Source: Clostridiales bacterium PH28_bin88 | Lineage (GTDB): Bacteria > Bacillota > PH28-bin88 | Assembly (NCBI GenBank): GCA_000987045.1 | Contig: LAKY01000029.1 | Span: forward strand, 1 to 64,000 | Length of the DNA stretch: 64,000 nt | Direction of reading: 5' to 3' | Part shown: piece after piece, positions 1 to 64,000 of the stretch | How the letters are laid out: each line of letters starts with the position of its first letter | Position numbering within the stretch: the stretch's first letter is position 1 | Position numbers and translations under genes: made by a program | Notes under the pieces: model-generated | Seen by the model: the letters and a program-made list of their open reading frames with translations, nothing else | The model's database searches: none | What the model was told of the DNA's origin: nothing

Positions 1-185
1 TGGAGGGGCGGCTTAAAAGTTCACTTTCACCCCCCACCAACCGGCTGCCGCCGCTCCAGCCGAGGTGGAAGGAACAACATTCACACGGTACCCAGACTCA
101 CTACTTCTTGCCAGGGAAAGGGTAGAGTGGAGTTATAGAAGGAAAAGTCAAACACGAAATCAGCGACGTCGAAACTATAAATTCT

Positions 186-926
186 TTGAAACTTAAGGAT
201 TACCAATTAAAAGAAACCGTGCTTGATTTGCGTTGGGCAGCAAACGATGTTAACCAACAGACATGGGAAAAAGCAAAAGCACAGATCGAAGAATATGTTA
301 GTGAGTTTTCTGCTCGCTCTGATGCATCTACAGTTTGCTTTACCGGTATGGCTCCAATCCCCTTCGAAGTATATGCTGGAACATGTATGACAGGGCATAC
401 GATAAAACGATTCTTCGAGTATAAGCGAAGCACGGATACCTATTATGAGTTAATACATAAACATATTTCCAGCCTGATGAAATGGATAAAAAATAATAAA
501 ATACCTACTCTGACAGAGACAGTATTGACAGGCGACGATTCCTCCGAGGTAGTTATTGCGGTATCTATAACACAGACAGTGCAAGATTCTGATTTGACGC
601 AATTTAACTACCCTATAATAAGGCTTGGAATCAATAATCCAAAAGATAATATCATAACCAGTATCATGCAGTTAAGAGATTATGTTGATAAGACTAATGA
701 ATTGATAATTAAGCTCAAAAGTATTTATCCAAGCTTAAAGCGGATTCATTTAGTCAGTGCTGTACCAAGTTGTTATGCATTTGATCTTGGCTGCAAGCTG
801 GGCCATTTAGATAATAGATTCCCCGAGATTGTGGTGCATCATTATGTATCAACAGCAACGCCGAAATATAAGTACGGCATAGTAGTTACTGGCGAGAATA
901 AAGGCAATTTGGTAATTAACAATTAA
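186..926 (+). CDS. SAVED-domain protein, possibly N-terminally truncated CBASS effector
   Basis: A 246-residue protein that resembles a SAVED domain, the cyclic-oligonucleotide sensor of CBASS effectors. The N-terminal signature is near residues 51-68 (CFTGMAPIPFEVYAGTCM) and the second characteristic strand-helix block is near 184-219 (RIHLVSAVPS, then FPEIVVHHYV). SAVED is normally fused to a nuclease, TIR or membrane effector domain, and none is present. The annotated start is a TTG; the frame stays open upstream to about 126 without an ATG or GTG, which fits a 5' truncation of a longer gene. The CD-NTase gene follows 74 bases downstream, so the pair is a CBASS core or remnant. The family call is fairly secure; whether the protein is functional is uncertain. 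Confidence 0.65.
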   Translation: MKLKDYQLKETVLDLRWAANDVNQQTWEKAKAQIEEYVSEFSARSDASTVCFTGMAPIPFEVYAGTCMTGHTIKRFFEYKRSTDTYYELIHKHISSLMKWIKNNKIPTLTETVLTGDDSSEVVIAVSITQTVQDSDLTQFNYPIIRLGINNPKDNIITSIMQLRDYVDKTNELIIKLKSIYPSLKRIHLVSAVPSCYAFDLGCKLGHLDNRFPEIVVHHYVSTATPKYKYGIVVTGENKGNLVINN

Positions 927-1000
927 AAGGATGCAGGGTATTAATCTGCTAATATCAAATTTACTGATGATTTGGCCGGTTTTGTTTGAAAGGATGTGTA

Positions 1001-2374
1001 ATGTTGTTCGATTTATCCGCAGAATTTGAAAAGTTTTATTGCGATGAAGTGGTTTTGCCACAAGAAGCACAAAATGACCTTCGCGCCAAACGGAATACAA
1101 ATGTTAGAAGACTTAAAAGTGGACTTAAAGAATACAATGATGAGCATGGGACTTCCTATAGTATTGCCGAGACTTTAACCCAGGGAAGTATGGCTATGCA
1201 TACTGTAATTCAAAATGATTCTAATGACTATGATATTGATGTTGCTATTGTTTTTAACTCAGGCAATATCAACAATTTGGGTCCATTATCCGTCAGAAAC
1301 ATAGTCGCAGATGCCATCAATCGCAAAAAGGGAAATCTCGGGACAGAACCTGAAGTAAAAACAAACTGCGTCAGAATAAAATATAGCAATGGATATCATG
1401 TCGATTTTGCAGTTTACAGAAGAACACAAAATAGCGACGGTACATACAGCTATGAACATGGCGGGAGTGCTTGGCGAAGCCGAGACCCCAAAGCCATATC
1501 AAATTGGTTCAGTGACCAAATAAGATCAAAAGGAGTTAAGCTGCGCAAAGCTGTTCGTTTACTCAAAACGTTTAGTAAATCACGTTCTTCATGGGTTATG
1601 CCTGGTGGTCTAATACAGACAGTGCTTTGCGATGAGCAAATAAATACAGGATATGACCGTTTAGATGAGACATTTTACTATTTGATGAAAAGCATTCGGG
1701 ACAGGCTTAATGTTTACATTGAAGTTTATAATCCGACAGAAAGTGCTGTATCACTCCTTTTGAAACAAAGCGATCGTGATAAAATGGAGAATTTAAGGAG
1801 TAGGCTTGATACTTATTTAGGGAAACTTGATGTTTTGTTTGATAGTAATTGCAGTAAATCTGATGCATACGCTTCATGGCATGAGGTGTTCAATCATGAC
1901 TTTTGGAATCCAGATTTGGTCACTGAATCTGCTTCATTAAGCAAAGGTGCGTTTGATAGAAGTGCCGTTACTTTTTCAAATACTGAAGAGTTTATTGAAA
2001 ATGAAGTTAATGTCAATGAAATTTATGAAGTTGAAATTGACTGTGAGGCTTCTGGGAATGGTTTTAGAACAGGCCCTATCAGTGTTTATATCGATAAAGT
2101 TCTAAAAAAGTTTTTGCCCCATAATTTAAGCCTGAGATTTTATATAAAAGAATGCAATGTCCCGAAGCCGTATGACATATGGTGGAAAGTTAGAAATGTT
2201 GGCGCTGAAGCTGAAAGAAGGAATTGTATTAGAGGCGATCTGTTGAAAACCAACCAACCCGAGAGAAAAGAGACCACCAACTTTTTTGGACCACATTATG
2301 TTGAATGCTATATTATTAAAAATGGCGTCTGTGTAGCAATCGGCCATATTGATGTACCAATTGGACATTCATAA
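1001..2374 (+). CDS. CD-NTase (CBASS nucleotidyltransferase) with AGS-C type C-terminal domain
   Basis: A 457-residue nucleotidyltransferase of the cGAS/DncV-like superfamily. It has the GS signature at residues 62-63 (QGSMAMHT) followed by DYDID with metal-binding Asp78 and Asp80, and a third candidate Asp at 135 (YHVDFAVY). The C-terminal ~120 residues (about 340-457) look like the AGS-C beta-rich domain found on some CD-NTases. Such enzymes make cyclic di- or oligonucleotides on phage infection, and the adjacent SAVED protein would sense the product. The start is taken at the ATG at 1001, which has an AAAGGA ribosome site; an in-frame TTG at 986 is less likely. A strong terminator follows directly. 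No cap2/cap3 ancillary genes are seen. Confidence 0.8.
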   Translation: MLFDLSAEFEKFYCDEVVLPQEAQNDLRAKRNTNVRRLKSGLKEYNDEHGTSYSIAETLTQGSMAMHTVIQNDSNDYDIDVAIVFNSGNINNLGPLSVRNIVADAINRKKGNLGTEPEVKTNCVRIKYSNGYHVDFAVYRRTQNSDGTYSYEHGGSAWRSRDPKAISNWFSDQIRSKGVKLRKAVRLLKTFSKSRSSWVMPGGLIQTVLCDEQINTGYDRLDETFYYLMKSIRDRLNVYIEVYNPTESAVSLLLKQSDRDKMENLRSRLDTYLGKLDVLFDSNCSKSDAYASWHEVFNHDFWNPDLVTESASLSKGAFDRSAVTFSNTEEFIENEVNVNEIYEVEIDCEASGNGFRTGPISVYIDKVLKKFLPHNLSLRFYIKECNVPKPYDIWWKVRNVGAEAERRNCIRGDLLKTNQPERKETTNFFGPHYVECYIIKNGVCVAIGHIDVPIGHS

Positions 2375-2377
2375 TGA

Positions 2378-2427
2378 GCAAGAGAGAGGCGCTATCCCTT
2401 GCGGGATAATGCCTCTCTCTTGCTTTT
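2378..2427 (+). terminator. Rho-independent terminator after the CD-NTase gene
   Basis: Left arm GCAAGAGAGAGGC (2378-2390) pairs with GCCTCTCTCTTGC (2411-2423). An inner CTATCCC/GGGATA pair extends the stem around a TTGC loop, and TTTT follows. It begins four bases after the CD-NTase stop codon. Confidence 0.85.
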
Positions 2428-3000
2428 CCGTATCGGTTTGGGGTATGGTTCAGTAAGTTTCCCTATTAAACCGTGCCTTTTCCGGCCCCTTTTTGTTTTG
2501 CTTAGAATAAAAGCTTTCGTTACACAGTATACTTGCCGGTAATACATAATACTTGGGGTTCAGACCTTAATAAAGAGCTAATGATAGCTTATAATAAGCA
2601 TTATTATACACTTGGAAACGGGTCGGGAGTGATTCCCTTTGAGAAATTTTCGCCTGCATCGGGAGTTTATAGCCCTCGTTGTTACGCTAATGATCTTCTT
2701 CGGGCTATGGCCGAATGTCGAAAATGGCAATTCCACGAGGTCCAACACAGACAGTGAAGAAACGCAATACCTGTTGCCCCACGCAGAGTTATTACCTGAT
2801 GCCTCTCTGTGGGAGCACGGGGAAAAACTACTCAATCGTCATCTCATTAATGGGCCCGCCGTTTCCAAGGCTTGTCCTGTGGAAATCAAAATACTACGGT
2901 CGCCGCGAAAATTTAGTACAGTCTACACACTCTTTGATCATAGAAACTGGTGGTGGCTGTTTCCTGAGCATAACCAGTCCAGGTATGTCTGACTCTTAAG
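2428..3000. other. Gene-poor spacer between CBASS pair and accC
   Basis: About 570 bases without a convincing gene. Several overlapping short open frames exist on both strands, but none has a recognisable domain or a good ribosome site. It may hold decayed DNA; I cannot assign an origin. Confidence 0.4.
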
Positions 3001-3044
3001 TAAGGTTATAAGGCCTATCTTAGAGCCAGAAAGGAGTCATAGAC

Positions 3045-4403
3045 ATGTTTCGTAAAATACTGATTGCAAACCGGGGCGAAATAGCGGTCCGCGTTATTCG
3101 CACCTGTAAAGAACTGGGCGTAAGGACGGTCGCGGTATACTCACCGGCCGATGCAAATGCCCTGCATGTGGAGTTGGCCGATGAGAGCTACACCTTGTCC
3201 GGTATTCGCAGCTATCTAGACATCGAGGAGATTATTACCGTAGCTAAGCGTGCCCAGGCTGAAGCCGTCCACCCCGGATATGGGTTCCTGTCTGAAGACC
3301 CTGATTTTGTTCGTGCGTGTGAGGCTAATGGTCTGGTATTCATTGGCCCCAGCTCTCGTACAGTTGAGATGGTAGGAAACAAGATAAATGCACGCCGGGC
3401 AGCGGTAGCCGCTGGAGTGCCGGTAGTGCCTGGTTCCTCTGGAGCAACAAGCCTTACCAGGGACGAAATGCTGCGTTTAGCCGAAGAATTAGGCTACCCG
3501 GTAATCGTGAAGGCTGCCGGGGGTGGCGGCGGGCGCGGAATGCGCCTGGCCAGAGATGCCGAAGAATTGACAGAAAGCTTGGTAGTTGCCAGCAGGGAAG
3601 CCGCGGTTTCCTTTGACGATGCTACAGTTTTTCTAGAGAAGTACCTCTTATCCCCCCGGCATGTAGAGGTTCAAATTCTGGCGGACCAGTACGGTAACGT
3701 GGTTCACCTGGGGGAGCGTGACTGCTCTATTCAACGGCGCCACCAAAAACTCATTGAAGAGGCCCCTTGCCCTGTGGTAACCGACAGCGTTAGGGAAGCA
3801 ATGGGAGCCACGGCGGTTCGGGTGGCCAGAGCAGTAGGTTACGTGGGGGCCGGTACCGTTGAATGTCTAATGAACCCGGACGGAACCTATTACTTTATGG
3901 AAATGAACGCCCGTATTCAAGTAGAACACCCGGTGACAGAAATGATTACCGGCCTGGACATTGTTAAAGAACAATTACGCGTTGCCAGCGGAGAGCCCCT
4001 GGGATATGACCAGAGTGATATAAGCCTGAATGGTTGGGCAATAGAATGCCGCTTAAACGCGGAAGACCCGTATCGCAATTTCTTGCCCGCTCCGGGAACC
4101 ATCACCGAGTACCACCAGCCAGGTGGTCCGGGAGTTCGTATCGACTGCGCCGCCTACGCCGGGTGTGCAATCTCACCACACTACGACTCCATGTTTGGTA
4201 AACTGATTAGCTGGGGGCGCAACCGGGGTGAGGCCATTCAACGGATGCGCCGGGCACTGGACGAAATCGTTATAGAAGGGATCAAGACGACTCTTCCCTT
4301 CCACAGGTGGGCTCTAAATCATCCCCTTTTTTGCCGGGGAGAAGTGTCCACTAGTTTTTTGGATCAGCACTGGCCGAATGGCACTATAGAAAAATCGGCT
4401 TAA
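3045..4403 (+). CDS. accC: Biotin carboxylase (acetyl-CoA carboxylase subunit or related)
   Basis: A 452-residue ATP-grasp enzyme that carboxylates the biotin carrier protein using ATP and bicarbonate, the first half-reaction of acetyl-CoA carboxylase. The N terminus FRKILIANRGEIAVRVIR, the glycine-rich ATP loop (AAGGGGGRGMR, about residues 159-169), the HQKLIEEAP segment and the EMNARIQVEHPVTE active-site block are typical and the length is normal. The start ATG has AAAGGAG eight bases upstream. No accB or carboxyltransferase gene is adjacent, so it may be a stand-alone paralogue or serve another biotin-dependent carboxylase. A hairpin follows the stop codon. Confidence 0.93.
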   Translation: MFRKILIANRGEIAVRVIRTCKELGVRTVAVYSPADANALHVELADESYTLSGIRSYLDIEEIITVAKRAQAEAVHPGYGFLSEDPDFVRACEANGLVFIGPSSRTVEMVGNKINARRAAVAAGVPVVPGSSGATSLTRDEMLRLAEELGYPVIVKAAGGGGGRGMRLARDAEELTESLVVASREAAVSFDDATVFLEKYLLSPRHVEVQILADQYGNVVHLGERDCSIQRRHQKLIEEAPCPVVTDSVREAMGATAVRVARAVGYVGAGTVECLMNPDGTYYFMEMNARIQVEHPVTEMITGLDIVKEQLRVASGEPLGYDQSDISLNGWAIECRLNAEDPYRNFLPAPGTITEYHQPGGPGVRIDCAAYAGCAISPHYDSMFGKLISWGRNRGEAIQRMRRALDEIVIEGIKTTLPFHRWALNHPLFCRGEVSTSFLDQHWPNGTIEKSA

Positions 4404-4409
4404 GCTCAG

Positions 4410-4443
4410 GAGACCCCGGAGACGTGACGCCGGGGTCTCTCTT
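4410..4443 (+). terminator. Terminator hairpin after accC
   Basis: Perfect 10-bp stem GAGACCCCGG (4410-4419) / CCGGGGTCTC (4430-4439) with a 10-base loop, followed by a weak T-containing tail. It lies six bases after the accC stop. Confidence 0.7.
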
Positions 4444-4668
4444 CATCAGGGAATTGACTTTGACTTCCTGTGTCGAATGAAAAATTAGGGAATATGAGGG
4501 ATAACCTTGCCTCCTGGGTTTAAATTAGGCTATATTTATACCAGGGGTGAGTTTTTCATCGCCGTCGTGCATATTTTGATAGATTTCGTAACAAAAGCTA
4601 GTAGAAGCAACTAAAACTGAAAAATCAAAAACCTTTCAATAAGCAAACGTCCACTAAGCCCGGAAAGG

Positions 4669-5544
4669 ATGATTAAGATCGCAAGCAAAAATAAGCTAAA
4701 CCATGAGCTAAAAATGGCCTTTAGGTTGTTCTGGCTTGTTATAGGCTCAGCCATCGTGGCAACCGGACTGGAGATATTTTTGGTACCGAACTCTATCATT
4801 GATGGTGGCGTGGTCGGCATTTCAATTATTATCAGCCACTTAACGAAGCTACCATTAGGTTTGTTTTTAGTTGCTTTGAACGTACCATTTCTGTTCTTAG
4901 GGTATAAGTATATCGGGAAGACTTTCGTTATCTCCACCTTCACAGGGGTAACAACCCTCGCCCTATTTGTCACTTTGCTACACCCAGTACCCAGATTGAC
5001 CGGCGATTTGTTGCTTGCTGCCATATTCGGGGGAGTGCTTGTGGGTACGGGTGTCGGCATGATCATTAAGAACGGCGGCTCTCTGGATGGAACCGAAATC
5101 CTTGCTATCTTGGCCCACCGGACTAAGGGGTTTTCTATCGGGGAAGTAGTGATGTTTTTCAATGTGTTTATCCTTGGTAGCGCCGGTTTGGTCTTCGGGT
5201 GGGATCGGGCAATGTACTCTTTGATTGCTTACTTTATTGCATTCAGGACGATTGATGTGGTGATCGATGGTTTGGATGAATCAAAGTCGGTAACCATTAT
5301 ATCAAATAAACCCAATGAAATTTCCGAAGCCATTTTGGCCAGGTTGGGGCGCGGGTTGACCCATGTTTACGGGAAAGGCGGGTATTCCAAAGAAGATAAG
5401 GAGATTCTTTACTGTATAGTCACTCGTCTGGAGTTGGCCAAATTAAAATCAATTATTCAGGAGATAGATGACAGTGCCTTTGTGGCAATAGAAGATGTTC
5501 ACGAAGTACTTGGCGGAGGTTTCCGGAAAAAAGCAATTCACTGA
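4669..5544 (+). CDS. YitT family membrane protein (DUF161/DUF2179)
   Basis: A 291-residue predicted integral membrane protein. About six hydrophobic segments span residues ~15-195 with typical YitT motifs (GLEIFLVPNSIIDGGVVGIS; NGGSLDGTEILA), followed by a cytoplasmic DUF2179 domain (~205-285, with YGKGGYSKEDKEILYCIV). The family is widespread in Firmicutes and its transport substrate is not settled. The ATG at 4669 has a GGAAAGG directly against it, closer than usual, so the true start may differ by a few codons. It appears monocistronic. The region after its stop is occupied by an interspersed repeat. Confidence 0.85.
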   Translation: MIKIASKNKLNHELKMAFRLFWLVIGSAIVATGLEIFLVPNSIIDGGVVGISIIISHLTKLPLGLFLVALNVPFLFLGYKYIGKTFVISTFTGVTTLALFVTLLHPVPRLTGDLLLAAIFGGVLVGTGVGMIIKNGGSLDGTEILAILAHRTKGFSIGEVVMFFNVFILGSAGLVFGWDRAMYSLIAYFIAFRTIDVVIDGLDESKSVTIISNKPNEISEAILARLGRGLTHVYGKGGYSKEDKEILYCIVTRLELAKLKSIIQEIDDSAFVAIEDVHEVLGGGFRKKAIH

Positions 5545-5590
5545 AGATTTAGACCATATTTTGGTTATCCATGAAGCTTCATTTGTTGGT

Positions 5591-5740
5591 TTGGAACCAT
5601 AACCTTGCCGTAGTCGTAAATGGGAAGCATATCTTTGCCGGGCAAAAAAGGAAGCATATCCTTGCCGTTGCGGCAAAAATATGCTTCCAGTATCAAACTG
5701 AAACTTAACCCATAACTTTGCCGCGATTGGAAGCATATCT
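5591..5740. repeat. Interspersed GAAGCATATCTTTGCCG repeat, locus A, with hairpin
   Basis: Multiple degenerate copies of a ~18-base unit (GGAAGCATATCTTTGCCG and variants such as GGAACCATAACCTTGCCG) at about 5591, 5622, 5650 and 5706. The unit at 5650-5667 is followed by an inverted copy at 5671-5688, giving a 39-base hairpin (18-bp arms, two mismatches, TTG loop). The same 39 bases occur exactly at 40058-40096, and related units occur at 30790-30868 and 39775-40096. Function unknown. Confidence 0.8.
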
Positions 5741-5746
5741 TATTAC

Positions 5747-5802
5747 GACTACACCGACGAAGAGCTCTTAGAGCAGTATTACTTCAACTACCAGATAGCC
5801 TA
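5747..5802 (+). pseudogene. Relic of IS1182-type transposase
   Basis: These 56 bases match positions 36351-36406 inside the intact IS1182-type transposase with only a handful of differences and encode the same peptide (DYTDE-LLEQYYFNYQIA). The similarity stops abruptly on both sides, and the left edge abuts a repeat unit of locus A. It is a fragment of an old copy. Confidence 0.8.
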
Positions 5803-5900
5803 ACCAAACCGCATAAACCTTACTCTCGCAAGTGGTGCCCGAGACCAGGCTCTAACTCTACTCTAAAAACCTATCCTTTTGAAATTTAGCCTGCAGTTTC

Positions 5901-7865
5901 TCAAGCATATTTATTTAGAATAGTTCTCCCCTTTTCTGTAACCACAATAAGACGGCGCCAGATTCCTTTTTCGACCAGATAACCCTTTCGGACCAGGTGG
6001 GATATGATGCTGGCCACAACCAGAGAGGGCAGCCCTTCTTCCTTGGCTAACTGGGGCAATTCCTCTGGCGATTTTCCGGAAAGCCTGAGAACTTTCAGAT
6101 ATAGTGGCTTAAGCCCATCTTTGGCCATTTCTGCTTCCTTATCAGAAAGCTTAGGTAGCAGCGCTATGCCTTTTTCGGTGATATCAATGGCGTAGAAGTT
6201 TGCGCCCCATAATGCGCGGCGCTTGATGTAGCCACCGCGGTCCAGTCTTTCAATACAGGCATTGCTTACCCTGGAGTCGACCTGCAGGGCGTCTGTTATC
6301 TCAGCCATGGACTCGTGACCAAAACGGAGCAGTTCGAGAACCTTATGGTCAAAATCAGTAATTTCAACCCTTTCACGTTCCCCTGCTGCCGGGTCCGCAT
6401 TCCAGGTAGTTTCACCATAGTATTTGGGTTTGGTAACGAGTGAGACCAGTACTGCCGGGATTAATGTAGCAAAGAGACCTGCTACCCCAACGTGCATAAT
6501 TGTACTGATAGAATAGATTTTCATTAGCTCCAACAAGGTCAACACTGCCATAGTACCCATGCCGATAAGTATTCCCCACCAGGCGCCCATCGCAGTAAAC
6601 CTTCTCCACACGATACCCAGCATAACCAGCACAGCCGGTGGCCCCAACCAGGCGTTAGCGAAGGCAAAGAGGTAGACGGGCCCACCTGGGTAATAAGAGA
6701 GCAGCCAAGTGAGACCACCCAGGAGCAGGAGTATTACCTTGGAAGGCATTAGAAGTTCTTTGGCTGTGGCATTGGGCTTATATACTCGTTGGTATATATC
6801 CCGCACAGCTGTAGAGGTGGCCCCAATATGAGCTGTAGCCGCGGTGGAAATAGAAGCGGCTAAGGCGCCAATGAGAAGGAAGGACGCCAGCATAACCCCG
6901 AATGACTTCATCATATAGCCATAGGCTGCCACATTAGCCAGTTTGCCTACAGGAGCAAAGAGCTGGGGATTAGCAGCTGCAGCATAAAGCCCAATTAAAG
7001 CAAGGGGCACGTAAATAATGAATACCAGAATTAATCCCGCCCAGACAAAGGACATCTTTGCTGTTCTTTCACTACGACAGGAAGCTACCCTCAGCCAGTA
7101 GTAATTGTTACCCCAGACCAAGAAAGCGGCAAAGAGAATGATAAAAGTCAAAACGCTGGGGTACTTAAAAGTAAAGATAGGTAGTTTTGCTCCGGCGAAA
7201 CCCGCCGTCCAAATATCAGAACCAGGCCAGGAAGCACTAAGGAACTCGCCCCCTCCATACTTTGACACGAGAGCAAGCACGAAGAGTGGAATAGCAATAA
7301 GACCCAAGATCATTTGAATAAAGTCTGTCATAGTCACAGCCCAAAGTCCGCTGAAAAACGAGAACAGTAGAATAATCATAAAACATAGTGTGATGGCTAC
7401 CCACAAAGGCCAGCCCGCATATCCGGCAACTGTGGCTGCCAGGGAAACCACGTTGTTGGCCATTATCCCTGTCAGACCAAAGATTGTAGTGATAGTAACC
7501 AGGAGCCTTACATTGGGAGAATAACGCATCTCCAGCCATTCGGGAAGGGTCTGGGCGCCACATTTTCTGATAAAGTTGGCGAAAATAATTCCGTACATAG
7601 CGAGCCCACCCAAGGAATAAATCCCCGACCAGGCCATAGATCCCCAAAATCCGAAACTTACGGCAAATCCGGGAGCAAGTGCTATACTTGTACCGGCATA
7701 ACCAATTGCGGCAACGCCGAAGATGTTAATGAGCAGGCTCACTTCCCGTCCTGCCAGGATAAAGTCCGAAGAATCCGCAATCCAGCGGCGGGTATAGTAC
7801 CCAGCATATGTGAGGATCACCGCAAAGCCCACGAAGAAAAACAGAAATACGGTATTAGAACCCAT
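5901..7865 (-). CDS. Sodium:solute symporter (SSS family) with C-terminal winged-helix domains
   Basis: A 654-residue protein. Residues ~1-490 form the ~13-helix sodium/solute symporter core (early motif FILAGREVSLLINIFGVAAI; RVASCRSERTAK in a loop). After the last membrane helix, residues ~500-654 hold two tandem modules that look like winged helices (about 505-575, ending GANFYAIDITEKGIALL, and 590-652, ending RRLIVVTEKGRTIL). Symporters of this family are normally ~480-550 residues, so the cytoplasmic extension is unusual. It is the last gene of the BKACE/cyclase operon and probably imports the substrate or a related carboxylate. Start ATG 7865 has an AAAGGAGG-like site upstream. Transport role well supported; substrate unknown. 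Confidence 0.85.
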   Translation of the reverse strand: MGSNTVFLFFFVGFAVILTYAGYYTRRWIADSSDFILAGREVSLLINIFGVAAIGYAGTSIALAPGFAVSFGFWGSMAWSGIYSLGGLAMYGIIFANFIRKCGAQTLPEWLEMRYSPNVRLLVTITTIFGLTGIMANNVVSLAATVAGYAGWPLWVAITLCFMIILLFSFFSGLWAVTMTDFIQMILGLIAIPLFVLALVSKYGGGEFLSASWPGSDIWTAGFAGAKLPIFTFKYPSVLTFIILFAAFLVWGNNYYWLRVASCRSERTAKMSFVWAGLILVFIIYVPLALIGLYAAAANPQLFAPVGKLANVAAYGYMMKSFGVMLASFLLIGALAASISTAATAHIGATSTAVRDIYQRVYKPNATAKELLMPSKVILLLLGGLTWLLSYYPGGPVYLFAFANAWLGPPAVLVMLGIVWRRFTAMGAWWGILIGMGTMAVLTLLELMKIYSISTIMHVGVAGLFATLIPAVLVSLVTKPKYYGETTWNADPAAGERERVEITDFDHKVLELLRFGHESMAEITDALQVDSRVSNACIERLDRGGYIKRRALWGANFYAIDITEKGIALLPKLSDKEAEMAKDGLKPLYLKVLRLSGKSPEELPQLAKEEGLPSLVVASIISHLVRKGYLVEKGIWRRLIVVTEKGRTILNKYA

Positions 7866-7955
7866 TTTTTCAACCTCCTTTTTTTAATTAATGGCTTTGG
7901 CTAATTAATTTAGTTATTTCAATTCCTCCTCTCTTGCATATGTAGAGCTAAACGC

Positions 7956-8723
7956 TTAAGGCAGAAATGCTACAGGCCTAACCCACCCAGCGCTCGCTCC
8001 CTTGATTTTTATTGGGAAACAGGCAACCTTAAATCCATGAGACGGTAGTTTGTCCAGATTGGTCATTTTTTCCATGTGATAGTATTCTTTCTCAATCCCC
8101 GCGAAATGGCCTTCCCAAATCAGACTGGAGTCCTTTGTGACTGCAAAATCCTTGGCAATGAAAGGAAGCGGGCGATCCCAGCTCCAGGCATCGATTCCTA
8201 CAACTTTCACACCTTGGTCTAACAACCAGAGGGTCGCTTCCCTGCTCATACCGCACCCCTTAACAAGGTATTCCTGTTTCCCCCAGTACTTGTCCGCTCC
8301 CGTACATACCAGGACAATGTCCAGGGGTTTTAAAGTGTAGTCAATCTTCGTGAAGGCATCGCCAAAATCCTGAGCTGTTACCAAATAACCATCCGTTTTG
8401 TCCCTGAAGTCAATAACCACTCCGTCCGAAAAGCACCACTCCAGAGGGGCCTGATCAATGCTTCTGGCCGGTTCACCTTTATTCATTGTGGGGTGATAGT
8501 GCCAGGGAGCATCCAGATGGGTGCCGCTGTGGGTGGTTAGTTTGATAAACTCAATAGCCCATCCCAAACCTTTTGGCAAATCATCCTTGTTGGAACCCGA
8601 GAAAAAGGTGATCATGTTCTCGGCCCCCTTCTGGTGATCCCAATACTCGATTTCCGGGATCATAAAGGCCGGATCACTTGGCAACCCACCTTCAATGGTT
8701 ACACTAAGATCAAGTAACTTCAA
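7956..8723 (-). CDS. Cyclase-family (kynurenine formamidase-like) metal hydrolase
   Basis: A 255-residue member of the PF04199 cyclase family. The metal-binding signature HSGTHLDAPWH is present (His65, His69, Asp71, His75), as is the later VKVVGIDAWSWDRP block with its conserved Asp. Family members hydrolyse amides or lactone-like substrates (kynurenine formamidase, isatin hydrolase) or cyclise polyketides. Here it sits between a BKACE enzyme and a symporter, so it probably processes a small amide, ester or cyclic acid in a catabolic route. The ATG at 8723 is preceded by GGAGG. The exact substrate cannot be told from sequence. Confidence 0.85.
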   Translation of the reverse strand: MKLLDLSVTIEGGLPSDPAFMIPEIEYWDHQKGAENMITFFSGSNKDDLPKGLGWAIEFIKLTTHSGTHLDAPWHYHPTMNKGEPARSIDQAPLEWCFSDGVVIDFRDKTDGYLVTAQDFGDAFTKIDYTLKPLDIVLVCTGADKYWGKQEYLVKGCGMSREATLWLLDQGVKVVGIDAWSWDRPLPFIAKDFAVTKDSSLIWEGHFAGIEKEYYHMEKMTNLDKLPSHGFKVACFPIKIKGASAGWVRPVAFLP

Positions 8724-8759
8724 AATGAAAACCTCCTATTCACCGCTCAGCTTTTATTT

Positions 8760-9689
8760 TCAAAATTCAACCTGTTCCAATCCTTTCAGGCCAAGGATCA
8801 TCCTGGCTTCATCAGAGGTAGCCGACTCCAGCCCCAATCGTTCGGCAATCTCCTTAATCTGGGTAACCTGCTCACCACTGGATTTGGCCAAAACGCCCGG
8901 CCTCAGGTAGAGATTATCTTCCAGCCCAACACGAACGTTGCCACCCATAGCCAGACCGGCAGCAGTCAGAGGGAACTGGTGTCTCCCGGCTGCGGCTACA
9001 GACCAATTAAACTCACCCAGTTGTTCGCGGGCTGTCTTATACAGGTAGACCAGGTTATCTACAGTAGCTGGAATCCCCCCCAAGATACCCATTACAAACT
9101 GAATGTATATTGGCCTTTTGATTAAGCCTTTTCTGAGGAAAAAAGCAACGTTATTAATCATTCCTACATCATATACTTCGAATTCCGGACGAACACCGTT
9201 TTTGTTCATGGTGGTGATATAGTGTTCCATACCCTTAAACGTATTTGTAAAAATTAGATCGTAAGTTCCTTCGAGATAGGGAACTTCCCAGTCATATTTT
9301 GGGCCGAGCTTTTTAACCGTTTCAGCAGCGGGCGTGAGAACAAAGTTTACTGACCCGGCATTACAGGAAGCTAGTTCCGGTTTAAATGCTGGAACAGCAG
9401 CAATTCTCTGTTCAATAGTCATTCCGAGGCTTCCACCGGTGGTTATACAAATAATTACGCTGCAGCGCTTTTTAATTCCGCTGATAATCTTTCTCATTAT
9501 TTCTAAATCCGCTGAAGGCTTTCCATCCTCATAAGTCCGGCTGTGGATGTGGACTACGGCAGCTCCAGCCTCGTAAGCACCCACGGCATCATCAATTATC
9601 TGTTGTGGAGTTATAGGCAAATAGGGGGACATAGTAGGGGTGTGAATTCCACCTGTTATTGCCGCGGTTATGATCACCTTTCGCGTCAT
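8760..9689 (-). CDS. Beta-keto acid cleavage enzyme (BKACE, DUF849)
   Basis: A 309-residue TIM-barrel enzyme of the 3-keto-5-aminohexanoate cleavage family. Signature elements are KVIITAAITGGIHTP at the start, the zinc-binding HIH at 47-49 (VVHIHSR), CITTGGSLGM near 81-90 and the PELASCNAGSVNF block. BKACEs condense a beta-keto acid with acetyl-CoA to give acetoacetate and a CoA ester; the lysine-fermentation enzyme Kce is the best known. No other lysine fermentation genes are adjacent, so the substrate may be a different beta-keto acid. It is the first gene of a three-gene operon behind a sigma-54-type promoter 40 bases upstream. The start ATG has an AAAGGAG site. Confidence 0.88.
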   Translation of the reverse strand: MTRKVIITAAITGGIHTPTMSPYLPITPQQIIDDAVGAYEAGAAVVHIHSRTYEDGKPSADLEIMRKIISGIKKRCSVIICITTGGSLGMTIEQRIAAVPAFKPELASCNAGSVNFVLTPAAETVKKLGPKYDWEVPYLEGTYDLIFTNTFKGMEHYITTMNKNGVRPEFEVYDVGMINNVAFFLRKGLIKRPIYIQFVMGILGGIPATVDNLVYLYKTAREQLGEFNWSVAAAGRHQFPLTAAGLAMGGNVRVGLEDNLYLRPGVLAKSSGEQVTQIKEIAERLGLESATSDEARMILGLKGLEQVEF

Positions 9690-9728
9690 ATGCTAGCTCC
9701 TTTATTCTTCTTTTTATCTGATTTACAA

Positions 9729-9746
9729 AGCAAAATCTATGCCAAT
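9729..9746 (-). promoter_or_regulatory. Sigma-54 (-24/-12) promoter of the BKACE operon
   Basis: On the minus strand the sequence reads TTGGCATAGATTTTGCT, with the required GG-N10-GC spacing (GG at 9743-9742, GC at 9731-9730) and good agreement with the TGGCAC-N5-TTGC consensus. Transcription would begin near 9718, about 30 bases before the ATG at 9689. A sigma-54 activator gene lies immediately upstream. An ATCAATT-N6-AATTGAT inverted repeat near 9819-9838 is a possible activator site. Confidence 0.8.
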
Positions 9747-9941
9747 ATCTATTGGGGTTTATTTAAAGCAAAAATGCCTACAGCCTAAGACTAATAAGCA
9801 TCAGGCATGCAGGCAAAAATCAATTGCAATTAATTGATCTGTCGCATCTAGTATACACTTGCATTTTTTCCCCTGGTTACCCTAATCTTGTAAGGACTTA
9901 TGAAAGTGCATACTTTTATTTACTGTATACTCAAAGATACA

Positions 9942-11327
9942 CTATATTCCGTACTTTCTCATCTTTCTATATAGCATTGCTCTAGATATTCCTAAGTGCT
10001 GAGCAACATGTGCTTTGACTCCGTTGTACTTCTCAAGAGCGTCGAGAATAGCCTTTTTTTCAGTCATGCTTTTCATTTCTTGCAGAGTATTTATACTGTC
10101 GGTTGAAGAGATTAGATAGGGTATTTTTTTCCTTTTATTCTCAATAAACCATTCAAAGTGTTTCTCTTCAAGCACCTCCCCCCAGGCAATATTCATAGCC
10201 CTTTCCAATGCGTTCTGTAGTTCCCGGACATTACCCGGCCAATCGTATTTCAACAACATCCGCATAACCTGTGGCTTTATAGTTTTTATTTTAACCCCCA
10301 TCTGCTGATTCAATCTCTTCAATAACTCCGCAGCTAACAAAGGAATATCCTCTTTCCTTTCCCGTAACGGCGGAACTTTAATCTCCATGACATTCAGGCG
10401 ATAAAAAAGGTCTTCCCTGAACTTATTATCTTGGACTAACTTTTTCAGACTAACATTTGAAGCGGCAATCACACGAACATTGACAGGGATACTGGCCTTC
10501 CCTCCAAGCCTGTCAACCTCTCTTTCCTGAAGAACCCTTAATAGTTTTGGCTGTAATGCTAAAGGCATCTGGTTAATCTCATCCAAAAAAAGGCTGCCCA
10601 TATGAGCCATTTCGAATTTCCCCGTTCGCCCCCCTTTTACTGCTCCAGTAAAGGCTCCCTCCTCATATCCGAAAAGCTCTGCTTCGAGAAGGTCAGTGGG
10701 AATGGCTGCACAATTTATCTTGATAAAATTAAAGGCGCTGCGTGAGCTGGAATTATGAATGGCATGGGCCACAAGTTCCTTACCTGTACCTGTTTCACCT
10801 CGGATTAGAACTGTAGAGTTTGAGCGGGCTGCCTGAAAGATTTGCTCTTTAAGTTTGCTTATAGCTTGACTGTTACCAATGATATTTTCTACAGTGTAAC
10901 GTGATCCCCTCAGTTTACGAAGTTCGTCTTTATAGTAGTTCAATTCATTAGTCAGATGATCAATCTTTTGCGTAAAACTAAGAGCAACTTCGAAATCTCT
11001 AAAGATGCTGAATACAAGGCCTGCTATAACCTCATTATCCTTCATAAGAGGAATATATGTTACAATAACTCTAGCCCTAGTTTTATCCCCTGACTTACTT
11101 GGGAAAAGCACCTCGCCAATCAATGGTTTTTTTGTCTTTAAAACGATATCTATTTTTGATTCCGGGACAACCTCTCTTACATATCGACCAAGAACCTCTT
11201 CCGGCTGCATTCCTATCCAGTCAACCCAACCCTGGTTTACGTATATATACCGCCCTTCTGGATCAGTGATAGCTACTGTATCTAAGTGATCAATAACGGT
11301 TTGAGCAATAGCTGGATCCAGTTTCAT
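9942..11327 (-). CDS. Sigma-54-dependent transcriptional activator (PAS-AAA+-Fis)
   Basis: A 461-residue enhancer-binding protein. Residues ~8-115 form a PAS sensor domain (TDPEGRYIYVNQGWVDWIGM). After a short coiled linker comes the AAA+ domain, with Walker A GETGTGKE at 177-184 and the sigma-54-contacting GAFTGA loop at 224-229. A Fis-type helix-turn-helix closes the protein (VAQHLGISRAMLYRKMRKYGI). It would sense a small ligand through PAS and drive open-complex formation by sigma-54 RNA polymerase. The adjacent -24/-12 promoter makes the BKACE operon its obvious target. The ATG at 11327 follows GGGGAGG. No phosphoacceptor domain is present. Confidence 0.92.
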   Translation of the reverse strand: MKLDPAIAQTVIDHLDTVAITDPEGRYIYVNQGWVDWIGMQPEEVLGRYVREVVPESKIDIVLKTKKPLIGEVLFPSKSGDKTRARVIVTYIPLMKDNEVIAGLVFSIFRDFEVALSFTQKIDHLTNELNYYKDELRKLRGSRYTVENIIGNSQAISKLKEQIFQAARSNSTVLIRGETGTGKELVAHAIHNSSSRSAFNFIKINCAAIPTDLLEAELFGYEEGAFTGAVKGGRTGKFEMAHMGSLFLDEINQMPLALQPKLLRVLQEREVDRLGGKASIPVNVRVIAASNVSLKKLVQDNKFREDLFYRLNVMEIKVPPLRERKEDIPLLAAELLKRLNQQMGVKIKTIKPQVMRMLLKYDWPGNVRELQNALERAMNIAWGEVLEEKHFEWFIENKRKKIPYLISSTDSINTLQEMKSMTEKKAILDALEKYNGVKAHVAQHLGISRAMLYRKMRKYGI

Positions 11328-11985
11328 ATACAGACCTCCCCTTTATGATCTTAAGTAAGCTATTCTGCTTTTATTAATTCATTTCCTTCCATGTCTTTTG
11401 AGTAACAAAGTAAGCGTAAAATAATCCCCACCATGCAAATGCGGCGGGGATTCAGGTAGGCTTATTTAATAATTCGGCAGACAAGCGGTTTCGAATCCGG
11501 CCACGGGAGCAATTTATCTAAGGCGTTCTCGTCTTTGGTATCCTGGTTAGGAAGAATGTTTTACTAAAAAAAGTATGAGGGATTATCCTCTGAATTTGCG
11601 ATGAAATTCAATATCTCTTCCTGTGGCAGGCCGCATACCTTAATCGACCTCAGGATAATTGGAAACATAGGCAGTGTTGATTGATGACCGGAAGCTTTAA
11701 TTTAATGCATGGTTATTAGCTCACATTATCAACCTGAAAGGCAGTATCTTTTTTATAGTACCCCAACTCACACCCGGCTTTATAAAATGCTTCCCTAACC
11801 TTCTTCTCCACAAATTTTGTTTGACATCCGGTCACCCTTCTTTGGCTAGGGACACGTGAACCGCAGAGGAAAACGGTATTCGGGGCAAATCGTTATCACC
11901 CATAGATCCCACAAGAGAAGACCGTAGATTACCCTCCCCCTGGAGCGCCATTCATCGTAGCAAAGCGGGCACCATGCCTTAGGGG
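11328..11985. other. Intergenic spacer before the ISAzo13 element
   Basis: About 660 bases without a supported gene. A hairpin-capable stretch AATCCCC/GGGGATT lies at 11423-11452. A short minus-strand frame near 11570-11670 (about 34 codons, containing LPQEEILNFIANS) looks like a coding remnant, but I cannot place it in a family. Confidence 0.35.
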
Positions 11986-11991
11986 TCACAA

Positions 11992-13319
11992 AATATTAAA
12001 AGCTACTGTTTAACTCCAAATCCCATATTTGGAGCTATTGTATAATTCCATTCCCCGTGAAATTCGTGCCTTCTTATATTCAGTTTTTCAAATTCTTCTT
12101 TGCTTACTTTTTTGCCTTTTTCATAAACATTTGTATCCAGTGCGCTTTTAACCACAAGACCTTTTCTTGTTCGTGTTGAGCCAATCAGATTCACAATGGT
12201 TTCATGGCTTGTTAAAGGTCTCCCACGCCAGTTAATACTTATTTGAGAGAATAACTGATGCTCAATCTTATTCCACTTGCTTGTTCCAGGTGGGAAATGA
12301 CACACAGTGACTTCCAATCCCGTTTCATTACAGAACTTTTGAATTTCTGCTTTCCATAATCTCACCCTTGAGCCATTGCTCCCGCCACCGTCTGCATTGA
12401 TGAGGAGTTGCCTGGCCTGCGGGTACAATACTTTTCCCATGTTATTCCACCAACCACGAATGCTGCTTACGGCGAATTCCGCAGTATCATAATTTGTCCC
12501 AATATTTACAAACCCAGTATTGTTCGTTAGATCATAAACGCCATAGGGTACGGCCTTACCAACCTTCTTATCTTCAAAATCATAAACATTGACTTGAATA
12601 GGCTTACCCTTGGGGACGTACTCACTGCCATTATTCTTATAGTTTCCAACCAATTCTTTTTTCTTGGTATCAACGGATATGACAGGTAATCCATGGTCTT
12701 GAAAACTTTTTACTCTTGCATTAATATATTCAAATTGCTCATTTCGATCCGGGTGGTTCCCTCCCTCTATTGTTTTTTTGTTGATCTGTAAACTATAACC
12801 CATTTCACTCAGTAAATAGCCTACAGTGGTACTACTCACAGGATACCCCATCTGTGTTAATTCTTCTGATAGCTTCGTGGTGCTTTTGTTTGTCCATAGC
12901 AAGGGGGACTCGGGATCACCTTTTGTAGCAGGCGCAATCAGCTTTTCAAGTTCATCTTTTATTTCTGGATAGATTTCTGTTATCTTTTTTCTCCCGCCAC
13001 CCACTTTTCGTTGCCTTTCAGGCATGACTTCTTCTTTTCCATTGATCATATCGACTCCTGATTTAATGGAGGCAGCTCGCAGTCCGGTTATACTATGACT
13101 TAATTTTGTTCCTCCATGCCCATACGCCTTGGCTATTGCTCCGGCAAAAAGACGTTTTGTTTTCTCGTCAACAAATCCCTGCAGTGAATTCCATAGGGCT
13201 TTCAGATGAATATACTCCTCGTTAGGTACATTGAGCATCGGCAAAATCTCCTTTGATTGCAGTTTCTCAATGTATCATAACATATTGGTTTGTGTTTGTC
13301 CAGTAGCTACTATATATTA
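11992..13319 (-). mobile_element. ISAzo13-type insertion sequence
   Basis: The element contains one transposase gene. Imperfect inverted repeats flank it: inward-reading AATATTAAAAGCTACTG at 11992-12008 on the left, and on the right the complement of the 13301-13319 region reads AATATATAGTAGCTACTG. The exact ends and any target duplication are not resolved. Confidence 0.6.
12003..13244 (-). CDS. ISAzo13-family transposase
   Basis: A 413-residue DDE transposase. The catalytic triad blocks are visible: ISVDTKKKE, then INADGGGSNGSR, then PPGTSKWNKIEHQLFS, matching the ISAzo13/Rhodopirellula transposase family. The N-terminal part (GGGRKKITE; then a winged-helix-like LSEELTQMGYPVSSTTVGYLL) fits DNA binding. 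The length is normal and the frame intact, so it may be active. It separates the sigma-54 catabolic operon from the defence genes. Confidence 0.9.
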   Translation of the reverse strand: MPMLNVPNEEYIHLKALWNSLQGFVDEKTKRLFAGAIAKAYGHGGTKLSHSITGLRAASIKSGVDMINGKEEVMPERQRKVGGGRKKITEIYPEIKDELEKLIAPATKGDPESPLLWTNKSTTKLSEELTQMGYPVSSTTVGYLLSEMGYSLQINKKTIEGGNHPDRNEQFEYINARVKSFQDHGLPVISVDTKKKELVGNYKNNGSEYVPKGKPIQVNVYDFEDKKVGKAVPYGVYDLTNNTGFVNIGTNYDTAEFAVSSIRGWWNNMGKVLYPQARQLLINADGGGSNGSRVRLWKAEIQKFCNETGLEVTVCHFPPGTSKWNKIEHQLFSQISINWRGRPLTSHETIVNLIGSTRTRKGLVVKSALDTNVYEKGKKVSKEEFEKLNIRRHEFHGEWNYTIAPNMGFGVKQ

Positions 13320-13320
13320 C

Positions 13321-13800
13321 CATTTATTGGCACTTATTGCTTAGAAACCCCTTAGTGCTGCGAAGTAAGCCCCCGCTCCGATAGTACTTCGGCCCAAAAA
13401 AGTAATGTCAGATAGGATAATTCGCTACGACAAGTTTCCGCCCTGAGGACTCGTGTCCAAGTATTTGCATAAACTCCCATACCGTTCATGCTGTGTAACC
13501 TAAGGCTTTCAAGTTTTTCCACGAGTATTCGGCACTGCAGACCTAGCTTGAATGCCGATGTATTATACCTCCCGCCACTTCGTTGTCTGCTCAGCCTTCA
13601 TCCCTACCCATTCCTCGATGCAGACGCTGGTATCATAAAGGTTTTCCCCAGTCGCACGTGCTTTATTTGCTCGGAACGGCACAATTCACATTAACTGCTG
13701 ACGCTTGAAGCCATATGCTTCTGCAGTTCCCTTAGTTTTTGCCGTTCAAAACGGCTTCATCTTCCGTATCCCGCTTGCTTCCAAAACTTAAATGCACATG
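13321..13800. other. Unassigned spacer
   Basis: About 480 bases between the insertion sequence and the XRE operon. Open frames are short and lack ribosome sites. The composition, richer in GC than the XRE promoter, suggests decayed coding or mobile DNA, but I recognise nothing specific. Confidence 0.3.
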
Positions 13801-13806
13801 GGTCGT

Positions 13807-13865
13807 GTTCTATTACAGAACAATATTATCAGATATTGATTATTTTTTGTTCTATGTGGTATAAT
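13807..13865 (+). promoter_or_regulatory. Promoter and putative XRE operator
   Basis: TTGATT (13836-13841) and TATAAT (13860-13865) are 18 bases apart, a good vegetative promoter. A perfect inverted repeat GTTCT-ATTAC-AGAAC lies just upstream (13807-13821), and a second GTTCT half-site (13849-13853) lies inside the spacer. This arrangement fits autorepression by the XRE protein encoded downstream. Confidence 0.65.
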
Positions 13866-13907
13866 TTTGATGTACTATTACTACTATGAGGAGGAGCTGC
13901 TAAAGAG

Positions 13908-14252
13908 ATGAGAGCGCCCACGCTCAGTGAGACAGGTGAGCGGATCCGGAATTACCGGGAAAAGAAAAATTGGACGCAAGATGAACTTGCAAGGGCGGTC
14001 GGGTTAAGCAGGGTGGTGGTCACCAAAATAGAGCTGGGACAACGGCCGGTAAAGAGCACCGAGCTTATGAGCATCGCCCAAGTCCTGGGAGTGAGTGTGG
14101 ACGACCTGGTGCAGGGGGTTGAGGAAAAGAGCCTGATTGCCCGGTACCGCGCCAGGGGAGAGGTGGACGAGGTATTCCTTGCCGACGTGGACAAAATTGA
14201 GCGCCTGTTCCGCACTATTAAAGGCCAATTGCGGCTGGGGGGATTTATCTAG
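13908..14252 (+). CDS. XRE-family helix-turn-helix regulator
   Basis: A 114-residue protein with a classic Cro/C1-type HTH at residues ~7-66 (GERIRNYREKKNWTQDELAR, SRVVVTKIELGQRPV). The C-terminal ~45 residues are acidic and may contact its partner. The stop codon overlaps the GTG start of the ImmA/IrrE gene (TAGTG). The XRE plus ImmA pair is a known module in which the metalloprotease cleaves the repressor on a stress signal. The palindrome in its promoter suggests autoregulation. Confidence 0.88.
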   Translation: MRAPTLSETGERIRNYREKKNWTQDELARAVGLSRVVVTKIELGQRPVKSTELMSIAQVLGVSVDDLVQGVEEKSLIARYRARGEVDEVFLADVDKIERLFRTIKGQLRLGGFI

Positions 14253-15043
14253 TGGGAAAAATCAGTAAGGCCGAGAAAGAGGAGATCAGAGAGAAGGCTA
14301 GTTACGAGGCCAACCGGTGCCGCGGTGAGTTAAGCCTGGGTTCCGAGCCGATTTCGGATATCTTTTCCATGATAGAACGGCAAAATATACTCCTTCTCCG
14401 GTACCCGAGCAAAAGCAACAACCTATCTGCCCTGCTGGCCCAGGACGAAGACGGTTTGCCCCTTATCTACATAAACACCAATATGCCCTTAGGACGACAG
14501 GTTTTCTCCGCTGCGCACGAATTTGCCCATTACAAATACCACCTGAAGGACAAGGATCTATGGATCTGCGACCCCGGCAATATCCAGCCGGAGGACCGTG
14601 AGGAGATATTCGCGGATTCCTTCGCGGGAGCCTTTCTCCTGCCCCCCGAAGGGGTACGGAGGGTTTTTTATGAAATGTTCCGTTTTACGAAAAAGGTCGA
14701 CCCTTATATAGTCATCCGCATGCAGCACGTATTCAACGTAAGTTACGGGGCAATGCTCTACGCGCTTTATAACTGCAAAATAATTGACGGCCGGACTTAC
14801 GGAAACCTGCGAAAGCTTTCGCATCCCGATCAGGCAGGGGAACTGGAAAAGTTGACGATAGGGCTCGGCTTTGAGCCAGTGCTAATGAAGCCTAGCGGGC
14901 CGGTTGTGCCCAGCAGGCTCCTCCACGCCCTCCAAAAGAACTATTCCGAGGAAAAAGTCTCGTATAACAAAGTGGCCGCCATCCTGGCCGAGTGGGGCAA
15001 AAAACCCGCAGACTACGGGATTGAGTATGACTATGGCATATAG
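14252..15043 (+). CDS. ImmA/IrrE-type zinc metallopeptidase
   Basis: A 263-residue protein with the HEXXH zinc motif HEFAH at 89-93 and a downstream acidic segment (EEIFADSFAGAFLLP) that provides further ligands, typical of ImmA/IrrE peptidases. Such enzymes cleave partner XRE repressors. The GTG start overlaps the stop of the XRE gene and the end overlaps the PIN gene by 17 bases, so the three are translationally coupled. The residues after ~200 form a poorly conserved tail. It probably releases repression of the operon, including the PIN nuclease, under stress or phage attack. Confidence 0.85.
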   Translation: MGKISKAEKEEIREKASYEANRCRGELSLGSEPISDIFSMIERQNILLLRYPSKSNNLSALLAQDEDGLPLIYINTNMPLGRQVFSAAHEFAHYKYHLKDKDLWICDPGNIQPEDREEIFADSFAGAFLLPPEGVRRVFYEMFRFTKKVDPYIVIRMQHVFNVSYGAMLYALYNCKIIDGRTYGNLRKLSHPDQAGELEKLTIGLGFEPVLMKPSGPVVPSRLLHALQKNYSEEKVSYNKVAAILAEWGKKPADYGIEYDYGI

Positions 15044-15593
15044 GGTTTGCATCAGTGACGCAGACGTATTGATAAACCTGATCAAGGCCGAGTGCATCGA
15101 AATCCTTCGCCTGATGTTCGAGGAAGTGGTAATCCCGGAGAAGATCCGTGAAGAAGTCTCACAAAAGACGAAGGGGCAGGACTTTAACCGTGCAATCCAG
15201 GCCGGCTGGATCAGGGTCGTTTCCTTCAAGGATTTATCTCCGGTACAGAAAGCGGCAATAGAGATCTTTAATACTTCCTACCGAGACGCCCTCGACGATG
15301 GGGAGCGCCATGCCGCGGCCCTGGCCAACGAACTTGGCATCCGAATCCTGCTGAGTAACGATAAGGGTGCCCGGAGGATAATTGAACATAACACAGGCAT
15401 CCATGTGATGTCCCACTGGGAGTACCTAGTATGGTGTGTGTCGGAGGACAAGCTGTCCGTAGATGAGGGAGAAAGTTACTATAAGGCGGTGGAGGCAATA
15501 CTGGACCGCCCCGTCGGGTCGGAATTCAAAACCCTGATGAAACGCGCCAAGGATGTGATTGATGAGGTAAAACGGATAACTACCGCGAGTTGA
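15027..15593 (+). CDS. PIN-domain nuclease, probable toxin of XRE/ImmA module
   Basis: A 188-residue protein with PIN-fold acidic residues: Asp11 (SDADVLINL), Glu93 (DDGERHAAALA) and Asp112 (LLSNDKGARR). The layout resembles the DUF3368-like group. PIN proteins are Mg-dependent RNases, often toxins. The start is at ATG 15027 (or 15033), inside the end of the ImmA gene. No separate small antitoxin is present, so control is probably transcriptional through the XRE/ImmA pair. The gene converges on the BREX operon, with one bidirectional terminator between them. Confidence 0.8.
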   Translation: MTMAYRVCISDADVLINLIKAECIEILRLMFEEVVIPEKIREEVSQKTKGQDFNRAIQAGWIRVVSFKDLSPVQKAAIEIFNTSYRDALDDGERHAAALANELGIRILLSNDKGARRIIEHNTGIHVMSHWEYLVWCVSEDKLSVDEGESYYKAVEAILDRPVGSEFKTLMKRAKDVIDEVKRITTAS

Positions 15594-15743
15594 CCAATCA
15601 AAAAAGGGGGGCTTAGATGGAGCTCAGAAGGCGCCTTGCAAGGCAAAGTCACCCGACTATCTCAACAGAAGGCTTGGTACAAGCAGTAGCTGGTACCCGC
15701 CAAAGCAGAAGTCTATAACCCGTGTGGGTTAATTAAATACCTC

Positions 15744-15770
15744 AAGACACCGGTTCATGTCCGGTGTCTT
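15744..15770. terminator. Bidirectional terminator between PIN gene and brxL
   Basis: Perfect 10-bp stem AAGACACCGG (15744-15753) / CCGGTGTCTT (15761-15770) with a 7-base loop between convergent operons. Confidence 0.75.
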
Positions 15771-15778
15771 CTCCATTA

Positions 15779-17905
15779 CTACGGCAAAGCTACTTTAAAA
15801 ATATCCACCTTGGTCTCGAGGCATTTTCGTAGAGACAAGTCACTGGCGCCAATTTCGAACCAACTATTGGGTTTCTGGTAGAAATCAAGGCCGCGCCCAA
15901 TCTTGATTACCCATCCGTTGTCCAAGCGGATTTCACGGTCGTGCAAGTTGGTATTTACTTTGATATCCAGGACAATGTCCATTTCAAGCAAGCTTTGCTT
16001 AAGCTCACTAAGTCTATCGTGCATCTCTGAGATTTTGGTGCTCTCATCATAACCTGTAATCAAGCTGATGTGCCGAATCGGGGACAGCTTTACTATAGTC
16101 TCACAGAATCGGACAAAGTTTTGTATCTGATGAGGCAAGCGGATATACGGGTCTTCTACGGTGACTTCCTTTGCTCCTTTCAAGTACGGTCCGATGATGG
16201 ACTCATAACTGTAACCCGTCTCCCCGTAGAAAATCGTAAAGTGCTGCTCCTTGGGTTCGTCTTCGTTGGGGGTACCGGGTCTATATTCGCTCACTTCTGG
16301 TAGTGAGGACGGCTTACCACCGGTTTTTTCATCAGTCCCAGTCAAAGGCAAAGGTTGTTTGTCCTCAGATGGTTCTTCCTGCTGCAGAAAGTCAGTCACG
16401 GAAGATTGCCCAAGTTCTTTTCGGACAGGTTTTTGGGTGGCCTGGGCGTTCTTAGATTCGGGACAATAGACCACTACCTCACACCCGTCCGCGTTGATAT
16501 AAGAGAGATTGATATTTGCGAATTCATCATCCGGTTTCCGCTTGTTCATCTGCTCCTTTACACGGCGCCGGCATTCCACAGCATATGCTACGTATTCCGC
16601 AAATTCCTCGTCGTTCGGTTCCCCATCAGGGTGTAGTATTTTCAAAAATGCGCAGACAGTTTTTTTAATGCTCTTTTCATCCCGGCCCTCAACGGATTTA
16701 CCAAGCCGGATGCGTTTACTGACCTCCTCGTACCGATTAGTGTGGCTGAACTGATAGTGGAAGGCTTCAGCCAAGTAATCGGTGATGAAACCGTAGTTAT
16801 TGGTCAGGTAGTCGCTACTGTTCTTGGGCATTTCCCATCCGGGTAGATAACTAGCGAACCGGTCCATGACTGCCAGGTCAAATTCCTTGGGCAGAGGCAT
16901 AAACAAATCGTAATCCGTAGAGTTGACAATCTGTTCGATGGAGTGGTCGATGTTTCCAACAAAAGCCATGCTAGCATCGGCAATCACTTCGACGCCTCGG
17001 GAAAACCGGCCATTGGCCATGTAGTCCTTCATAATCTGAATGGTATCCGCGTCCTTGATTTTAATCCCTGCAACTTCGTCAAATGCGACCGTGTCCCAGA
17101 AACCCACCAGGCCTATCTTATTCCGGGCATTGTTATAAAAAAGGGTTGCTTTAGTAGCCTGACCTCCACTAATTAGCGTCGCATACGGTGTAAACTCGCT
17201 GAAGAAGTATGATTTACCGGTTCCCCGGGGGCCTAACTCTATGAAATTATAATTAGCTTCCACCAGAGGAGCCAACCGGGCAATGAAGTGGAATTTTAAA
17301 CGTTTCGACAGCTTTGCAGGTTCCAATCCCACTGAACGAAGCACAACGTCCATCCACTCATCCCGGGTAAACTCACGTCGACCGTTCCCGTATGTTACAA
17401 AATCGAACCGGCTGAGCTGGATTGGCCGAAGATCTTCTATGAAAAACGCATAATTATCCTGGTCAATATCATTATAGGCAATGGTCACTTCCGCCCAGAT
17501 GCCGCCCTCCAGGAGACGCTCATTATCCCGGTAGAACTTCTCTCCGATAGCAATGCGTTGGGAGTTAAAGTTCTCCAATGCAGCCCAATGGCGCTTTTCC
17601 TTTTCCACATATCGCACGTGTACTTTGTCAATGAAGCGATGTCTGCCTTTTGTAGCAACCTTGGATTGGGCTGCGTTTGCCTCATCCGGGCGAACGTAAT
17701 TATCCTGTAATGTAGCCAGGACGGCTTCCATACCCGCCTGGATTTCGGCGGGGTCGTCGCTAGCGCAATAGCGGGCCAGCAGAAACTCCAAAACAAACGT
17801 CGGGACGTTGGTTCCCTTTTTGATGCGATGCAAAAGGTCCTTGCGTACCACGCGACCCTCAAAGACTGTTGTAAGTTTTTTGTCTAATACGTCCATATCG
17901 ATCAC
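15779..17905 (-). CDS. brxL: BREX protein BrxL (Lon-like AAA+ ATPase)
   Basis: A 708-residue homologue of the BREX type 1 BrxL protein, a DNA-binding AAA+ assembly. The N terminus (VLDKKLTTVFEGRVVRKDL) is characteristic. The Walker A motif GPRGTGKS is at 225-232, and a Walker B-like AFDEVAGI follows. The C-terminal third carries a variable linker (~480-560) and then the Lon-like domain. It is the last gene of the BREX operon. The GTG at 17905 overlaps the pglZ stop (GTGA); the ATG at 17896 is an equally good start. Length and order fit type 1 BREX. Confidence 0.92.
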   Translation of the reverse strand: MIDMDVLDKKLTTVFEGRVVRKDLLHRIKKGTNVPTFVLEFLLARYCASDDPAEIQAGMEAVLATLQDNYVRPDEANAAQSKVATKGRHRFIDKVHVRYVEKEKRHWAALENFNSQRIAIGEKFYRDNERLLEGGIWAEVTIAYNDIDQDNYAFFIEDLRPIQLSRFDFVTYGNGRREFTRDEWMDVVLRSVGLEPAKLSKRLKFHFIARLAPLVEANYNFIELGPRGTGKSYFFSEFTPYATLISGGQATKATLFYNNARNKIGLVGFWDTVAFDEVAGIKIKDADTIQIMKDYMANGRFSRGVEVIADASMAFVGNIDHSIEQIVNSTDYDLFMPLPKEFDLAVMDRFASYLPGWEMPKNSSDYLTNNYGFITDYLAEAFHYQFSHTNRYEEVSKRIRLGKSVEGRDEKSIKKTVCAFLKILHPDGEPNDEEFAEYVAYAVECRRRVKEQMNKRKPDDEFANINLSYINADGCEVVVYCPESKNAQATQKPVRKELGQSSVTDFLQQEEPSEDKQPLPLTGTDEKTGGKPSSLPEVSEYRPGTPNEDEPKEQHFTIFYGETGYSYESIIGPYLKGAKEVTVEDPYIRLPHQIQNFVRFCETIVKLSPIRHISLITGYDESTKISEMHDRLSELKQSLLEMDIVLDIKVNTNLHDREIRLDNGWVIKIGRGLDFYQKPNSWFEIGASDLSLRKCLETKVDIFKVALP

Positions 17906-20424
17906 ACCACATAATCAGTTTCTAAATCTAGCTTGCAATACGTCGCTAGAGTGGTTGGGTTCATTGCCTTTACCATGAAGTTGCCTTCGAACTCCGGATT
18001 CATTTTCATTGTCACCCGCACCCGCTCTCCTGGTTTTAAATGTATGGTTCCCGTTGCTGGGTTAACCGGACTACCAGCTTTCGCTTCGCCTACAACGTTA
18101 CCTTTTTTATCATGGGCTTCTAAAAGAATTTCGAAATCAGTGTCCTGTGCAAAAAGGTCATGACATTCCAGAGTAACTTCTAAGACTGGTCGCCTCGTGG
18201 TGATGCGCTTAGCCCCGTTCTTGTAAGAGATCTTTACCGTGGGCTTTCGGTAGTCAGGCTCTTTTGTTCTAAGCCGCAGTGTTATTACTGGTAAAACGGC
18301 TTCCTGCAGAGAAGCTCCACCGTGGAAATAGAGCAATCCGGCGCGATATGGAACCAGCCCCCGTGGGCCGGCCAACTGTTCAAAATCAGCACGAATACCT
18401 GCTCGTTCAGTTGTAATCGCGAAATTTGCTGCGTCTGCTGTACCCCTGCCTAAAAGGCTGCGTTCGTGAATATTAATCCAGTCCCCTTGCGGTTTGGTAC
18501 AAACATCCCCGGCTTTCGCAGGAGTGTTAAGAACGAAACCGTGATCCGTGGCAACCACCACCTCATGGAAGCCCATTCCCTCCAGTTTATGAACAGCAAC
18601 ACGAATGCGTTTCAGCGAATCATGAATTAGACCAAGGGCTGTTTCAGGGTCCGTTTCAAGCTGTGCATCAATTTGTTCACTCCGAAGTACAAGCAGGTCC
18701 ACTGTGCTTGGCAGAGGACTTTTGGAGCGAATGAAGTTTTTTAAGGAGATTTCCGCAAAACGTTGACCGTAACGTTTACGGAGGACATCCATCCGCTGGT
18801 TCACATTTGCGACGGGGATATCTCCCAGCATGGGAAGAATGTCGCCTTTTTCGCTGCGTTTCAACATAAGCTTTTGGCCTGCTTCTGGAAGAAGGCTCGC
18901 CATTCCCACCTGGGTAATGCTCGGCAACTGGGCAAAGGAGACCCTCAGTTCGACCTGCCCCTCCTCCGACAATTGTTTTTCCAGTACCACCCCAAGTTCA
19001 TAACGCAATGCGTCAACCAGGAAAAGGGCTACGCGACGGCCACTCTCCTGAAGCCTCGGTGCAATCACCACGTCAAACAAATCCGCATTGGCAAGCCGCC
19101 CTACCGGAGGCCACCCGGATTTCTCCAGATAACGTATAAAAAGGTCGTGAACTTTACTGGTCAATCGCTGATAGCGACTTCGGACCTGCCCAACTAAATC
19201 TCCCATTGTCTCCTGGATATCAATGTAATCGCCGACTGCTTGTTCAAATTCTCGGTGTAGGCGGTCCACCTCGCATAGGCAGCCGATGTAGAAGTCGATG
19301 AGCGTTTCCTGACTCTGTGCGTGGTCCGGAAGCTGTCGCTCTCCGTCTTCACAGACCTCAACCACGTTGAGTGCCGCCCGTATCACCGCCCATTGGGCCT
19401 GGCTTTCTCCTTTTCCAGTCCATACCGAATGTTCGCGACGGCCCAGGATAACGCGAACGGCGTCCGTATCTCCCCTATTGAGGGCACCCATAGCTTGTTC
19501 CAGAGAACAGCGCTCCTCGAATGGGAAGGTATCGTTTACGCCCAAATCCTTCATTCCCTTGCAATGAGCCGGCAGGTCAAGTTCCTTTTCGATGGCTTCC
19601 GCTCGCTCGATATAAGTTACTTGTGTCCGGCGGTCGTTACGGAGCCTGTCGCAGAGGTCTTCAACCAGCGGTCTGGCCTCCGGATGCGCCCGGGGAACAT
19701 TGGCGAGTGAATCAGGCAGTGCTTCCGAGAGGTCGAAAACAAATTCGCTGAAAAGCAAGAAACGCCACAGTTCGTCGGCGATTGATGCCCATGTCTTGCT
19801 CCGGCTAATCAATTTGAGGCCCAGAGTAGCCTGGAACAAATCTCTAGCTTCAGAAACCCATGTGTCCTGATCCTTTAGAGCTTTCTCTTGAACTTCAGAG
19901 GGCGACATTAAAGCGAAGAGAATGTCCCGGGCCGATTCCACCCCTAAGAATGCTTGCAGGTTCGGCCATCCAGTACCGCCGCCAACCGCATCGATCACGG
20001 AAAAGGGAGGGTTGGGATTTTCGCTGAAAATACGCCTAATTTGGGTAGCATGATCCGGTTTCGCCGTCAGACAAAGGTTTATATACTCGTCGCTGTCGCT
20101 ATCCGGGAACATGCTGCCGCAAACCATGTAGAGAGCAAACGGATCACGCTGTTTCTCCTCATCAATCAGCGGGACCTTGGCAGGGACATAAACGAGCATC
20201 CCTTTGAGTTGTGGGTTTGGTTGACCAAGTTCCCTAAGCGCGTGCAAAGCAGCTTCACGGCTTTCAATACTGCTTTCGCTGGCATCGATGACCCGGATTT
20301 CGTCATTTGCCAACTCAAGACACAAATTGCGGTACCGGCCCTCCGGGTCGTAAACCACCAACACGCCGTTTTGCTGCATGCGATTTCTCAACCTGTTTTG
20401 AATAAAATCTTTGATGGTAACCAT
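17902..20424 (-). CDS. pglZ: BREX protein PglZ (alkaline phosphatase superfamily)
   Basis: An 840-residue PglZ protein. The alkaline-phosphatase-like core is visible as RVALFLVDALRYELG (metal-binding Asp) and VVATDHGFVLN (Asp-His) in the second half; the last ~130 residues form a beta-rich tail. PglZ is essential in every BREX type, though its phosphatase-type activity on a physiological target is unknown. Its start overlaps the pglX stop by one base (TAATG) and its stop overlaps the brxL start, so it is translationally coupled on both sides. Confidence 0.93.
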   Translation of the reverse strand: MVTIKDFIQNRLRNRMQQNGVLVVYDPEGRYRNLCLELANDEIRVIDASESSIESREAALHALRELGQPNPQLKGMLVYVPAKVPLIDEEKQRDPFALYMVCGSMFPDSDSDEYINLCLTAKPDHATQIRRIFSENPNPPFSVIDAVGGGTGWPNLQAFLGVESARDILFALMSPSEVQEKALKDQDTWVSEARDLFQATLGLKLISRSKTWASIADELWRFLLFSEFVFDLSEALPDSLANVPRAHPEARPLVEDLCDRLRNDRRTQVTYIERAEAIEKELDLPAHCKGMKDLGVNDTFPFEERCSLEQAMGALNRGDTDAVRVILGRREHSVWTGKGESQAQWAVIRAALNVVEVCEDGERQLPDHAQSQETLIDFYIGCLCEVDRLHREFEQAVGDYIDIQETMGDLVGQVRSRYQRLTSKVHDLFIRYLEKSGWPPVGRLANADLFDVVIAPRLQESGRRVALFLVDALRYELGVVLEKQLSEEGQVELRVSFAQLPSITQVGMASLLPEAGQKLMLKRSEKGDILPMLGDIPVANVNQRMDVLRKRYGQRFAEISLKNFIRSKSPLPSTVDLLVLRSEQIDAQLETDPETALGLIHDSLKRIRVAVHKLEGMGFHEVVVATDHGFVLNTPAKAGDVCTKPQGDWINIHERSLLGRGTADAANFAITTERAGIRADFEQLAGPRGLVPYRAGLLYFHGGASLQEAVLPVITLRLRTKEPDYRKPTVKISYKNGAKRITTRRPVLEVTLECHDLFAQDTDFEILLEAHDKKGNVVGEAKAGSPVNPATGTIHLKPGERVRVTMKMNPEFEGNFMVKAMNPTTLATYCKLDLETDYVV

Positions 20425-23400
20425 TACTGCTCCCCGCTTAATTGTTTCTTCCCGCGGCTGCCGCCTTTCTTTTTAGTCCCGGCAGGCTTTTCTTCGTATA
20501 GTCCTTCCAAATTATGGGCGATGGCCAGGGATTTATCGTATTTACATTTTTCCCTGACGCGTTCAGGCCAAATACTATAAGCCAGATGCGCCCAATCATA
20601 TTCGCCTTTCTCTAGCTTCTGCCAGGTTTCTTTCATCGTCTTCTGCCATGGTGTATGGCGAAACAGCTTCCACAGTGGTGCGGCCGTAATCTGCACCCCG
20701 TCATTCAGGTTTGGCTTCCATAACGCTGCAATGCGCAAGAGTTCGTCCCGGAAGTCCCTCAACTCCAATTCCAGGTCTGATAGGCGCTCCAGTTCCTTTT
20801 CTTCTGCATTGCTGCGATGTGATTTCTGCCGAAGCCTGCTGGCGGATTCGGCCACCTCTTTCAATTTTGGCTCGATGAAGTCATTGACACAGGTGTAAAT
20901 CGTCTGGTCGGTAAGGCGGTGGTAGTAGAGCCAAAGGGTGTAAGAGCCCGAAGCCGTGGAAATAGGCCAGTAGATCGGGGCCTGACGGCGGCTCTTAGAG
21001 TACCGTTTTAGGTGCTCTTCGAAAAAATTACCCGGTTTGGCGAAATATTCTCGCAGTGAACTGACACCCAGTATTTCGCAAATTTCCTGTTCGATATTCC
21101 CAGCCTTTTCTTTCCATATGACCTCAATTGCCTCACGAACACGCCCCACAATGTCTTCCCGATGGCCTTCATCATCTACCAGGATTCCACTCCAAGAAAT
21201 CTGCAGCGGATAATTTTCTAATATGTCGTTTGGCTCGGCCGGCAGACAATCGGCGTTCTGTAGCATTCCCGGTGGACTGATAGGAAGTGGATCAAACGGA
21301 TCAGGTAATTTCGGATGATCCATTTCACCTGTAGCGTAGCGGATGTCCCAACGGCCTACTACTAAGCCCACAATGTATGATACTAGATGTTTCGTCATTA
21401 TTGATAGTTGCTCTGCAATATAGTTCGAATCTCTTAATAGTAGTTCTGATATATGTTTTGGGTGAGATTGAGTCATGTGAGCACCAATCTCCAACACACG
21501 GTCACTAAAATATCCTTTTTTTGTTAATACCCTTCGGGATACATTGGTATTAGAGAAATCAGCAATTCCTGTGTTTGACAGAAAAGTGCTAATTTGTTGC
21601 CATGTCAGCAAAAATCTTTCTTCACTATGAGCATATTGATATGGATGTGGCCCCCAAGCCCTTTCTAAAAAAGAGACCCCGTCGTCACCAAGACCAAATA
21701 TCCTAGTAAATTCCTTATCAATCTCATATGAAAGGTCACCTATCTGAAGTTCCCGTTTATGTGATTCGTTTAAGATATTTCGTATTGTTTCCTTTAAGGT
21801 CTTTCGGGGTACAATGGGTATGGAAGTAAATAGGCGCGAATTTTCATCTGAACAGCATCTCTTCATAGCGAGACATATGGCGTCTCGACTTTTTTCTAAT
21901 AAATACTCAAAGGCTGAATCCTGTAAATTAGGACATGGCAACTCTTCTAGTACTCCACCTGTGTAATTACGTGCAGCACTTCCTGAGACACTCACATCAC
22001 CCCCACCGTAAAGCAGTTCAACCAGAACTTTAAAAACACGAGTATAGGCAAATCCAATGAAGACAAATGCATTTTCAGTATTGGACAATGCGACAAATTG
22101 AGCACCATCGTTAAAACAGCAATTCGTTGAAAGTGGCCGTGGACTTAAATCACTAGTTGTTCTTTTGGGATAAACGGCTCCCTTTTTAAAACATAAATTA
22201 GTATTGTATATACGTGATGAACTTAAGACTTTCATCTCGCTTTTTACAGCTTTCCAATTCATAAGCATATGAATATCATCATAAAATGAAGCATATTCCC
22301 CTCCTTTTGAACAATATTCCCAAGTATTTGGAGAACCTATTAATGAAGGGGGCATTTCCCAAGCTAGCCGAAGGAACCTAAAATCGTCTCCAGTAACTAG
22401 TCCCTTTTTTACTTCTCCAATCTCGTGTTTTAAACTTGATAAGGTACCAATTTTTTTTAGTAAATTTGACGGCCACCAATATGCTAATACTTGTCCCGGC
22501 ACCTTAAGAAAGGTGTCGGTTGAATGAACATAAATTCGAGAATTAGTTGTACCTTTATAAATGTCCCTGGTAGCATCTTGTAAAAAAGGTTCTTTAATTT
22601 GGTCTTGCAGAAGTGAAATGAAGGTGCTCTTTAGATATTGAGTTTGCGATTGTAAAACATAAGCAGCGGCTTCTACCATGGCAGTATCCAATACTCCGTA
22701 TCCTAGGTCCGCAGTAACAGTAATATGTGGTTTTTTAAGCAAATACATATTGCGCCATTCTTTTCCTGTAGGGATAGCAAAATAGGTTCGACTGGTTAGC
22801 GCTCCTATAAAGCCATCTTTTTGTAGGAGCCCCGCCACTCTTGCTACGATTAACATCCCAAGATCGTCAGTACCTAAACCGTACCCCGTCTTTATCAACA
22901 CGCGTATAGAATTTACCGGATCCCCAAACGGCGGATTCATCAGCACCACATCATATTGCTTCCAGCAAATGTCAATGAAAGCAAACCCCCTGGTAGTATC
23001 TCTGGCAAAAAGACGTTTCCGGTTGGCCTGCGTGGTCTCTGCCTGTTCAGCATATTCCTGCAGGGCATTAAGGATTTTCTGCTCAGCCTCGTTCCAGAAT
23101 TCGGTCTTATCCGGCAAGTCGGTGAAGTCATATATGGTTTGCTGACGAGGCGGAAGAAATTCAGGAAAAAGGCTGTTTGCTGCATCCTGACGACGAAGGA
23201 GTTCTTTGTTGAACTCTTCTCTTGCTTTCGCAACGGTTTCCTCGATCTCCTCCTCGATCTTGAGTAGCGACCCCGCTTCTCCAGCTAGCTGCATCTTATC
23301 AAATATAACTTCCACCAACTGGCCCAGCACGCGGGGCTCGAGACCTTCTGTGAACTCCCGGAGCATTTCTTTCTCACCAGGCATAGGTTCCGCGCAGACC

Positions 23401-24692
23401 ACATTGGATTTGAGTATTTGAGGCCGGTCCTGGGGTCTAATACCCTGGGCCTGCCAGCTTCGCTGTGCCCGAAGCCACAGCGATAAACCCGCAATCTGCA
23501 CCGCCCGGGGGTCGATGTCGATGCCGTGAATGTTGTGCTCGATAATCAGGCGCGGTACGTCCCGCATCAGTGCTTCTTTGCTCTCGTAGGTTTCCCGCAG
23601 AGGCTTGAGTTTTTCGCTGCGAGCAAAAATTCCGCCGTCAGCCTGGCCTTCCAGATCCCAGGCTTCTTCGTAAATCCTCTCAAAAAGGTCAAAGGCGTAA
23701 AGGCCGAAATGCATGGACCCACACGCGGGGTCTAGCATGCAGATCTCCCGCGGGTCTTTAAGCCGGCGGTACGGTATGTATACCGGCTGTTTGAGCAATT
23801 CCTCTTGGCTAAAGTCTTCCACCGGTTCAACTTGTTCGGGGGCTTGTTCTCCTTCATCCAGGAAAATTTCGTTAGGGCGGCGCACCAGGTAACGGCACTG
23901 GTCTTTTAGTACAGTATTCCCCCGGGTCATCTCGTACCAGATCCTGCCCAGGGTATTATCAGTGAGAAACTCCACCACATAGCGCGGGGTGAAAAACTGG
24001 TTGCGCACGGCCAATTCCCGGCTGTTACGAGGGGCCTGGGATTCGGCCCGCATCTGCCGGCGTTCTTCCGGAGAGTTAAAATATTGGTAAATCCAGCCGA
24101 TTGTTTCATCCTCGATCCACAACGGTGCAATGTCGGGGTGGTTAATTAAGTCCAGCAGTTCCAACAGCACCGACTCCCTGGGGAAAAGGCGACCTTGCGG
24201 GCTGAACCGGTCAAACAGTACAGCAAGGTCTAAGGCACACTCGTCAAAAACGCTGAACAAGTAACAACGATAGGCGTCACCGGTTTCGCCCAGAGCGGCT
24301 CCAGCCAGGCGGGCATAAAGCTGGAATCCCTTGGATTTGTACCCATTAGCAATGGATTCTATAATAATTCCACGAGCCTCAGCCATACGCAGGGCACAAA
24401 GGCGATTAAGCACAGTAAAGGCCTGTTCCCGCACAATTCGGTCAATGCACTCTTTAACGTTGCGGGAAGGGCTTCCTGCCAGGTAATGCTCCAGGGTATC
24501 CCGGAGCAGGCGGGCCGTCTCGCGGCGGTTGTCCTCCAGGTGTGTTAGGCTGTCCAGGCAGCTGACCCCTCCGGTGGCAGGGTCCATGCCGTATTCAGCC
24601 TGTATCTGCCTGGTAAATTCCTTTGTCAACAGGTCCCGGGCATCACTGACAAACTTTTGCAACCGGTTACGGGTAGTTTGATCAAACGCCAT
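20424..24692 (-). CDS. pglX: BREX adenine-specific DNA methyltransferase PglX
   Basis: A 1422-residue methyltransferase that marks host DNA by N6-adenine methylation at an asymmetric site. Motif I appears as LDPACGSMHFGLYAF near residue 320 and motif IV as NPPFGDP near 587. The C-terminal half carries target recognition and BREX-specific domains. It is longer than the ~1200 residues usual for type 1 PglX. The part encoded by about 21.36-22.88 kb is clearly AT-rich (some lines near 28-33% GC) compared with over 50% on both sides, pointing to a swapped specificity block. It starts 7 bases after brxC ends. Confidence 0.94.
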   Translation of the reverse strand: MAFDQTTRNRLQKFVSDARDLLTKEFTRQIQAEYGMDPATGGVSCLDSLTHLEDNRRETARLLRDTLEHYLAGSPSRNVKECIDRIVREQAFTVLNRLCALRMAEARGIIIESIANGYKSKGFQLYARLAGAALGETGDAYRCYLFSVFDECALDLAVLFDRFSPQGRLFPRESVLLELLDLINHPDIAPLWIEDETIGWIYQYFNSPEERRQMRAESQAPRNSRELAVRNQFFTPRYVVEFLTDNTLGRIWYEMTRGNTVLKDQCRYLVRRPNEIFLDEGEQAPEQVEPVEDFSQEELLKQPVYIPYRRLKDPREICMLDPACGSMHFGLYAFDLFERIYEEAWDLEGQADGGIFARSEKLKPLRETYESKEALMRDVPRLIIEHNIHGIDIDPRAVQIAGLSLWLRAQRSWQAQGIRPQDRPQILKSNVVCAEPMPGEKEMLREFTEGLEPRVLGQLVEVIFDKMQLAGEAGSLLKIEEEIEETVAKAREEFNKELLRRQDAANSLFPEFLPPRQQTIYDFTDLPDKTEFWNEAEQKILNALQEYAEQAETTQANRKRLFARDTTRGFAFIDICWKQYDVVLMNPPFGDPVNSIRVLIKTGYGLGTDDLGMLIVARVAGLLQKDGFIGALTSRTYFAIPTGKEWRNMYLLKKPHITVTADLGYGVLDTAMVEAAAYVLQSQTQYLKSTFISLLQDQIKEPFLQDATRDIYKGTTNSRIYVHSTDTFLKVPGQVLAYWWPSNLLKKIGTLSSLKHEIGEVKKGLVTGDDFRFLRLAWEMPPSLIGSPNTWEYCSKGGEYASFYDDIHMLMNWKAVKSEMKVLSSSRIYNTNLCFKKGAVYPKRTTSDLSPRPLSTNCCFNDGAQFVALSNTENAFVFIGFAYTRVFKVLVELLYGGGDVSVSGSAARNYTGGVLEELPCPNLQDSAFEYLLEKSRDAICLAMKRCCSDENSRLFTSIPIVPRKTLKETIRNILNESHKRELQIGDLSYEIDKEFTRIFGLGDDGVSFLERAWGPHPYQYAHSEERFLLTWQQISTFLSNTGIADFSNTNVSRRVLTKKGYFSDRVLEIGAHMTQSHPKHISELLLRDSNYIAEQLSIMTKHLVSYIVGLVVGRWDIRYATGEMDHPKLPDPFDPLPISPPGMLQNADCLPAEPNDILENYPLQISWSGILVDDEGHREDIVGRVREAIEVIWKEKAGNIEQEICEILGVSSLREYFAKPGNFFEEHLKRYSKSRRQAPIYWPISTASGSYTLWLYYHRLTDQTIYTCVNDFIEPKLKEVAESASRLRQKSHRSNAEEKELERLSDLELELRDFRDELLRIAALWKPNLNDGVQITAAPLWKLFRHTPWQKTMKETWQKLEKGEYDWAHLAYSIWPERVREKCKYDKSLAIAHNLEGLYEEKPAGTKKKGGSRGKKQLSGEQ

Positions 24693-24698
24693 ATTCTA

Positions 24699-27600
24699 TC
24701 AGTCCTCGATCTTGATTGATACTTCAATTTCTTTGTAGAGGGCCAATTCGTTCTTCAGTTCCTGGAGCTGCCGGATCAGGTCATCCAACTGATCTGCTTT
24801 TGTAACAGTTGACGGTAGCCTAACGGACCGTGTAATTTTGGTTTTGCCTTCTTGTTTCGCTTTTTCTTTTTCCTCTTCGATCCGGCGCAATCGCCGCTGG
24901 TAGCCCTGGCGAACAATCCCCTCTTTTAACTCCCTCAGCCGTGAATGGATGACAAACTCCTGGCTGATCAGTTGCTTGAGGCCCTGCAGATTTGCGGAAG
25001 CACTAATAATCAAGTCTTCGAGCCGGGCCAGAACATCCGTCTGCTCTTCCCGGGTCAGTTCACCCCATTCCGGCAGCTGGCGGAGTTCCTGTTCCCCCGC
25101 CCGGATGGTATCCTTTTGAGCTTCAGCCATGTTGACAGCGGCATCACGGGTACGGGCCTTGATATTAGTTAGCATAGTGTTTAAGTCGGCTGCGTGCTGG
25201 TAAAAGTCATCCTTGCCCAGTCGTTGGGCTAGATGATCAAGTTCTTCAGCCAGTTCCTCGCGTAACCGGCCGGGGACATCAGTACCGGGCAGCGACCGGA
25301 TTTCGCGGCTATGCAGTTGAAGACTACGGATAGTCTCTTCTAGCCCCTGTTTCAGGGCAAGGTCTACCTCTCCAGCCCATTTCAAAGCATTATAGAGAGA
25401 CGATTCCTCGCCTCCGAGCCGCTGAGGAGCGTCTGAAGCATTGGTAAACAATATGTCGGCGATCTCCTGGTTCAACGAGCGAATACGTTCTACACCCGGA
25501 AGCCCCAAAGAGGAAAGCTTTCCTTCCAGGGGTGCAAAACGAGACTGGAACTGGGGTAAATTTTTGGCCGCGGTTTTGCTAATCTCGTCTTCCAGGGGCA
25601 CGACCAAGTCGCCTACCAGTTCTGTCAAACGCTCTGCAGCCCGGGCTAGAACTTCCATAGAAGGGCGTTCCTCACGTGGCGCCACGCCGACGGTCTTGAA
25701 CGTATTATTTGTCTTGAGGGCATCGATGGCTTGTTGGCCATTTACCGTCACTTCACGCCCGGAAACTTTCAGTTTAATCTCCCCGGCAACCAGGAGCGAC
25801 GCTACCAAGTAACGGAGGGTGTCCGGGGACCAGCCGAACGGCGCTCCTGTAAAATAGTCAATCAGGCGTTTCCCTTCTACCGTACCGTTACGGTCTAGAT
25901 AGTCACGAACGCTAACCAAGGCTTTGTGATCTGTTTTAATGGACGGTTTTCCACCAATAATCTGCACCAGGCCCAGGGGATCGATTTTCGAGGTGACTGC
26001 TGTAAGATTACCCGCACGGAGAAACTGTTCTGCAACTGTGGTCTCAACCCGGACAGGAGCCTCGGCAAATCGGTCAAAAACCAATACAGCCACCTCGGCC
26101 AGGTATTTCTTGCTAGATTCGAGCACATCCTGGTCAAGACTATCCACGGCTGTGGTCTGTCCACGGAAAATAAACGACCCCCGGGCCAGGCAACGCTTGA
26201 GAATATGCTTTAGTTCACTGGCTAGTTTTGCTGCGCGGTCAGCTTGGGCAACGCAATACTCCTTGATTTCCTGGTCAGGCTCATTCCGGTAGCGCTGGCA
26301 GATTTCCCGGCAACGATAAATATCAGCAACTTTTTCTTCAATTTCGGGCACGGTGCGCCCTACCAGGTAAATGATATTATGGGAGCTTTTATGCCGGGAT
26401 TCATCCACGAGCCGGGTACGGGCCGTCTCGTAGTCACTAGGTTCAACGAATTCCACCACGGTCTGGATGATTTCCCGCTCGCCAGCCAAACTGGCGGCAA
26501 AGGAGCCGTTCTGAATTTTTAACCCGGAAGTGACTGCTAGAGCTCCGTTTAAACGTGTGGATGGAAGCGGGCTAAAAGCTTCCCGCAAGGTTTCATTGAA
26601 GATGCGGCGGGTCTCAGCGGACCGTATCGGAATCTGGGCGCGTTCCTGCTCTATCTCGTTGAGTTTCTCGCTGAAAAAACGCAGGTTGCCGTCCTGCTCG
26701 CCAAAAGGAACGAAGGAGTCATTAATCAGCTCGCTGACTGACTTTTCGATGTCATCTTTACGTGAAGAGGCATTGATGTTTGGATGCATGAGGCTAGCCA
26801 CGTTTTGAACAGTTACCGGCAGATTGCCTAGAATCTGCAACACTGCTACAGTTTTGGCAATCTCTTGGTGCAGTATGGACTCCGTAAAACGTATCCGCAC
26901 TTTTTCAACAGCACGGTGGATCGACGGAAATGCCCGGCGGATATCTTTTTCAAGGGCATCGTACAATGTCACAGTGGTGGCCAACCAGCCTATTGGCTGT
27001 TCCGCGACAGGGGACCGTCCGTCGGCTCCTTCAATCAGGATGTCCTGAATGACCTTTATGGCTGAACGCAGGCCGATTCCGCCCGTGGATTTGGCCAGTG
27101 CCCCCAATAAATGAAGGAGAATGTCAAAGTGGGCCGGTAGAAACGGGTAAAGATTAACGAAAGTCTCCTTGTTAAAATCCGAATCGTAGTATTTTGCATC
27201 CTGTAATTTTGTGTGGTGACGGAGGCTCTGCCCGTACTGGTCAAACAAGTTACCGAGCCGTATCTCGCCTTGCGGGGATTTGCCTAAAAGGCGACGATAA
27301 CAGATCTCCCTGATATCACTGGATTCCAAGTCAACCTGGATGGGAAACCGGTCCTTAAGCTTATACAGCTCCGGTGAGTTTAACGCCGCTCTGGGGTCGT
27401 CCTCGGTGAGTGTTTGTTGTGCGGTGCCCATAATCCAGACCTTTCCGCCACCGTTGTTCTTCAGATTCTTGGCTAAGCCATCCAGGTTCAGAATGAGATT
27501 TTGGCGGGACCCGACATACTGCCCAACCTCATCAATAATAAAAATGATGCATTGCTTGCCTGAGGTCTCCCGGACAATGTCAATCATTTCTTGTACACGC

Positions 27601-28322
27601 TCATTTTCAAACCGCACGAAATCACTTGTTTCGGTTGTAAAGGCTGTAGGGGTTTTGAACAGTTGCGGGTAAATTTGATGAGCAATTTCCGGCATTATAC
27701 TGTCAACTACCAAAGGGTCATTTTGGATATCGGACCACTCCACACCCAAGTCATTAAAGATTCTCTGCTTAAACTCTTCATACCGGCCATCTTTTTGTAA
27801 TTTACGCTCCAAAGCGGCCACCTTGAGGTTACGGGAGTAGCCAGCCCATTGCAGTACTTTATAATAAAGAACAGTGGAGACATCCTCCATTGTCGCTCCT
27901 GTCAGCATCTCACTGGCCAAGTCAAGAAGCACCACTGCCGCAGGGAATCGTTTGGCGACCGCAACTAACAGCGCCTTCGTCTGTGGTTTATGCAGGCGGT
28001 CCTGCAAATACTGGAGAAAGGGGATGCCATCAATCTGAGCCCGTGAATCCAAAGCAAGACCTAGATACTTGGTAAAAGAACTTTTACCGGAACCGTAGAA
28101 GCCGGAAACCCATACGCCAATTTCATTTTCGCCGCCCATTTCCATTGCAGCCTGCATCTTCGTGAGCAGTTTTTCTAACTGCTCTTCGATGCTTTCCGTA
28201 ACGATATATTCCGAAATCTCCGCCTTCAGACGGTGCTCTTGCGAGGCATTGTAAGTAATGACTTTTTCAATCGAGCGGTAAATATCCTTGTTTTGATCGA
28301 ATAAACTTTTAATTCTTTCCAT
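24699..28322 (-). CDS. brxC: BREX protein BrxC (P-loop ATPase)
   Basis: A 1207-residue ATPase of the BrxC/PglY family. Walker A is GFYGSGKSSFTKYLG near residues 69-83, and a Walker B-like block IIFIIDEVGQYVG lies near 260. The C-terminal third is rich in charged, probably coiled-coil sequence. BrxC is a core component of all BREX systems and is thought to assemble with BrxB, PglZ and PglX. Length and position in the operon are typical of type 1 and type 6. Confidence 0.94.
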   Translation of the reverse strand: MERIKSLFDQNKDIYRSIEKVITYNASQEHRLKAEISEYIVTESIEEQLEKLLTKMQAAMEMGGENEIGVWVSGFYGSGKSSFTKYLGLALDSRAQIDGIPFLQYLQDRLHKPQTKALLVAVAKRFPAAVVLLDLASEMLTGATMEDVSTVLYYKVLQWAGYSRNLKVAALERKLQKDGRYEEFKQRIFNDLGVEWSDIQNDPLVVDSIMPEIAHQIYPQLFKTPTAFTTETSDFVRFENERVQEMIDIVRETSGKQCIIFIIDEVGQYVGSRQNLILNLDGLAKNLKNNGGGKVWIMGTAQQTLTEDDPRAALNSPELYKLKDRFPIQVDLESSDIREICYRRLLGKSPQGEIRLGNLFDQYGQSLRHHTKLQDAKYYDSDFNKETFVNLYPFLPAHFDILLHLLGALAKSTGGIGLRSAIKVIQDILIEGADGRSPVAEQPIGWLATTVTLYDALEKDIRRAFPSIHRAVEKVRIRFTESILHQEIAKTVAVLQILGNLPVTVQNVASLMHPNINASSRKDDIEKSVSELINDSFVPFGEQDGNLRFFSEKLNEIEQERAQIPIRSAETRRIFNETLREAFSPLPSTRLNGALAVTSGLKIQNGSFAASLAGEREIIQTVVEFVEPSDYETARTRLVDESRHKSSHNIIYLVGRTVPEIEEKVADIYRCREICQRYRNEPDQEIKEYCVAQADRAAKLASELKHILKRCLARGSFIFRGQTTAVDSLDQDVLESSKKYLAEVAVLVFDRFAEAPVRVETTVAEQFLRAGNLTAVTSKIDPLGLVQIIGGKPSIKTDHKALVSVRDYLDRNGTVEGKRLIDYFTGAPFGWSPDTLRYLVASLLVAGEIKLKVSGREVTVNGQQAIDALKTNNTFKTVGVAPREERPSMEVLARAAERLTELVGDLVVPLEDEISKTAAKNLPQFQSRFAPLEGKLSSLGLPGVERIRSLNQEIADILFTNASDAPQRLGGEESSLYNALKWAGEVDLALKQGLEETIRSLQLHSREIRSLPGTDVPGRLREELAEELDHLAQRLGKDDFYQHAADLNTMLTNIKARTRDAAVNMAEAQKDTIRAGEQELRQLPEWGELTREEQTDVLARLEDLIISASANLQGLKQLISQEFVIHSRLRELKEGIVRQGYQRRLRRIEEEKEKAKQEGKTKITRSVRLPSTVTKADQLDDLIRQLQELKNELALYKEIEVSIKIED

Positions 28323-28347
28323 GATTTACCCACCTCTAAAATACGCT

Positions 28348-28920
28348 TTACCCGCCCACATGCACTGAACGGTAGTTCCCGTCTTCGGGGTAAAAACCTA
28401 GAAATTTCAAACGTGTTTTTCCGGTCCGTTCTCCGGGGTAAAGGAATACGGTTGGTACATTGAATTTACCTTGGAGCTTAGTTTCTATGGATCCAATTCG
28501 CATGTATGGATGAAGCGCTTCCAGATCTGTCACTAGGAGAATAGCATTGTTACGTCCCTCCAGTTGCTCCAACTGGGCAATAAGCCGTGATTCTAAAGAA
28601 CCGTTCGTGACCGCATTAGCTAGTGACTGGTTTGTCCTTGCCCAGGCCAAAGGTGCCTGTTTATCCGCCGTCATCCAGAGTTTGCGGAGCGGGGCATTTT
28701 GAAGGATTGATATAATATTCTCGGCTATTGAGAATATAGTAACGTCCCATCCATCATTGCGCAATTTTGCAATCCAGGCAGGTAATTGTCTTTTGACTTC
28801 TAAGATCTGTTTGGGGTCAAAAATTAAATAGTAGATAGGTTCAAAACTAGCATGGCCTAGTTCCCGCCCATAGCGAATCCGCCTAATCAGTTCATTAAAA
28901 TCATCCTTGAGCGATGGCAT
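28348..28920 (-). CDS. brxB: BREX protein BrxB (DUF1788)
   Basis: A 190-residue protein with the DUF1788/BrxB pattern: PIYYLIFDPKQILEVKRQLPAW near 26-47 and a C-terminal block with VTDLEALHPYMRIGSIE and VFLYPGERTG. BrxB is a small conserved component that bridges BREX core proteins; no enzymatic activity is known. Its start lies 20 bases inside the end of brxA, indicating coupling. Confidence 0.9.
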   Translation of the reverse strand: MPSLKDDFNELIRRIRYGRELGHASFEPIYYLIFDPKQILEVKRQLPAWIAKLRNDGWDVTIFSIAENIISILQNAPLRKLWMTADKQAPLAWARTNQSLANAVTNGSLESRLIAQLEQLEGRNNAILLVTDLEALHPYMRIGSIETKLQGKFNVPTVFLYPGERTGKTRLKFLGFYPEDGNYRSVHVGG

Positions 28921-29698
28921 CGGTTAACTCCTCCCAGTTTTTGTAGTTCCAACCTACGCGAATGACATCGCCTGCAGTCTGAACAATAAAAAACTTCTTG
29001 AACGACAACCGTTTTAATTCGTTAACCACATCTTCTCTTTCCATTCCAAATAGCTCCCAGTCAGCATGGACAGCCATGGCATTATCTCCTGCACCCGAAA
29101 AATGTAGATCATAAGCCAGAAAAACGGAGACTGTAGGCTCGATCCGATAAGGAATGATTTTACGGACTCTTTTTATACCGGGCTCCAACATTCCAAAATC
29201 GGCACAACACCTTGTTAAATAACCAGCGACACGTTCAATCACGTTATCAGACCAGGGCTTGACGGTTTTCCCATGCTGAATTGCCTTAGTGACGAAATCC
29301 CTGGCATCTTCATTACTAATTATTTCGTACCCGCTTGAGTAACGATGCCAATAGATTTCGCGCACAAAGTCGGTCAAAATCAAATTGGCCCGGCAGGTAA
29401 ATAGAAACAAGAGTTGAGTAAATTCAATTCGTGTTAAAATTGGCTCTAGTTTTTTCAAGATGATAGCCGGATAGTCGTTTACAACCAAATATCTCGGTGC
29501 GAAGCATTCAGAAATGAGATTCTGGAGACGACGGGCTGACATACTAGGAAAGTTCCCGGAATCTAGAGCGTATTGAAAGAGCTGAGAAGCACTCATATCT
29601 GGTTCCCAGAGTTCCAAAAGTTTTCGGGTTTCCTCGATTGCACCTAAGCCAGCCTGAAGTTGTGTTGTGTATAATATCTCTTTTTTCAGTTCCTTCAT
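28901..29698 (-). CDS. brxA: BREX protein BrxA (DUF1819)
   Basis: A 265-residue protein of the DUF1819 family. Recognisable segments are QLQAGLGAIEETRKLLELW near the start, LILTDFVREIYWHRYSSG near the middle and a C-terminal winged-helix-like part (LFGMEREDVVNELKRLSF). BrxA is a small DNA-binding BREX protein whose role in defence is not fully settled. At 265 residues it is somewhat longer than the ~200 usual for type 1 BrxA. It follows brxE after 6 bases. Confidence 0.88.
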   Translation of the reverse strand: MKELKKEILYTTQLQAGLGAIEETRKLLELWEPDMSASQLFQYALDSGNFPSMSARRLQNLISECFAPRYLVVNDYPAIILKKLEPILTRIEFTQLLFLFTCRANLILTDFVREIYWHRYSSGYEIISNEDARDFVTKAIQHGKTVKPWSDNVIERVAGYLTRCCADFGMLEPGIKRVRKIIPYRIEPTVSVFLAYDLHFSGAGDNAMAVHADWELFGMEREDVVNELKRLSFKKFFIVQTAGDVIRVGWNYKNWEELTDAIAQG

Positions 29699-29704
29699 TA
29701 TCCA

Positions 29705-30214
29705 TTATCCCTCTGAAAAGAATGGAAATACCTGATTATTTGATTCGAATGCCTGCCTGTAGTACCGTGCTGCAACTTGCCAAACATCTTTCCTTACGAT
29801 GTCCTTCAGGCCACCAATACGGACAGGACCGACAATAGAGTCCATATTTGGTCCACCAAATAATTCCAAGACATCAAGGGCATCGGTTCTACTGGCTATA
29901 TCTCGTATTACTTGTTTAACGATTTCAGAGTCAGATAAAAGATCATGCAACTCCTGCTCAATCGTTTCAGGAAGTCTAAATAGATGAAATACTCCACGTC
30001 CAACACCAATGTAATTGTCATGTACTTTCGTTGCTGACTCTTTGACTCCGTAATACTGGGCAAGAGTCATGGTTTTCCCGAACACAGGAACTAAAAAGGT
30101 TCTACTGCTTGGTGAGAAGAAGGAACAAGACCACCAGCCAAACTGGCCTTGCTCGCCAAGATACCCTACAATCAGTCTTAATCTAGCAAGGAAAATATGG
30201 TCACTTCGTTTCAT
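29705..30214 (-). CDS. brxE: BREX protein BrxE
   Basis: A 169-residue protein resembling BrxE, with the motif LRLIVGYLGEQGQFGWWSCSF near residues 11-31 and a later IGVGRGVFHLFRLPETIEQ. BrxE is the marker of BREX type 6 and its function is unknown. Here it opens an operon that is otherwise type 1 in content, ending in brxL and lacking brxD and brxHI. The ATG at 30214 is preceded by GGGAG. I saw no clear vegetative promoter upstream. Confidence 0.8.
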   Translation of the reverse strand: MKRSDHIFLARLRLIVGYLGEQGQFGWWSCSFFSPSSRTFLVPVFGKTMTLAQYYGVKESATKVHDNYIGVGRGVFHLFRLPETIEQELHDLLSDSEIVKQVIRDIASRTDALDVLELFGGPNMDSIVGPVRIGGLKDIVRKDVWQVAARYYRQAFESNNQVFPFFSEG

Positions 30215-30720
30215 ATTTGCACTCCCTGGATAGCCAATTTATGTGCCGCGGGGAAAATCCGTCATATTACCTCTAAATTCACTTGCGTTCGGCCGCCATT
30301 ACAGCTACTAGCAAAACCAAATCAGAAGCCAGGACAACATGGCTAACGCCTGCCGCCTTGATCCTGGGTTTACCTTTATATGTTTTAAGCTCTGGGTCAG
30401 AGCCATCGATGGAGAACGCTCCCGTTCAGGGCGGTCGGTCGTTTTTTGCTCTGCTGGAAATAATTCTACGCTATTATGGAATATCCTGCCTTGGCACCCT
30501 CTTCTTCGTTAAGGGTACAGGAATGAAGAGTGCATGTAACGAAAGAACTGTGGCTCTCTTTTGAAGTTTTTAAGGAAGTTCTTGGTCAATAAACTCTGCG
30601 GCGCTAATAATTGTTTTTTGCGGTAATGGCTTAAAATCTTTATTTAGTATTTTTGCCCATTTCCTTCAAAACAAGCCAGATTATTATCGTTTGATGCAAA
30701 CCTCCAATAAAATTAAAGGC
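30215..30720. other. Intergenic region upstream of the BREX operon
   Basis: Roughly 500 bases that must contain the BREX promoter on the minus strand. One plus-strand frame of 93 codons (30283-30564) lacks a ribosome site and family signature and is probably not a gene. No convincing -35/-10 pair could be picked. Confidence 0.35.
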
Positions 30721-30783
30721 TCACCCCGAAGAGTCAGGTAAGCCAATGCGAAGCATAGAGGGATCGGATAGCCGGATGTTATA
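30721..30783 (+). repeat. ~60-base dispersed repeat, copy 1
   Basis: Contains ACCCCGAAGAGTCAGGTAAG and ends GGATCGGATAGCCGGATGTT. It matches 38177-38237 in the same orientation with one indel and about five substitutions. It is followed directly by a GAAGCAT-type repeat locus. Confidence 0.75.
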
Positions 30784-30789
30784 TCGATT

Positions 30790-30868
30790 GACAATTGGAA
30801 GCATGTCTTATTTTTTTGGAACCATAAGTTTGCCGAGAGTCGTAAGTTTGAAGCATATCTTTGCCGGT
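30790..30868. repeat. Interspersed GAAGCATATCTTTGCCG repeat, locus B
   Basis: Units near 30797 (TTGGAAGCATGTCTT), 30819 (GGAACCATAAGTTTGCCG) and 30850 (TTGAAGCATATCTTTGCCG). The order GGAACCATAAGTTTGCCG-AGAGTCGTAA-TTTGAAGCATATC is shared almost exactly with 39950-39997. No inverted copy is present here. Confidence 0.75.
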
Positions 30869-31037
30869 TATGGGGAGCTCCCCATAATGCCATACAGCTG
30901 CTACACTTATGTACAAGTATGGCCTTATACTAGAATTTGGTAGTCAGGTTTTATGCAACGCTAATGATGTGATTTGTTTATTTTTCTTTGGTCATTAAGA
31001 TTTTAATATGGTTGTTGTCATATATTCAATTCGAAGA

Positions 31038-32384
31038 TCAACAAACATTATTTTTTTCTTGACACAATTTAAGAAGTGCCACTTCGGCCTCGTTAGCCCA
31101 AGTCACTGTTTCGCCCCGAGCCATTCGTGCTTGCCTGATTAAGGCAAGATTACGTGCCGTGGTTTCTGGTTCCCATGACTCGCGTGCAAGAGCTAAAGCA
31201 TTTGCTAACGCAATTTCGCCGACCTTTTGATCACGCCCTAGTATTGCTAACTCTAGTTGCGTAGCATAGTCCCAGTAGTCGGGTTCGCCTTGGGCGATGC
31301 GCATTTCGTTTGAGTAGCGCACAACAGGTAATAGTACAGATTGGCGCGGGTCTGGTGGAGTCTTAACCTCCATGAGCGTTACAGCATTAATCCCTGGATA
31401 AGCGTCCCGCCAATCGGCTTCGAATCCCTTAAGATAAGCTGAAATGGCCTGATCAAGCAGGCCTTGTGCTAGATATATATTGCCGGAATTTATCGCTTTT
31501 TCCCAGCGGTCTTTGTAGACCCGTCCTAGTATTCCATAGGTCTCACTGCTACCACCCCGCTCTGCGATTAAATCTTTCAATACCCGTTCGGCCTCATCAC
31601 TCCGCCCAATGCGGTTTAAAGCTAAACCTAATTGTTCACGAACCAATACCGTTACTGACAGTGGTGGCGCCATACGTTCGACTAGAGAGATCATACGCCC
31701 CCACGATTTTACTGCACGATAGGAAAGAAAGAGATCTACTACCACTGCAGCATCGGCACGGCTGATGTCTCCTAGTTCAGTTTCCACAGCCACTACAGCA
31801 ATCTCACCTTCTTGCCGTGCCTTGGTAAGCTTGGCCTTAATGTCCTCAGAATATCGGATACGGTCACGAAAAACATCAGTTTTAAGTCGTGCAATGTCAG
31901 GAACAGGAAAACCCTCTAGCATTTGAAACAAAGGACTGTCAGTAGTTGCCCCCATAGCCTCTTTTAGTCGTTCTGTTAGAATTACAACATTTCGCTTCGT
32001 GTTCGTAGGCTTACCGTCTGGCCCAAGTTGGTAAGGTATAGCACGTAATAGTCCTACATCAAAAGGCAGTTGCCCCCAACCCTCAGCAAAGAGTAATTGA
32101 GTTGCCCAAGGCCTTACCGAATGCCGTATTCCTAACTCATAAAATACATTTGCATTTGCAGTGGTTAAATCGGCTACAGCGTACTCGCAAAGAACTAGGC
32201 GTTCGAACATAGCCTTGTGAATTACCCCACCTGTTATGTCTTCATCTGCCCGTAGGGGCTCTAGTCCCGCATCTATCACTGCAGGTTTGATAAGTTTTTC
32301 ATAAACTACATCAAAGTTCACCACCCGGCCATCACCAGCGGGTTTCTTGCCAAAAGGCATAAGTATAAAGCAGAGGGGTCGCAT
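31038..32384 (-). CDS. DRHyd-like / TPR protein (TPR-S, TRAFs-binding-like), candidate effector
   Basis: A 448-residue protein. The N-terminal ~110 residues (CFILMPFGKKPAG, then AGLEPLRADED, then CEYAVADLTTANANVFYELG) match the nucleoside-deoxyribosyltransferase-like domain found in 'TRAFs-binding'/TPR-S proteins, a Rossmann-like fold related to TIR and SLOG folds. Residues ~190-440 are helical and TPR-like. Proteins of this kind recur in bacterial conflict systems. It is the last gene of the five-gene TIR/deazaguanine operon, 6 bases after the TIR gene. A role as sensor or effector for the TIR product is inference; regulatory roles are possible. Confidence 0.75.
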   Translation of the reverse strand: MRPLCFILMPFGKKPAGDGRVVNFDVVYEKLIKPAVIDAGLEPLRADEDITGGVIHKAMFERLVLCEYAVADLTTANANVFYELGIRHSVRPWATQLLFAEGWGQLPFDVGLLRAIPYQLGPDGKPTNTKRNVVILTERLKEAMGATTDSPLFQMLEGFPVPDIARLKTDVFRDRIRYSEDIKAKLTKARQEGEIAVVAVETELGDISRADAAVVVDLFLSYRAVKSWGRMISLVERMAPPLSVTVLVREQLGLALNRIGRSDEAERVLKDLIAERGGSSETYGILGRVYKDRWEKAINSGNIYLAQGLLDQAISAYLKGFEADWRDAYPGINAVTLMEVKTPPDPRQSVLLPVVRYSNEMRIAQGEPDYWDYATQLELAILGRDQKVGEIALANALALARESWEPETTARNLALIRQARMARGETVTWANEAEVALLKLCQEKNNVC

Positions 32385-32390
32385 ATCAAA

Positions 32391-32876
32391 TCACTCCAAA
32401 CCGCTGATGGTCTCGGAAAGCTTTGCCCAAGGGACGCACTTGATTGTATTATGTTCAATTGCTTTTGGTAGCTTAGCGGGTCGTGTTTCTCCCGCAAAAA
32501 CCCCAATCACTTGCTTTCCTCTTCTGAGACTTTCTTCAATTTCCCACTCAACCCAATGGCTAGACGGTGTTTTATCTGAGAGATAGACTACAGTTAGCGA
32601 GGATTGAGCAATGCGTTCTCCAATTTTTTGCTTAATATAAGGTGACCGTTCACTATTAAAGGGCTCAGATACTGACCAATCGTTGAATTCAATTGGAGAT
32701 TTTTCATTCTTTGCCTGTGCCCGTAAGAGGTTTACATAATCAATATCCTCATACGCAAAGCTTATAAAAACATTCTTTTTTCCTTGCTTTTCGCCTTCTC
32801 TTAATTCCTCTTTTGCTCGTTCTACAAGGGTCTCCAGATCGCCGATACCATGCAAGCTGCCTCCACCACCGCCCAT
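32391..32876 (-). CDS. TIR-domain protein with Met-Gly5 N terminus
   Basis: A 161-residue protein. The ATG at 32876 has GGAGGTG seven bases upstream, which fixes the start; longer readings have no such site. The protein begins MGGGGGS, then a charged helix (~12-32), then a TIR domain of the DUF1863/ThsB-like type (VFISFAYEDIDYVNLLRAQA at 36-55; LTVVYLSDKTPSSHWVEWEI at 94-113). The predicted catalytic Glu is 112. Such TIRs make NAD-derived cyclic signals in Thoeris. The gene begins three bases after the QueC-like gene ends. The exposed poly-glycine after Met removal could be a substrate for N-terminal conjugation. Confidence 0.85.
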   Translation of the reverse strand: MGGGGGSLHGIGDLETLVERAKEELREGEKQGKKNVFISFAYEDIDYVNLLRAQAKNEKSPIEFNDWSVSEPFNSERSPYIKQKIGERIAQSSLTVVYLSDKTPSSHWVEWEIEESLRRGKQVIGVFAGETRPAKLPKAIEHNTIKCVPWAKLSETISGLE

Positions 32877-32878
32877 TG

Positions 32879-33469
32879 TTACACCTCCAAATCGATATAC
32901 TCCCGACAAGCTACACAGACACCACAAGGCTCCTCGGTGCCTAGATGACATGAATAGGTCCCATCTATTCCTTTTAATTTGGCAATTCGTACAATCTCTG
33001 CTTTAGAAAAAGACATTAGAGGCGTTATGATGCGTATCGAATGACCAAGACCTTTGGAGATTAAATCTTCTGTATCCCTGATGAAATCTACAGTTTGATC
33101 CGGAAATAAGCTAAATGCCTCATCAAGAAGACCTATTGCTACTGCATTAGCATTACACTGGTATGCGTAGGCTGCTCCTATTGTTAAAAACAATAGGTTT
33201 CTACAAGGTAGAAAGGCATCTTCGAAAACTCTCTTATTCGGATCTGTTAAGCCCGAAGACAGTAGTGCCCCGTAACCGCCAAGTCGCATAATTTTAGGAG
33301 TGGGAAGCCCGTAACGTTGGAAGTTATTTAAACAGGCATTTAACTCCTTATCTCGGTTAAGTTGTCCGTAATCAATGAATAAGGGGAATTGAACAATTTT
33401 TTCTTCATGTGCCAATATGGCCATTATGGTTGAATCCAAACCACCTGATACAAGAGTAACTATACTCAT
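32879..33469 (-). CDS. QueC-like ATP-dependent deazaguanine enzyme (Cap9-like)
   Basis: A 196-residue member of the QueC family. The PP-loop SGGLDS is at 8-13, FIDYGQLNRDKE follows, and four zinc-binding Cys are at 174, 182, 185 and 188 (GTEEPCGVCVACRE). QueC converts carboxy-deazaguanine to preQ0; QueC relatives in type IV CBASS (Cap9) and Qat systems act in defence. No queD/queE/folE neighbours are present, and the context is an OGG-like glycosylase and TIR proteins, so a housekeeping queuosine role is unlikely. Start and stop overlap or abut its neighbours, showing operon coupling. Confidence 0.88.
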   Translation of the reverse strand: MSIVTLVSGGLDSTIMAILAHEEKIVQFPLFIDYGQLNRDKELNACLNNFQRYGLPTPKIMRLGGYGALLSSGLTDPNKRVFEDAFLPCRNLLFLTIGAAYAYQCNANAVAIGLLDEAFSLFPDQTVDFIRDTEDLISKGLGHSIRIITPLMSFSKAEIVRIAKLKGIDGTYSCHLGTEEPCGVCVACREYIDLEV

Positions 33470-34164
33470 AAACCCAACTCCCTAGCAGCCCGCATTGTTG
33501 CCCAAATTGCCCAGTCCAAATATCCGACGGGGTAACCTAATGAATTAGCATAATTTTTGACAACACGTTCTGTCCGTTCGTAAGCTGGAAGGGTTGCTAT
33601 ATTCATATGCTCCTGGCACACAATATTTTGCATTTTCATAAAGCGAAGCACATGGGTATCTAGAATAGCAAGATCGTAACTTATGCCAATGTTACGAAGG
33701 AACATACTGGCTTGTTTGGGCCCAATTCCAGCGATATCCATAACCAATCGCTGTCTTATGTTCTTTGGATCTGTATTTTTAAAAAGCCGTTCAGAAAGGG
33801 GCCACTTAGCGATAGCGTTACGAGCTGTTGCCAACTGATGAGCCCTAGTTTTTGGAAACCGATAGCACCAGTTATCATGGTTTTGATGGGTTTTGCCCGA
33901 AAGCACCTCAAATATCTTGGTTTCAAAATTATCCTCTACATTACACCACCATTCATCATTAAGTAATCCTGCCCTTTCTATTCGCTCCAATGCAGTGTAA
34001 GCCATTTCATACCTTACTTGGCTCCCGAGTATACATGCCACTAATTCTCTTCGTAATAAGTACTCATTCAAATGATTGTCTAAATAAATATTTTGTTCGA
34101 TGATAGGGCAAAGTACACGAACAGTGTCTTCCAATTGTGCTAAATTGCATAGGTTTATTCTCAT
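33466..34164 (-). CDS. OGG-like HhH-GPD glycosylase fold protein (Cap11-like)
   Basis: A 232-residue protein with the helix-hairpin-helix IAGIGPKQASMFLRNIG (146-160) and a downstream LAILDTHVLRFM. Lys150 and Asp169 sit where 8-oxoguanine glycosylase/lyases keep their catalytic Lys and Asp. The C-terminal GYLDWAIWATMRAARELG is typical of the OGG2/archaeal-type group. In type IV CBASS a relative is Cap11. It may cleave or recognise a modified purine, possibly the deazaguanine adduct made by its neighbours rather than 8-oxoG. Start overlaps the TIR-TGT stop (ATGA) and the stop overlaps the QueC-like start. Confidence 0.83.
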   Translation of the reverse strand: MRINLCNLAQLEDTVRVLCPIIEQNIYLDNHLNEYLLRRELVACILGSQVRYEMAYTALERIERAGLLNDEWWCNVEDNFETKIFEVLSGKTHQNHDNWCYRFPKTRAHQLATARNAIAKWPLSERLFKNTDPKNIRQRLVMDIAGIGPKQASMFLRNIGISYDLAILDTHVLRFMKMQNIVCQEHMNIATLPAYERTERVVKNYANSLGYPVGYLDWAIWATMRAARELGL

Positions 34165-35615
34165 TTCAGCATCAATTCCTTAAATAATTTAGTCCCAATT
34201 ATTGGTATGTATTTTAACAAATGCTCTACCTGACCTGCTGCAATCATATCTTGCATAGTTTTTGTCCAATCGCTAAAAAAATCAATATTGTAACTTAATA
34301 CTCGTGCCACATAAGATGCGTTAGGGTTTTCAATTATTCTACGAATTTCGTGAGATTGCAACCGCGAAAGGCAATGATCGCTAAAAAAATCGAAATGCTG
34401 GAAGTGGAACAAATAGCCGTTATTATAATCGGCTACTGTTCGGCACCATTCTAGACCATCAAAAGAATCAGCACCAGCTGCTGCAAAAGCTATCATGGAA
34501 ATGGGATTTCCGGTGCCTAACAGATGGAAGGGGTAATATTTACCGAGATTGTTTAATGCTTTCCTAATATCACGGACTGTCCTAACCCGTTCAACAAGAC
34601 CATCACCCAACTCCCGTTCAGGAATTGCAACCATAACAGGCTTAAGCTCCGAAGTAACTTTGGCAACAAGTTGTGAAGCACATCCAGCAAGTGTTCCTTC
34701 ATATTTATCTGGTAAATGGATAATCGGGCAAAGAGGAAAATCTAGTGGGCTAATGGCCTTTTCATCTTGACGAAAATTCCGAATGATACGATCAGCAACT
34801 TCGTCGATGTCTCCTTGTGGATTTACCTCATCAAAGCTAAATGCAATATCTGGAGAGAGCACACCTGCTATTTCTCTAAAATAATTTTTTTGCCAGCCTT
34901 TCTTATTTTCTTCTGAGTACCGGTCATCTTTTCTGAAGGCCTCATAATTCCCCGAGTCAAGAACTATTGTGCAAGATGACTGGCGCAACTCATAAACGCT
35001 ATTGAAAAAGTCTTTACCTATATCTTTGTCTACCATGTATTTCCAAGCATCATAGGCAGAAATGAGAGTAGCAGCAGGTTTGAGTAATTGGAACAGCTTC
35101 ACACCATCCTTCGGTGAAACCTGAGTCTCATGAGAAGAAAGAGAGAATATAAAGCATGGTAGTTTAAAACTCTTATTTTCCAATTTAAGCGTTAATGTCC
35201 GTTCTAAATTATTATCGTCTTTCTGTTTTTCTCCTAATTTGGCAACAATCTTCTGTTTCAACTGCTTATAACCAGGATGGTTTTCGTCACCATTCCAACC
35301 AAAAGCGTCTGTCCTATTTAGATGACCAAAACCTAATGGTGGTTCTACTTCATCAATAAAAAATGGATAAATGAGTCTTTCTTGTTTTTCTGCAAACCTT
35401 AGCTCATCCCTAAATATCTTTTTATCTGCAGTATGGTAAGAAAAAACCGGTACCACGGCCTTTGTACTGCTAATCTGGGAGCGAACCTCTTTCTCCCAAT
35501 CACCTTGGGCAATATCCCCTGCCCACCACACATTCCAGCTCCTACGGAGGAGCAATACTAATTTTTCAGCAATTGTTTCATTTTCTGAAGCAAAAATTAC
35601 GCAGATATCCGTCAT
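34161..35615 (-). CDS. TIR domain fused to tRNA-guanine transglycosylase-like domain (Cap10-like)
   Basis: A 484-residue fusion. Residues 1-130 form a TIR domain (MTDICVIFASENETIAEKLV; candidate catalytic Glu71 in FRDELRFAE). Residues ~150-484 are a TGT-like barrel: VLDSGNYE near 218-225, FHLLGTGNP at 363-371 and GADSFDGLEW at 381-390, where Asp386 occupies the nucleophile position. The CXCXXC-His zinc cluster of canonical TGTs is not visible. The ATG at 35615 with AAGGAGT upstream is a much better start than an upstream in-frame ATG at 35735. First gene of the five-gene operon. TGT relatives in type IV CBASS are Cap10; fusion to TIR is unusual. Confidence 0.85.
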   Translation of the reverse strand: MTDICVIFASENETIAEKLVLLLRRSWNVWWAGDIAQGDWEKEVRSQISSTKAVVPVFSYHTADKKIFRDELRFAEKQERLIYPFFIDEVEPPLGFGHLNRTDAFGWNGDENHPGYKQLKQKIVAKLGEKQKDDNNLERTLTLKLENKSFKLPCFIFSLSSHETQVSPKDGVKLFQLLKPAATLISAYDAWKYMVDKDIGKDFFNSVYELRQSSCTIVLDSGNYEAFRKDDRYSEENKKGWQKNYFREIAGVLSPDIAFSFDEVNPQGDIDEVADRIIRNFRQDEKAISPLDFPLCPIIHLPDKYEGTLAGCASQLVAKVTSELKPVMVAIPERELGDGLVERVRTVRDIRKALNNLGKYYPFHLLGTGNPISMIAFAAAGADSFDGLEWCRTVADYNNGYLFHFQHFDFFSDHCLSRLQSHEIRRIIENPNASYVARVLSYNIDFFSDWTKTMQDMIAAGQVEHLLKYIPIIGTKLFKELMLK

Positions 35616-35976
35616 ATCCAACGACTCCTTACCTGTCTGGTCGTTTGATAAATTTTGAAAGACAATTATTAAAAGGAAACGACCTATGCGGCTTTCCCGT
35701 TGTTTAACCTTGCGTAATCCATTTCTGAAGGACATATGTCCATACCGTATTGGTTCTCTCTAATATTGGTAAGGTCAGTTTGGATTCGCCTCACATGGTG
35801 GCTGATAATATTCCGTAAATAAATCAATAGTATGAGCCTGATTGTGTCTGTCCCCACTTTGGCCATAAAAGGAGCACTGTTTGGCCGGCTATTACTCGAC
35901 TTTTTGGCCCAGAGTAAAGGTTTTCCTCCAACAGGTGCGCAAAGAGGTTTTTGAGTGGTATCATAGTATTAGATAG
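35616..35976. other. Upstream region of the TIR-TGT operon
   Basis: About 360 bases between the operon and the IS1182-type element. It should hold the operon promoter, but no clear -35/-10 pair was identified and no gene is supported. Confidence 0.35.
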
Positions 35977-37929
35977 ATGATTCCGGTGCAAAAACCCCCT
36001 CAAAATACCTATAAATCGACATAATTCTGAAGGAATATTTTCCATCATAGCGAATCATAAAGATTCAGGAAGAGATACAGAGCAGCAGTAACCAAATCTG
36101 CTTCCAGGGGGTATAGAGCGTGTTCAGGGAGAATAGAACGCATTTACAAACAGCATTATTTAATACCACCACCTTGATGCACCCCAGAACAACGGCTCAG
36201 CTAAAGAAAAGCTGGGCGCCTATCTACTACGAGCACGTGTTTTGCAAGATAGACGAAAAGAAGTTTGCGCCCCTTTATTGCCCGGATAATGGTAGTCCCA
36301 ACAAGCCGGTCAACATCCTCCTTTCCCTGGAATTTATTAAACACCTGTATGACTATACCGACGAGCAACTATTGGAGCAGTATTACTTCAACTACCAGAT
36401 AGCCTATGCTCTGGGGCAACGTAACCTGGGCGAACTATACATTTGTGAAAGGACCCTTTATGACTTCCGCCGCCGGGTTTACGAGTATACCCTTAAGCAT
36501 CCAGAAGAAGAGGACCTGATATTCCAGCAATTTCAAGAACTCCTTGGCCACTTCATTGCCATAACCAAAATCAAAACCGATGAACAGCGCATGGATTCCA
36601 CAGCCATCATGCCCAATATCAAACGAGCCGGAAGGTTAGCGCTGGCCTTTGACGTTTTAAAACAAGGGGTGGCAGCCTGCCCTCAGGAGCTATTACCAGA
36701 AACCCTCAAGAAGGCCTTAGAACCTGCTTTTAAAACCGAGGTTCTTTATCACTCCCGCAGCCAGGACGTCAAAGCCAGGCTTGAAAAAATCCTGGAGCTG
36801 CAAGAGCAACTGGTGGTCATTACCCATTCCATGCCGGGGATCGCTGGCTTGCCCCAAATAAAACTTGTTCAGCGGTTTATTGAAGAGCAGACCACCTATG
36901 ATCCGGAACAAAAGAAGCGGGTAGTCAAAGAAAACAAAGACATTAGCCCGGACTCCTTACAGTCAGCCTATGACCCGGATGCCACCTACCGCAAGAAAGG
37001 TAACAAAGAACAGGTAGGTTACGTATGCAACCTCACCGAAACCTGCAGTGAAGACAATCCCGTCCAGTTGCTCACTGACTACACCATGGAAAAGAACATC
37101 AAAGCCGATGTCGAAATGGCCACAGAGCGCCTACCTGAAATTAAAGAAAGGACAGGTTTAACAGACCTCTATGCCGATGGCGGCTTTTACGGCGAAGATA
37201 CCCACCGGAAGGCCGAAGAAGAACTGGGCGTGAAGATGCACTATACCGATTTAACCGGACGGAAGCCGGCGGCGGACAAAATACCCCTGGCTGACTTTAG
37301 CATTGAAAATCATAAGAAGGTATTAGCCTGCCCGCAAGGGCAGGTTCCCACCCACACCTTTTTTGACGAACCCAACAGAAAAATTACTGCCTGGTTTGAC
37401 CCCCAAATTTGCCGGGAGTGCCCTTGCCGGGAACAATGCCCGGTTAAAATCCAGAAGAAAAAAGCCCTGCTGCAATTTAATCAAAGCGCATTGCTGGCCG
37501 CCGAGACCCGCAAAGATCTGGCCAATGCTGAATGCCGGCGTCAAAATATCAGCAAACGGGCAGCCATCGAAGGTACTATCTCGGCGGTGAAACGCGGTCG
37601 CGGCGCTTCCAAACTGGCTGTACGTGGTGGGCTCAAATGCGCCCTGGTAATGGGCCTGAAGTGTATCGCCCAGAATTTCCAGCAACTTAAAAGGTGGTTT
37701 CTTAATCAAGCGAGGGATGCGAAGGGAATATCTGTCAAACCCAAAACACCTACTTTGCAAGGGGTTAGTGTCCCTGTTTGATGGAAAAACCAGGAAAAAG
37801 GAGGTAATAATGCTCCCGCCTGTAGTTTTAAGGAGACCACATCGTCCATAAAATACCATTTTTGCTGTCAAAGAGCTCTTGGGTACTTAGAATAGGTCAT
37901 TTAATTTTGGGTTCTTGCACCGGAATCAT
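35977..37929 (+). mobile_element. IS1182-type insertion sequence with terminal inverted repeats
   Basis: Left end ATGATTCCGGTGCAAAAACCC (35977 onward) and right end, read inward, ATGATTCCGGTGCAAGAACCC (37929 backward) are near-perfect inverted repeats about 1.95 kb apart around one intact transposase. AGAT occurs next to both ends, but a target duplication is not certain. Confidence 0.88.
36120..37781 (+). CDS. IS1182-family transposase
   Basis: A 553-residue DDE transposase. The N-terminal DUF772-like region (NIL..LEFIKHLYDYTDEQLLEQ), the central ADGGFYGEDTHRKAEEEL block and the C-terminal cysteine segment (CRECPCREQCP) followed by RAAIEGTISAVKRGRG are typical. The frame is complete, so the element may still move. 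A 56-base relic of the same gene lies at 5747-5802. It sits between the TIR-TGT operon and the Thoeris-like pair. Confidence 0.93.
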   Translation: MFRENRTHLQTALFNTTTLMHPRTTAQLKKSWAPIYYEHVFCKIDEKKFAPLYCPDNGSPNKPVNILLSLEFIKHLYDYTDEQLLEQYYFNYQIAYALGQRNLGELYICERTLYDFRRRVYEYTLKHPEEEDLIFQQFQELLGHFIAITKIKTDEQRMDSTAIMPNIKRAGRLALAFDVLKQGVAACPQELLPETLKKALEPAFKTEVLYHSRSQDVKARLEKILELQEQLVVITHSMPGIAGLPQIKLVQRFIEEQTTYDPEQKKRVVKENKDISPDSLQSAYDPDATYRKKGNKEQVGYVCNLTETCSEDNPVQLLTDYTMEKNIKADVEMATERLPEIKERTGLTDLYADGGFYGEDTHRKAEEELGVKMHYTDLTGRKPAADKIPLADFSIENHKKVLACPQGQVPTHTFFDEPNRKITAWFDPQICRECPCREQCPVKIQKKKALLQFNQSALLAAETRKDLANAECRRQNISKRAAIEGTISAVKRGRGASKLAVRGGLKCALVMGLKCIAQNFQQLKRWFLNQARDAKGISVKPKTPTLQGVSVPV

Positions 37930-37978
37930 AGATAAATTATATGCCTTAATTTTTCCACACAAAGTATAAATTTCCTTC

Positions 37979-38149
37979 ATGAAACGCAAAGAAGTAATTG
38001 GAGAATCTTTTTCATGTATCGCTCCTCTTGTCAACCGGTATTTAAACCTAGATGTTTCTCATGTGACTGACCAGGAACTCCTCGTCAAGGAAGTGCTGAC
38101 AATGACTGGAGAATTCAACGCGGAAAGAACCAGACGATTTCAATATTAA
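37979..38149 (+). CDS. Small ORF next to the IS1182 right end, unknown
   Basis: An open frame of 56 codons beginning MKRKEVIGESFSCIAPLVNR and ending ERTRRFQY. It has a natural-looking composition but no strong ribosome site and no recognised family. It could be a remnant cut by the insertion sequence, whose right repeat ends 50 bases upstream. Confidence 0.3.
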   Translation: MKRKEVIGESFSCIAPLVNRYLNLDVSHVTDQELLVKEVLTMTGEFNAERTRRFQY

Positions 38150-38176
38150 GCTTCTAGGCAGTAAAACATGAACAGT

Positions 38177-38237
38177 TGACCCCGAAGAGTTGGTAAGCCA
38201 AGGCGGAGCATAGCGGGACCGGATAGCCGGATGTTAT
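38177..38237 (+). repeat. ~60-base dispersed repeat, copy 2
   Basis: Contains GACCCCGAAGAGTTGGTAAG and ends GACCGGATAGCCGGATGTT. Direct repeat of 30721-30783. The two copies bracket the TIR/deazaguanine operon and the IS1182 element. Confidence 0.75.
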
Positions 38238-38286
38238 TCGATGTGGCGTCACAAAAAGAGGCATATGGTAGGCCGTACTGGAAAGT

Positions 38287-39234
38287 TTAAATTTTCTTTT
38301 CATCAACCAATCGCCAATAATGATATCCTAAAGCAGTAAGACGACATGACTTAGAATTCATTGCTGCAAAATACATATGCTCTTCATCAACAGGCTTAAC
38401 CAAACCGACAGACTCAAATTTCTGAAGGTCTTTAAAAATACGTACATTATCTTCATTTGGGCTATCAGACGTGAACTCAAATGAGGGGTCTAGCTTAAAT
38501 TGCTCTTCAGGGCTAGAAAAATAATCCTTGATTTTTCGCAGTGTTTCCAGGGCCACGGGCGGATTAATTTTTCTCAAGGGGGTGAACCGGGATACATTTG
38601 TTTTAAAAATTGGCCTTTGCTCCCAGGCACCCAGAGCAGAGTCAACATACGAATATAAATTGCCAGGAGTAATAAAACCTCTGAGGTCAGCAGCACCACC
38701 GCGTAATGCATCAACTAATAAAGCAGTGAAAACGCCAGAACCACCTTTTTCTAGAGCATATTCTGAAGCTCGACTTGCTGTTAAAACAGTTAACCCATCC
38801 CCAAGAAATGCGGCAGAGGAACCTGTAAGAGCAGGACTTGCAAAGGCACCTGAGTGGCAACAGTCAAGGATAATAATTTTATCCCTGGCCTTTGAGTTGT
38901 TAGCAACAGTAAGAATTTCATCCATTGAAAGCCCTTCATCGTATCTTTTAGAATCCGCAGTGACAATATAGCCACCAGTTGGTTTTATGAGCCCATGCCC
39001 GGAAAAGTAAAAAAGAGCTACTTCAGCATCGCCTTCAAAGAGACTTTCAATTAATTCCCGAAGAGATGCTCTAGTAATTTTATGCGGTGGATCTGTCAAA
39101 AGTTTCACAGAAAAATTTGGGGAACCATCTCCATTTACTTCAAAAACGCTAGCCACTTCAATTGCATCATTTACACACCCGTATAATGGGGCAAAAGGGT
39201 AATCGTTCACACCTACTATTAAAGCTTTTCTCAT
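38287..39234 (-). CDS. Caspase-like cysteine protease (type IV Thoeris-like effector)
   Basis: A 315-residue protein with a C14 caspase/metacaspase fold at residues ~1-200. It opens RKALIVGVNDYPFAPLYGC; the catalytic His is His80 (FYFSGHGLI) and the Cys is in ILDCCHSGAF (Cys126, or Cys125). Residues ~215-315 form a separate domain with a winged-helix-like end. The ATG at 39234 is preceded by GAGGTG, favoured over a GTG nine bases upstream. The TIR gene lies directly upstream in the same operon. TIR plus caspase-like protease is the make-up of type IV Thoeris, where a TIR-made nucleotide activates the protease. Membership is inferred from gene content. Confidence 0.82.
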   Translation of the reverse strand: MRKALIVGVNDYPFAPLYGCVNDAIEVASVFEVNGDGSPNFSVKLLTDPPHKITRASLRELIESLFEGDAEVALFYFSGHGLIKPTGGYIVTADSKRYDEGLSMDEILTVANNSKARDKIIILDCCHSGAFASPALTGSSAAFLGDGLTVLTASRASEYALEKGGSGVFTALLVDALRGGAADLRGFITPGNLYSYVDSALGAWEQRPIFKTNVSRFTPLRKINPPVALETLRKIKDYFSSPEEQFKLDPSFEFTSDSPNEDNVRIFKDLQKFESVGLVKPVDEEHMYFAAMNSKSCRLTALGYHYWRLVDEKKI

Positions 39235-39246
39235 AACTTTCACCTC

Positions 39247-39663
39247 TTACTTGGCAAGCTCTTTAATAGCACTTATTATCGAGCTAGATTGCCATTTGAC
39301 AATCTTGTCAGCATTGTCCTTAACCACCGTTGAAGTCCGCTCTGAACCCCAAGGTTCTATAGCTATGATAGGCTTAACAGTCGCAAAACCATTTTTTGCA
39401 ATATCTATTTCCTTGTTAATCCACTTACTGTATGTAGAATAGACCCCAGCCAGAATAAGAATTACATGGCATGGCTGAATTTGCTTTTTAATGGCTTCAT
39501 AAAGTTCCTTGTCATTTTTTGCATTATGAACAGGATCGTCCTTAGGAACGGAATAGTTTTTGTAGCTAAAATTTGAGTCTTTGTTTAACAGGCCAATTAA
39601 ACCATCATAAGCGCCACTATAACTCCAGGAATGGCTAATGAAAAGATTATACTGATTATTCAT
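39247..39663 (-). CDS. ThsB-like TIR-domain protein
   Basis: A 138-residue single TIR domain of the DUF1863 type: YNLFISHSWSYSGAYDGLIG near the start, YSVPKDDPVH at 37-46, and TYSKWINKEIDIA with candidate catalytic Glu85. The start ATG at 39663 has AGGAGGTG upstream; a longer in-frame start at 39696 lacks one. In Thoeris, ThsB makes an NAD-derived signal on phage recognition. The partner caspase-like gene begins 12 bases after its stop. It is separate from the TIR genes at 32.4-35.6 kb and not closely similar to them. Confidence 0.85.
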   Translation of the reverse strand: MNNQYNLFISHSWSYSGAYDGLIGLLNKDSNFSYKNYSVPKDDPVHNAKNDKELYEAIKKQIQPCHVILILAGVYSTYSKWINKEIDIAKNGFATVKPIIAIEPWGSERTSTVVKDNADKIVKWQSSSIISAIKELAK

Positions 39664-39774
39664 TAAACAGCACCTCCTATTTTTATTTTCTTTCATTTTA
39701 CACCAGCCCCCATATTATTACAAGGAAATGTTTGGGTGTGTAACCAGCCACTGAGCAAATGGGAAGACCTAACA

Positions 39775-40096
39775 ATTGGAAGCATGTCTTTGCCGTTCGC
39801 AATTTGAAGCATATTATTGCCGAGAGTTTCAGGCCAAAAAAGTGTAGATTTTTCAATGGGTGTTCTCTTGTTGAAGTATATCTTTGCCGAAAGTCGTAAA
39901 AATTTAGTACATATTTTGGTAATTCATGAGCATGTCTTTATTTTTTTGGAACCATAAGTTTGCCGAGAGTCGTAAATTTGAAGCATATCTTTGCCGAGAG
40001 TCAGGATTCCGAACACAGAAAACCTAAATTGGAAGTATATCTTTGCCGAGCAAAAAAGGAAGCATATCCTTGCCGTTGCGGCAAAAATATGCTTCC
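39775..40096. repeat. Interspersed GAAGCATATCTTTGCCG repeat, locus C, with hairpin
   Basis: The largest of three loci: at least seven degenerate units (near 39778, 39807, 39873, 39950, 39980, 40030, 40058). The last unit plus an inverted copy form a 39-base hairpin at 40058-40096 identical to 5650-5688. The locus ends about 40 bases before the 3' end of the tRNA-Ser gene. Confidence 0.8.
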
Positions 40097-40136
40097 AGTC
40101 ACACACCACAAAATATTACCAACAATCATTTCATTA

Positions 40137-40226
40137 TGGCGGAGGGGGTGGGATTCGAACCCACGGTGCCGGTAAGGCATCACTGGTTTTCAAGACCAGC
40201 TCCATAAACCGCTCGGACACCCCTCC
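40137..40226 (-). tRNA. tRNA-Ser (anticodon UGA)
   Basis: On the minus strand, GGAGGGG pairs with CCCCTCC as the acceptor stem, followed by discriminator G and an encoded CCA. The anticodon arm TGGTCTTGAAAACCA presents TGA, the long variable arm is of serine type, and GGTTCGAATCC is the T loop. About 90 bases. The 3' end faces the defence island. Confidence 0.95.
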
Positions 40227-40286
40227 GCAAGTATGCCGTATTTCACTGGCGATAACGAGTATAGCACGGGTAGTTATCCTTGTCAA

Positions 40287-41582
<1,296 letters not shown>

Positions 41583-41772
41583 CTACCTCCCAACTAAAGT
41601 TTTCCCCATTTCAGTCCCCTTGTCGTCGGGTCAGTGGGCGAATTGCAGCTGGGAGGTCCCAGATAAAACGCAACACCCCTAAAATCGAAAATCGGAGGCC
41701 TTGATTAGTAGTAAAGACCCAGCAATTTATGGCTATTTACCGACCTCCGACTTCCGATTTCCGACGACTGAA

Positions 41773-43353
41773 TTACAGGTGGACGTATTTTACGTCCAGC
41801 ACCCCGTCTATCTTGGTGAGTTCTCTGAGGGCGGTCTCCGGCACCGGGCCGTCCATGTTAAGGAACATCACCGCCTTGCCGCCTACTTCCTTGCGGCCTA
41901 CCTGCATCCCGGCGATGTTGATGTTGTGATCACCCATGAGAATGCCTACCGGGCCGATGATGCGCGGTTTGTCAATATGCGGGATCACCAGCATGTGACC
42001 CTCCGGCACCGCGTCGATGGTGTACCCGTCAATCCGGACAATCCTCGGTTGCTGGTTGCGGAAGAGTGTCCCGGCCAGGGATTTTTCGCAGCGCTCGGTT
42101 TTGACGGTGACCGAGATGAGGTTCGCGTAGTCCTCCATTTCCACGGACTTGCTCTCGTAGACCCGGATGCCCCGGCTTCTAGCCACCAGCGGGGCGTTTA
42201 CATAGTTGACCGCCTCCTGCAGGAAGGGCTTGAGCAAACCCTTCAGGAAGGTGTTGGTCAGAGATGTCAGGTCATGCTTGGCAAAATCCCCGTTGTACTT
42301 GATTTCTACCTGCTGGATGTGGCCGGAGACCACCTGGGCCGCGAACTTGCCCAGCTTTTCCACCAGGCCCAAAAACGGCTCCAGGGTCTGGCGCAGTTCC
42401 GGCTTGATGGCGGGAATGTTCACCGCGTTGCGCACCAGCTCTCCGTGCAAAGCAAGTACGATCTCTTCAGCCACGTCGATGGCCACGTTAACCTGCGCTT
42501 CCGCTGTGGAAGCCCCCAGGTGCGGGGTGACGATCACATTGTCCAGGTCAAACAGCGGGCTCTCGGTAGTGGGTTCATGCTCGAAAACGTCTACGGCCGC
42601 CCCCGCCACACGGCCTGATTGGAGGGCTTCGTAGAGCGCTTCCTCGTCCACGATGCCCCCGCGGGCGACGTTGAGGATGCGCACTCCAGGCTTCATTACC
42701 CTAAAGGCGTCGCGGCCGATGAGGTGGTAGGTCTCCTTGGTGAGTGGCAGGTGCGCGGTGATGAAGTCAGCCTCCTGGATCACCTCGCTGAACTCCGCCA
42801 GTTCCACGCCCATCTGCTGGGCACGCTCCTTGGAGACAAAGGGGTCATAGGCCAGCACGCGCATCTCGAACGCCCGTGCCCTTTTGGCCACCTCCCCTCC
42901 AATCTTACCCAGGCCAAGGACGCCCAGCACCTTGTCCCGCAGCTCCACGCCCATGAACTTCTTGCGTTCCCATTTCCCCGCCTTCAAAAGGCCGTTGGCC
43001 TGGGGAACGCTGCGGGCCAATGCCAGCATCAGGGCAATGGTGTGTTCGGTGGCGGCTATTGTATTTCCTTCCGGCGAATTGACCACCACGATACCCCGCT
43101 CGGTGGCTGCCTCCACGTCGATGTTGTCAACGCCCACCCCGGCCCGGCCGATAATCTTCATCTGGCCGGCATACTCGATAATCCGCCTGGTGACCTTGGT
43201 TTCGCTGCGCACCATCAGGGCGTGGTATTCGCCAATAATGTCCACCAACTGGTCTTCCGTCAGCTTGGTACGGACGTCCACCTGGAGGTCACCGCCCTTT
43301 TGCAGCACCTCTATTCCTTTTTCTGAAATCGGGTCGGCAACCAATACTCTCAT
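41773..43353 (-). CDS. serA: D-3-phosphoglycerate dehydrogenase
   Basis: Oxidises 3-phosphoglycerate to 3-phosphohydroxypyruvate with NAD, the first step of serine synthesis. The 526-residue protein has the substrate and NAD domains (GLGKIGGEVAKRARAFEM near 147-164; catalytic His in TPHLGASTAEAQ), the intervening ASB domain (~320-440) and a C-terminal ACT domain (~450-526, DKPRIIGPVGILMGDHNINIAG region) for serine feedback. It starts two bases after the aminotransferase gene ends and belongs to the same T-box-controlled operon. Confidence 0.96.
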   Translation of the reverse strand: MRVLVADPISEKGIEVLQKGGDLQVDVRTKLTEDQLVDIIGEYHALMVRSETKVTRRIIEYAGQMKIIGRAGVGVDNIDVEAATERGIVVVNSPEGNTIAATEHTIALMLALARSVPQANGLLKAGKWERKKFMGVELRDKVLGVLGLGKIGGEVAKRARAFEMRVLAYDPFVSKERAQQMGVELAEFSEVIQEADFITAHLPLTKETYHLIGRDAFRVMKPGVRILNVARGGIVDEEALYEALQSGRVAGAAVDVFEHEPTTESPLFDLDNVIVTPHLGASTAEAQVNVAIDVAEEIVLALHGELVRNAVNIPAIKPELRQTLEPFLGLVEKLGKFAAQVVSGHIQQVEIKYNGDFAKHDLTSLTNTFLKGLLKPFLQEAVNYVNAPLVARSRGIRVYESKSVEMEDYANLISVTVKTERCEKSLAGTLFRNQQPRIVRIDGYTIDAVPEGHMLVIPHIDKPRIIGPVGILMGDHNINIAGMQVGRKEVGGKAVMFLNMDGPVPETALRELTKIDGVLDVKYVHL

Positions 43354-43355
43354 CT

Positions 43356-44513
43356 CTACTCGCTCCTCTCTGCTAATACCTGCTGGACCGCAGCCACCCC
43401 GGCCCCCAGGGTGACCGGAATACCCAGTTCCTTCAGGACCAGTTCCAGGGCGGCAAACGCCGCGAACAGGTCAACGGGTTGGACGTAGCCCAGGTGCCCG
43501 ATCCTGAAAATGTCTTCCTTCAGTTTGCCCTGGCCGCCGGCCAGCACCACACCGTATTTTTCCCGCATCCGCTTATTGATATCGGCAGGCTTGAAACCCG
43601 CCGGAACCTTGATAGCCGTTACCGCTGGCGAGGCCACCGCGTCACCGGCCAGGAGTTCCAGGCCCAGCGACTTGACCCCCGCCCTCACCATATCCCTGTA
43701 CAGGGCATGGCGTGCCAGCATGGCCGGCAGCCCTTCCTCCAGCATCATGCGGAGGGCTTCCCTGAGCCCCACGAACAGGGACACGGCAGGGGTATACGGG
43801 GTCTGCCCGCTCTTCAGGGAGTCCCGGGCCGCCTGCAGGTCAAAGTAGAACTTGCGGTTGGTGTTCTCGGCCGCGACCTCCCATGCCCGGGCGTTCACGC
43901 TAACCATGGCCAGCCCCGGCGGGATCATGAAGGCCTTCTGGGAACCGCTGATCACCACGTCCAGGTTCCACTCGTCCGTCTTCAGTTCCGCCGCCGCGAG
44001 GGCGCTGATGGCATCCACGATGAGGAGGGCCGGGTGATTGCCCCGGGCCTCGCTGATGGCCTTGATATCGTTCAGCACCCCGGTGGAAGTCTCGTTATAC
44101 TGCACCAGCACCGCCTTGATCTGATGCCCGGTATCCTCGGCCAGCCGCCGGGCTACCGCCTGCGGGTCGGCGGCGGTCCCCCAGGGGAAGTCCATGGCTT
44201 CCAGGTCCACGCCATAAATCTTGCACAGCTTCTTGAAGCGCTCGCCAAAGTTACCGATGGAGACCACCAGCGCCTTGTCCCCCGGCGAAAGGAAATTGGC
44301 CACAGCGGCTTCCATGGCGCCGGTGCCGGAGGAAGACAGCACCACCACGTCGGATTTGGTCTGGTATACCTCCTTGAGGCCCACTGTCACCTCCTGGATC
44401 AGGGCTTTGAACTCCGGCCCCCGGTGGTTGATGGCGGGAGCGCCCATAGCTCTTAAGACTTGTGAGGGTACAGGTGTCGGGCCCGGTATCAGCAGTACTT
44501 GTTTTTCCCACAT
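43356..44513 (-). CDS. Class V aminotransferase (serine-pathway / AGT-like)
   Basis: A 385-residue PLP enzyme of the alanine-glyoxylate / serine-glyoxylate aminotransferase type (LLIPGPTPVPSQVLRAMG; PLP lysine in SGSQKAFMIPPGLA). Next to serA in this group of bacteria it probably serves as the phosphohydroxypyruvate aminotransferase. It differs from classic SerC, so glyoxylate or alanine could also be substrates. The ATG at 44513 follows AAAGGAG; a longer frame from 44561 has no such site. A T-box leader lies directly upstream. Confidence 0.88.
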   Translation of the reverse strand: MWEKQVLLIPGPTPVPSQVLRAMGAPAINHRGPEFKALIQEVTVGLKEVYQTKSDVVVLSSSGTGAMEAAVANFLSPGDKALVVSIGNFGERFKKLCKIYGVDLEAMDFPWGTAADPQAVARRLAEDTGHQIKAVLVQYNETSTGVLNDIKAISEARGNHPALLIVDAISALAAAELKTDEWNLDVVISGSQKAFMIPPGLAMVSVNARAWEVAAENTNRKFYFDLQAARDSLKSGQTPYTPAVSLFVGLREALRMMLEEGLPAMLARHALYRDMVRAGVKSLGLELLAGDAVASPAVTAIKVPAGFKPADINKRMREKYGVVLAGGQGKLKEDIFRIGHLGYVQPVDLFAAFAALELVLKELGIPVTLGAGVAAVQQVLAERSE

Positions 44514-44569
44514 GGTTGAATTTCTCCTTTTCACGTTAATTATGTGTAAATAGCGCAACACAGCCGGCG

Positions 44570-44880
44570 CAAGGAAAACAAAAAACCCCCGCCCGATGAT
44601 TCAACTCATCAGGGACGAGAGGTTCTTTCCCGCGGTGCCACCCTTGTTGGCCGGGCTGCAAGATCAGCAGCCAGACCCACTCTCATGCGTAACGGACATG
44701 ACCGTAACGGCTTCTTTCCCCGGCCGGAAGAGTTCTCGCCGCCCACTTCGGGGTGCCTTTCGAACGAACGCCGCCGCCGGTTTGCACCAACCACCGGCTC
44801 TCTAACGACGGGCATTCCTCCTACTTTTCCCCTGCATCGTGTTTTTCCGTCTTTCACAGGCCTATGAATTTTAATTGGAA
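44570..44880 (-). promoter_or_regulatory. T-box leader of the aminotransferase-serA operon
   Basis: On the minus strand the T-box core AGGGTGGCACCGCGGG (about 44646-44630) precedes a terminator TCCCTGATGA/TCATCGGG with a GGGGGTTTTTT tail (to about 44577). Upstream, stem I has AAAAGTAGGAGG opposite GAAAGGCACCCC and the distal element TTGGTGCAAACCGG. Transcription reads through when the cognate tRNA is uncharged. By position against the Bacillus glyQS leader, the specifier is GGC (glycine), which is unexpected for serine genes. Confidence 0.9.
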
Positions 44881-44929
44881 TTATACTATACACTGCGGTG
44901 GAATGCAACGGTAGAATCGTAAATTTTTT

Positions 44930-45502
44930 TTAAGCGCCTGAAACCATCTCCAGGAAGTAGCGATGTACACGCGGGTCTTCAGTAAGTTCCGGGTGGAAGG
45001 CACTGGCCAGGAGGTTCCCCTGGCGCGCCATCACAATCTTACCGTCCGTTTCTGCCATTACCGTTACCCCTGGAGCAACAGACTCGATGTAAGGGGCTCG
45101 GATAAACACCGCCCTGAACGGCTCTTCACCGAACTCTTGGATCTGCAAATCCGCCTCAAAGCTGTCCACCTGGCGCCCGTAAGCGTTGCGTACCGCCCTG
45201 ACATCCATCAGCCCCAAACGGGGTTGGGTGCTGCCGACGATATCTTTGGCCAACAGTATCAGCCCGGCACAGGTGCCGAAAACCGGGACTCCCCGGCGCC
45301 CCATCTCACGTATGGGTTCCATGAGACTCCAGTCTATCAGTAGTTTACCGATGGTGGTGCTTTCCCCACCCGGAATGATCACTCCTGCGAGCCCCTCCAA
45401 GTGTTCGGGTTTGCGAATCTCAACCGCATCGGCGCCACACCGGGACAGCATTTTCCGGTGCTCCCGGAAAGCCCCCTGCAGAGCCAGTACACCCACCTTC
45501 AT
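44930..45502 (-). CDS. pdxT: Pyridoxal 5'-phosphate synthase glutaminase subunit
   Basis: A 190-residue class I glutamine amidotransferase that supplies ammonia to PdxS for PLP synthesis. The oxyanion motif PGGESTTIGKLL, nucleophile Cys in FGTCAGLILLA and His-Glu in SAFHPELTED are all present. It follows pdxS after 28 bases, with GGGAGG ahead of its ATG. PLP made by this pair would serve the neighbouring aminotransferase among others. Confidence 0.96.
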   Translation of the reverse strand: MKVGVLALQGAFREHRKMLSRCGADAVEIRKPEHLEGLAGVIIPGGESTTIGKLLIDWSLMEPIREMGRRGVPVFGTCAGLILLAKDIVGSTQPRLGLMDVRAVRNAYGRQVDSFEADLQIQEFGEEPFRAVFIRAPYIESVAPGVTVMAETDGKIVMARQGNLLASAFHPELTEDPRVHRYFLEMVSGA

Positions 45503-45530
45503 TTTAAGTCCTCCCTGCCTATCCCTTCTA

Positions 45531-46415
45531 TTACCAGCCCCGATCCTGCATCCGGTCGGCAGCGCTCAGGGAGGAAATCTCAATACCCGGCATGGCTTCT
45601 CCCAGGTCGCGGGATACCTCTGCCAGCACCTGTGGGTCGTTATAGTGGGTAGTAGCGGCCACGATAGCCTTGGCCCGGGCTTTGGGGTCTTTGGACTTGA
45701 AGATGCCCGAACCCACGAATACGCCGTCGGAGCCAAGCTGCATCATCAGGGCTGCATCCGCCGGGGTAGCGATGCCGCCGGCGGCAAAGTTCACCACCGG
45801 CAGCCGGCCGGTCTCCGCCACCTGCAGCACCAGTTCGTAAGGGGCGCCCATGTTTTTGGCGGCCGTCATCAGTTCATCTTTGGGCATGTTGGAGATCTTC
45901 CGGATTTCACCCATGACAACCCGCATGTGCCGGACCGCCTCCACCACGTTGCCGGTGCCCGGTTCACCCTTGGTGCGGATCATCGCCGCTCCCTCGCCGA
46001 TGCGCCGCAGGGCCTCTCCCAGGTTGCGCGCCCCGCAAACAAAAGGAACCTTGAAGGCGTGCTTGTTGATGTGATAGTCCTCGTCAGCGGGGGTCAGCAC
46101 CTCGCTCTCGTCAATATAGTCTACCCCCAGCGCCTCCAGGATCTGCGCCTCCACAAAATGCCCGATGCGGGCCTTGGCCATTACCGGAATAGTGACCGCT
46201 TCCATAATGCGCAAGATCACCGTGGGATCGGCCATCCGGGCAACGCCCCCCGCCGCGCGGATATCGGCAGGCACCCTCTCCAGAGCCATTACCGCGCAGG
46301 CCCCGGCCTCTTCCGCGATCTTGGCCTGTTCCGGGGTGGTAACGTCCATGATCACCCCGCCTTTCAGCATCTCCGCCAGGCCTTTCTTCACAGTCAAGGT
46401 TCCCGTTGTTGTCAT
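45531..46415 (-). CDS. pdxS: Pyridoxal 5'-phosphate synthase lyase subunit
   Basis: A 294-residue PdxS/SNZ (beta/alpha)8 barrel that condenses ribose 5-phosphate, glyceraldehyde 3-phosphate and ammonia to PLP. Typical sequences are [20 protein letters not shown], the lysine-containing [15 protein letters not shown] and [25 protein letters not shown] precedes the ATG at 46415. It forms a two-gene operon with pdxT. Confidence 0.97.
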
Positions 46416-46516
46416 TTTTATTATACCTCCCTAAGGCTTAGCGCCAAGTTTTCCTACCGGGTTATTGGTAATTTTACTACATTCCCGGGAGCAGTACAAG
46501 ATGCACCTTCTTCCGG

Positions 46517-48970
46517 TTACTCCCCTTCTTCCTCGGCCCGGGCAGGTACCCTGGCCACCGCCACCACCCGGTCGTTTTCACCCAACCGCATCAGGGTGAC
46601 TCCCTGGGCGGCACGCCCCATCCGTGATACATCCGCCACATCTATCCGGATAATGATCCCCTCGCTGCTCACCATCATCAGTTCGTCTCCTTCCTCGACC
46701 ACCATGATGGCCACCAGCGAGCCATTGCGTTCACTGGTACGGATGGCGATGATCCCCCGGCCGCCCCTGCCCTGGGGCCGGTATTCCTCCAGGGGGGTGC
46801 GCTTGCCGAAGCCGTTCTCCGTCACCGCCAGCAGGTCCGCCCCGGGACGAACGCTATCCATGCTGACCACCCGGTCTTCAGGCGACAGGGTAATCCCCTT
46901 CACCCCGCGGGTGTTCCTTCCTGTAGCCCGGACTTCCTCTTCCGGGAACCGGATGGCCACGCCAAAGCGGGTACCCAGGATGATGTCCTGCTGCCCCTCG
47001 GTCAGGTGGACGCCGATCAACTCGTCTTCCTCGTCCAGGTTGATGGCAATAATGCCGTCCCGCCGGGACGAATCAAACTCTCCCAGAGCGGTCTTCTTGA
47101 CTGTCCCGTGGCGGGTAGCCATGAACAGGTATTTTTCCTCACCGAAAGTCCTGACAGGTATCACGGCGGTGATCTTCTCATCTCCGCCCAGGTAAAGCAG
47201 GTTGACAATGGCGGTACCTTTGGCCTGACGCCCCGCTTCAGGAATTTCGTGGACCTTGAGCCGGTATACCTTCCCCCGGTTGGTGAAGAACAGGAGGAAG
47301 TGGTGAGTGGTGGCCACAAAGAGGTGCTCCACAAAGTCTTCCTCCCTGGTGGCTACCCCGGTCACACCCCGTCCCCCGCGCTTTTGGCTGCGGTAGGTAT
47401 CCACCGGAGTTCGCTTGATATACGACCGGTGGGTGATGGTGATCACCGCGTCCTCTTCGGCGATCAGGTCCTCTACCTCCAGTTTCTCCACGGCGGACGC
47501 GATCTCGGTCCGCCTCGGGTCCCCGTACTTTTTCTTGATCTCCAGCAATTCCTCTTTAATGATGGCCAGGACCATGCGTTCGTTGGCCAGGATCTCCCGC
47601 AGGCGGGCGATGGTTTTGATCAGGTCGCGGTATTCCTCCTCCAGCTTCTCCCGCTCGAGGCCGGTCAGCCGCTGCAGTCTCATGTCCAGGATCGCCTGGG
47701 CCTGTTTCTCCGACAGGGCAAACCTGTCCATCAGCGCCTGCCTGGCGATGTCCACCGTCCGGGAAGCCCTGATGGTGTTGATTACCTCGTCCAGTTTATC
47801 CAGGGCGATGCGCAGGCCTTCAACAATGTGTGCCCGCGCTTCCGCCTTATCCAGCTCAAAACGGGTCCTCCTGGTGACCACCTCTTTTTGGTGGTCCAGA
47901 TAATGGGTCAACAGGCTCTTCAGGTTGAGGACCTGGGGCCTGCCGTCCACCAGCGCCAGCATGATCACCCCGAAGCTATCCTGCATCTGGGTATGCTTGT
48001 ATAACTGGTTCAATACCACCGTCGGGTTGGCATCCCTGCGCAGTTCCACCACCACCCGCAAGCCGGTCCGGTCGGATTCGTCCCGCAGGTCGGTGATGCC
48101 GTCGATTTTTTTGTCCCTGACCAGGGCGGCGATGCGTTCCACCAATTTAGCCTTATTGACCTGGAAGGGGAGCTCCGTCACCACGATGCGGGACTTGCCC
48201 CCGCTCATGGGCTCAATCTCCGCCCTCGCCCGGACGGTGATGCTGCCCCTGCCCCGGTGGTAAGCATCCTTGATGCCCTGGCGGCCCATGATCAGTCCTC
48301 CGGTAGGGAAATCGGGGCCCTTGATCGAGAGCATCAACTCCCGGATGCTGATGTCCGGGTTGTCGATCATCTGCACCAGCCCGTCGATCACCTCACCCAG
48401 GTTGTGGGGAGGGATGTTGGTGGCCATGCCTACGGCAATCCCGGCCGCCCCGTTTACCAGCAGGTTGGGGAAGCGGGCGGGCAGCACGGTAGGTTCCTGC
48501 AGGGATTCGTCGTAGTTGGGGATAAAATCGACCGTTTCCTTGTCGATGTCCGCCACCAGCTCCATGGCGATTTTGGACATGCGCGCCTCGGTGTATCGCA
48601 TGGCCGCCGCCGCGTCACCGTCGATGGAGCCAAAGTTGCCATGCCCGTCGATGAGCGGGTAGCGGGAAGAAAATGGCTGGGCGAGGCGCACCATGGCATC
48701 ATATACCGCCGCGTCCCCGTGGGGGTGGTACCGGGCCAGGACCTGGCCCACCACCCAGGCCGACTTTTTATGGGGCTTGTCCGGTGTCATCCCCATGTCA
48801 TACATCGCATATAAAATGCGCCGGTGTACCGGTTTCAGCCCGTCTCTGACGTCCGGCAGCGCCCTTCCCCAGATCACGCTCATGGCATAGTCGATGTAGG
48901 AGCGCTTCATCTCGTCCACAATATTTACAGGTACTATTTTACCGGGATTGTACTCTTCCACCGCTTTCAC
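46517..48970 (-). CDS. gyrA: DNA gyrase subunit A
   Basis: An 817-residue type IIA topoisomerase subunit. The N-terminal winged helix ([20 protein letters not shown]), the catalytic Tyr in [14 protein letters not shown] and six C-terminal beta-pinwheel repeats with the GyrA box [10 protein letters not shown] are present. It introduces negative supercoils together with GyrB encoded ~6.4 kb away. The GTG at 48970 is tight against its ribosome site, and a second in-frame GTG at 48961 has better spacing. Two extended -10 elements lie upstream. Confidence 0.96.
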
Positions 48971-49025
48971 ACCTCACTTTACAACCGCTGATGGTGGCCG
49001 CCGTATTCCTGATTTCCACAACTAT

Positions 49026-49055
49026 ATTATACCAAACAGTTATATTATACCAAAA
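49026..49055 (-). promoter_or_regulatory. Tandem extended -10 promoter elements upstream of gyrA
   Basis: On the minus strand the sequence TTTGGTATAATATA occurs twice, 18 bases apart (TATAAT complements at 49026-49031 and 49044-49049), each with the TGN extension. They lie 55-80 bases upstream of gyrA. Confidence 0.5.
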
Positions 49056-49878
49056 CATCTCCATCAATGCACATGTATTCGTGATCTAACCCGCCTGGGG
49101 TACCTGGGTTTTCAGGGTAATCACCCTGGGAATAAGGGGCTACCCCTCAAGCCCCCAGGTGCAGCAATTGTTCACAGGCATTGGCAGTGTAAAAAAAGAC
49201 TTGACACTGGTAATTATTGGATGATACAATCAGCCACAACAACAGCAGCTTTTTTCGGAGGTGAACAGGTTGAAAACTTTGCTTATTATCTTGCTGGCGG
49301 TTTGGATATACTTCACGCGTGCCCGTGCCTACCATTCCTCTGCGTGTCAGGCAGTAGACGCCCGGCACCAATGCCTGCCCTTGGCCCAGGGAAGCCGTCA
49401 CTTCGCTGGGGATAACCCGGGAAAAGGTTTCGTGATCAGGTCGGTACCACCCGCGGCGGAGCATGTATTGCTCCTGCGGAAGGCCTACTTGGCTACCGGT
49501 CCGCCATGGGGAAAACAGAAAATAAGGGAGTTTCCCCCTAACAACCCCCACGGCAAGGGGATTAGGCACAAGCCGTAATTTCCTGGCGTTTAAAGAAAAC
49601 TTGGCTTGCGCTAAAGAAGACTTGCCCATTTATGGGCTTAGTCGCCCTGATGCCTGTGGTGCAAGCCTTTAGGCGCAGGCGGAAGCCTTAGTTGCACTTA
49701 TGCTATCAGAAAGGTACAACTTATACTTTCTGATAGTGAAACAAGGGGCCTGCAGGCCCTTCCAATAAAAAACCTTCCTTCCGGGTATCCGCCTCTCACG
49801 GTAGCCGTCTTAACGGTGGAAATATCTGTATTAAAAGAGAAGGCTGTTATTTAGCCGGGGGAAGATAATACAAGATTC
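49056..49878. other. Spacer upstream of gyrA, no supported gene
   Basis: About 820 bases. A plus-strand frame beginning at a TTG near 49270, behind a good GGAGGTG, encodes a hydrophobic leader (KTLLIILLAVWIYF) but then becomes proline- and histidine-rich without a family match, so it may be the broken start of a lost exported protein. An overlapping minus-strand frame of 160 codons also has no recognisable domain. The AAGTTGTACC/GGTACAACTT inverted repeats near 49710-49735 could form a hairpin. Confidence 0.3.
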
Positions 49879-49906
49879 AGCACCCGCCCTTTTGTGGGCG
49901 GGTGCT
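49879..49906. terminator. Hairpin downstream of the DUF4015 gene
   Basis: Perfect 11-bp stem AGCACCCGCCC (49879-49889) / GGGCGGGTGCT (49896-49906). It lies 15 bases after the stop codon of the minus-strand lipoprotein gene. Confidence 0.65.
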
Positions 49907-49920
49907 GCCGCTTTGCATAG

Positions 49921-51204
49921 TTAATCCAATAGAGTATAGTCAACGCCGGCCGTATAATTGTTGTTGGGATTCCATAACAGGAACTCTTTAATGCCGCCCT
50001 CGTTAAGCGCTCGTATCTGCGCTTCAACCTCATCCTTACCGTATACGATGTAGTTGCCTTGCCCAAGCCAGGGAGCGGTGAAGTCCTGGATCCACGGTCT
50101 TGAAACGGGGGGTTCAGCTAACTGGGAGAATTTCTCCTTTTCGGCGGCAACATATTCTTTAACTAACCTGTAGGGTTCTTTGTCCGGTTTGGGAATATTA
50201 AAATAGCCCTGGGTCCAATGACTAGGGTAGATCATCGAAGAGATGACGTCAACCTGTTCACTTATCTTTAAGAAGTTTTGCCCGATGCCCGGAGCTTCAG
50301 GCAGCGTAGCACTGTATCCGAATATGTCCACCGAGACCTTAACCCCGAGCGGGCGTAATTCTTGAGCAGCATACTTAACAAAATCGGTGACAGCGGTCAC
50401 GCGAGCCTGTACAGGATCATAGCCTGGTGGCGACTCCGCCCTTTGCTCTTCGGGCATCGTTTCCCACTCTTCTTGCCAGCGGGTGGTCAACTTTTCTCTG
50501 CTGTAATCCCCCATGGAGAAGGACAATGCCTTGTCCCTTTTTTCGAAGCCCTCCGGGAACCGCACATAATCGAACTGGATTTCCTGGAATCCCAATTTGG
50601 CGGCTTCTTTGGCTATCTCAACGTTATGCCTCCATACCTCGGGGATAAAGGGGTTTACAAAAGCTTCGCCGCGGCCATTTCTCCAGATAGTTCCGTTTTG
50701 TGTAAAAGAATACTCCGGGTGTTTTCCCGCCAGGGTAGAATCTTTAAAGACCACTATCCGGGCAATCGGGTAGATTTCGTGTTCAGCCAGTGTTTGGATC
50801 AACTCTTGAGGGTCTTTAATATAAGGTTTGCTGTATTCATCAAAGGGAGTACCATTCAGCTTAAAAGTGATGTTGCCCCAGTCGTCTTTAATATCTATCA
50901 CCATTGCGTTCAGTTCGGTTTCATCAATCAACTTTAAAAGTTTTTCAAACCTTGCTCCTCCAGCGGAGTGCCCGGTCACGTAAATCCCCCTGACAGCATC
51001 GGGATATGTAAATACCGGCCTTGGGTCTTCCGGGGGGTCCTCGGGTTCAGGTTCCGCCGGTTCCGGGAGTGAGCCCGGAGCAGGCTTGTCCTCCGCCAAA
51101 TCCGGTGGGGATATGTTTCCAGCAGGGGGGTTGGGAGCCGAGCATGCAGTAAGCAGTAGTAAAACAAAAAAGAGCACAAAAACAGTAAGCAGTGGTTTAT
51201 TCAT
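49921..51204 (-). CDS. Putative glycoside hydrolase lipoprotein (DUF4015)
   Basis: A 427-residue secreted lipoprotein. A signal peptide with lipobox (LLLLTACS, Cys near residue 21) precedes a Pro/Glu-rich linker (~30-65). The DUF4015 domain follows, with RGIYVTGHSAGG, MVIDIKDDWG, EIQFDYVRFPEG and VDVISSMIYPSHW; these acidic strand ends resemble GH13-like TIM-barrel hydrolases. The sugar substrate is unknown. It appears monocistronic and would be anchored on the outer face of the membrane. Confidence 0.87.
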   Translation of the reverse strand: MNKPLLTVFVLFFVLLLLTACSAPNPPAGNISPPDLAEDKPAPGSLPEPAEPEPEDPPEDPRPVFTYPDAVRGIYVTGHSAGGARFEKLLKLIDETELNAMVIDIKDDWGNITFKLNGTPFDEYSKPYIKDPQELIQTLAEHEIYPIARIVVFKDSTLAGKHPEYSFTQNGTIWRNGRGEAFVNPFIPEVWRHNVEIAKEAAKLGFQEIQFDYVRFPEGFEKRDKALSFSMGDYSREKLTTRWQEEWETMPEEQRAESPPGYDPVQARVTAVTDFVKYAAQELRPLGVKVSVDIFGYSATLPEAPGIGQNFLKISEQVDVISSMIYPSHWTQGYFNIPKPDKEPYRLVKEYVAAEKEKFSQLAEPPVSRPWIQDFTAPWLGQGNYIVYGKDEVEAQIRALNEGGIKEFLLWNPNNNYTAGVDYTLLD

Positions 51205-51619
51205 ATTACGCTCCCTCTTTGATAAATATTGTTAAAGATTTCCTCCTGGATTGATAACCCCCACTTTTCAAACAGTATAATCACCTGTTCATTTTAACCT
51301 GCCGGCAAAGCAATCACAAACGTCATTCTCCCTTCAATAAACAGGGCCAGGACTCCCTATGCCTAATAGGCGTTAAGAACATCATTCATCCGCCCCCCGC
51401 CAGGGAATCAAGTCGGGATGGGCATTATTTCTATCCCCCTTTTCTCCAATGATTCGACGAAATTTGGGCTTAAATAGTTCCGTCATCAATCACCCAAAAT
51501 TGTAGTAATGTATGGATTATTCGCCAAAAATTTTACCCCGTTCAAAAACGGGGGTTTTGGAAAGAGGCAGAACCTTTCAACTACCCCCGACTGAAGTCGG
51601 GGGTATGTCTCCTGGTCGT
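51205..51619. other. Spacer with a GC-rich hairpin
   Basis: No gene is seen. ACCCCCGACTGAAGTCGGGGGT (51583-51604) forms a 9- to 10-bp stem with a short loop just after the stop of the minus-strand GerPF-like gene. It may act as a weak terminator. Confidence 0.45.
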
Positions 51620-51874
51620 TCAGTAGTTTCCTGCCGAGTCAGATCCCGCCTGGTTACAATTTTGCGTTTTGATGACGGTGTCAAAAATATCGGGATCGTT
51701 TAGGAAATTGAGGCGACTGGCAATCAGGTTACCGTCACCATTGACCCGGCCCAGGGCGGCGTTACCCTTGGTTCTGATCTGCCACCCCCGCAGCGTATTT
51801 TCTCCGTAAAGGAGGCCGGCATTATTGTTGACACTCGAGAGGACAACTTTACCCAGGTAAATTTCGGTTTTCAT
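51620..51874 (-). CDS. GerPA/GerPF-like spore protein
   Basis: An 84-residue protein resembling the GerPA/PF family of spore-coat germinant-access proteins (VVLSSVNNNAGLLYGENT; a hydrophilic middle; C-terminal NDPDIFD). The ATG at 51874 follows AAGGAG. It shares the motif pattern of three other small proteins nearby. Assignment rests on size, pattern and neighbours. Confidence 0.6.
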   Translation of the reverse strand: MKTEIYLGKVVLSSVNNNAGLLYGENTLRGWQIRTKGNAALGRVNGDGNLIASRLNFLNDPDIFDTVIKTQNCNQAGSDSAGNY

Positions 51875-51891
51875 AATCCTTGGCTCCTTCC

Positions 51892-52143
51892 TCATTCCAC
51901 CAGCTTCCGCAACGCGGGTTCGGTCAACCACTCATTACTGAGCATGTCTTGCCAGTCGGGATCATCAACGCCAGTAACAAAATCCGCCAGGGAATTCTGA
52001 TCACCGGTAAGACGGCCAAAACCGCCGTTGACTTTGCTCCAGGTATTCCAGTGATAAAAATAGTTGGTCCCGATGGCTACTACCGAGCCGGTATCGACGT
52101 CGTTAATGCGGAAGTTGTTAATATGCACCATAACCTTTACCAT
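51892..52143 (-). CDS. GerPA/GerPF-like spore protein
   Basis: An 83-residue paralogue (VHINNFRINDVDTGSVVAIG; GDQNSLADFVTGVDDPDWQD). It lies upstream of, and co-directional with, the 51620 gene after a short gap. Its start could be either the first or the fifth codon (Met-Val-Lys-Val-Met). It has no transmembrane segment or signal peptide. The family gives hydrophilic germinants access through the coat. Confidence 0.55.
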   Translation of the reverse strand: MVKVMVHINNFRINDVDTGSVVAIGTNYFYHWNTWSKVNGGFGRLTGDQNSLADFVTGVDDPDWQDMLSNEWLTEPALRKLVE

Positions 52144-52266
52144 GGTTTACCCACCCTTTCCCCTTACTAAAGGTTATGACCTGCTCACCCAAATAGTGAT
52201 TGCCGGGAATGTTTGAGCAAAAGTTATTCAACCGTCATAAAATGTAAGGTAAGGAGGGGCTGCCCC

Positions 52267-52524
52267 ATGGCAGTAGCCATTTTTAACGGCATCATCCGAA
52301 TCAACCAGTTTCGTACCAATGCCAACATGAGCCAGGGCAAGAATGTCATCGATAACTGGACGTTAAACGGTAAAACAAATATAGTAATAGGACAAATAGC
52401 CGGCAACTTTAATTTGTTCCCTGCAGGCGCCAACATCCTTAACGACCCCAGTGTAGTTGATAACCCCATTTTCAGTCCCACGACCAACCCCGTCCTTGGA
52501 CCCTCCATCGTTGAAGTTGTCTAG
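52267..52524 (+). CDS. GerPA/GerPF-like spore protein
   Basis: An 85-residue protein (FNGIIRINQFRTNANMSQGK; later GANILNDPSVVDNP). The ATG at 52267 follows AAGGAGGG. It is divergent from the 52143 gene, so the ~120-base gap likely holds both promoters, presumably sporulation-controlled; I could not pick them with confidence. Confidence 0.6.
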   Translation: MAVAIFNGIIRINQFRTNANMSQGKNVIDNWTLNGKTNIVIGQIAGNFNLFPAGANILNDPSVVDNPIFSPTTNPVLGPSIVEVV

Positions 52525-52719
52525 CGTCTAAAGGAATTGGCACAACCCGGGATAAATTTTTAATCCGCCCTAAAGAGGGTGAGGGTGCGCCATGGCTACA
52601 CCACCCCTTTTCGAGCAAGTTGCCGGGGTTCTCGTTGGGGTTCGCGCTTCTTAAACGGCTTCACCTTTGGAAGCCCAAGGCGTAGTATATTACTATGAGG
52701 CAAGTGGGAGCGATGTACC

Positions 52720-52977
52720 ATGGCAGTTTTTATTAAATTCGGGGCTATCTCTGTAGACTCCATGGAAAACAATTCCGGGGTTTTCTTCGGCGAAAACGTG
52801 CAGTTGGGGTGGGATTCCCACGCGAAAAACAACCAAGCCGTCGGCCCGATTGCCGGTAAGGTCATTTTTATAACTAATCCCATAAATATACTTAAAGATC
52901 CAGATATCATCGATGCTCCCATCAATGATCAGGACATTGAAGTTAGTACCGCGCCCTCAATCCTCAAAACCGTTTAA
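52720..52977 (+). CDS. GerPF-like spore protein
   Basis: An 85-residue paralogue (FIKFGAISVDSMENNSGVFF; NILKDPDIIDAPIND). Its sequence is closest to the 51620 protein (both have NNxGxxxGEN followed by an xxGW motif). It lies upstream of the GerPC-like gene in the same orientation. Confidence 0.62.
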   Translation: MAVFIKFGAISVDSMENNSGVFFGENVQLGWDSHAKNNQAVGPIAGKVIFITNPINILKDPDIIDAPINDQDIEVSTAPSILKTV

Positions 52978-53062
52978 AAGAGTAATTGCACCGAATGATT
53001 GGGCAAAAGCTTTGGAGGCCGCATAAAATGTTATGAGCCTAAAGGAAGAGGGTTAATAGCAA

Positions 53063-53500
53063 ATGCTCGGGTTATTACGCCGTTATCTTAAATTGGGCTC
53101 AAGGCCCCGGGAGAGACCTGAACAGGGTAAGCTGGAACAACAGGTAGAGGAGTTGCAATCTGTTGTCAGCAGTATCACCGCCAGCCTTGACGCTATCTCG
53201 CAGGACCTGGCAGGGCAGGCCTTTGATATTCATATCGATAAAGTGTGCATTGATAAAGTCCACCTGGACCAACTGGTTTTTAATATTGACGGCATCGGGG
53301 TGAGAGAATTAAGCGGTTCTCTGAGCATAGGCATCAACTACGGCGGTAAGGTAATCCGCATGATACCGTCCCCAGCGACGGGAGGCGAGCAGCCTAAGAC
53401 TCCTCTGGCCAAAAAGCCCTGCCCTCCGGCCGGGGGGCAGCCACGAATCAATTTTCATGCCGGTCCTAAAGAGGGTGAGGTTAATGACCAGGCAACGTAA
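53063..53500 (+). CDS. GerPC-like spore protein
   Basis: A 145-residue protein with a coiled-coil segment (~20-55, EQQVEELQSVVSSITASLDA) followed by HIDKVCIDKVHLDQLVFNID and ELSGSLSIGINYGG, the strand pattern of GerPC. The C-terminal ~35 residues are proline-rich. Its end overlaps the small heat-shock gene by 17 bases. Confidence 0.65.
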   Translation: MLGLLRRYLKLGSRPRERPEQGKLEQQVEELQSVVSSITASLDAISQDLAGQAFDIHIDKVCIDKVHLDQLVFNIDGIGVRELSGSLSIGINYGGKVIRMIPSPATGGEQPKTPLAKKPCPPAGGQPRINFHAGPKEGEVNDQAT

Positions 53501-53948
53501 TCCTTTTGATGCCTTAAAAAATATCCCTTACCTGGATGAAGATTTCCTCCGGGAAATTACCGGAATGGACTGGCAGGATCCCGCGGGTCTTTTAAGCCGG
53601 CTGGGCCAAGGTAAATGGCCGCCCCTTGACTTGGTGGAGACAGCTAATGAACTGATTGTCAGGGCAGCAATTCCAGGCTTGGAACGGGCAAGCGATGTAA
53701 GATTGGAGTTAAGAGGAACTCTATTAACGCTGGACGGGGAAATTGTGCCCGAAACGCAAGGTTCTGCGGTAATCAAAGTACACCAGCAAGAGAGACGCCA
53801 GGGTAAATTTAACCGCACCATCAACCTTCCGGTAGCGGTACACAGTAAAAGCGCCCGGGCTACCTACCAGCGGGGTATCCTGGAGGTCAGGCTAGCAAAA
53901 ATTTTGGGAAGCCAAGTTGAAACTTTAACCATCGATTTTCTCAAGTAA
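53484..53948 (+). CDS. Small heat-shock protein (Hsp20/alpha-crystallin, CotP/CotM-like)
   Basis: A 154-residue Hsp20-type protein. The alpha-crystallin domain is at ~55-150 (PLDLVETANELIVRAAIPGL; ERRQGKFNRTINLPVAV; RGILEVRLAKI). Such proteins in spore-formers include the coat proteins CotM and CotP. The ATG at 53484 has GAGGGTGAGG upstream; a longer frame from 53457 is less likely. Overlap with the GerPC-like gene suggests a spore-coat operon. Confidence 0.85.
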   Translation: MTRQRNPFDALKNIPYLDEDFLREITGMDWQDPAGLLSRLGQGKWPPLDLVETANELIVRAAIPGLERASDVRLELRGTLLTLDGEIVPETQGSAVIKVHQQERRQGKFNRTINLPVAVHSKSARATYQRGILEVRLAKILGSQVETLTIDFLK

Positions 53949-54003
53949 TCTTATCAAATTAGTAGTTTAGCACGACTCCCCGAGACCAACCACCTGTAAG
54001 GAG

Positions 54004-54711
54004 CTAGTGGTCTAGTTTCTGTATATTGGAAGGATCCTGATACTTGGCAACATAAAGTTGACCTTGTGTGTTTAGCAGGGCAAGAAAGACCTCTTGGACA
54101 TCTGTAACCCCCTGCCCGGCAAGTTGGTTAACTAACCATTCCTCTGTAAGATTGATAGCCCTCAAGCCTTCATGTTTGGCCTTTCCTTCCAGGACGAGAG
54201 GAATACTCAAACCTTTATATTGCGTAGGAATTTTCAAATCGCCTGGAGTAGCTGGAAGGTGTTGGCTCTTTTTTAAAACACTAAGTTGTCCGTTCGGCTC
54301 CAAGATAGCGAATTCAACTTCGCTGATATCAAAAGCACCTTGCTCCCTAAGGTGAGACAGGAGGTCATCAAGGGTATATCTGACCTTCTCCATGTTTTTA
54401 ACGACGATCTTACCATTTTGAATGATCATCGTGGGGTCAAAAGTGAGCAGCTTTCCTAGTTTCCGGTTTTTGAGAAGCATTTTAGTAAACAGGATATGTA
54501 TGGCTCCGATTGCTATTAGGGCAAAAATTCTCGGCCCGTGCGGTTTATCCACGTCGGATATATCTGCCCCGGCAACCGCCCCTAAAGTTACCGCAGCTAT
54601 AAAGTCGAAAATCGTAAACCGTCCCAGATGCCTTTTACTTAGTACTAGGGCGACAAGTAGGAAAACGACCAGTATAGTTACTACTCTGTAAAGGACCAAC
54701 AAATAGGTCAT
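54004..54711 (-). CDS. DUF421 (YetF-like) membrane protein
   Basis: A 235-residue protein with three N-terminal membrane helices (~2-80; TYLLVLYRVVTILVVFLLVA; FDFIAAVTLGAVAGADISD) and two cytoplasmic alpha/beta modules typical of YetF/DUF421. Its function is unknown; relatives occur in spore-formers, sometimes linked to the spore membrane. The ATG at 54711 follows AGGAGG; a longer frame from 54777 lacks a ribosome site. Confidence 0.85.
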   Translation of the reverse strand: MTYLLVLYRVVTILVVFLLVALVLSKRHLGRFTIFDFIAAVTLGAVAGADISDVDKPHGPRIFALIAIGAIHILFTKMLLKNRKLGKLLTFDPTMIIQNGKIVVKNMEKVRYTLDDLLSHLREQGAFDISEVEFAILEPNGQLSVLKKSQHLPATPGDLKIPTQYKGLSIPLVLEGKAKHEGLRAINLTEEWLVNQLAGQGVTDVQEVFLALLNTQGQLYVAKYQDPSNIQKLDH

Positions 54712-54951
54712 AAATAGCCTCCTAGTGAAGATGCAAATATTATTACCCTGGGATGGGTTTACTAATCCATTTGCCAAGAGGAATCATTTCACCCAGAGAT
54801 CAGTGCGCGTTTAAAACTAGTTGTAGCATCCAATAGCTGCCATCCATAGCCGGGTTTGACCGCCCGTTCGGGGACAGGTCCATCGGCGACCTGATCAGCT
54901 CCGGAAAACCCTAACCTCCGGTCTGGACACCCGACGGGCGCGCCCTTTACT

Positions 54952-55278
54952 AGCACAGGAGATTTCGGGTTTACTGACCTGGCGGACTTTGGCGGCCCTC
55001 CTTGGCGCCTACCCGATGTTTATCTGTCCCACTCGCCCATCAGCTTCGTGGACCGGGTGAACACTCCGCTCTTGATGATCCACGCTGAAAACGACTTGCG
55101 CACGCCTATGTCCGAGGCGGAACAGTTTTACACGGCCCTTAAAATCCTTGGGCGAGAGGTTGTCCTGCTTCGCTACCCCAAAGAGGACCACGAGTTGAGC
55201 CGTGCCGGTCATCCCTGGCACCGCGTGCACCTGTTGGAGGCCATCACGGAGTGGTTTGTCGAACGCCTGATGGGATAA
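54952..55278 (+). pseudogene. C-terminal fragment of an S9 prolyl-oligopeptidase-like protein
   Basis: The frame encodes SPISFVDRVNTPLLMIHAEN, then the acidic DLRTPMSEAEQFYTAL, and ends with HELSRAGHPWHR: the last ~75-100 residues of the alpha/beta-hydrolase domain, including the catalytic Asp and His region. The rest of the ~600-residue enzyme is missing upstream, so this is a 5'-truncated gene. Confidence 0.75.
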
Positions 55279-55296
55279 TAAACACACACTGAAGCT

Positions 55297-55322
55297 TTCC
55301 GGCTGAAAGCCGGAGGTTTTAG
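55297..55322 (+). terminator. Hairpin after the S9 fragment
   Basis: TCCGGCT-GAA-AGCCGGA followed by GGTTTTA, 20 bases after the stop of the truncated peptidase gene; a likely relic of the original terminator. Confidence 0.6.
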
Positions 55323-55382
55323 ACCTGGTGCATTGAAAATAAATCACCCGTCATGACTTCCTTGACGAGTGATATACGACAG

Positions 55383-57326
<1,944 letters not shown>

Positions 57327-57432
57327 CTAATAGAATATTATATCACTACCTGTTTGTCATTACCACTCTGATGGCGCAAGGGCGCAAGGGAAAGCCGCAG
57401 CTATTTGCCACGGCCTCCAGGTGAGGTAAGAT

Positions 57433-57690
57433 TCAAAATAGATTCAATTTCCCCGACTCTGCTCTCTTAAGGAGAGTCGCTGAGGAAATGGACGACAGGT
57501 ACACCTTGCTGGTGGTTATGATGCAGGACTTGGGTTCCTCGTCTTTAGCTACTGCCTGCAATGCACCTTCAACTTCCGCCACCTGTAAGAATTCTCTAGT
57601 GAGATCGCTTTTTCGGGAAAGGTCAATATCTATAATGGCAACGATCTCTTCTTGCGGGACAATCATGTCCCTCCCAATGTGTAAATACAT
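57433..57690 (-). CDS. remB: RemB-like regulator (DUF370)
   Basis: An 85-residue DUF370 protein (MYLHIGRDMIVPQEEIVAII; SCIITTSKVYLSSISSATLL). The recF-remB-gyrB order is that of Bacillus, where RemB (YaaB) is linked to biofilm matrix control. The ATG at 57690 has GGAGG at good spacing; an in-frame TTG two codons upstream is the alternative. Confidence 0.9.
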   Translation of the reverse strand: MYLHIGRDMIVPQEEIVAIIDIDLSRKSDLTREFLQVAEVEGALQAVAKDEEPKSCIITTSKVYLSSISSATLLKRAESGKLNLF

Positions 57691-57729
57691 AGTCAACCTC
57701 CGTACTGCTATTCATTATCCATCTATTTT

Positions 57730-58842
57730 TTACGAGAGTTTGCCTTGCCTGACATTGATGATTTCAGCTTGCTTTAATGCAGCTAAAGGTATTCCTTCCC
57801 TGGTGCTGGCTGAAACAAAACACTGAACTGTATCCGTGATATCCTTCAATAATTGTTCCCTGCGATGCAGATCCAATTCAGACAGGACATCATCAAGCAG
57901 TAACAGAGGGTATTCACCGGTTTTCCTCCGGATCAACTCCATCTCTGCCACCTTAAGGGAAAGGGCTATCGTTCGTTGTTGCCCCTGGGAGCTGTACAGC
58001 CTGGATTCCCTTCCATTAATTTTAAGATGAAGATCATCCCGGTGCGGGCCTACCAGAGTGACTCCCTGGTTGATGTCTTGCCGCCTGCTTTCCGCCAGGC
58101 GTGACGCGAAAAGGCTTTTAATAAATTTAACATCTTTTTCCTTTTCATCGGCGCCAATGGTGGAAACGTAAGAAACCTCTAACTGTTCCTCTCCACCGCT
58201 GTATTTCCGGTGGGCCTCCGCCGCCACTACTTTCATGACCTGAACTGTTTCCAGACGTGATGACAACAACCTGGACCCCACCTCGACCAATTGTTCATCC
58301 CAGACATCTAATTGATAGGAAACAGCTACTGAAGACCTGGCCTGCCTTAGAAGATGATTGCGTTGCATTAGAAGTTGCCGGTACTGTTGAACCAGCGAAC
58401 GAAACCGCGGGTTGAGTTGGGAGATGTGCAGGTCTAAAAAATTTCTTCTTCCCAACGGGGGTCCCTTGACCAGCGCTAGGTGCTCGGGAGCAAACCATAC
58501 CGCCTGCATGATTCCCACACCATCATGCAAGCGGGATTGAGGTACTCCGTTCACTAACAGCTTTTTTCCCTTTTCCCTCTCGTAAATAAGGTGGAATGAC
58601 AAGTTTCCACTGTTTTCCTGTATTTCAGCCTCTATGATAAAAAAAGGAGCTTCCCAGGCCAGCACATGGATATCGTTAACCCCTCTGGGGGAGCGTCCAA
58701 AGCTAAGGTAGGCAATGGCTTCTAATAAATTACTCTTACCCTGGGCATTATCACCAAGTACTATGTTTAGTCCTTTGCCTGGAAATAACTGATCGTCCCT
58801 GTAGTTTCGAAAGTGTTGTAAATGGAGATGGTTTAAGTGCAA
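57730..58842 (-). CDS. recF: DNA replication and repair protein RecF
   Basis: A 370-residue SMC-like ATPase that helps load RecA at gaps. Walker A GDNAQGKSNLLEAI (~31-44), signature YSSQGQQRTIALSLK and Walker B LLLLDDVLSELD are present. The start is a TTG just before the end of the S4-protein leader sequence (GAGGGG upstream). Standard place in the origin cluster. Confidence 0.95.
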   Translation of the reverse strand: MHLNHLHLQHFRNYRDDQLFPGKGLNIVLGDNAQGKSNLLEAIAYLSFGRSPRGVNDIHVLAWEAPFFIIEAEIQENSGNLSFHLIYEREKGKKLLVNGVPQSRLHDGVGIMQAVWFAPEHLALVKGPPLGRRNFLDLHISQLNPRFRSLVQQYRQLLMQRNHLLRQARSSVAVSYQLDVWDEQLVEVGSRLLSSRLETVQVMKVVAAEAHRKYSGGEEQLEVSYVSTIGADEKEKDVKFIKSLFASRLAESRRQDINQGVTLVGPHRDDLHLKINGRESRLYSSQGQQRTIALSLKVAEMELIRRKTGEYPLLLLDDVLSELDLHRREQLLKDITDTVQCFVSASTREGIPLAALKQAEIINVRQGKLS

Positions 58843-58847
58843 CTTGA

Positions 58848-59090
58848 TTACCCCTCGCGAAGGACATTCAAAAAAAGACCTGTTTTACCGGGGACCTGTA
58901 CTGCTACCTGATCTCCTGGTACCAGGGAACGACCTCTCCTGTTCTCCGGTACTCCGTTCACTTTAACATGCCCTCTGGTAATCAGGCTTTTCGCCTCACC
59001 GCCAGTCACTACTACCTCCGCCCACTTCAGAAACTGATCCAAGCGAATACTTTCCGTCCGGATTACGATAGAATTTATCCTCAAAACCAT
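58848..59090 (-). CDS. S4-domain RNA-binding protein (YaaA-like)
   Basis: An 80-residue protein with a single S4 fold (RLDQFLKWAEVVVTGGEAKS; ITRGHVKVNGVPE). Homologues between dnaN and recF in Firmicutes (YaaA/RlbA) are linked to ribosome assembly. Gaps of 5 bases to recF and 15 to dnaN indicate an operon. Confidence 0.9.
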   Translation of the reverse strand: MVLRINSIVIRTESIRLDQFLKWAEVVVTGGEAKSLITRGHVKVNGVPENRRGRSLVPGDQVAVQVPGKTGLFLNVLREG

Positions 59091-59105
59091 TCCTCCCGGA
59101 ATTCA

Positions 59106-60227
59106 TCACTGCACTCGCATAGGAAGTATCAGGCAAAAGTAAGGCACTTCATCAACGGGACGAAAGATCGCGGCACTCAGCGGGCCTGTCCATTCCATGG
59201 CTATTTGATCGCTATCAATTACCTTCAATACATCCAACAGGTAACGGGCATTAAAAGTAATTTCCATCTCCTCACCCTCGAAATCCACCGGAATCTCTTC
59301 ATGGATCCTTCCTACTTCCGGAGAATTAGAGTCTACCATTAGAGTATTTCCATCCAATTTCATATTAATAATGTTCGCGCGTATTTTGGGATCCTCTCTA
59401 ACCAGTAAAGAAGCCCTTTCTACCGCACCTTGTAATTCTCTTGTGTCCGCCAATACCCTTGTTCGCCACCCTGCCGGCAACACCTGCTGGTATGTAGGAA
59501 ACTGCCCGTCGATTAGCCGAGAGATCAATACTGTTTCTTTTCCTTCAAATACTATCTGGTTTCCCGCCAGGGAGAAACGAACATCTTCCTCTTCTTCAAT
59601 CAAGCGGGAAACCTCTACCAGAGTTCTTCCCGGGACGATTATACTTGTTTTTGGAAGTTCTCCGTGCAAGTCAAGGTTCCCTCGCCTGACGGCCAGCCGG
59701 TGGGTGTCCGTGGCTACCAGTATAAAACTCCCATCATTTTGCATCTCCAGCATTATTCCGGTAAATATCTGCCTTACTACATCATGGGAAAGAGCAATGG
59801 CCACCTGCTTGATCATTTGACGGAAAAGGGTAGACTCAACAGTTAAAAACCCCTGCTCTGAAGGGAGAGGAATTAGGGGAAATTGATCAGGTTCCATCCC
59901 GTTTAAATGCAGTTCGGCTTGGGCGTAATTAATTCTCACGCTCCAGGAATCCGCTTCTTTTTTGAGTTGAACAGGTCCTGAAGGAAATCGCTTGACCATT
60001 TCCCCAAAGTATCTTGCAGGTAGGACTAATTTGCCTTGTTCTTCTATTCTAGCAGGAATACTGCAACGGATACCAATTTCTAGGTCTGTTGCGCTTAAAT
60101 GAAGCTGGTCATCACCTGTTTCGAGCAAAATGCCGGATAAAATAGGAAGCGTGTTTTTGTTCGACACTGCACGGATGACAATACCCACACCTCTGGTAAG
60201 CTCGTCCTTGTCACAAGAAATATTCAT
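59106..60227 (-). CDS. dnaN: DNA polymerase III sliding clamp beta
   Basis: A 373-residue three-domain clamp that tethers DNA polymerase to DNA. The N-terminal MNISCDKDELTRGVGIVIRA, ILSGILLETGDDQLHLSATD and the C-terminal PVDEVPYFCLILPMRVQ (ending in the usual PMR motif) are diagnostic. AAGGAGG precedes the ATG. A perfect DnaA box lies between it and dnaA. Confidence 0.97.
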   Translation of the reverse strand: MNISCDKDELTRGVGIVIRAVSNKNTLPILSGILLETGDDQLHLSATDLEIGIRCSIPARIEEQGKLVLPARYFGEMVKRFPSGPVQLKKEADSWSVRINYAQAELHLNGMEPDQFPLIPLPSEQGFLTVESTLFRQMIKQVAIALSHDVVRQIFTGIMLEMQNDGSFILVATDTHRLAVRRGNLDLHGELPKTSIIVPGRTLVEVSRLIEEEEDVRFSLAGNQIVFEGKETVLISRLIDGQFPTYQQVLPAGWRTRVLADTRELQGAVERASLLVREDPKIRANIINMKLDGNTLMVDSNSPEVGRIHEEIPVDFEGEEMEITFNARYLLDVLKVIDSDQIAMEWTGPLSAAIFRPVDEVPYFCLILPMRVQ

Positions 60228-60305
60228 GGTGAGCCTCCTTTTGAGACAAAGTCTTTTATATAGTGTTTTAAAAACGAGTCGTAATAATAGTAGTGGTGTG
60301 GAAGT

Positions 60306-60398
60306 TGTGGATAACCATAAAAAAATGAGGCATAGAATAAAAAATGGTTGTACAAAAGCCTGTGAAAATCATTAATCCAAATCTATAGTTTGTCCACA
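60306..60398. promoter_or_regulatory. DnaA boxes between dnaN and dnaA
   Basis: TGTGGATAA at 60306-60314 is a perfect DnaA box (minus strand) and TTGTCCACA at 60390-60398 is a one-mismatch box. With the cluster upstream of dnaA this gives the bipartite arrangement known from Bacillus. Confidence 0.7.
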
Positions 60399-60420
60399 CA
60401 CTGAATCTTTTAAACGTTTA

Positions 60421-61773
60421 TCAATTTGTCTGCAAAAGGTTGATGATCTCCTTGATGGTTTTGTCCAAAACTGCATCTTTACCGATTTGAGACGAGATTT
60501 TTTCGCAAGCGTGAATGACCGTAGTATGGTCTCGACCACCAAATTCGTGTCCTATTTGCGGTAACGAAGCATCCGTCAACTCACGGCATAGGTACATAGC
60601 AACTTGTCGTGGAAAAGCAACTGACCTGGTGCGGCGTTTGGATTTGAAATCTTCTAAGCGAAGACTAAAATAACTGGAAACTCTTTCTTGAATAAAGGTG
60701 ATGTTAATAGGTTGAGGTTTAGAAAATCCGGCCAAATCTTTTAAGGCATCAGCCGCAAGTTCAGGAGTGATCCGCTGATTTGTCAATGAGGTTAAAGCAG
60801 CTACCCTGATTAAAGCACCTTCCAGTTCGCGAATATTGGATTGAACCTTGTTAGCGATGAAAACAAGCACGTCATTTGGAAGATTAAGGTTTTCGAGGGT
60901 TGATTTTTTGCGTAGAATAGCAATCCTGGTTTCCAGGTCAGGGGGTTGAATATCTGTAATCAAACCCCATTCGAACCTGGAGCGAAGGCGATCCTCCAAA
61001 GTGGGAATCTCCTTTGGCGGACGGTCACTGGAAATAATGATTTGCTTGTTGGCTTCGTGCAGGGCGTTGAATGTGTGGAAAAATTCTTCCTGAGTGCGCT
61101 CTTTACCAGCTAAAAACTGAATATCGTCAACCAGTAAAACATCTATGTTACGGTATTTCGTGCGGAATTCCTCGGTTTTATCGTCACGGATAGAATTAAT
61201 TAAGTCGTTGGTGAACTTCTCAGAGGACACATACATTACCTTGAGACGAGAAAGCCGCGCTAAAACGTGGTGGCCAATAGCCTGCATCAGGTGAGTCTTG
61301 CCTAAACCAACTCCACCGTAAATAAAGAGAGGGTTATAAGCCTTGGCAGGGGTTTCAGCTACCGCCAGCGCAGCCGCATGGGCAAACCGGTTGCTGTTGC
61401 CGATAATAAAGGTATCAAATGTGTATTTTGGGTTTAAGGGGGTGGATAAAGTTTCATCAAGTTGAGGGGCCCTAACTTGCCACTGTGCGGCATCTTTTTT
61501 GGAATTCTTGGGATGAGGGGTATTCAGAACGAATTCCAGTTGAACGTCTGCATTAACTAGTAGTTGAAGGGTATTCTTGATCAAATTATAATAACGGCTT
61601 TCCAGCCAATCTTTAGCAAATTCATTGGGTACCAGGATCACCATCACGTTCCCCCGATAATCTACTAACTGAGTGTAACGCATCCAGGTATCGAAACTGT
61701 TTGAACTAAGCTCATTCTCCAAAATATCCAGGGTACGCTGCCAGAGTTCAGACAGTCGATTAGATGAGACCAT
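60421..61773 (-). CDS. dnaA: Chromosomal replication initiator DnaA
   Basis: A 450-residue initiator. Domain I ([20 protein letters not shown]), the AAA+ domain with Walker [16 protein letters not shown] and Walker [15 protein letters not shown], and the domain IV DNA-binding signature [14 protein letters not shown] are present. The ATG at 61773 follows AGGAGG; the longer open frame to 61941 runs into the origin and is not real coding. Confidence 0.97.
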
Positions 61774-61789
61774 GAGCTTTCCTCCTAAA

Positions 61790-62130
61790 GGAAAAAAATT
61801 ATTCACAGGATTGAATAAAGGTTTGTGCAAAAAGATAAGGTGTGGATACTTGTTTAAGAAGTTTGGTAGGTCAAGGATAATGAGATTGGATATAAGGGAA
61901 AAAATAGGTATGATTAAAATTAATCCACAATTTGTCCACAAAAATAACTTTTATTCAGTAGACAAAAAAAAACACTACCCTACCAAACGGAATGGCTAAT
62001 GTGTATTCTAAAGTATAAACGGAAAAGAAAAAGAGGATTGTACTAGAAAATTTTGCATCTCAGATGATACCAGAAATTATCCACAACATCAATAAAAAAA
62101 TTTCCATACTAACGATGTGGATAATTTATG
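61790..62130. other. oriC: Origin of replication oriC (upstream part)
   Basis: Perfect DnaA boxes at 62077-62085 (TTATCCACA) and 62116-62124 (TGTGGATAA, opposite strand). One-mismatch boxes lie at 61799-61807, 61841-61849, 61921-61929 and 61932-61940. Very AT-rich stretches (61960-61975, 62090-62105) could serve as the unwinding element. The region divides dnaA (minus) from rpmH (plus). Confidence 0.88.
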
Positions 62131-62159
62131 GAGAATAAAGAGGATAAGTGCTGAAACCC

Positions 62160-62188
62160 TTGACATCATTACATCTGCGTTCTATAAT
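62160..62188 (+). promoter_or_regulatory. Vegetative promoter of the rpmH operon
   Basis: TTGACA (62160-62165) and TATAAT (62183-62188) are both perfect consensus hexamers with a 17-base spacer, 73 bases before the rpmH start. Confidence 0.92.
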
Positions 62189-62260
62189 TGCTTTGTGCAC
62201 TCTCGTATTAAGTGAAGTGCTGATGTTAAAACGAACAGAAAACTGGGAGGATGTATTATA

Positions 62261-62395
62261 ATGAAACAGACTTGGCAACCTAAGAAGAGAAAGCACGTGA
62301 GGGTACATGGTTTCCTGAAAAGAATGAGCACCAAGGAAGGAAGAAACGTTATCAAGCGTAGAAGGAGTAAAGGTAGAAAAAGGATATCAGCATAA
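62261..62395 (+). CDS. rpmH: 50S ribosomal protein L34
   Basis: A 44-residue basic protein ([20 protein letters not shown], ending GRKRISA) with the usual L34 pattern. GGGAGG lies upstream of the ATG. First gene of rpmH-rnpA-yidD-yidC-jag. Confidence 0.97.
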
Positions 62396-62433
62396 GGCCG
62401 CGCAAGTGGCCTTTTAATGTATCAGAGGGTAAG

Positions 62434-62811
62434 ATGAAAGACCGGCTCGGGGGTGAAATAGTGCTACCAAAGTCGTTTCGCTTACGGAAGTCGGAAGATT
62501 TTAAAAGGACATATAGGCTGGGAAAGGCATTGGCCGGGAAGTATATGGTCTTGTATTACGTCAAAAGTGACAGGCCTACTAGTAGGGTAGGTTTTTCCGT
62601 CTCAAAGAAGATTGGAAAGGCAACAGTTAGAAACAGGACAAAAAGGTTGATGCGGGAGGCGTACCGGAGACACGGAACAGAGATTCTTGAGGGTTATGAT
62701 TTAATTTTTATTGCGAGAGGTAAAATAAAAGGAATTGGGTACCAGTTGGTCGAAAAACAATTAGTGAACCTTTGCCGCCAAGCGGGATTACTGAAAGATA
62801 GGGTGCTTTAA
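62434..62811 (+). CDS. rnpA: Ribonuclease P protein component
   Basis: A basic protein that joins the RNase P RNA to mature tRNA 5' ends. The N-terminal LPKSFRLRKSEDFKRTYRLG and the RNR-type signature KATVRNRTKRLMREAYRRH are diagnostic. The ATG at 62434 gives 125 residues; an in-frame GTG at 62461 behind GGGGGTG would give the more usual ~116 residues and may be the true start. Confidence 0.95.
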   Translation: MKDRLGGEIVLPKSFRLRKSEDFKRTYRLGKALAGKYMVLYYVKSDRPTSRVGFSVSKKIGKATVRNRTKRLMREAYRRHGTEILEGYDLIFIARGKIKGIGYQLVEKQLVNLCRQAGLLKDRVL

Positions 62812-62814
62812 TGT

Positions 62815-63030
62815 ATGGAAAGTGTAAAAGCGGTGATCATCGCGGTTATCCGGTGCTACCAGCGTTGTATATCAAGGTGGCTACCCAGGCATTGTAGATT
62901 CTACCCCACATGTTCCGAATATGCGGTGGGCGCGTTAGAAAAGTATGGACTTTGGAGGGGGTTTTATAAAGCGATCAGGCGAATAATCCGGTGTCACCCA
63001 TTTAACCCGGGAGGGTATGACCCGGTTTAA
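62815..63030 (+). CDS. yidD: Membrane protein insertion efficiency factor YidD
   Basis: A 71-residue YidD protein ([44 protein letters not shown]) thought to assist YidC-dependent insertion. It begins three bases after the rnpA stop and lies in the standard position. Confidence 0.95.
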
Positions 63031-63081
63031 AACTGGAAAAAACTATGCAATAGGAGGTGAATCCTGCCTCTACCCCACGAT

Positions 63082-63822
63082 GTGTTCGCTGAAAAATCAA
63101 CTTCGGTGATAGTGTTTTGTGGTCGGTGGTGCAGGAAGGTATTGAGTGGTTTAGTAAATTCAATTTCTCTGTTACTGCAATGGCTGTATAATGTTTCCAG
63201 CAGTCTTGGTATTCCAAATTACGGTCTGGCCATCATCATTTTCACCGTGGTGGTGAAATTGGCCATGTTTCCCCTAACGGCTCAGCAGGTGCGTTCGATG
63301 AAAAAGATGCAGGAACTGCAGCCAAAAGTTAAGGAGATCCAAAAGAAGTTCAAGGACAACCCGCAGAAATCGCAACAGATGGTAATGGAACTTTACCAGA
63401 AGGAGAAAGTAAACCCTTTTTCCGGGTGTCTTCCATTGTTAATTCAAATGCCAATTCTATTTGCCCTGTTCACTGCGCTAAGAACATTTTTTGACCCGGT
63501 GAAGCATCCTGCCTATGTCAACTTGGATCATGCCAATTTCTTTTGGATTAGTAACCTTGGTGCTCCAGACCCCTATGTATTACCTCTGTTAGCGGCTTTA
63601 TTCACCTTCTTGCAGCAAAAGGTTAGTATGCCCGTGGGAGCGGGGCAGGATCAGACACAAAAAACAATGCTCTATGTGATGCCAGTCTTCATGGGTTGGA
63701 TCAGCAGGAGCTTCCCGGCAGGATTGGCTCTATACTGGGTAATCTACAGTGTTGTAAGTGCGTTGGAACAAATGGTCCTGAAGCGGAAACCCAGAGTGGT
63801 TAAGGAGGAAGCGATGGGTTGA
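63082..63822 (+). CDS. yidC: Membrane protein insertase YidC (Oxa1 family)
   Basis: A Gram-positive-length YidC (~246 residues) with five membrane segments. The core segments YGLAIIIFTVVVKLAMFPLT and NPFSGCLPLLIQMPILFALF flank a positively charged cytoplasmic hairpin (~70-105, KKMQELQPKVKEIQKKFKD). The GTG at 63082 is 24 bases from the AGGAGGTG at 63052-63059; an in-frame CTG at 63064 has ideal spacing and may be used instead. Its stop overlaps the jag start (TGATG). No lipobox is evident. Confidence 0.93.
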   Translation: MFAEKSTSVIVFCGRWCRKVLSGLVNSISLLLQWLYNVSSSLGIPNYGLAIIIFTVVVKLAMFPLTAQQVRSMKKMQELQPKVKEIQKKFKDNPQKSQQMVMELYQKEKVNPFSGCLPLLIQMPILFALFTALRTFFDPVKHPAYVNLDHANFFWISNLGAPDPYVLPLLAALFTFLQQKVSMPVGAGQDQTQKTMLYVMPVFMGWISRSFPAGLALYWVIYSVVSALEQMVLKRKPRVVKEEAMG

Positions 63823-64000
63823 TGAGTAAGACTATCGAAACGGTAGGCAGGACAGTAGAGGAAGCTATTCAGCAAGCCTTGAAAGAATTAAAAGCTAACC
63901 GGGAGGAAATTAAGTGGGAGGTATTAGAAGAGCCTTCCAAGGGGTTGTTTGGACTTCGTTCCAGGATGGCCAAAGTGAAGGTTACCCTGGAAGAAGACCC
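63822..64000 (+). CDS. jag: Jag/KhpB RNA-binding protein (partial, runs off the window)
   Basis: The first 59 codons encode the Jag N-terminal domain (SKTIETVGRTVEEAIQQALK; EEPSKGLFGLRSRMAKV). The KH and R3H domains would lie beyond the window. It is translationally coupled to yidC, the normal order near the origin. Confidence 0.92.
   Translation, partial: MSKTIETVGRTVEEAIQQALKELKANREEIKWEVLEEPSKGLFGLRSRMAKVKVTLEED

What the first reader, a model, noticed from the sequence alone, without database searches (positions are those of the whole stretch)
31038..35615. Candidate new defence system: deazaguanine enzymes (QueC, TGT, OGG-like) coupled to TIR proteins instead of a CD-NTase
Five minus-strand genes overlap or abut (gaps of -4 to +6 bases): TIR-TGT fusion, OGG-like glycosylase, QueC-like enzyme, TIR, DRHyd/TPR. 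The QueC/TGT/OGG trio is the ancillary set (Cap9/Cap10/Cap11) of type IV CBASS, yet no CD-NTase is here and the only one in the window is 30 kb away in another operon. TIR domains, which make NAD-derived signals in Thoeris, take the place of the cyclase. This implies the deazaguanine module is portable between signalling chemistries. The operon sits in an island with BREX, a Thoeris-like pair and a CBASS pair. Gene content is seen; the mechanism is inferred.
Basis: partly seen in the sequence, partly recalled or inferred. Interest (0 to 1): 0.92.

Follow-up and report, generated by a model that had tools for sequence, protein, structure and literature searches.

The report
Deazaguanine-tagged TIR defence operon
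A bacterial operon, found again in the same gene order in plant-associated, soil and marine bacteria, pairs the enzymes that attach a modified DNA/RNA-type base to an immune enzyme in type IV CBASS with a small TIR protein carrying the same N-terminal glycine tag site, which suggests this protein-tagging switch can be plugged into different immune alarm enzymes.

Summary
In detail: five minus-strand genes (31038-35615; spacings -4, -4, +2, +6) encode TIR-TGT, an OGG-like glycosylase, QueC-like, a small ThsB-like TIR and an ASK1-like DRHyd/TPR-S protein. The TIR-TGT/OGG/QueC/TIR core recurs in identical order at 19 sampled loci outside the window (Rhizobiaceae plasmids; Pseudomonas, Brenneria, Halomonas, Marinobacter, Falsochrobactrum and others). 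None has a CD-NTase nearby.

This matches the MGGS N-terminus on which the QueC-like Cap9 conjugates 7-deazaguanine in type IV CBASS CD-NTases, seen here in 3 of 4 such loci. It is absent from 14 related TIRs without a queC neighbour. The QueC-like genes form their own clade outside canonical QueC, and the TGT domain is Cap10-like.

Best reading: a TIR class of deazaguanylation defence: QueC tags Gly2 of the TIR, and TIR-TGT reads the tag. Tagging, NAD chemistry and phage protection are inferred, not shown. Puzzle: the window's host lacks queC, queD and queE to make the presumed base. The Cap9 paper's full text was unavailable, so prior mention cannot be excluded.

The parts
34161..35615 (-). 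TIR-TGT fusion: N-terminal TIR (about residues 1-120) plus Cap10-like tRNA-guanine-transglycosylase domain (about 138-440); proposed reader of the tagged TIR
   Evidence: Pfam TIR_2 5.9e-11 and TGT 9.2e-6; PADLOC CBASS TGT 2.5e-26; only PDB profile hit is Cap10 9ntn, 2.4e-11; predicted fold matches TGT and Cap10; base-site Asp residues kept, zinc site absent
33466..34164 (-). OGG-like HhH-GPD glycosylase (Cap11-like); catalytic-type Lys150 and Asp169 invariant in the class; role unknown
   Evidence: Pfam Ogg-HhH 3e-28; invariant columns
32879..33469 (-). QueC-like ATP-dependent enzyme (Cap9-like role): SGGLDST, YGQ...E, RN, FPDQ, Cx7CxxCxxC; proposed writer of the deazaguanine tag
   Evidence: Pfam QueC 2e-35; alignment and tree
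32391..32876 (-). Small ThsB-like TIR protein starting MGGGGGSLHG; proposed substrate of the QueC-like enzyme (acceptor Gly2 after Met removal) and NAD-consuming signal or effector enzyme
   Evidence: Pfam ThsB_TIR 2.4e-23; MGG[GS] start in 20 of 20 loci; G2, G3 and E112 invariant
32862..32876 (-). Codons for the MGGGG start, directly behind the queC stop and a GGAGGT Shine-Dalgarno sequence
   Evidence: Sequence; conservation
31038..32384 (-). DRHyd/TPR-S protein with the N-terminal regulatory fold of ASK1 (MAP3K5); proposed sensor or effector of the TIR signal
   Evidence: Pfam TPR-S 5.9e-27, MAP3K_TRAF_bd 3.3e-43; predicted fold matches ASK1 8qgy 3.5e-9 and 5ulm 7.4e-7; homologue at all 19 other loci

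Best explanation
The operon is a TIR class of the QueC-based protein-tagging (deazaguanylation) defence systems. After Met removal, the QueC-like enzyme uses ATP to join 7-carboxy-7-deazaguanine, or a close analogue, to Gly2 of the small TIR protein, as Cap9 does to the CD-NTase in type IV CBASS. The TGT domain of the TIR-TGT fusion no longer acts on tRNA; it binds the tagged N-terminus and so brings the two TIR domains together. On infection the paired TIRs act on NAD+ and the DRHyd/TPR-S protein (plus SLATT and a third TIR in proteobacterial versions) carries out or relays the response. The OGG-like enzyme probably edits or checks the tag or senses altered DNA. Shown here: gene content, recurrence, Gly-Gly N-terminus, enzyme lineage and motifs. 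Inferred: tagging, reading, NAD chemistry, phage defence and the OGG role.
For: Core gene order identical at 19 other loci, no CD-NTase in any. Small TIR starts MGG[GS] in 20/20 loci, 11 clusters at 90% identity, core identity down to 50%, always just after the queC stop. Type IV CBASS CD-NTases carry an MGGS N-terminal motif required for NDG modification by Cap9 (PMC13279940), and 3 of 4 type IV CBASS loci fetched here have MGGSGG (fourth MSGGG). Negative control: 14 related TIR genes with no queC neighbour, 0 start MGG and none has the tail of about 32 residues. QueC-like: own clade, outside canonical, catalytic motifs kept. It is a second queC copy: 12 of 13 proteobacterial hosts also have a canonical QueC. 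TGT domain: Cap10 is its only PDB sequence hit; shared SAYD, DSGxYE, E[RK]ELG, FDGLxW; canonical zinc cysteines missing. SLATT effectors occur in both the CBASS loci and 16 of the 19 TIR-class loci.
Against: No experiment. The window's host, rated 100% complete, lacks QueD, QueE and canonical QueC, so 7-carboxy-7-deazaguanine has no known source there; 3 of 4 type IV CBASS hosts in the phylum also lack QueD. The YPDC substrate motif is FPDQ in this class. By pairwise sequence the QueC-like protein is closer to E. coli-type QueC (6.6e-21) than to the solved Cap9 (3.6e-9). Long branches in the QueC tree make the sister grouping with Cap9 uncertain. The L013 start needs a TTG codon. No intact-protein mass data exist for the TIR.
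Confidence: 0.64

Rival explanations
1. The enzymes act on nucleic acid: QueC-like makes preQ0, the TGT-like domain inserts it into DNA or RNA, and the OGG-like enzyme cuts it out of unprotected or phage DNA, with the TIRs as suicide effectors.
For: OGG-like proteins keep catalytic-type Lys150 and Asp169; a related QueC/OGG class on plasmids sits beside Dam or Dgt genes in Citrobacter and Rhizobium.
Against: TGT domain lacks the zinc cysteines of the canonical enzyme and is Cap10-like; Cap10 binds a tagged protein N-terminus (PMC11996544). It does not explain the invariant MGG start of the TIR.
Confidence: 0.14
2. A type IV CBASS ancillary set that lost its CD-NTase or works with one in trans, such as the CBASS pair at 186-2374 of the window.
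For: Same accessory enzyme types as type IV CBASS; a CD-NTase exists 30 kb away.
Against: No CD-NTase at any of the 19 loci; QueC and TGT are fixed next to TIR genes; the window's CD-NTase is of a SAVED-type CBASS and does not start with MGG; QueC-like genes of the TIR class form their own clade.
Confidence: 0.06
3. QueC-mediated tagging of the TIR occurs, but with a different base or acid than 7-carboxy-7-deazaguanine.
For: Host lacks queD, queE and canonical queC; YPDC changed to FPDQ.
Against: The Asp that reads the base edge and an aromatic residue are kept; TGT base-site Asp residues are kept; all 13 proteobacterial hosts tested have QueD.
Confidence: 0.13
4. The Gly-rich tail is only a flexible linker or a common start context, and the QueC-like gene is an ordinary metabolic gene captured by a defence island.
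For: Gly-rich starts are easy to evolve; there are no biochemical data, and the motif alone does not prove modification.
Against: 0 of 14 related TIRs have it; fixed operon order across distant bacteria; most proteobacterial hosts have a second, canonical queC.
Confidence: 0.03

Closest known systems
Type IV CBASS (Cap9 QueC-like, Cap10 TGT-like, Cap11 OGG-like, CD-NTase)
   Same: QueC-like, TGT-like and OGG-like enzymes in one operon with a signalling enzyme that starts MGG[GS]; SLATT effector nearby in both
   Different: TIR instead of CD-NTase; TGT fused to a second TIR; gene order differs; own QueC clade; FPDQ instead of Y.DC; OGG keeps the catalytic Lys that the Cap11 of L030 and L031 lack
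qatABCD (QatB/QatC)
   Same: QueC-family enzyme with a partner whose unstructured N-terminus starts with a Gly motif (MGTS) essential for defence (PMC13279940)
   Different: QatC has large extensions and no Tyr/Asp base site; no TIR, TGT or OGG; partner QatB is unrelated to TIR
Thoeris (ThsB TIR with an effector)
   Same: Small TIR belongs to the ThsB_TIR Pfam family
   Different: No ThsA-type SIR2-SLOG effector in the operon; N-terminal Gly tail and deazaguanine enzymes are absent from related TIRs
PF06508 cluster 4 (QueC with PfkB-deoxyribosyltransferase; PMC13329287)
   Same: Partner PfkB kinase and OGG-like genes also occur with proteobacterial TIR-class operons
   Different: Different QueC motifs (CHx5CxxCxGCxK), no TIR, no TGT; Gly-rich small partner starting MSG
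ASK1 (MAP3K5) N-terminal regulatory region
   Same: Predicted fold of the DRHyd/TPR-S protein matches ASK1
   Different: No kinase domain; bacterial, in a defence operon

Membership tests
Type IV CBASS | CD-NTase in the operon | tested here: not met
   No CD-NTase in the window operon or the 19 related loci by HMM
Type IV CBASS | QueC-like Cap9 with a neighbour carrying an MGG(S) N-terminus | tested here: met
   TIR starts MGG[GS] in 20/20 loci; CD-NTase starts MGGSGG in 3 of 4 CBASS control loci
Type IV CBASS | Cap10-type TGT remodelled away from tRNA | tested here: met
   Profile and fold match to 9ntn; zinc cysteines absent
Protein deazaguanylation systems | Covalent 7-deazaguanine on the N-terminal Gly of the partner | not testable with these tools
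   Needs intact-protein mass spectrometry
Protein deazaguanylation systems | Source of 7-carboxy-7-deazaguanine (QueD, QueE) in the host | tested here: inconclusive
   Absent in the window's host; QueD present in 13/13 proteobacterial hosts; also absent in 3 of 4 type IV CBASS hosts of the phylum
Thoeris | ThsB-type TIR | tested here: met
   ThsB_TIR 2.4e-23
Thoeris | ThsA-type effector that senses the TIR product | tested here: not met
   No SIR2, SLOG, Macro or caspase gene inside the operon by Pfam; a caspase lies 2.7 kb upstream beside its own TIR
qatABCD | QatA, QatB, QatC, QatD | tested here: not met
   QatC match only 0.0024; no QatA or QatD among the operon's Pfam matches
Queuosine biosynthesis | QueC/TGT of canonical lineage linked to queD/queE | tested here: not met
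   QueC tree; Cap10-like TGT; no queD/queE in the genome

The most novel reading that the evidence does not exclude
Nucleobase tagging of protein N-termini is a general, portable immune switch with a writer (QueC), a reader (TGT) and perhaps an eraser (OGG), used on TIR enzymes as well as CD-NTases and QatB. In hosts without queD/queE, such as this one, the base would come only from infecting phages that carry 7-deazaguanine genes, so tagging itself would report infection.
Probability: 0.1. Interest if true: 0.95.

Novelty: new variant of a known kind. Interest (0 to 1): 0.82.

Why it matters
Deazaguanylation is known from one system, type IV CBASS, and suspected in a second, Qat. A TIR class with the same enzymes and the same N-terminal acceptor motif on an unrelated protein would show that this protein modification is a general module that can be fitted to different immune signalling enzymes. 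It makes a direct prediction that one mass-spectrometry experiment can test, and gives a natural reader-TIR fusion for asking what the tag does.

Tried and rejected
Single-protein search of viral contigs with QueC found nothing. Distant DNA search of 5,426 E. coli genomes with the Brenneria operon found no match. The four same-phylum matches to TIR-TGT are type IV CBASS, not this class; L026 is a TIR only. A census with the TIR-TGT profile found no further case in 368 other species of the class of one Pseudomonas host. The longer ORF start of the small TIR (32951) was rejected because it overlaps queC and lacks homology; the ATG at 32876 has a Shine-Dalgarno sequence and conserved sequence. 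The weak QueC match elsewhere in the genome is ThiI, and the best two weak QueE matches look like pyruvate-formate-lyase and ribonucleotide-reductase activating enzymes. Phage records gave only distant TIRs.
Full report
OBSERVATION. The five genes exist at the stated coordinates and are packed as stated: spacings are -4 (TIR-TGT/OGG), -4 (OGG/QueC), +2 (QueC/TIR, taking the ATG at 32876) and +6 (TIR/DRHyd). The window's only CD-NTase is at 986-2374 beside a SAVED effector, 30 kb away.

RECURRENCE. tblastn with TIR-TGT against plasmids gave 13 full-length relatives in Rhizobium, Agrobacterium and Neorhizobium; five were opened. A scan of 84,980 species genomes gave 15 loci, of which 14 are real members: Pseudomonas (8), Brenneria, Halomonas, Marinobacter, Falsochrobactrum, another Rhizobiales, and a 6.6-kb contig in a Micrarchaeota bin, probably mis-binned, 64% identical in TIR-TGT. 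HMM scanning of these 19 loci shows TIR-TGT, OGG, QueC, TIR in that order and on one strand at every one, and a DRHyd/TPR-S gene at every one. A PfkB kinase lies directly upstream at 18 of 19, a SLATT gene at 16 and a third TIR at 12. The window and L013 lack PfkB, SLATT and the third TIR. TIR-TGT is broken by a frame change in R. etli CIAT 652 (L009) and split by an insert of about 2.4 kb in P. gessardii (L025). The class is rare: none in 398 other species of the window's phylum or 368 other species of the class of one Pseudomonas host.

THE N-TERMINAL SIGNATURE. The small TIR begins MGGGGGS in the window and MGGGSSG, MGGGGGG, MGGGGNG, MGGSSTG, MGGSSSG or MGGSSIG elsewhere: G2 and G3 are invariant in 20/20 loci. 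The 20 fall into 11 clusters at 90% identity, with core identity between clusters down to 50%. L013 needs a TTG start. In every locus the start lies within a few bases of the queC stop. [quoted passage not shown] after Met removal Gly2 is joined to 7-deazaguanine by Cap9 (PMC13279940; PMC11996544). As a positive control, four type IV CBASS operons from the window's own phylum were fetched: Cap9, Cap10, CD-NTase, SLATT, and an OGG-like gene at two, with CD-NTase starts MGGSGG, MGGSGG, MGGSGG and MSGGG. As a negative control, 14 related TIR genes with no queC neighbour (12 plasmid records) start with MGG in 0 cases, and none has the tail of about 32 residues. Two unrelated proteins with the same acceptor motif beside the same writer enzyme is the strongest evidence obtained here.

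THE WRITER. The QueC-like protein keeps SGGLDST, YGQ with a downstream Glu, the RN pair and the four zinc cysteines. Of the YPDC substrate motif it has FPDQ, keeping the aromatic ring and the Asp that reads the base edge in Cap9. A maximum-likelihood tree puts the TIR-class proteins in one clade (100/98), Cap9 in another (100/95), and both apart from 29 canonical QueC of the phylum (96/93); the branches are long, so a sister relation to Cap9 is not claimed. In 12 of 13 proteobacterial hosts a separate canonical QueC exists.

The only PDB sequence match of the TIR-TGT profile is Cap10 (9ntn, 2.4e-11). A predicted fold (mean pLDDT 77) matches TGT and Cap10, and Cap10 has the highest target-normalised TM-score among the rows shown (0.62). 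Aligned with four Cap10 and the host's canonical TGT, the fusion shares SAYD, DSGxYE, E[RK]ELG and FDGLxW with Cap10 and lacks the zinc cysteines; the three base-site Asp residues are kept (the site assignment rests on my knowledge of Zymomonas TGT). Cap10 binds the tagged N-terminus of its CD-NTase, so the fusion most likely brings its own TIR domain to the tagged small TIR. TIR Glu112 (small TIR) and Glu71 (fusion) are invariant, so NAD chemistry is possible but untested.

OTHER PARTS. The OGG-like protein keeps the Lys and Asp of active HhH-GPD glycosylases (K150, D169), whereas the OGG-like proteins of CBASS loci L030 and L031 have Ala in place of the Lys. Its role is open: tag editing, base supply or DNA sensing. 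The DRHyd/TPR-S protein has the predicted fold of the ASK1 regulatory region (8qgy 3.5e-9, 5ulm 7.4e-7).

THE PUZZLE. The window's host lacks QueD, a QueE match and canonical QueC; it has a canonical TGT. The same holds for QueD in the L013 bin and in 3 of 4 type IV CBASS hosts in this phylum, so absence of de novo synthesis does not exclude the mechanism, but the source of the base is unexplained. Possible sources are import, another base, or phage-encoded synthesis.

LITERATURE. Searches of the held library for QueC with TIR, Thoeris or CBASS found no paper that describes this operon. The full text of the Cap9/Cap10 study is not held. The 2026 PF06508 survey describes Cap9 next to CD-NTase and a PfkB-linked cluster 4; the word TIR does not occur in its main text with QueC and CBASS.

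VERDICT. New variant of a known kind: a TIR-based deazaguanylation system, with tagging predicted and not yet shown.

Noticed in passing
L087 6702-9538; L088 4860-7865; L089 4809-8422; L090 4647-7602; L091 3854-7456: A further QueC-linked class on plasmids (Methylocystis, Pseudohalocynthiibacter, Citrobacter, Rhizobium): a small protein with a Gly-rich start in most (MSGSGGGS..., MSGPGGG...), a PfkB-deoxyribosyltransferase fusion, a short QueC-like enzyme (CHx5CxxCxGC), a protein that looks like a SagB-type nitroreductase by eye, and an OGG-like glycosylase. No TIR, TGT or CD-NTase. It matches PF06508 cluster 4 of PMC13329287, which does not mention the OGG or the Gly-rich partner in the parts read.
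   Followed up: partly
window whole genome (G000); G013, G047, G324, G399: Hosts of QueC-based defence genes that lack QueD, and in G000, G047 and G399 also any QueE match: the source of 7-carboxy-7-deazaguanine is unexplained.
   Followed up: partly
window 38287-39714: A second TIR gene (39250-39714 region) directly before a caspase-like gene (38287-39243), resembling the TIR-caspase pairs seen on several plasmids (L075, L078, L080-L082).
   Followed up: partly
window 36120-37781: An IS transposase lies on the opposite strand just upstream of TIR-TGT, where proteobacterial loci carry the PfkB kinase gene.
   Followed up: no
L085 2316-9454: The complete TIR-class system, with PfkB, SLATT, third TIR and DRHyd, lies in a contig classed as viral (IMG/VR, 82.7 kb); an HD-domain gene beside it suggests an integrative element rather than a phage.
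   Followed up: partly
L086 1-926: A phage contig carries a truncated OGG-QueC pair of this kind next to phage-like structural genes.
   Followed up: no
window 55383-61941: dnaA, dnaN, recF-like and gyrB genes: the defence island lies near the chromosome origin.
   Followed up: no
L089 and L090: Dgt-type dGTPase genes and, in Citrobacter, a DNA adenine methylase sit beside the PfkB-QueC-OGG class.
   Followed up: no

What the first reader, a model, noticed from the sequence alone, without database searches (positions are those of the whole stretch)
32800..32876. TIR protein begins Met-Gly-Gly-Gly-Gly-Gly, three bases after the QueC-like gene
The ribosome site GGAGGTG fixes the start so that the mature protein would open with five glycines after Met removal, followed by a short charged helix and the TIR domain. 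I recall recent work, which I cannot verify here, proposing that the type IV CBASS QueC homologue attaches a deazaguanine to the N terminus of its partner CD-NTase. A poly-Gly N terminus directly beside a QueC gene would fit an analogous protein-nucleobase conjugation on a TIR enzyme, with the TGT-like and OGG-like proteins as possible transfer or removal enzymes.
Basis: partly seen in the sequence, partly recalled or inferred. Interest (0 to 1): 0.8.

Follow-up and report, generated by a model that had tools for sequence, protein, structure and literature searches.

The report
QueC-linked TIR with conserved glycine start
A bacterial defence operon pairs a QueC-type enzyme with a TIR immune protein whose Met-Gly-Gly start is kept in 84 of 85 relatives across many phyla, which suggests that a modified nucleobase is attached to the TIR's N terminus, as recently shown for a different immune enzyme.

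Summary
The TIR at 32876-32391 (-) reads Met-Gly5-Ser, 2 nt (not 3) after the QueC stop. A database scan seeded with QueC returned 80 loci (the best matches). All 80 have this TIR next to QueC; 77 show the full order TGT-like (fused to a TIR, or alone), OGG-like, QueC, TIR. With five Rhizobiaceae plasmids and the window, 84 of 85 intact TIRs start Met-Gly-Gly under a start rule blind to glycine; the exception is Met-Ala-Gly. None of 278 other genes in these loci, and none of 10 related TIRs without QueC, does. No CD-NTase was found in these loci. Type IV CBASS CD-NTases, the known target of the QueC homologue Cap9, carry nearly the same tail (MGGSGGGFF) on an unrelated fold. This QueC forms a clade apart from Cap9 but keeps the ATP, zinc and deazaguanine-binding residues; the TGT-like protein resembles Cap10. 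Best reading: a module resembling type IV CBASS in which QueC attaches a 7-deazaguanine to Gly2 of a TIR enzyme. The chemistry is inferred. Main difficulty: this host lacks QueD, QueE and canonical QueC, so the nucleobase source is unknown; 44 of 50 other hosts have QueD.

The parts
34161..35615 (-). TIR-TGT fusion: N-terminal TIR domain and C-terminal tRNA-guanine-transglycosylase-like domain resembling CBASS Cap10
   Evidence: Pfam TIR_2 5.9e-11 and TGT 9.2e-6; PADLOC CBASS TGT 2.5e-26; profile hits PDB Cap10 9ntn at 2.4e-11; Foldseek to TGTs and Cap10; catalytic Asp positions kept, no CxCxxC zinc motif
33466..34164 (-). OGG-like helix-hairpin-helix glycosylase/lyase
   Evidence: Pfam Ogg-HhH 3e-28; catalytic-type Lys150 and Asp169 in 84 of 84 relatives; 4-nt overlaps with both neighbours
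32879..33469 (-). QueC-like enzyme, proposed N-terminal nucleobase ligase
   Evidence: Pfam QueC 2e-35; below the TIGR00364 cut-off for canonical QueC; own clade 98/98, active-site residues kept
32391..32876 (-). TIR protein with Met-Gly5-Ser start, proposed acceptor of the modification
   Evidence: ThsB_TIR 2.4e-23; MGG start in 84 of 85 homologues; WVxWE motif with Glu112 invariant; disordered tail then helix in the model
32884..32890 (-). Shine-Dalgarno GGAGGTG for the TIR, inside the end of QueC
   Evidence: sequence
31038..32384 (-). TPR-S / TRAFs-binding protein, last gene of the operon; candidate sensor or effector
   Evidence: MAP3K_TRAF_bd 3.4e-43 and TPR-S 5.9e-27; present in 36 of 44 loci with the TIR-TGT fusion

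Best explanation
This is a defence module that works like type IV CBASS but with a TIR enzyme in place of the CD-NTase. Methionine is removed from the TIR, exposing Gly2 on a flexible tail. The QueC-like enzyme adenylates 7-carboxy-7-deazaguanine and joins it to the Gly2 amine, as Cap9 does. The TGT-like protein then recognises the modified tail, as Cap10 does, and so holds or licenses the TIR. On infection the TIR acts on NAD+, either making a signal or consuming it, and the neighbouring TPR-S protein (elsewhere also SLATT membrane proteins) takes part in the response. Shown here: the operon, its conservation, the conserved Met-Gly-Gly start, the kept active sites and the link to Cap9/Cap10. 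Inferred: the ligation, the nucleobase, TIR activity and the output.
For: Gene order conserved in loci from many phyla; MGG start 84/85 with controls at 0/278 and 0/10; CD-NTases of four type IV CBASS loci start MGGSGGG although the folds are unrelated, as does PDB CdnD (GGSFGSGF); QueC keeps SGGxDS, Arg90, Asn91, aromatic 122 and Asp124 (the Cap9 Tyr115/Asp117 nucleobase pair), Lys156 and four Cys; QueC and TIR are the best conserved pair between the window and Rhizobiaceae (about 57% against 35% for TGT and 40% for OGG); tail disordered in the model; TIR Glu112 invariant; published chemistry for Cap9 and requirement for Gly2 in QatB (PMC11996544, PMC13279940); 44 of 50 other hosts have QueD.
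Against: No biochemical data. The window's host has no QueD, QueE or canonical QueC, and six of 50 other hosts lack QueD, so CDG cannot come from the usual route there. The TIR-type QueC differs from Cap9 at two near-substrate positions (Gln125 for Cys, His175 for Glu). One homologue starts Met-Ala-Gly. An antiphage role is inferred from family and island context only.
Confidence: 0.7

Rival explanations
1. QueC modifies Gly2 of the TIR, but with something other than 7-carboxy-7-deazaguanine, for example another carboxylated base or acid present in the host.
For: Host and several other carriers lack the CDG pathway; positions 125 and 175 are changed in all TIR-type enzymes; QatC is a precedent for an altered substrate site.
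Against: The aromatic/Asp pair that recognises 7-deazaguanine in Cap9 is kept in 79 of 79 sequences, unlike in QatC; most carriers have QueD.
Confidence: 0.15
2. QueC makes a free deazaguanine product that the TGT-like protein uses; the glycine tail of the TIR is only a flexible linker or binding peptide and is not modified.
For: QueC proteins make free nucleobases in queuosine synthesis; glycine tails are common flexible linkers.
Against: A linker would not need glycines fixed exactly at positions 2 and 3 while the rest of the tail varies; TIRs without QueC lack the tail; the same tail occurs on CD-NTases that are modified by Cap9.
Confidence: 0.1
3. The operon is intact but idle in this host, which cannot supply the nucleobase; it is a recently acquired island gene set.
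For: No QueD, QueE or canonical QueC in a genome rated 100% complete; only this genome of 399 in the phylum sample carries the QueC.
Against: All five reading frames are intact with tight gene coupling; other QueD-less hosts also carry the module; this does not conflict with the mechanism elsewhere.
Confidence: 0.2

Closest known systems
Type IV CBASS (Cap9 QueC, Cap10 TGT, CD-NTase CdnD)
   Same: QueC-like and TGT-like proteins, partner with Met-Gly-Gly tail, SLATT-type membrane protein in some loci
   Different: A TIR replaces the CD-NTase, an OGG-like gene is present (none in the four CBASS loci read here), gene order differs, QueC forms a separate clade
qatABCD (QatB-QatC)
   Different: QatC has extra domains and a changed nucleobase site; QatB is not a TIR; no QatA or QatD here
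Thoeris (ThsB TIR)
   Same: TIR domain of the ThsB family, catalytic-type glutamate kept
   Different: No ThsA-type effector identified; ThsB-like TIRs without QueC lack the glycine tail
Canonical queuosine QueC
   Same: Fold, PP-loop, zinc and nucleobase residues
   Different: Below the TIGR00364 cut-off, no queD/queE/queF neighbours, no such pathway in the host

Membership tests
Type IV CBASS | CD-NTase (cyclic oligonucleotide synthase) in the operon | tested here: not met
   Profile of four type IV CD-NTases finds none in the window or in 85 related loci, and finds all four controls
Type IV CBASS | Cap9-type QueC | tested here: met
   Active-site residues shared; but a separate clade, sister relation only weakly supported at 70/82
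Type IV CBASS | Cap10-type TGT | tested here: met
   Profile hit to 9ntn 2.4e-11; DSG-Y-E and D386-G-W shared, zinc motif absent in both
Type IV CBASS | Partner protein with N-terminal Met-Gly-Gly | tested here: met
   84 of 85 TIRs; four CD-NTases MGGS
Type IV CBASS | Deazaguanylated N terminus | not testable with these tools
   Needs mass spectrometry
qatABCD | QatC-type QueC with extensions and QatB, QatA, QatD | tested here: not met
   196-aa QueC without extensions; QatC model hit only 0.0016-0.0024; no KAP NTPase or TatD among the operon genes
Thoeris | ThsB-type TIR | tested here: met
   ThsB_TIR 2.4e-23; Foldseek to B. cereus TIR 8fz9 and ThsB
Thoeris | ThsA-type effector next to the TIR | tested here: not met
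   Downstream gene is a TPR-S/TRAFs-binding protein
Canonical QueC (queuosine) | Equivalog score and pathway genes | tested here: not met
   112 bits against a cut-off of 150; no QueD and no QueE above generic radical-SAM level in the genome

The most novel reading that the evidence does not exclude
The TGT-like domain keeps the three aspartates that act in transglycosylation and the OGG-like protein keeps its catalytic lysine and aspartate. The deazaguanine on the TIR could therefore serve as the base in a transglycosylation, joining the TIR covalently to a nucleic acid during infection, with the OGG-like enzyme releasing it.
Probability: 0.08. Interest if true: 0.95.

Novelty: new variant of a known kind. 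Interest (0 to 1): 0.8.

Why it matters
If true, attaching a nucleobase to a protein's N-terminal glycine is not a peculiarity of one CBASS type or of Qat but a reusable control device, here put on a TIR enzyme, the domain at the heart of immunity in bacteria, plants and animals. The conserved tail on two unrelated folds beside QueC enzymes makes the question directly testable, and the wide spread gives many experimental hosts. Within the open-licence library searched, QueC in defence is described only for type IV CBASS and qatABCD; key earlier surveys (Burroughs 2015 and 2020, Millman 2020) were not held, so whether the gene neighbourhood was listed before could not be checked.

Tried and rejected
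Chance or a mis-called start: rejected by a start rule blind to glycine and by controls. Membership in CBASS: rejected, no CD-NTase. Canonical queuosine QueC: rejected. A close viral origin: the single-protein scan of viral contigs found nothing; the alignment scan found one contig with the module (L152). No match to the TIR-TGT in phage records. The Science article on deazaguanylation is not held; only the preprint abstract was read. Several literature searches returned nothing on a QueC-TIR-OGG-TGT system. No complex could be modelled, so QueC-TIR docking was not tested.

Full report
Observation. The operon on the minus strand runs TIR-TGT fusion (35615..34161), OGG-like (34164..33466), QueC-like (33469..32879), TIR (32876..32391) and a TPR-S/TRAFs-binding protein (32384..31038), with 4-nt overlaps at the first two junctions, a 2-nt gap before the TIR and a 6-nt gap after it. 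Families were assigned with Pfam, PADLOC and NCBIfam. The TIR starts ATG GGC GGT GGT GGA GGC AGC behind GGAGGTG: Met-Gly5-Ser as reported; only the reported 3-base spacing is off by one.

Generality. TIR-TGT searched against plasmids gave 13 Rhizobiaceae plasmids at about 32% identity; five were read and all show TIR-TGT, OGG, QueC, TIR in one row. An alignment of five QueC proteins was scanned against 84,980 species genomes: 155 stretches matched, 128 were confirmed, and the best 80 by similarity were kept, so the set is chosen for closeness to this QueC and does not show what lies beside more distant ones. All 80 have the TIR beside QueC; 77 have all four genes, one lacks OGG (L068) and two lack TGT or most of OGG in the stretch held (L055, L072). 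They lie in contigs assigned to Pseudomonadota, Nitrospirota, Acidobacteriota, Thermodesulfobacteriota, Bacteroidota, Campylobacterota, Bacillota, Gemmatimonadota and others; many are metagenome-assembled, so single assignments may be wrong.

N terminus. Starts were chosen by Shine-Dalgarno strength, ATG preference and distance from the QueC stop, without regard to glycine. 84 of 85 proteins begin Met-Gly-Gly and one Met-Ala-Gly (L080); an 86th, frameshifted copy (L022) also begins MGGGSSGSW. Position 4 is Gly or Ser in 79, later positions drift. Background: 0 of 278 other genes in the same loci with a strong Shine-Dalgarno begin MGG, 11 begin MG. Ten related TIR matches found in 399 genomes of the phylum with no QueC in the fetched flanks begin directly at the TIR domain, for instance MAKKRVFISF. 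The window's TIR model has residues 3-12 below pLDDT 50, a helix at 14-30 and a TIR fold closest to a B. cereus TIR and ThsB.

Comparison with CBASS. Four type IV CBASS loci were read (L097, L134-L136); their CD-NTases begin MGGSGGGFF (three) and MGGSGGWYN (one), and the PDB CdnD reads GGSFGSGF. Some TIR tails are almost the same (L078 MGGSSGGGLFSSDI against L097 MGGSGGGFFSNSDI). Literature states that Cap9 conjugates CDG to the N-terminal glycine of the CD-NTase, that the motif is MGGS, that G2D blocks it, and that QatB has an essential MGTS start (PMC13279940; PMC11996544).

Enzyme. In a tree of 89 QueC proteins the TIR-type forms one group (98/98) and Cap9 another (100/97); their joining is weak (70/82), and long branches meet there. 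SGGxDS, Tyr/Phe34, Gln36, Glu42, Arg90, Asn91, Asp124, Phe129, Lys156 and four zinc cysteines are kept; position 122 is Phe in place of the Cap9 Tyr that stacks on the base; Gln125 and His175 are specific to the TIR type. The TGT-like protein keeps Asp220, Asp262 and Asp386, which by position in the DSGxY, FDE and FD(C/G) motifs match the aspartates known from Zymomonas TGT (family knowledge), has no CxCxxC zinc motif, and matches Cap10 by profile (2.4e-11) and by fold. The fold search does not by itself prefer Cap10 over other TGTs. OGG keeps Lys150 and Asp169 in 84 of 84.

Accessories. With the TIR-TGT fusion (44 loci) a TPR-S/TRAFs-binding gene is near in 36, a PfkB kinase in 36 and a SLATT protein in 24; with stand-alone TGT (36 loci) SLATT is near in 30, restriction-modification genes in 16 and TPR-S in 6 (families). 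The window has only the TPR-S gene, like its nearest relatives L017, L018, L020.

Host chemistry. The window genome (4.98 Mb, rated 100% complete, 6% contamination) holds no other full QueC, no QueD and no QueE above generic radical-SAM level. Of 50 other carriers 44 have QueD; of the six without, five also lack a canonical QueC. In a sample of 41 relatives of the window host 16 have QueD; this is not a matched comparison. So the module is mostly, not always, found where CDG can be made.

Verdict. Filing the operon under CBASS is not justified, because no CD-NTase is present, but it probably works like type IV CBASS at the QueC step. The ligation, the identity of the base, the activity of the TIR and the antiphage role remain untested.

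Noticed in passing
L161:3281-5609 (also L164, L205, L168, L171, L158, L159): Viral-collection contigs carry a cassette of a 127-aa protein starting MGSTGSGSFSDYPGSRP (no Pfam or PHROG match), a kinase-like/nucleoside-deoxyribosyltransferase protein, a 206-aa QueC and a helix-hairpin-helix protein: a possible further pair of QueC and glycine-tailed protein.
   Followed up: partly
L098:4412-8071: A Moraxella osloensis plasmid has a 120-aa protein starting MSGSGGGINTYNDYSNRP, a PfkB-deoxyribosyltransferase protein, a divergent QueC and a dGTPase in a row.
   Followed up: partly
window 38287-39663: Caspase-like gene beside a second ThsB-type TIR, starting MNNQYNLFISH, which resembles the TIR-caspase pairs called type IV Thoeris (name from memory).
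   Followed up: no
window 20424-30214: BREX-type genes (BrxA by Pfam and PADLOC; neighbours look like BrxB, BrxC and PglX) next to the operon: a defence island.
   Followed up: no
window 36120-37781: Transposase-like ORF between the operon and the caspase-TIR pair.
   Followed up: no
L152:1654-8792: An 82-kb contig of the viral collection carries the whole module with PfkB, SLATT, a second TIR and TPR-S; possibly a prophage or misassigned island.
   Followed up: no
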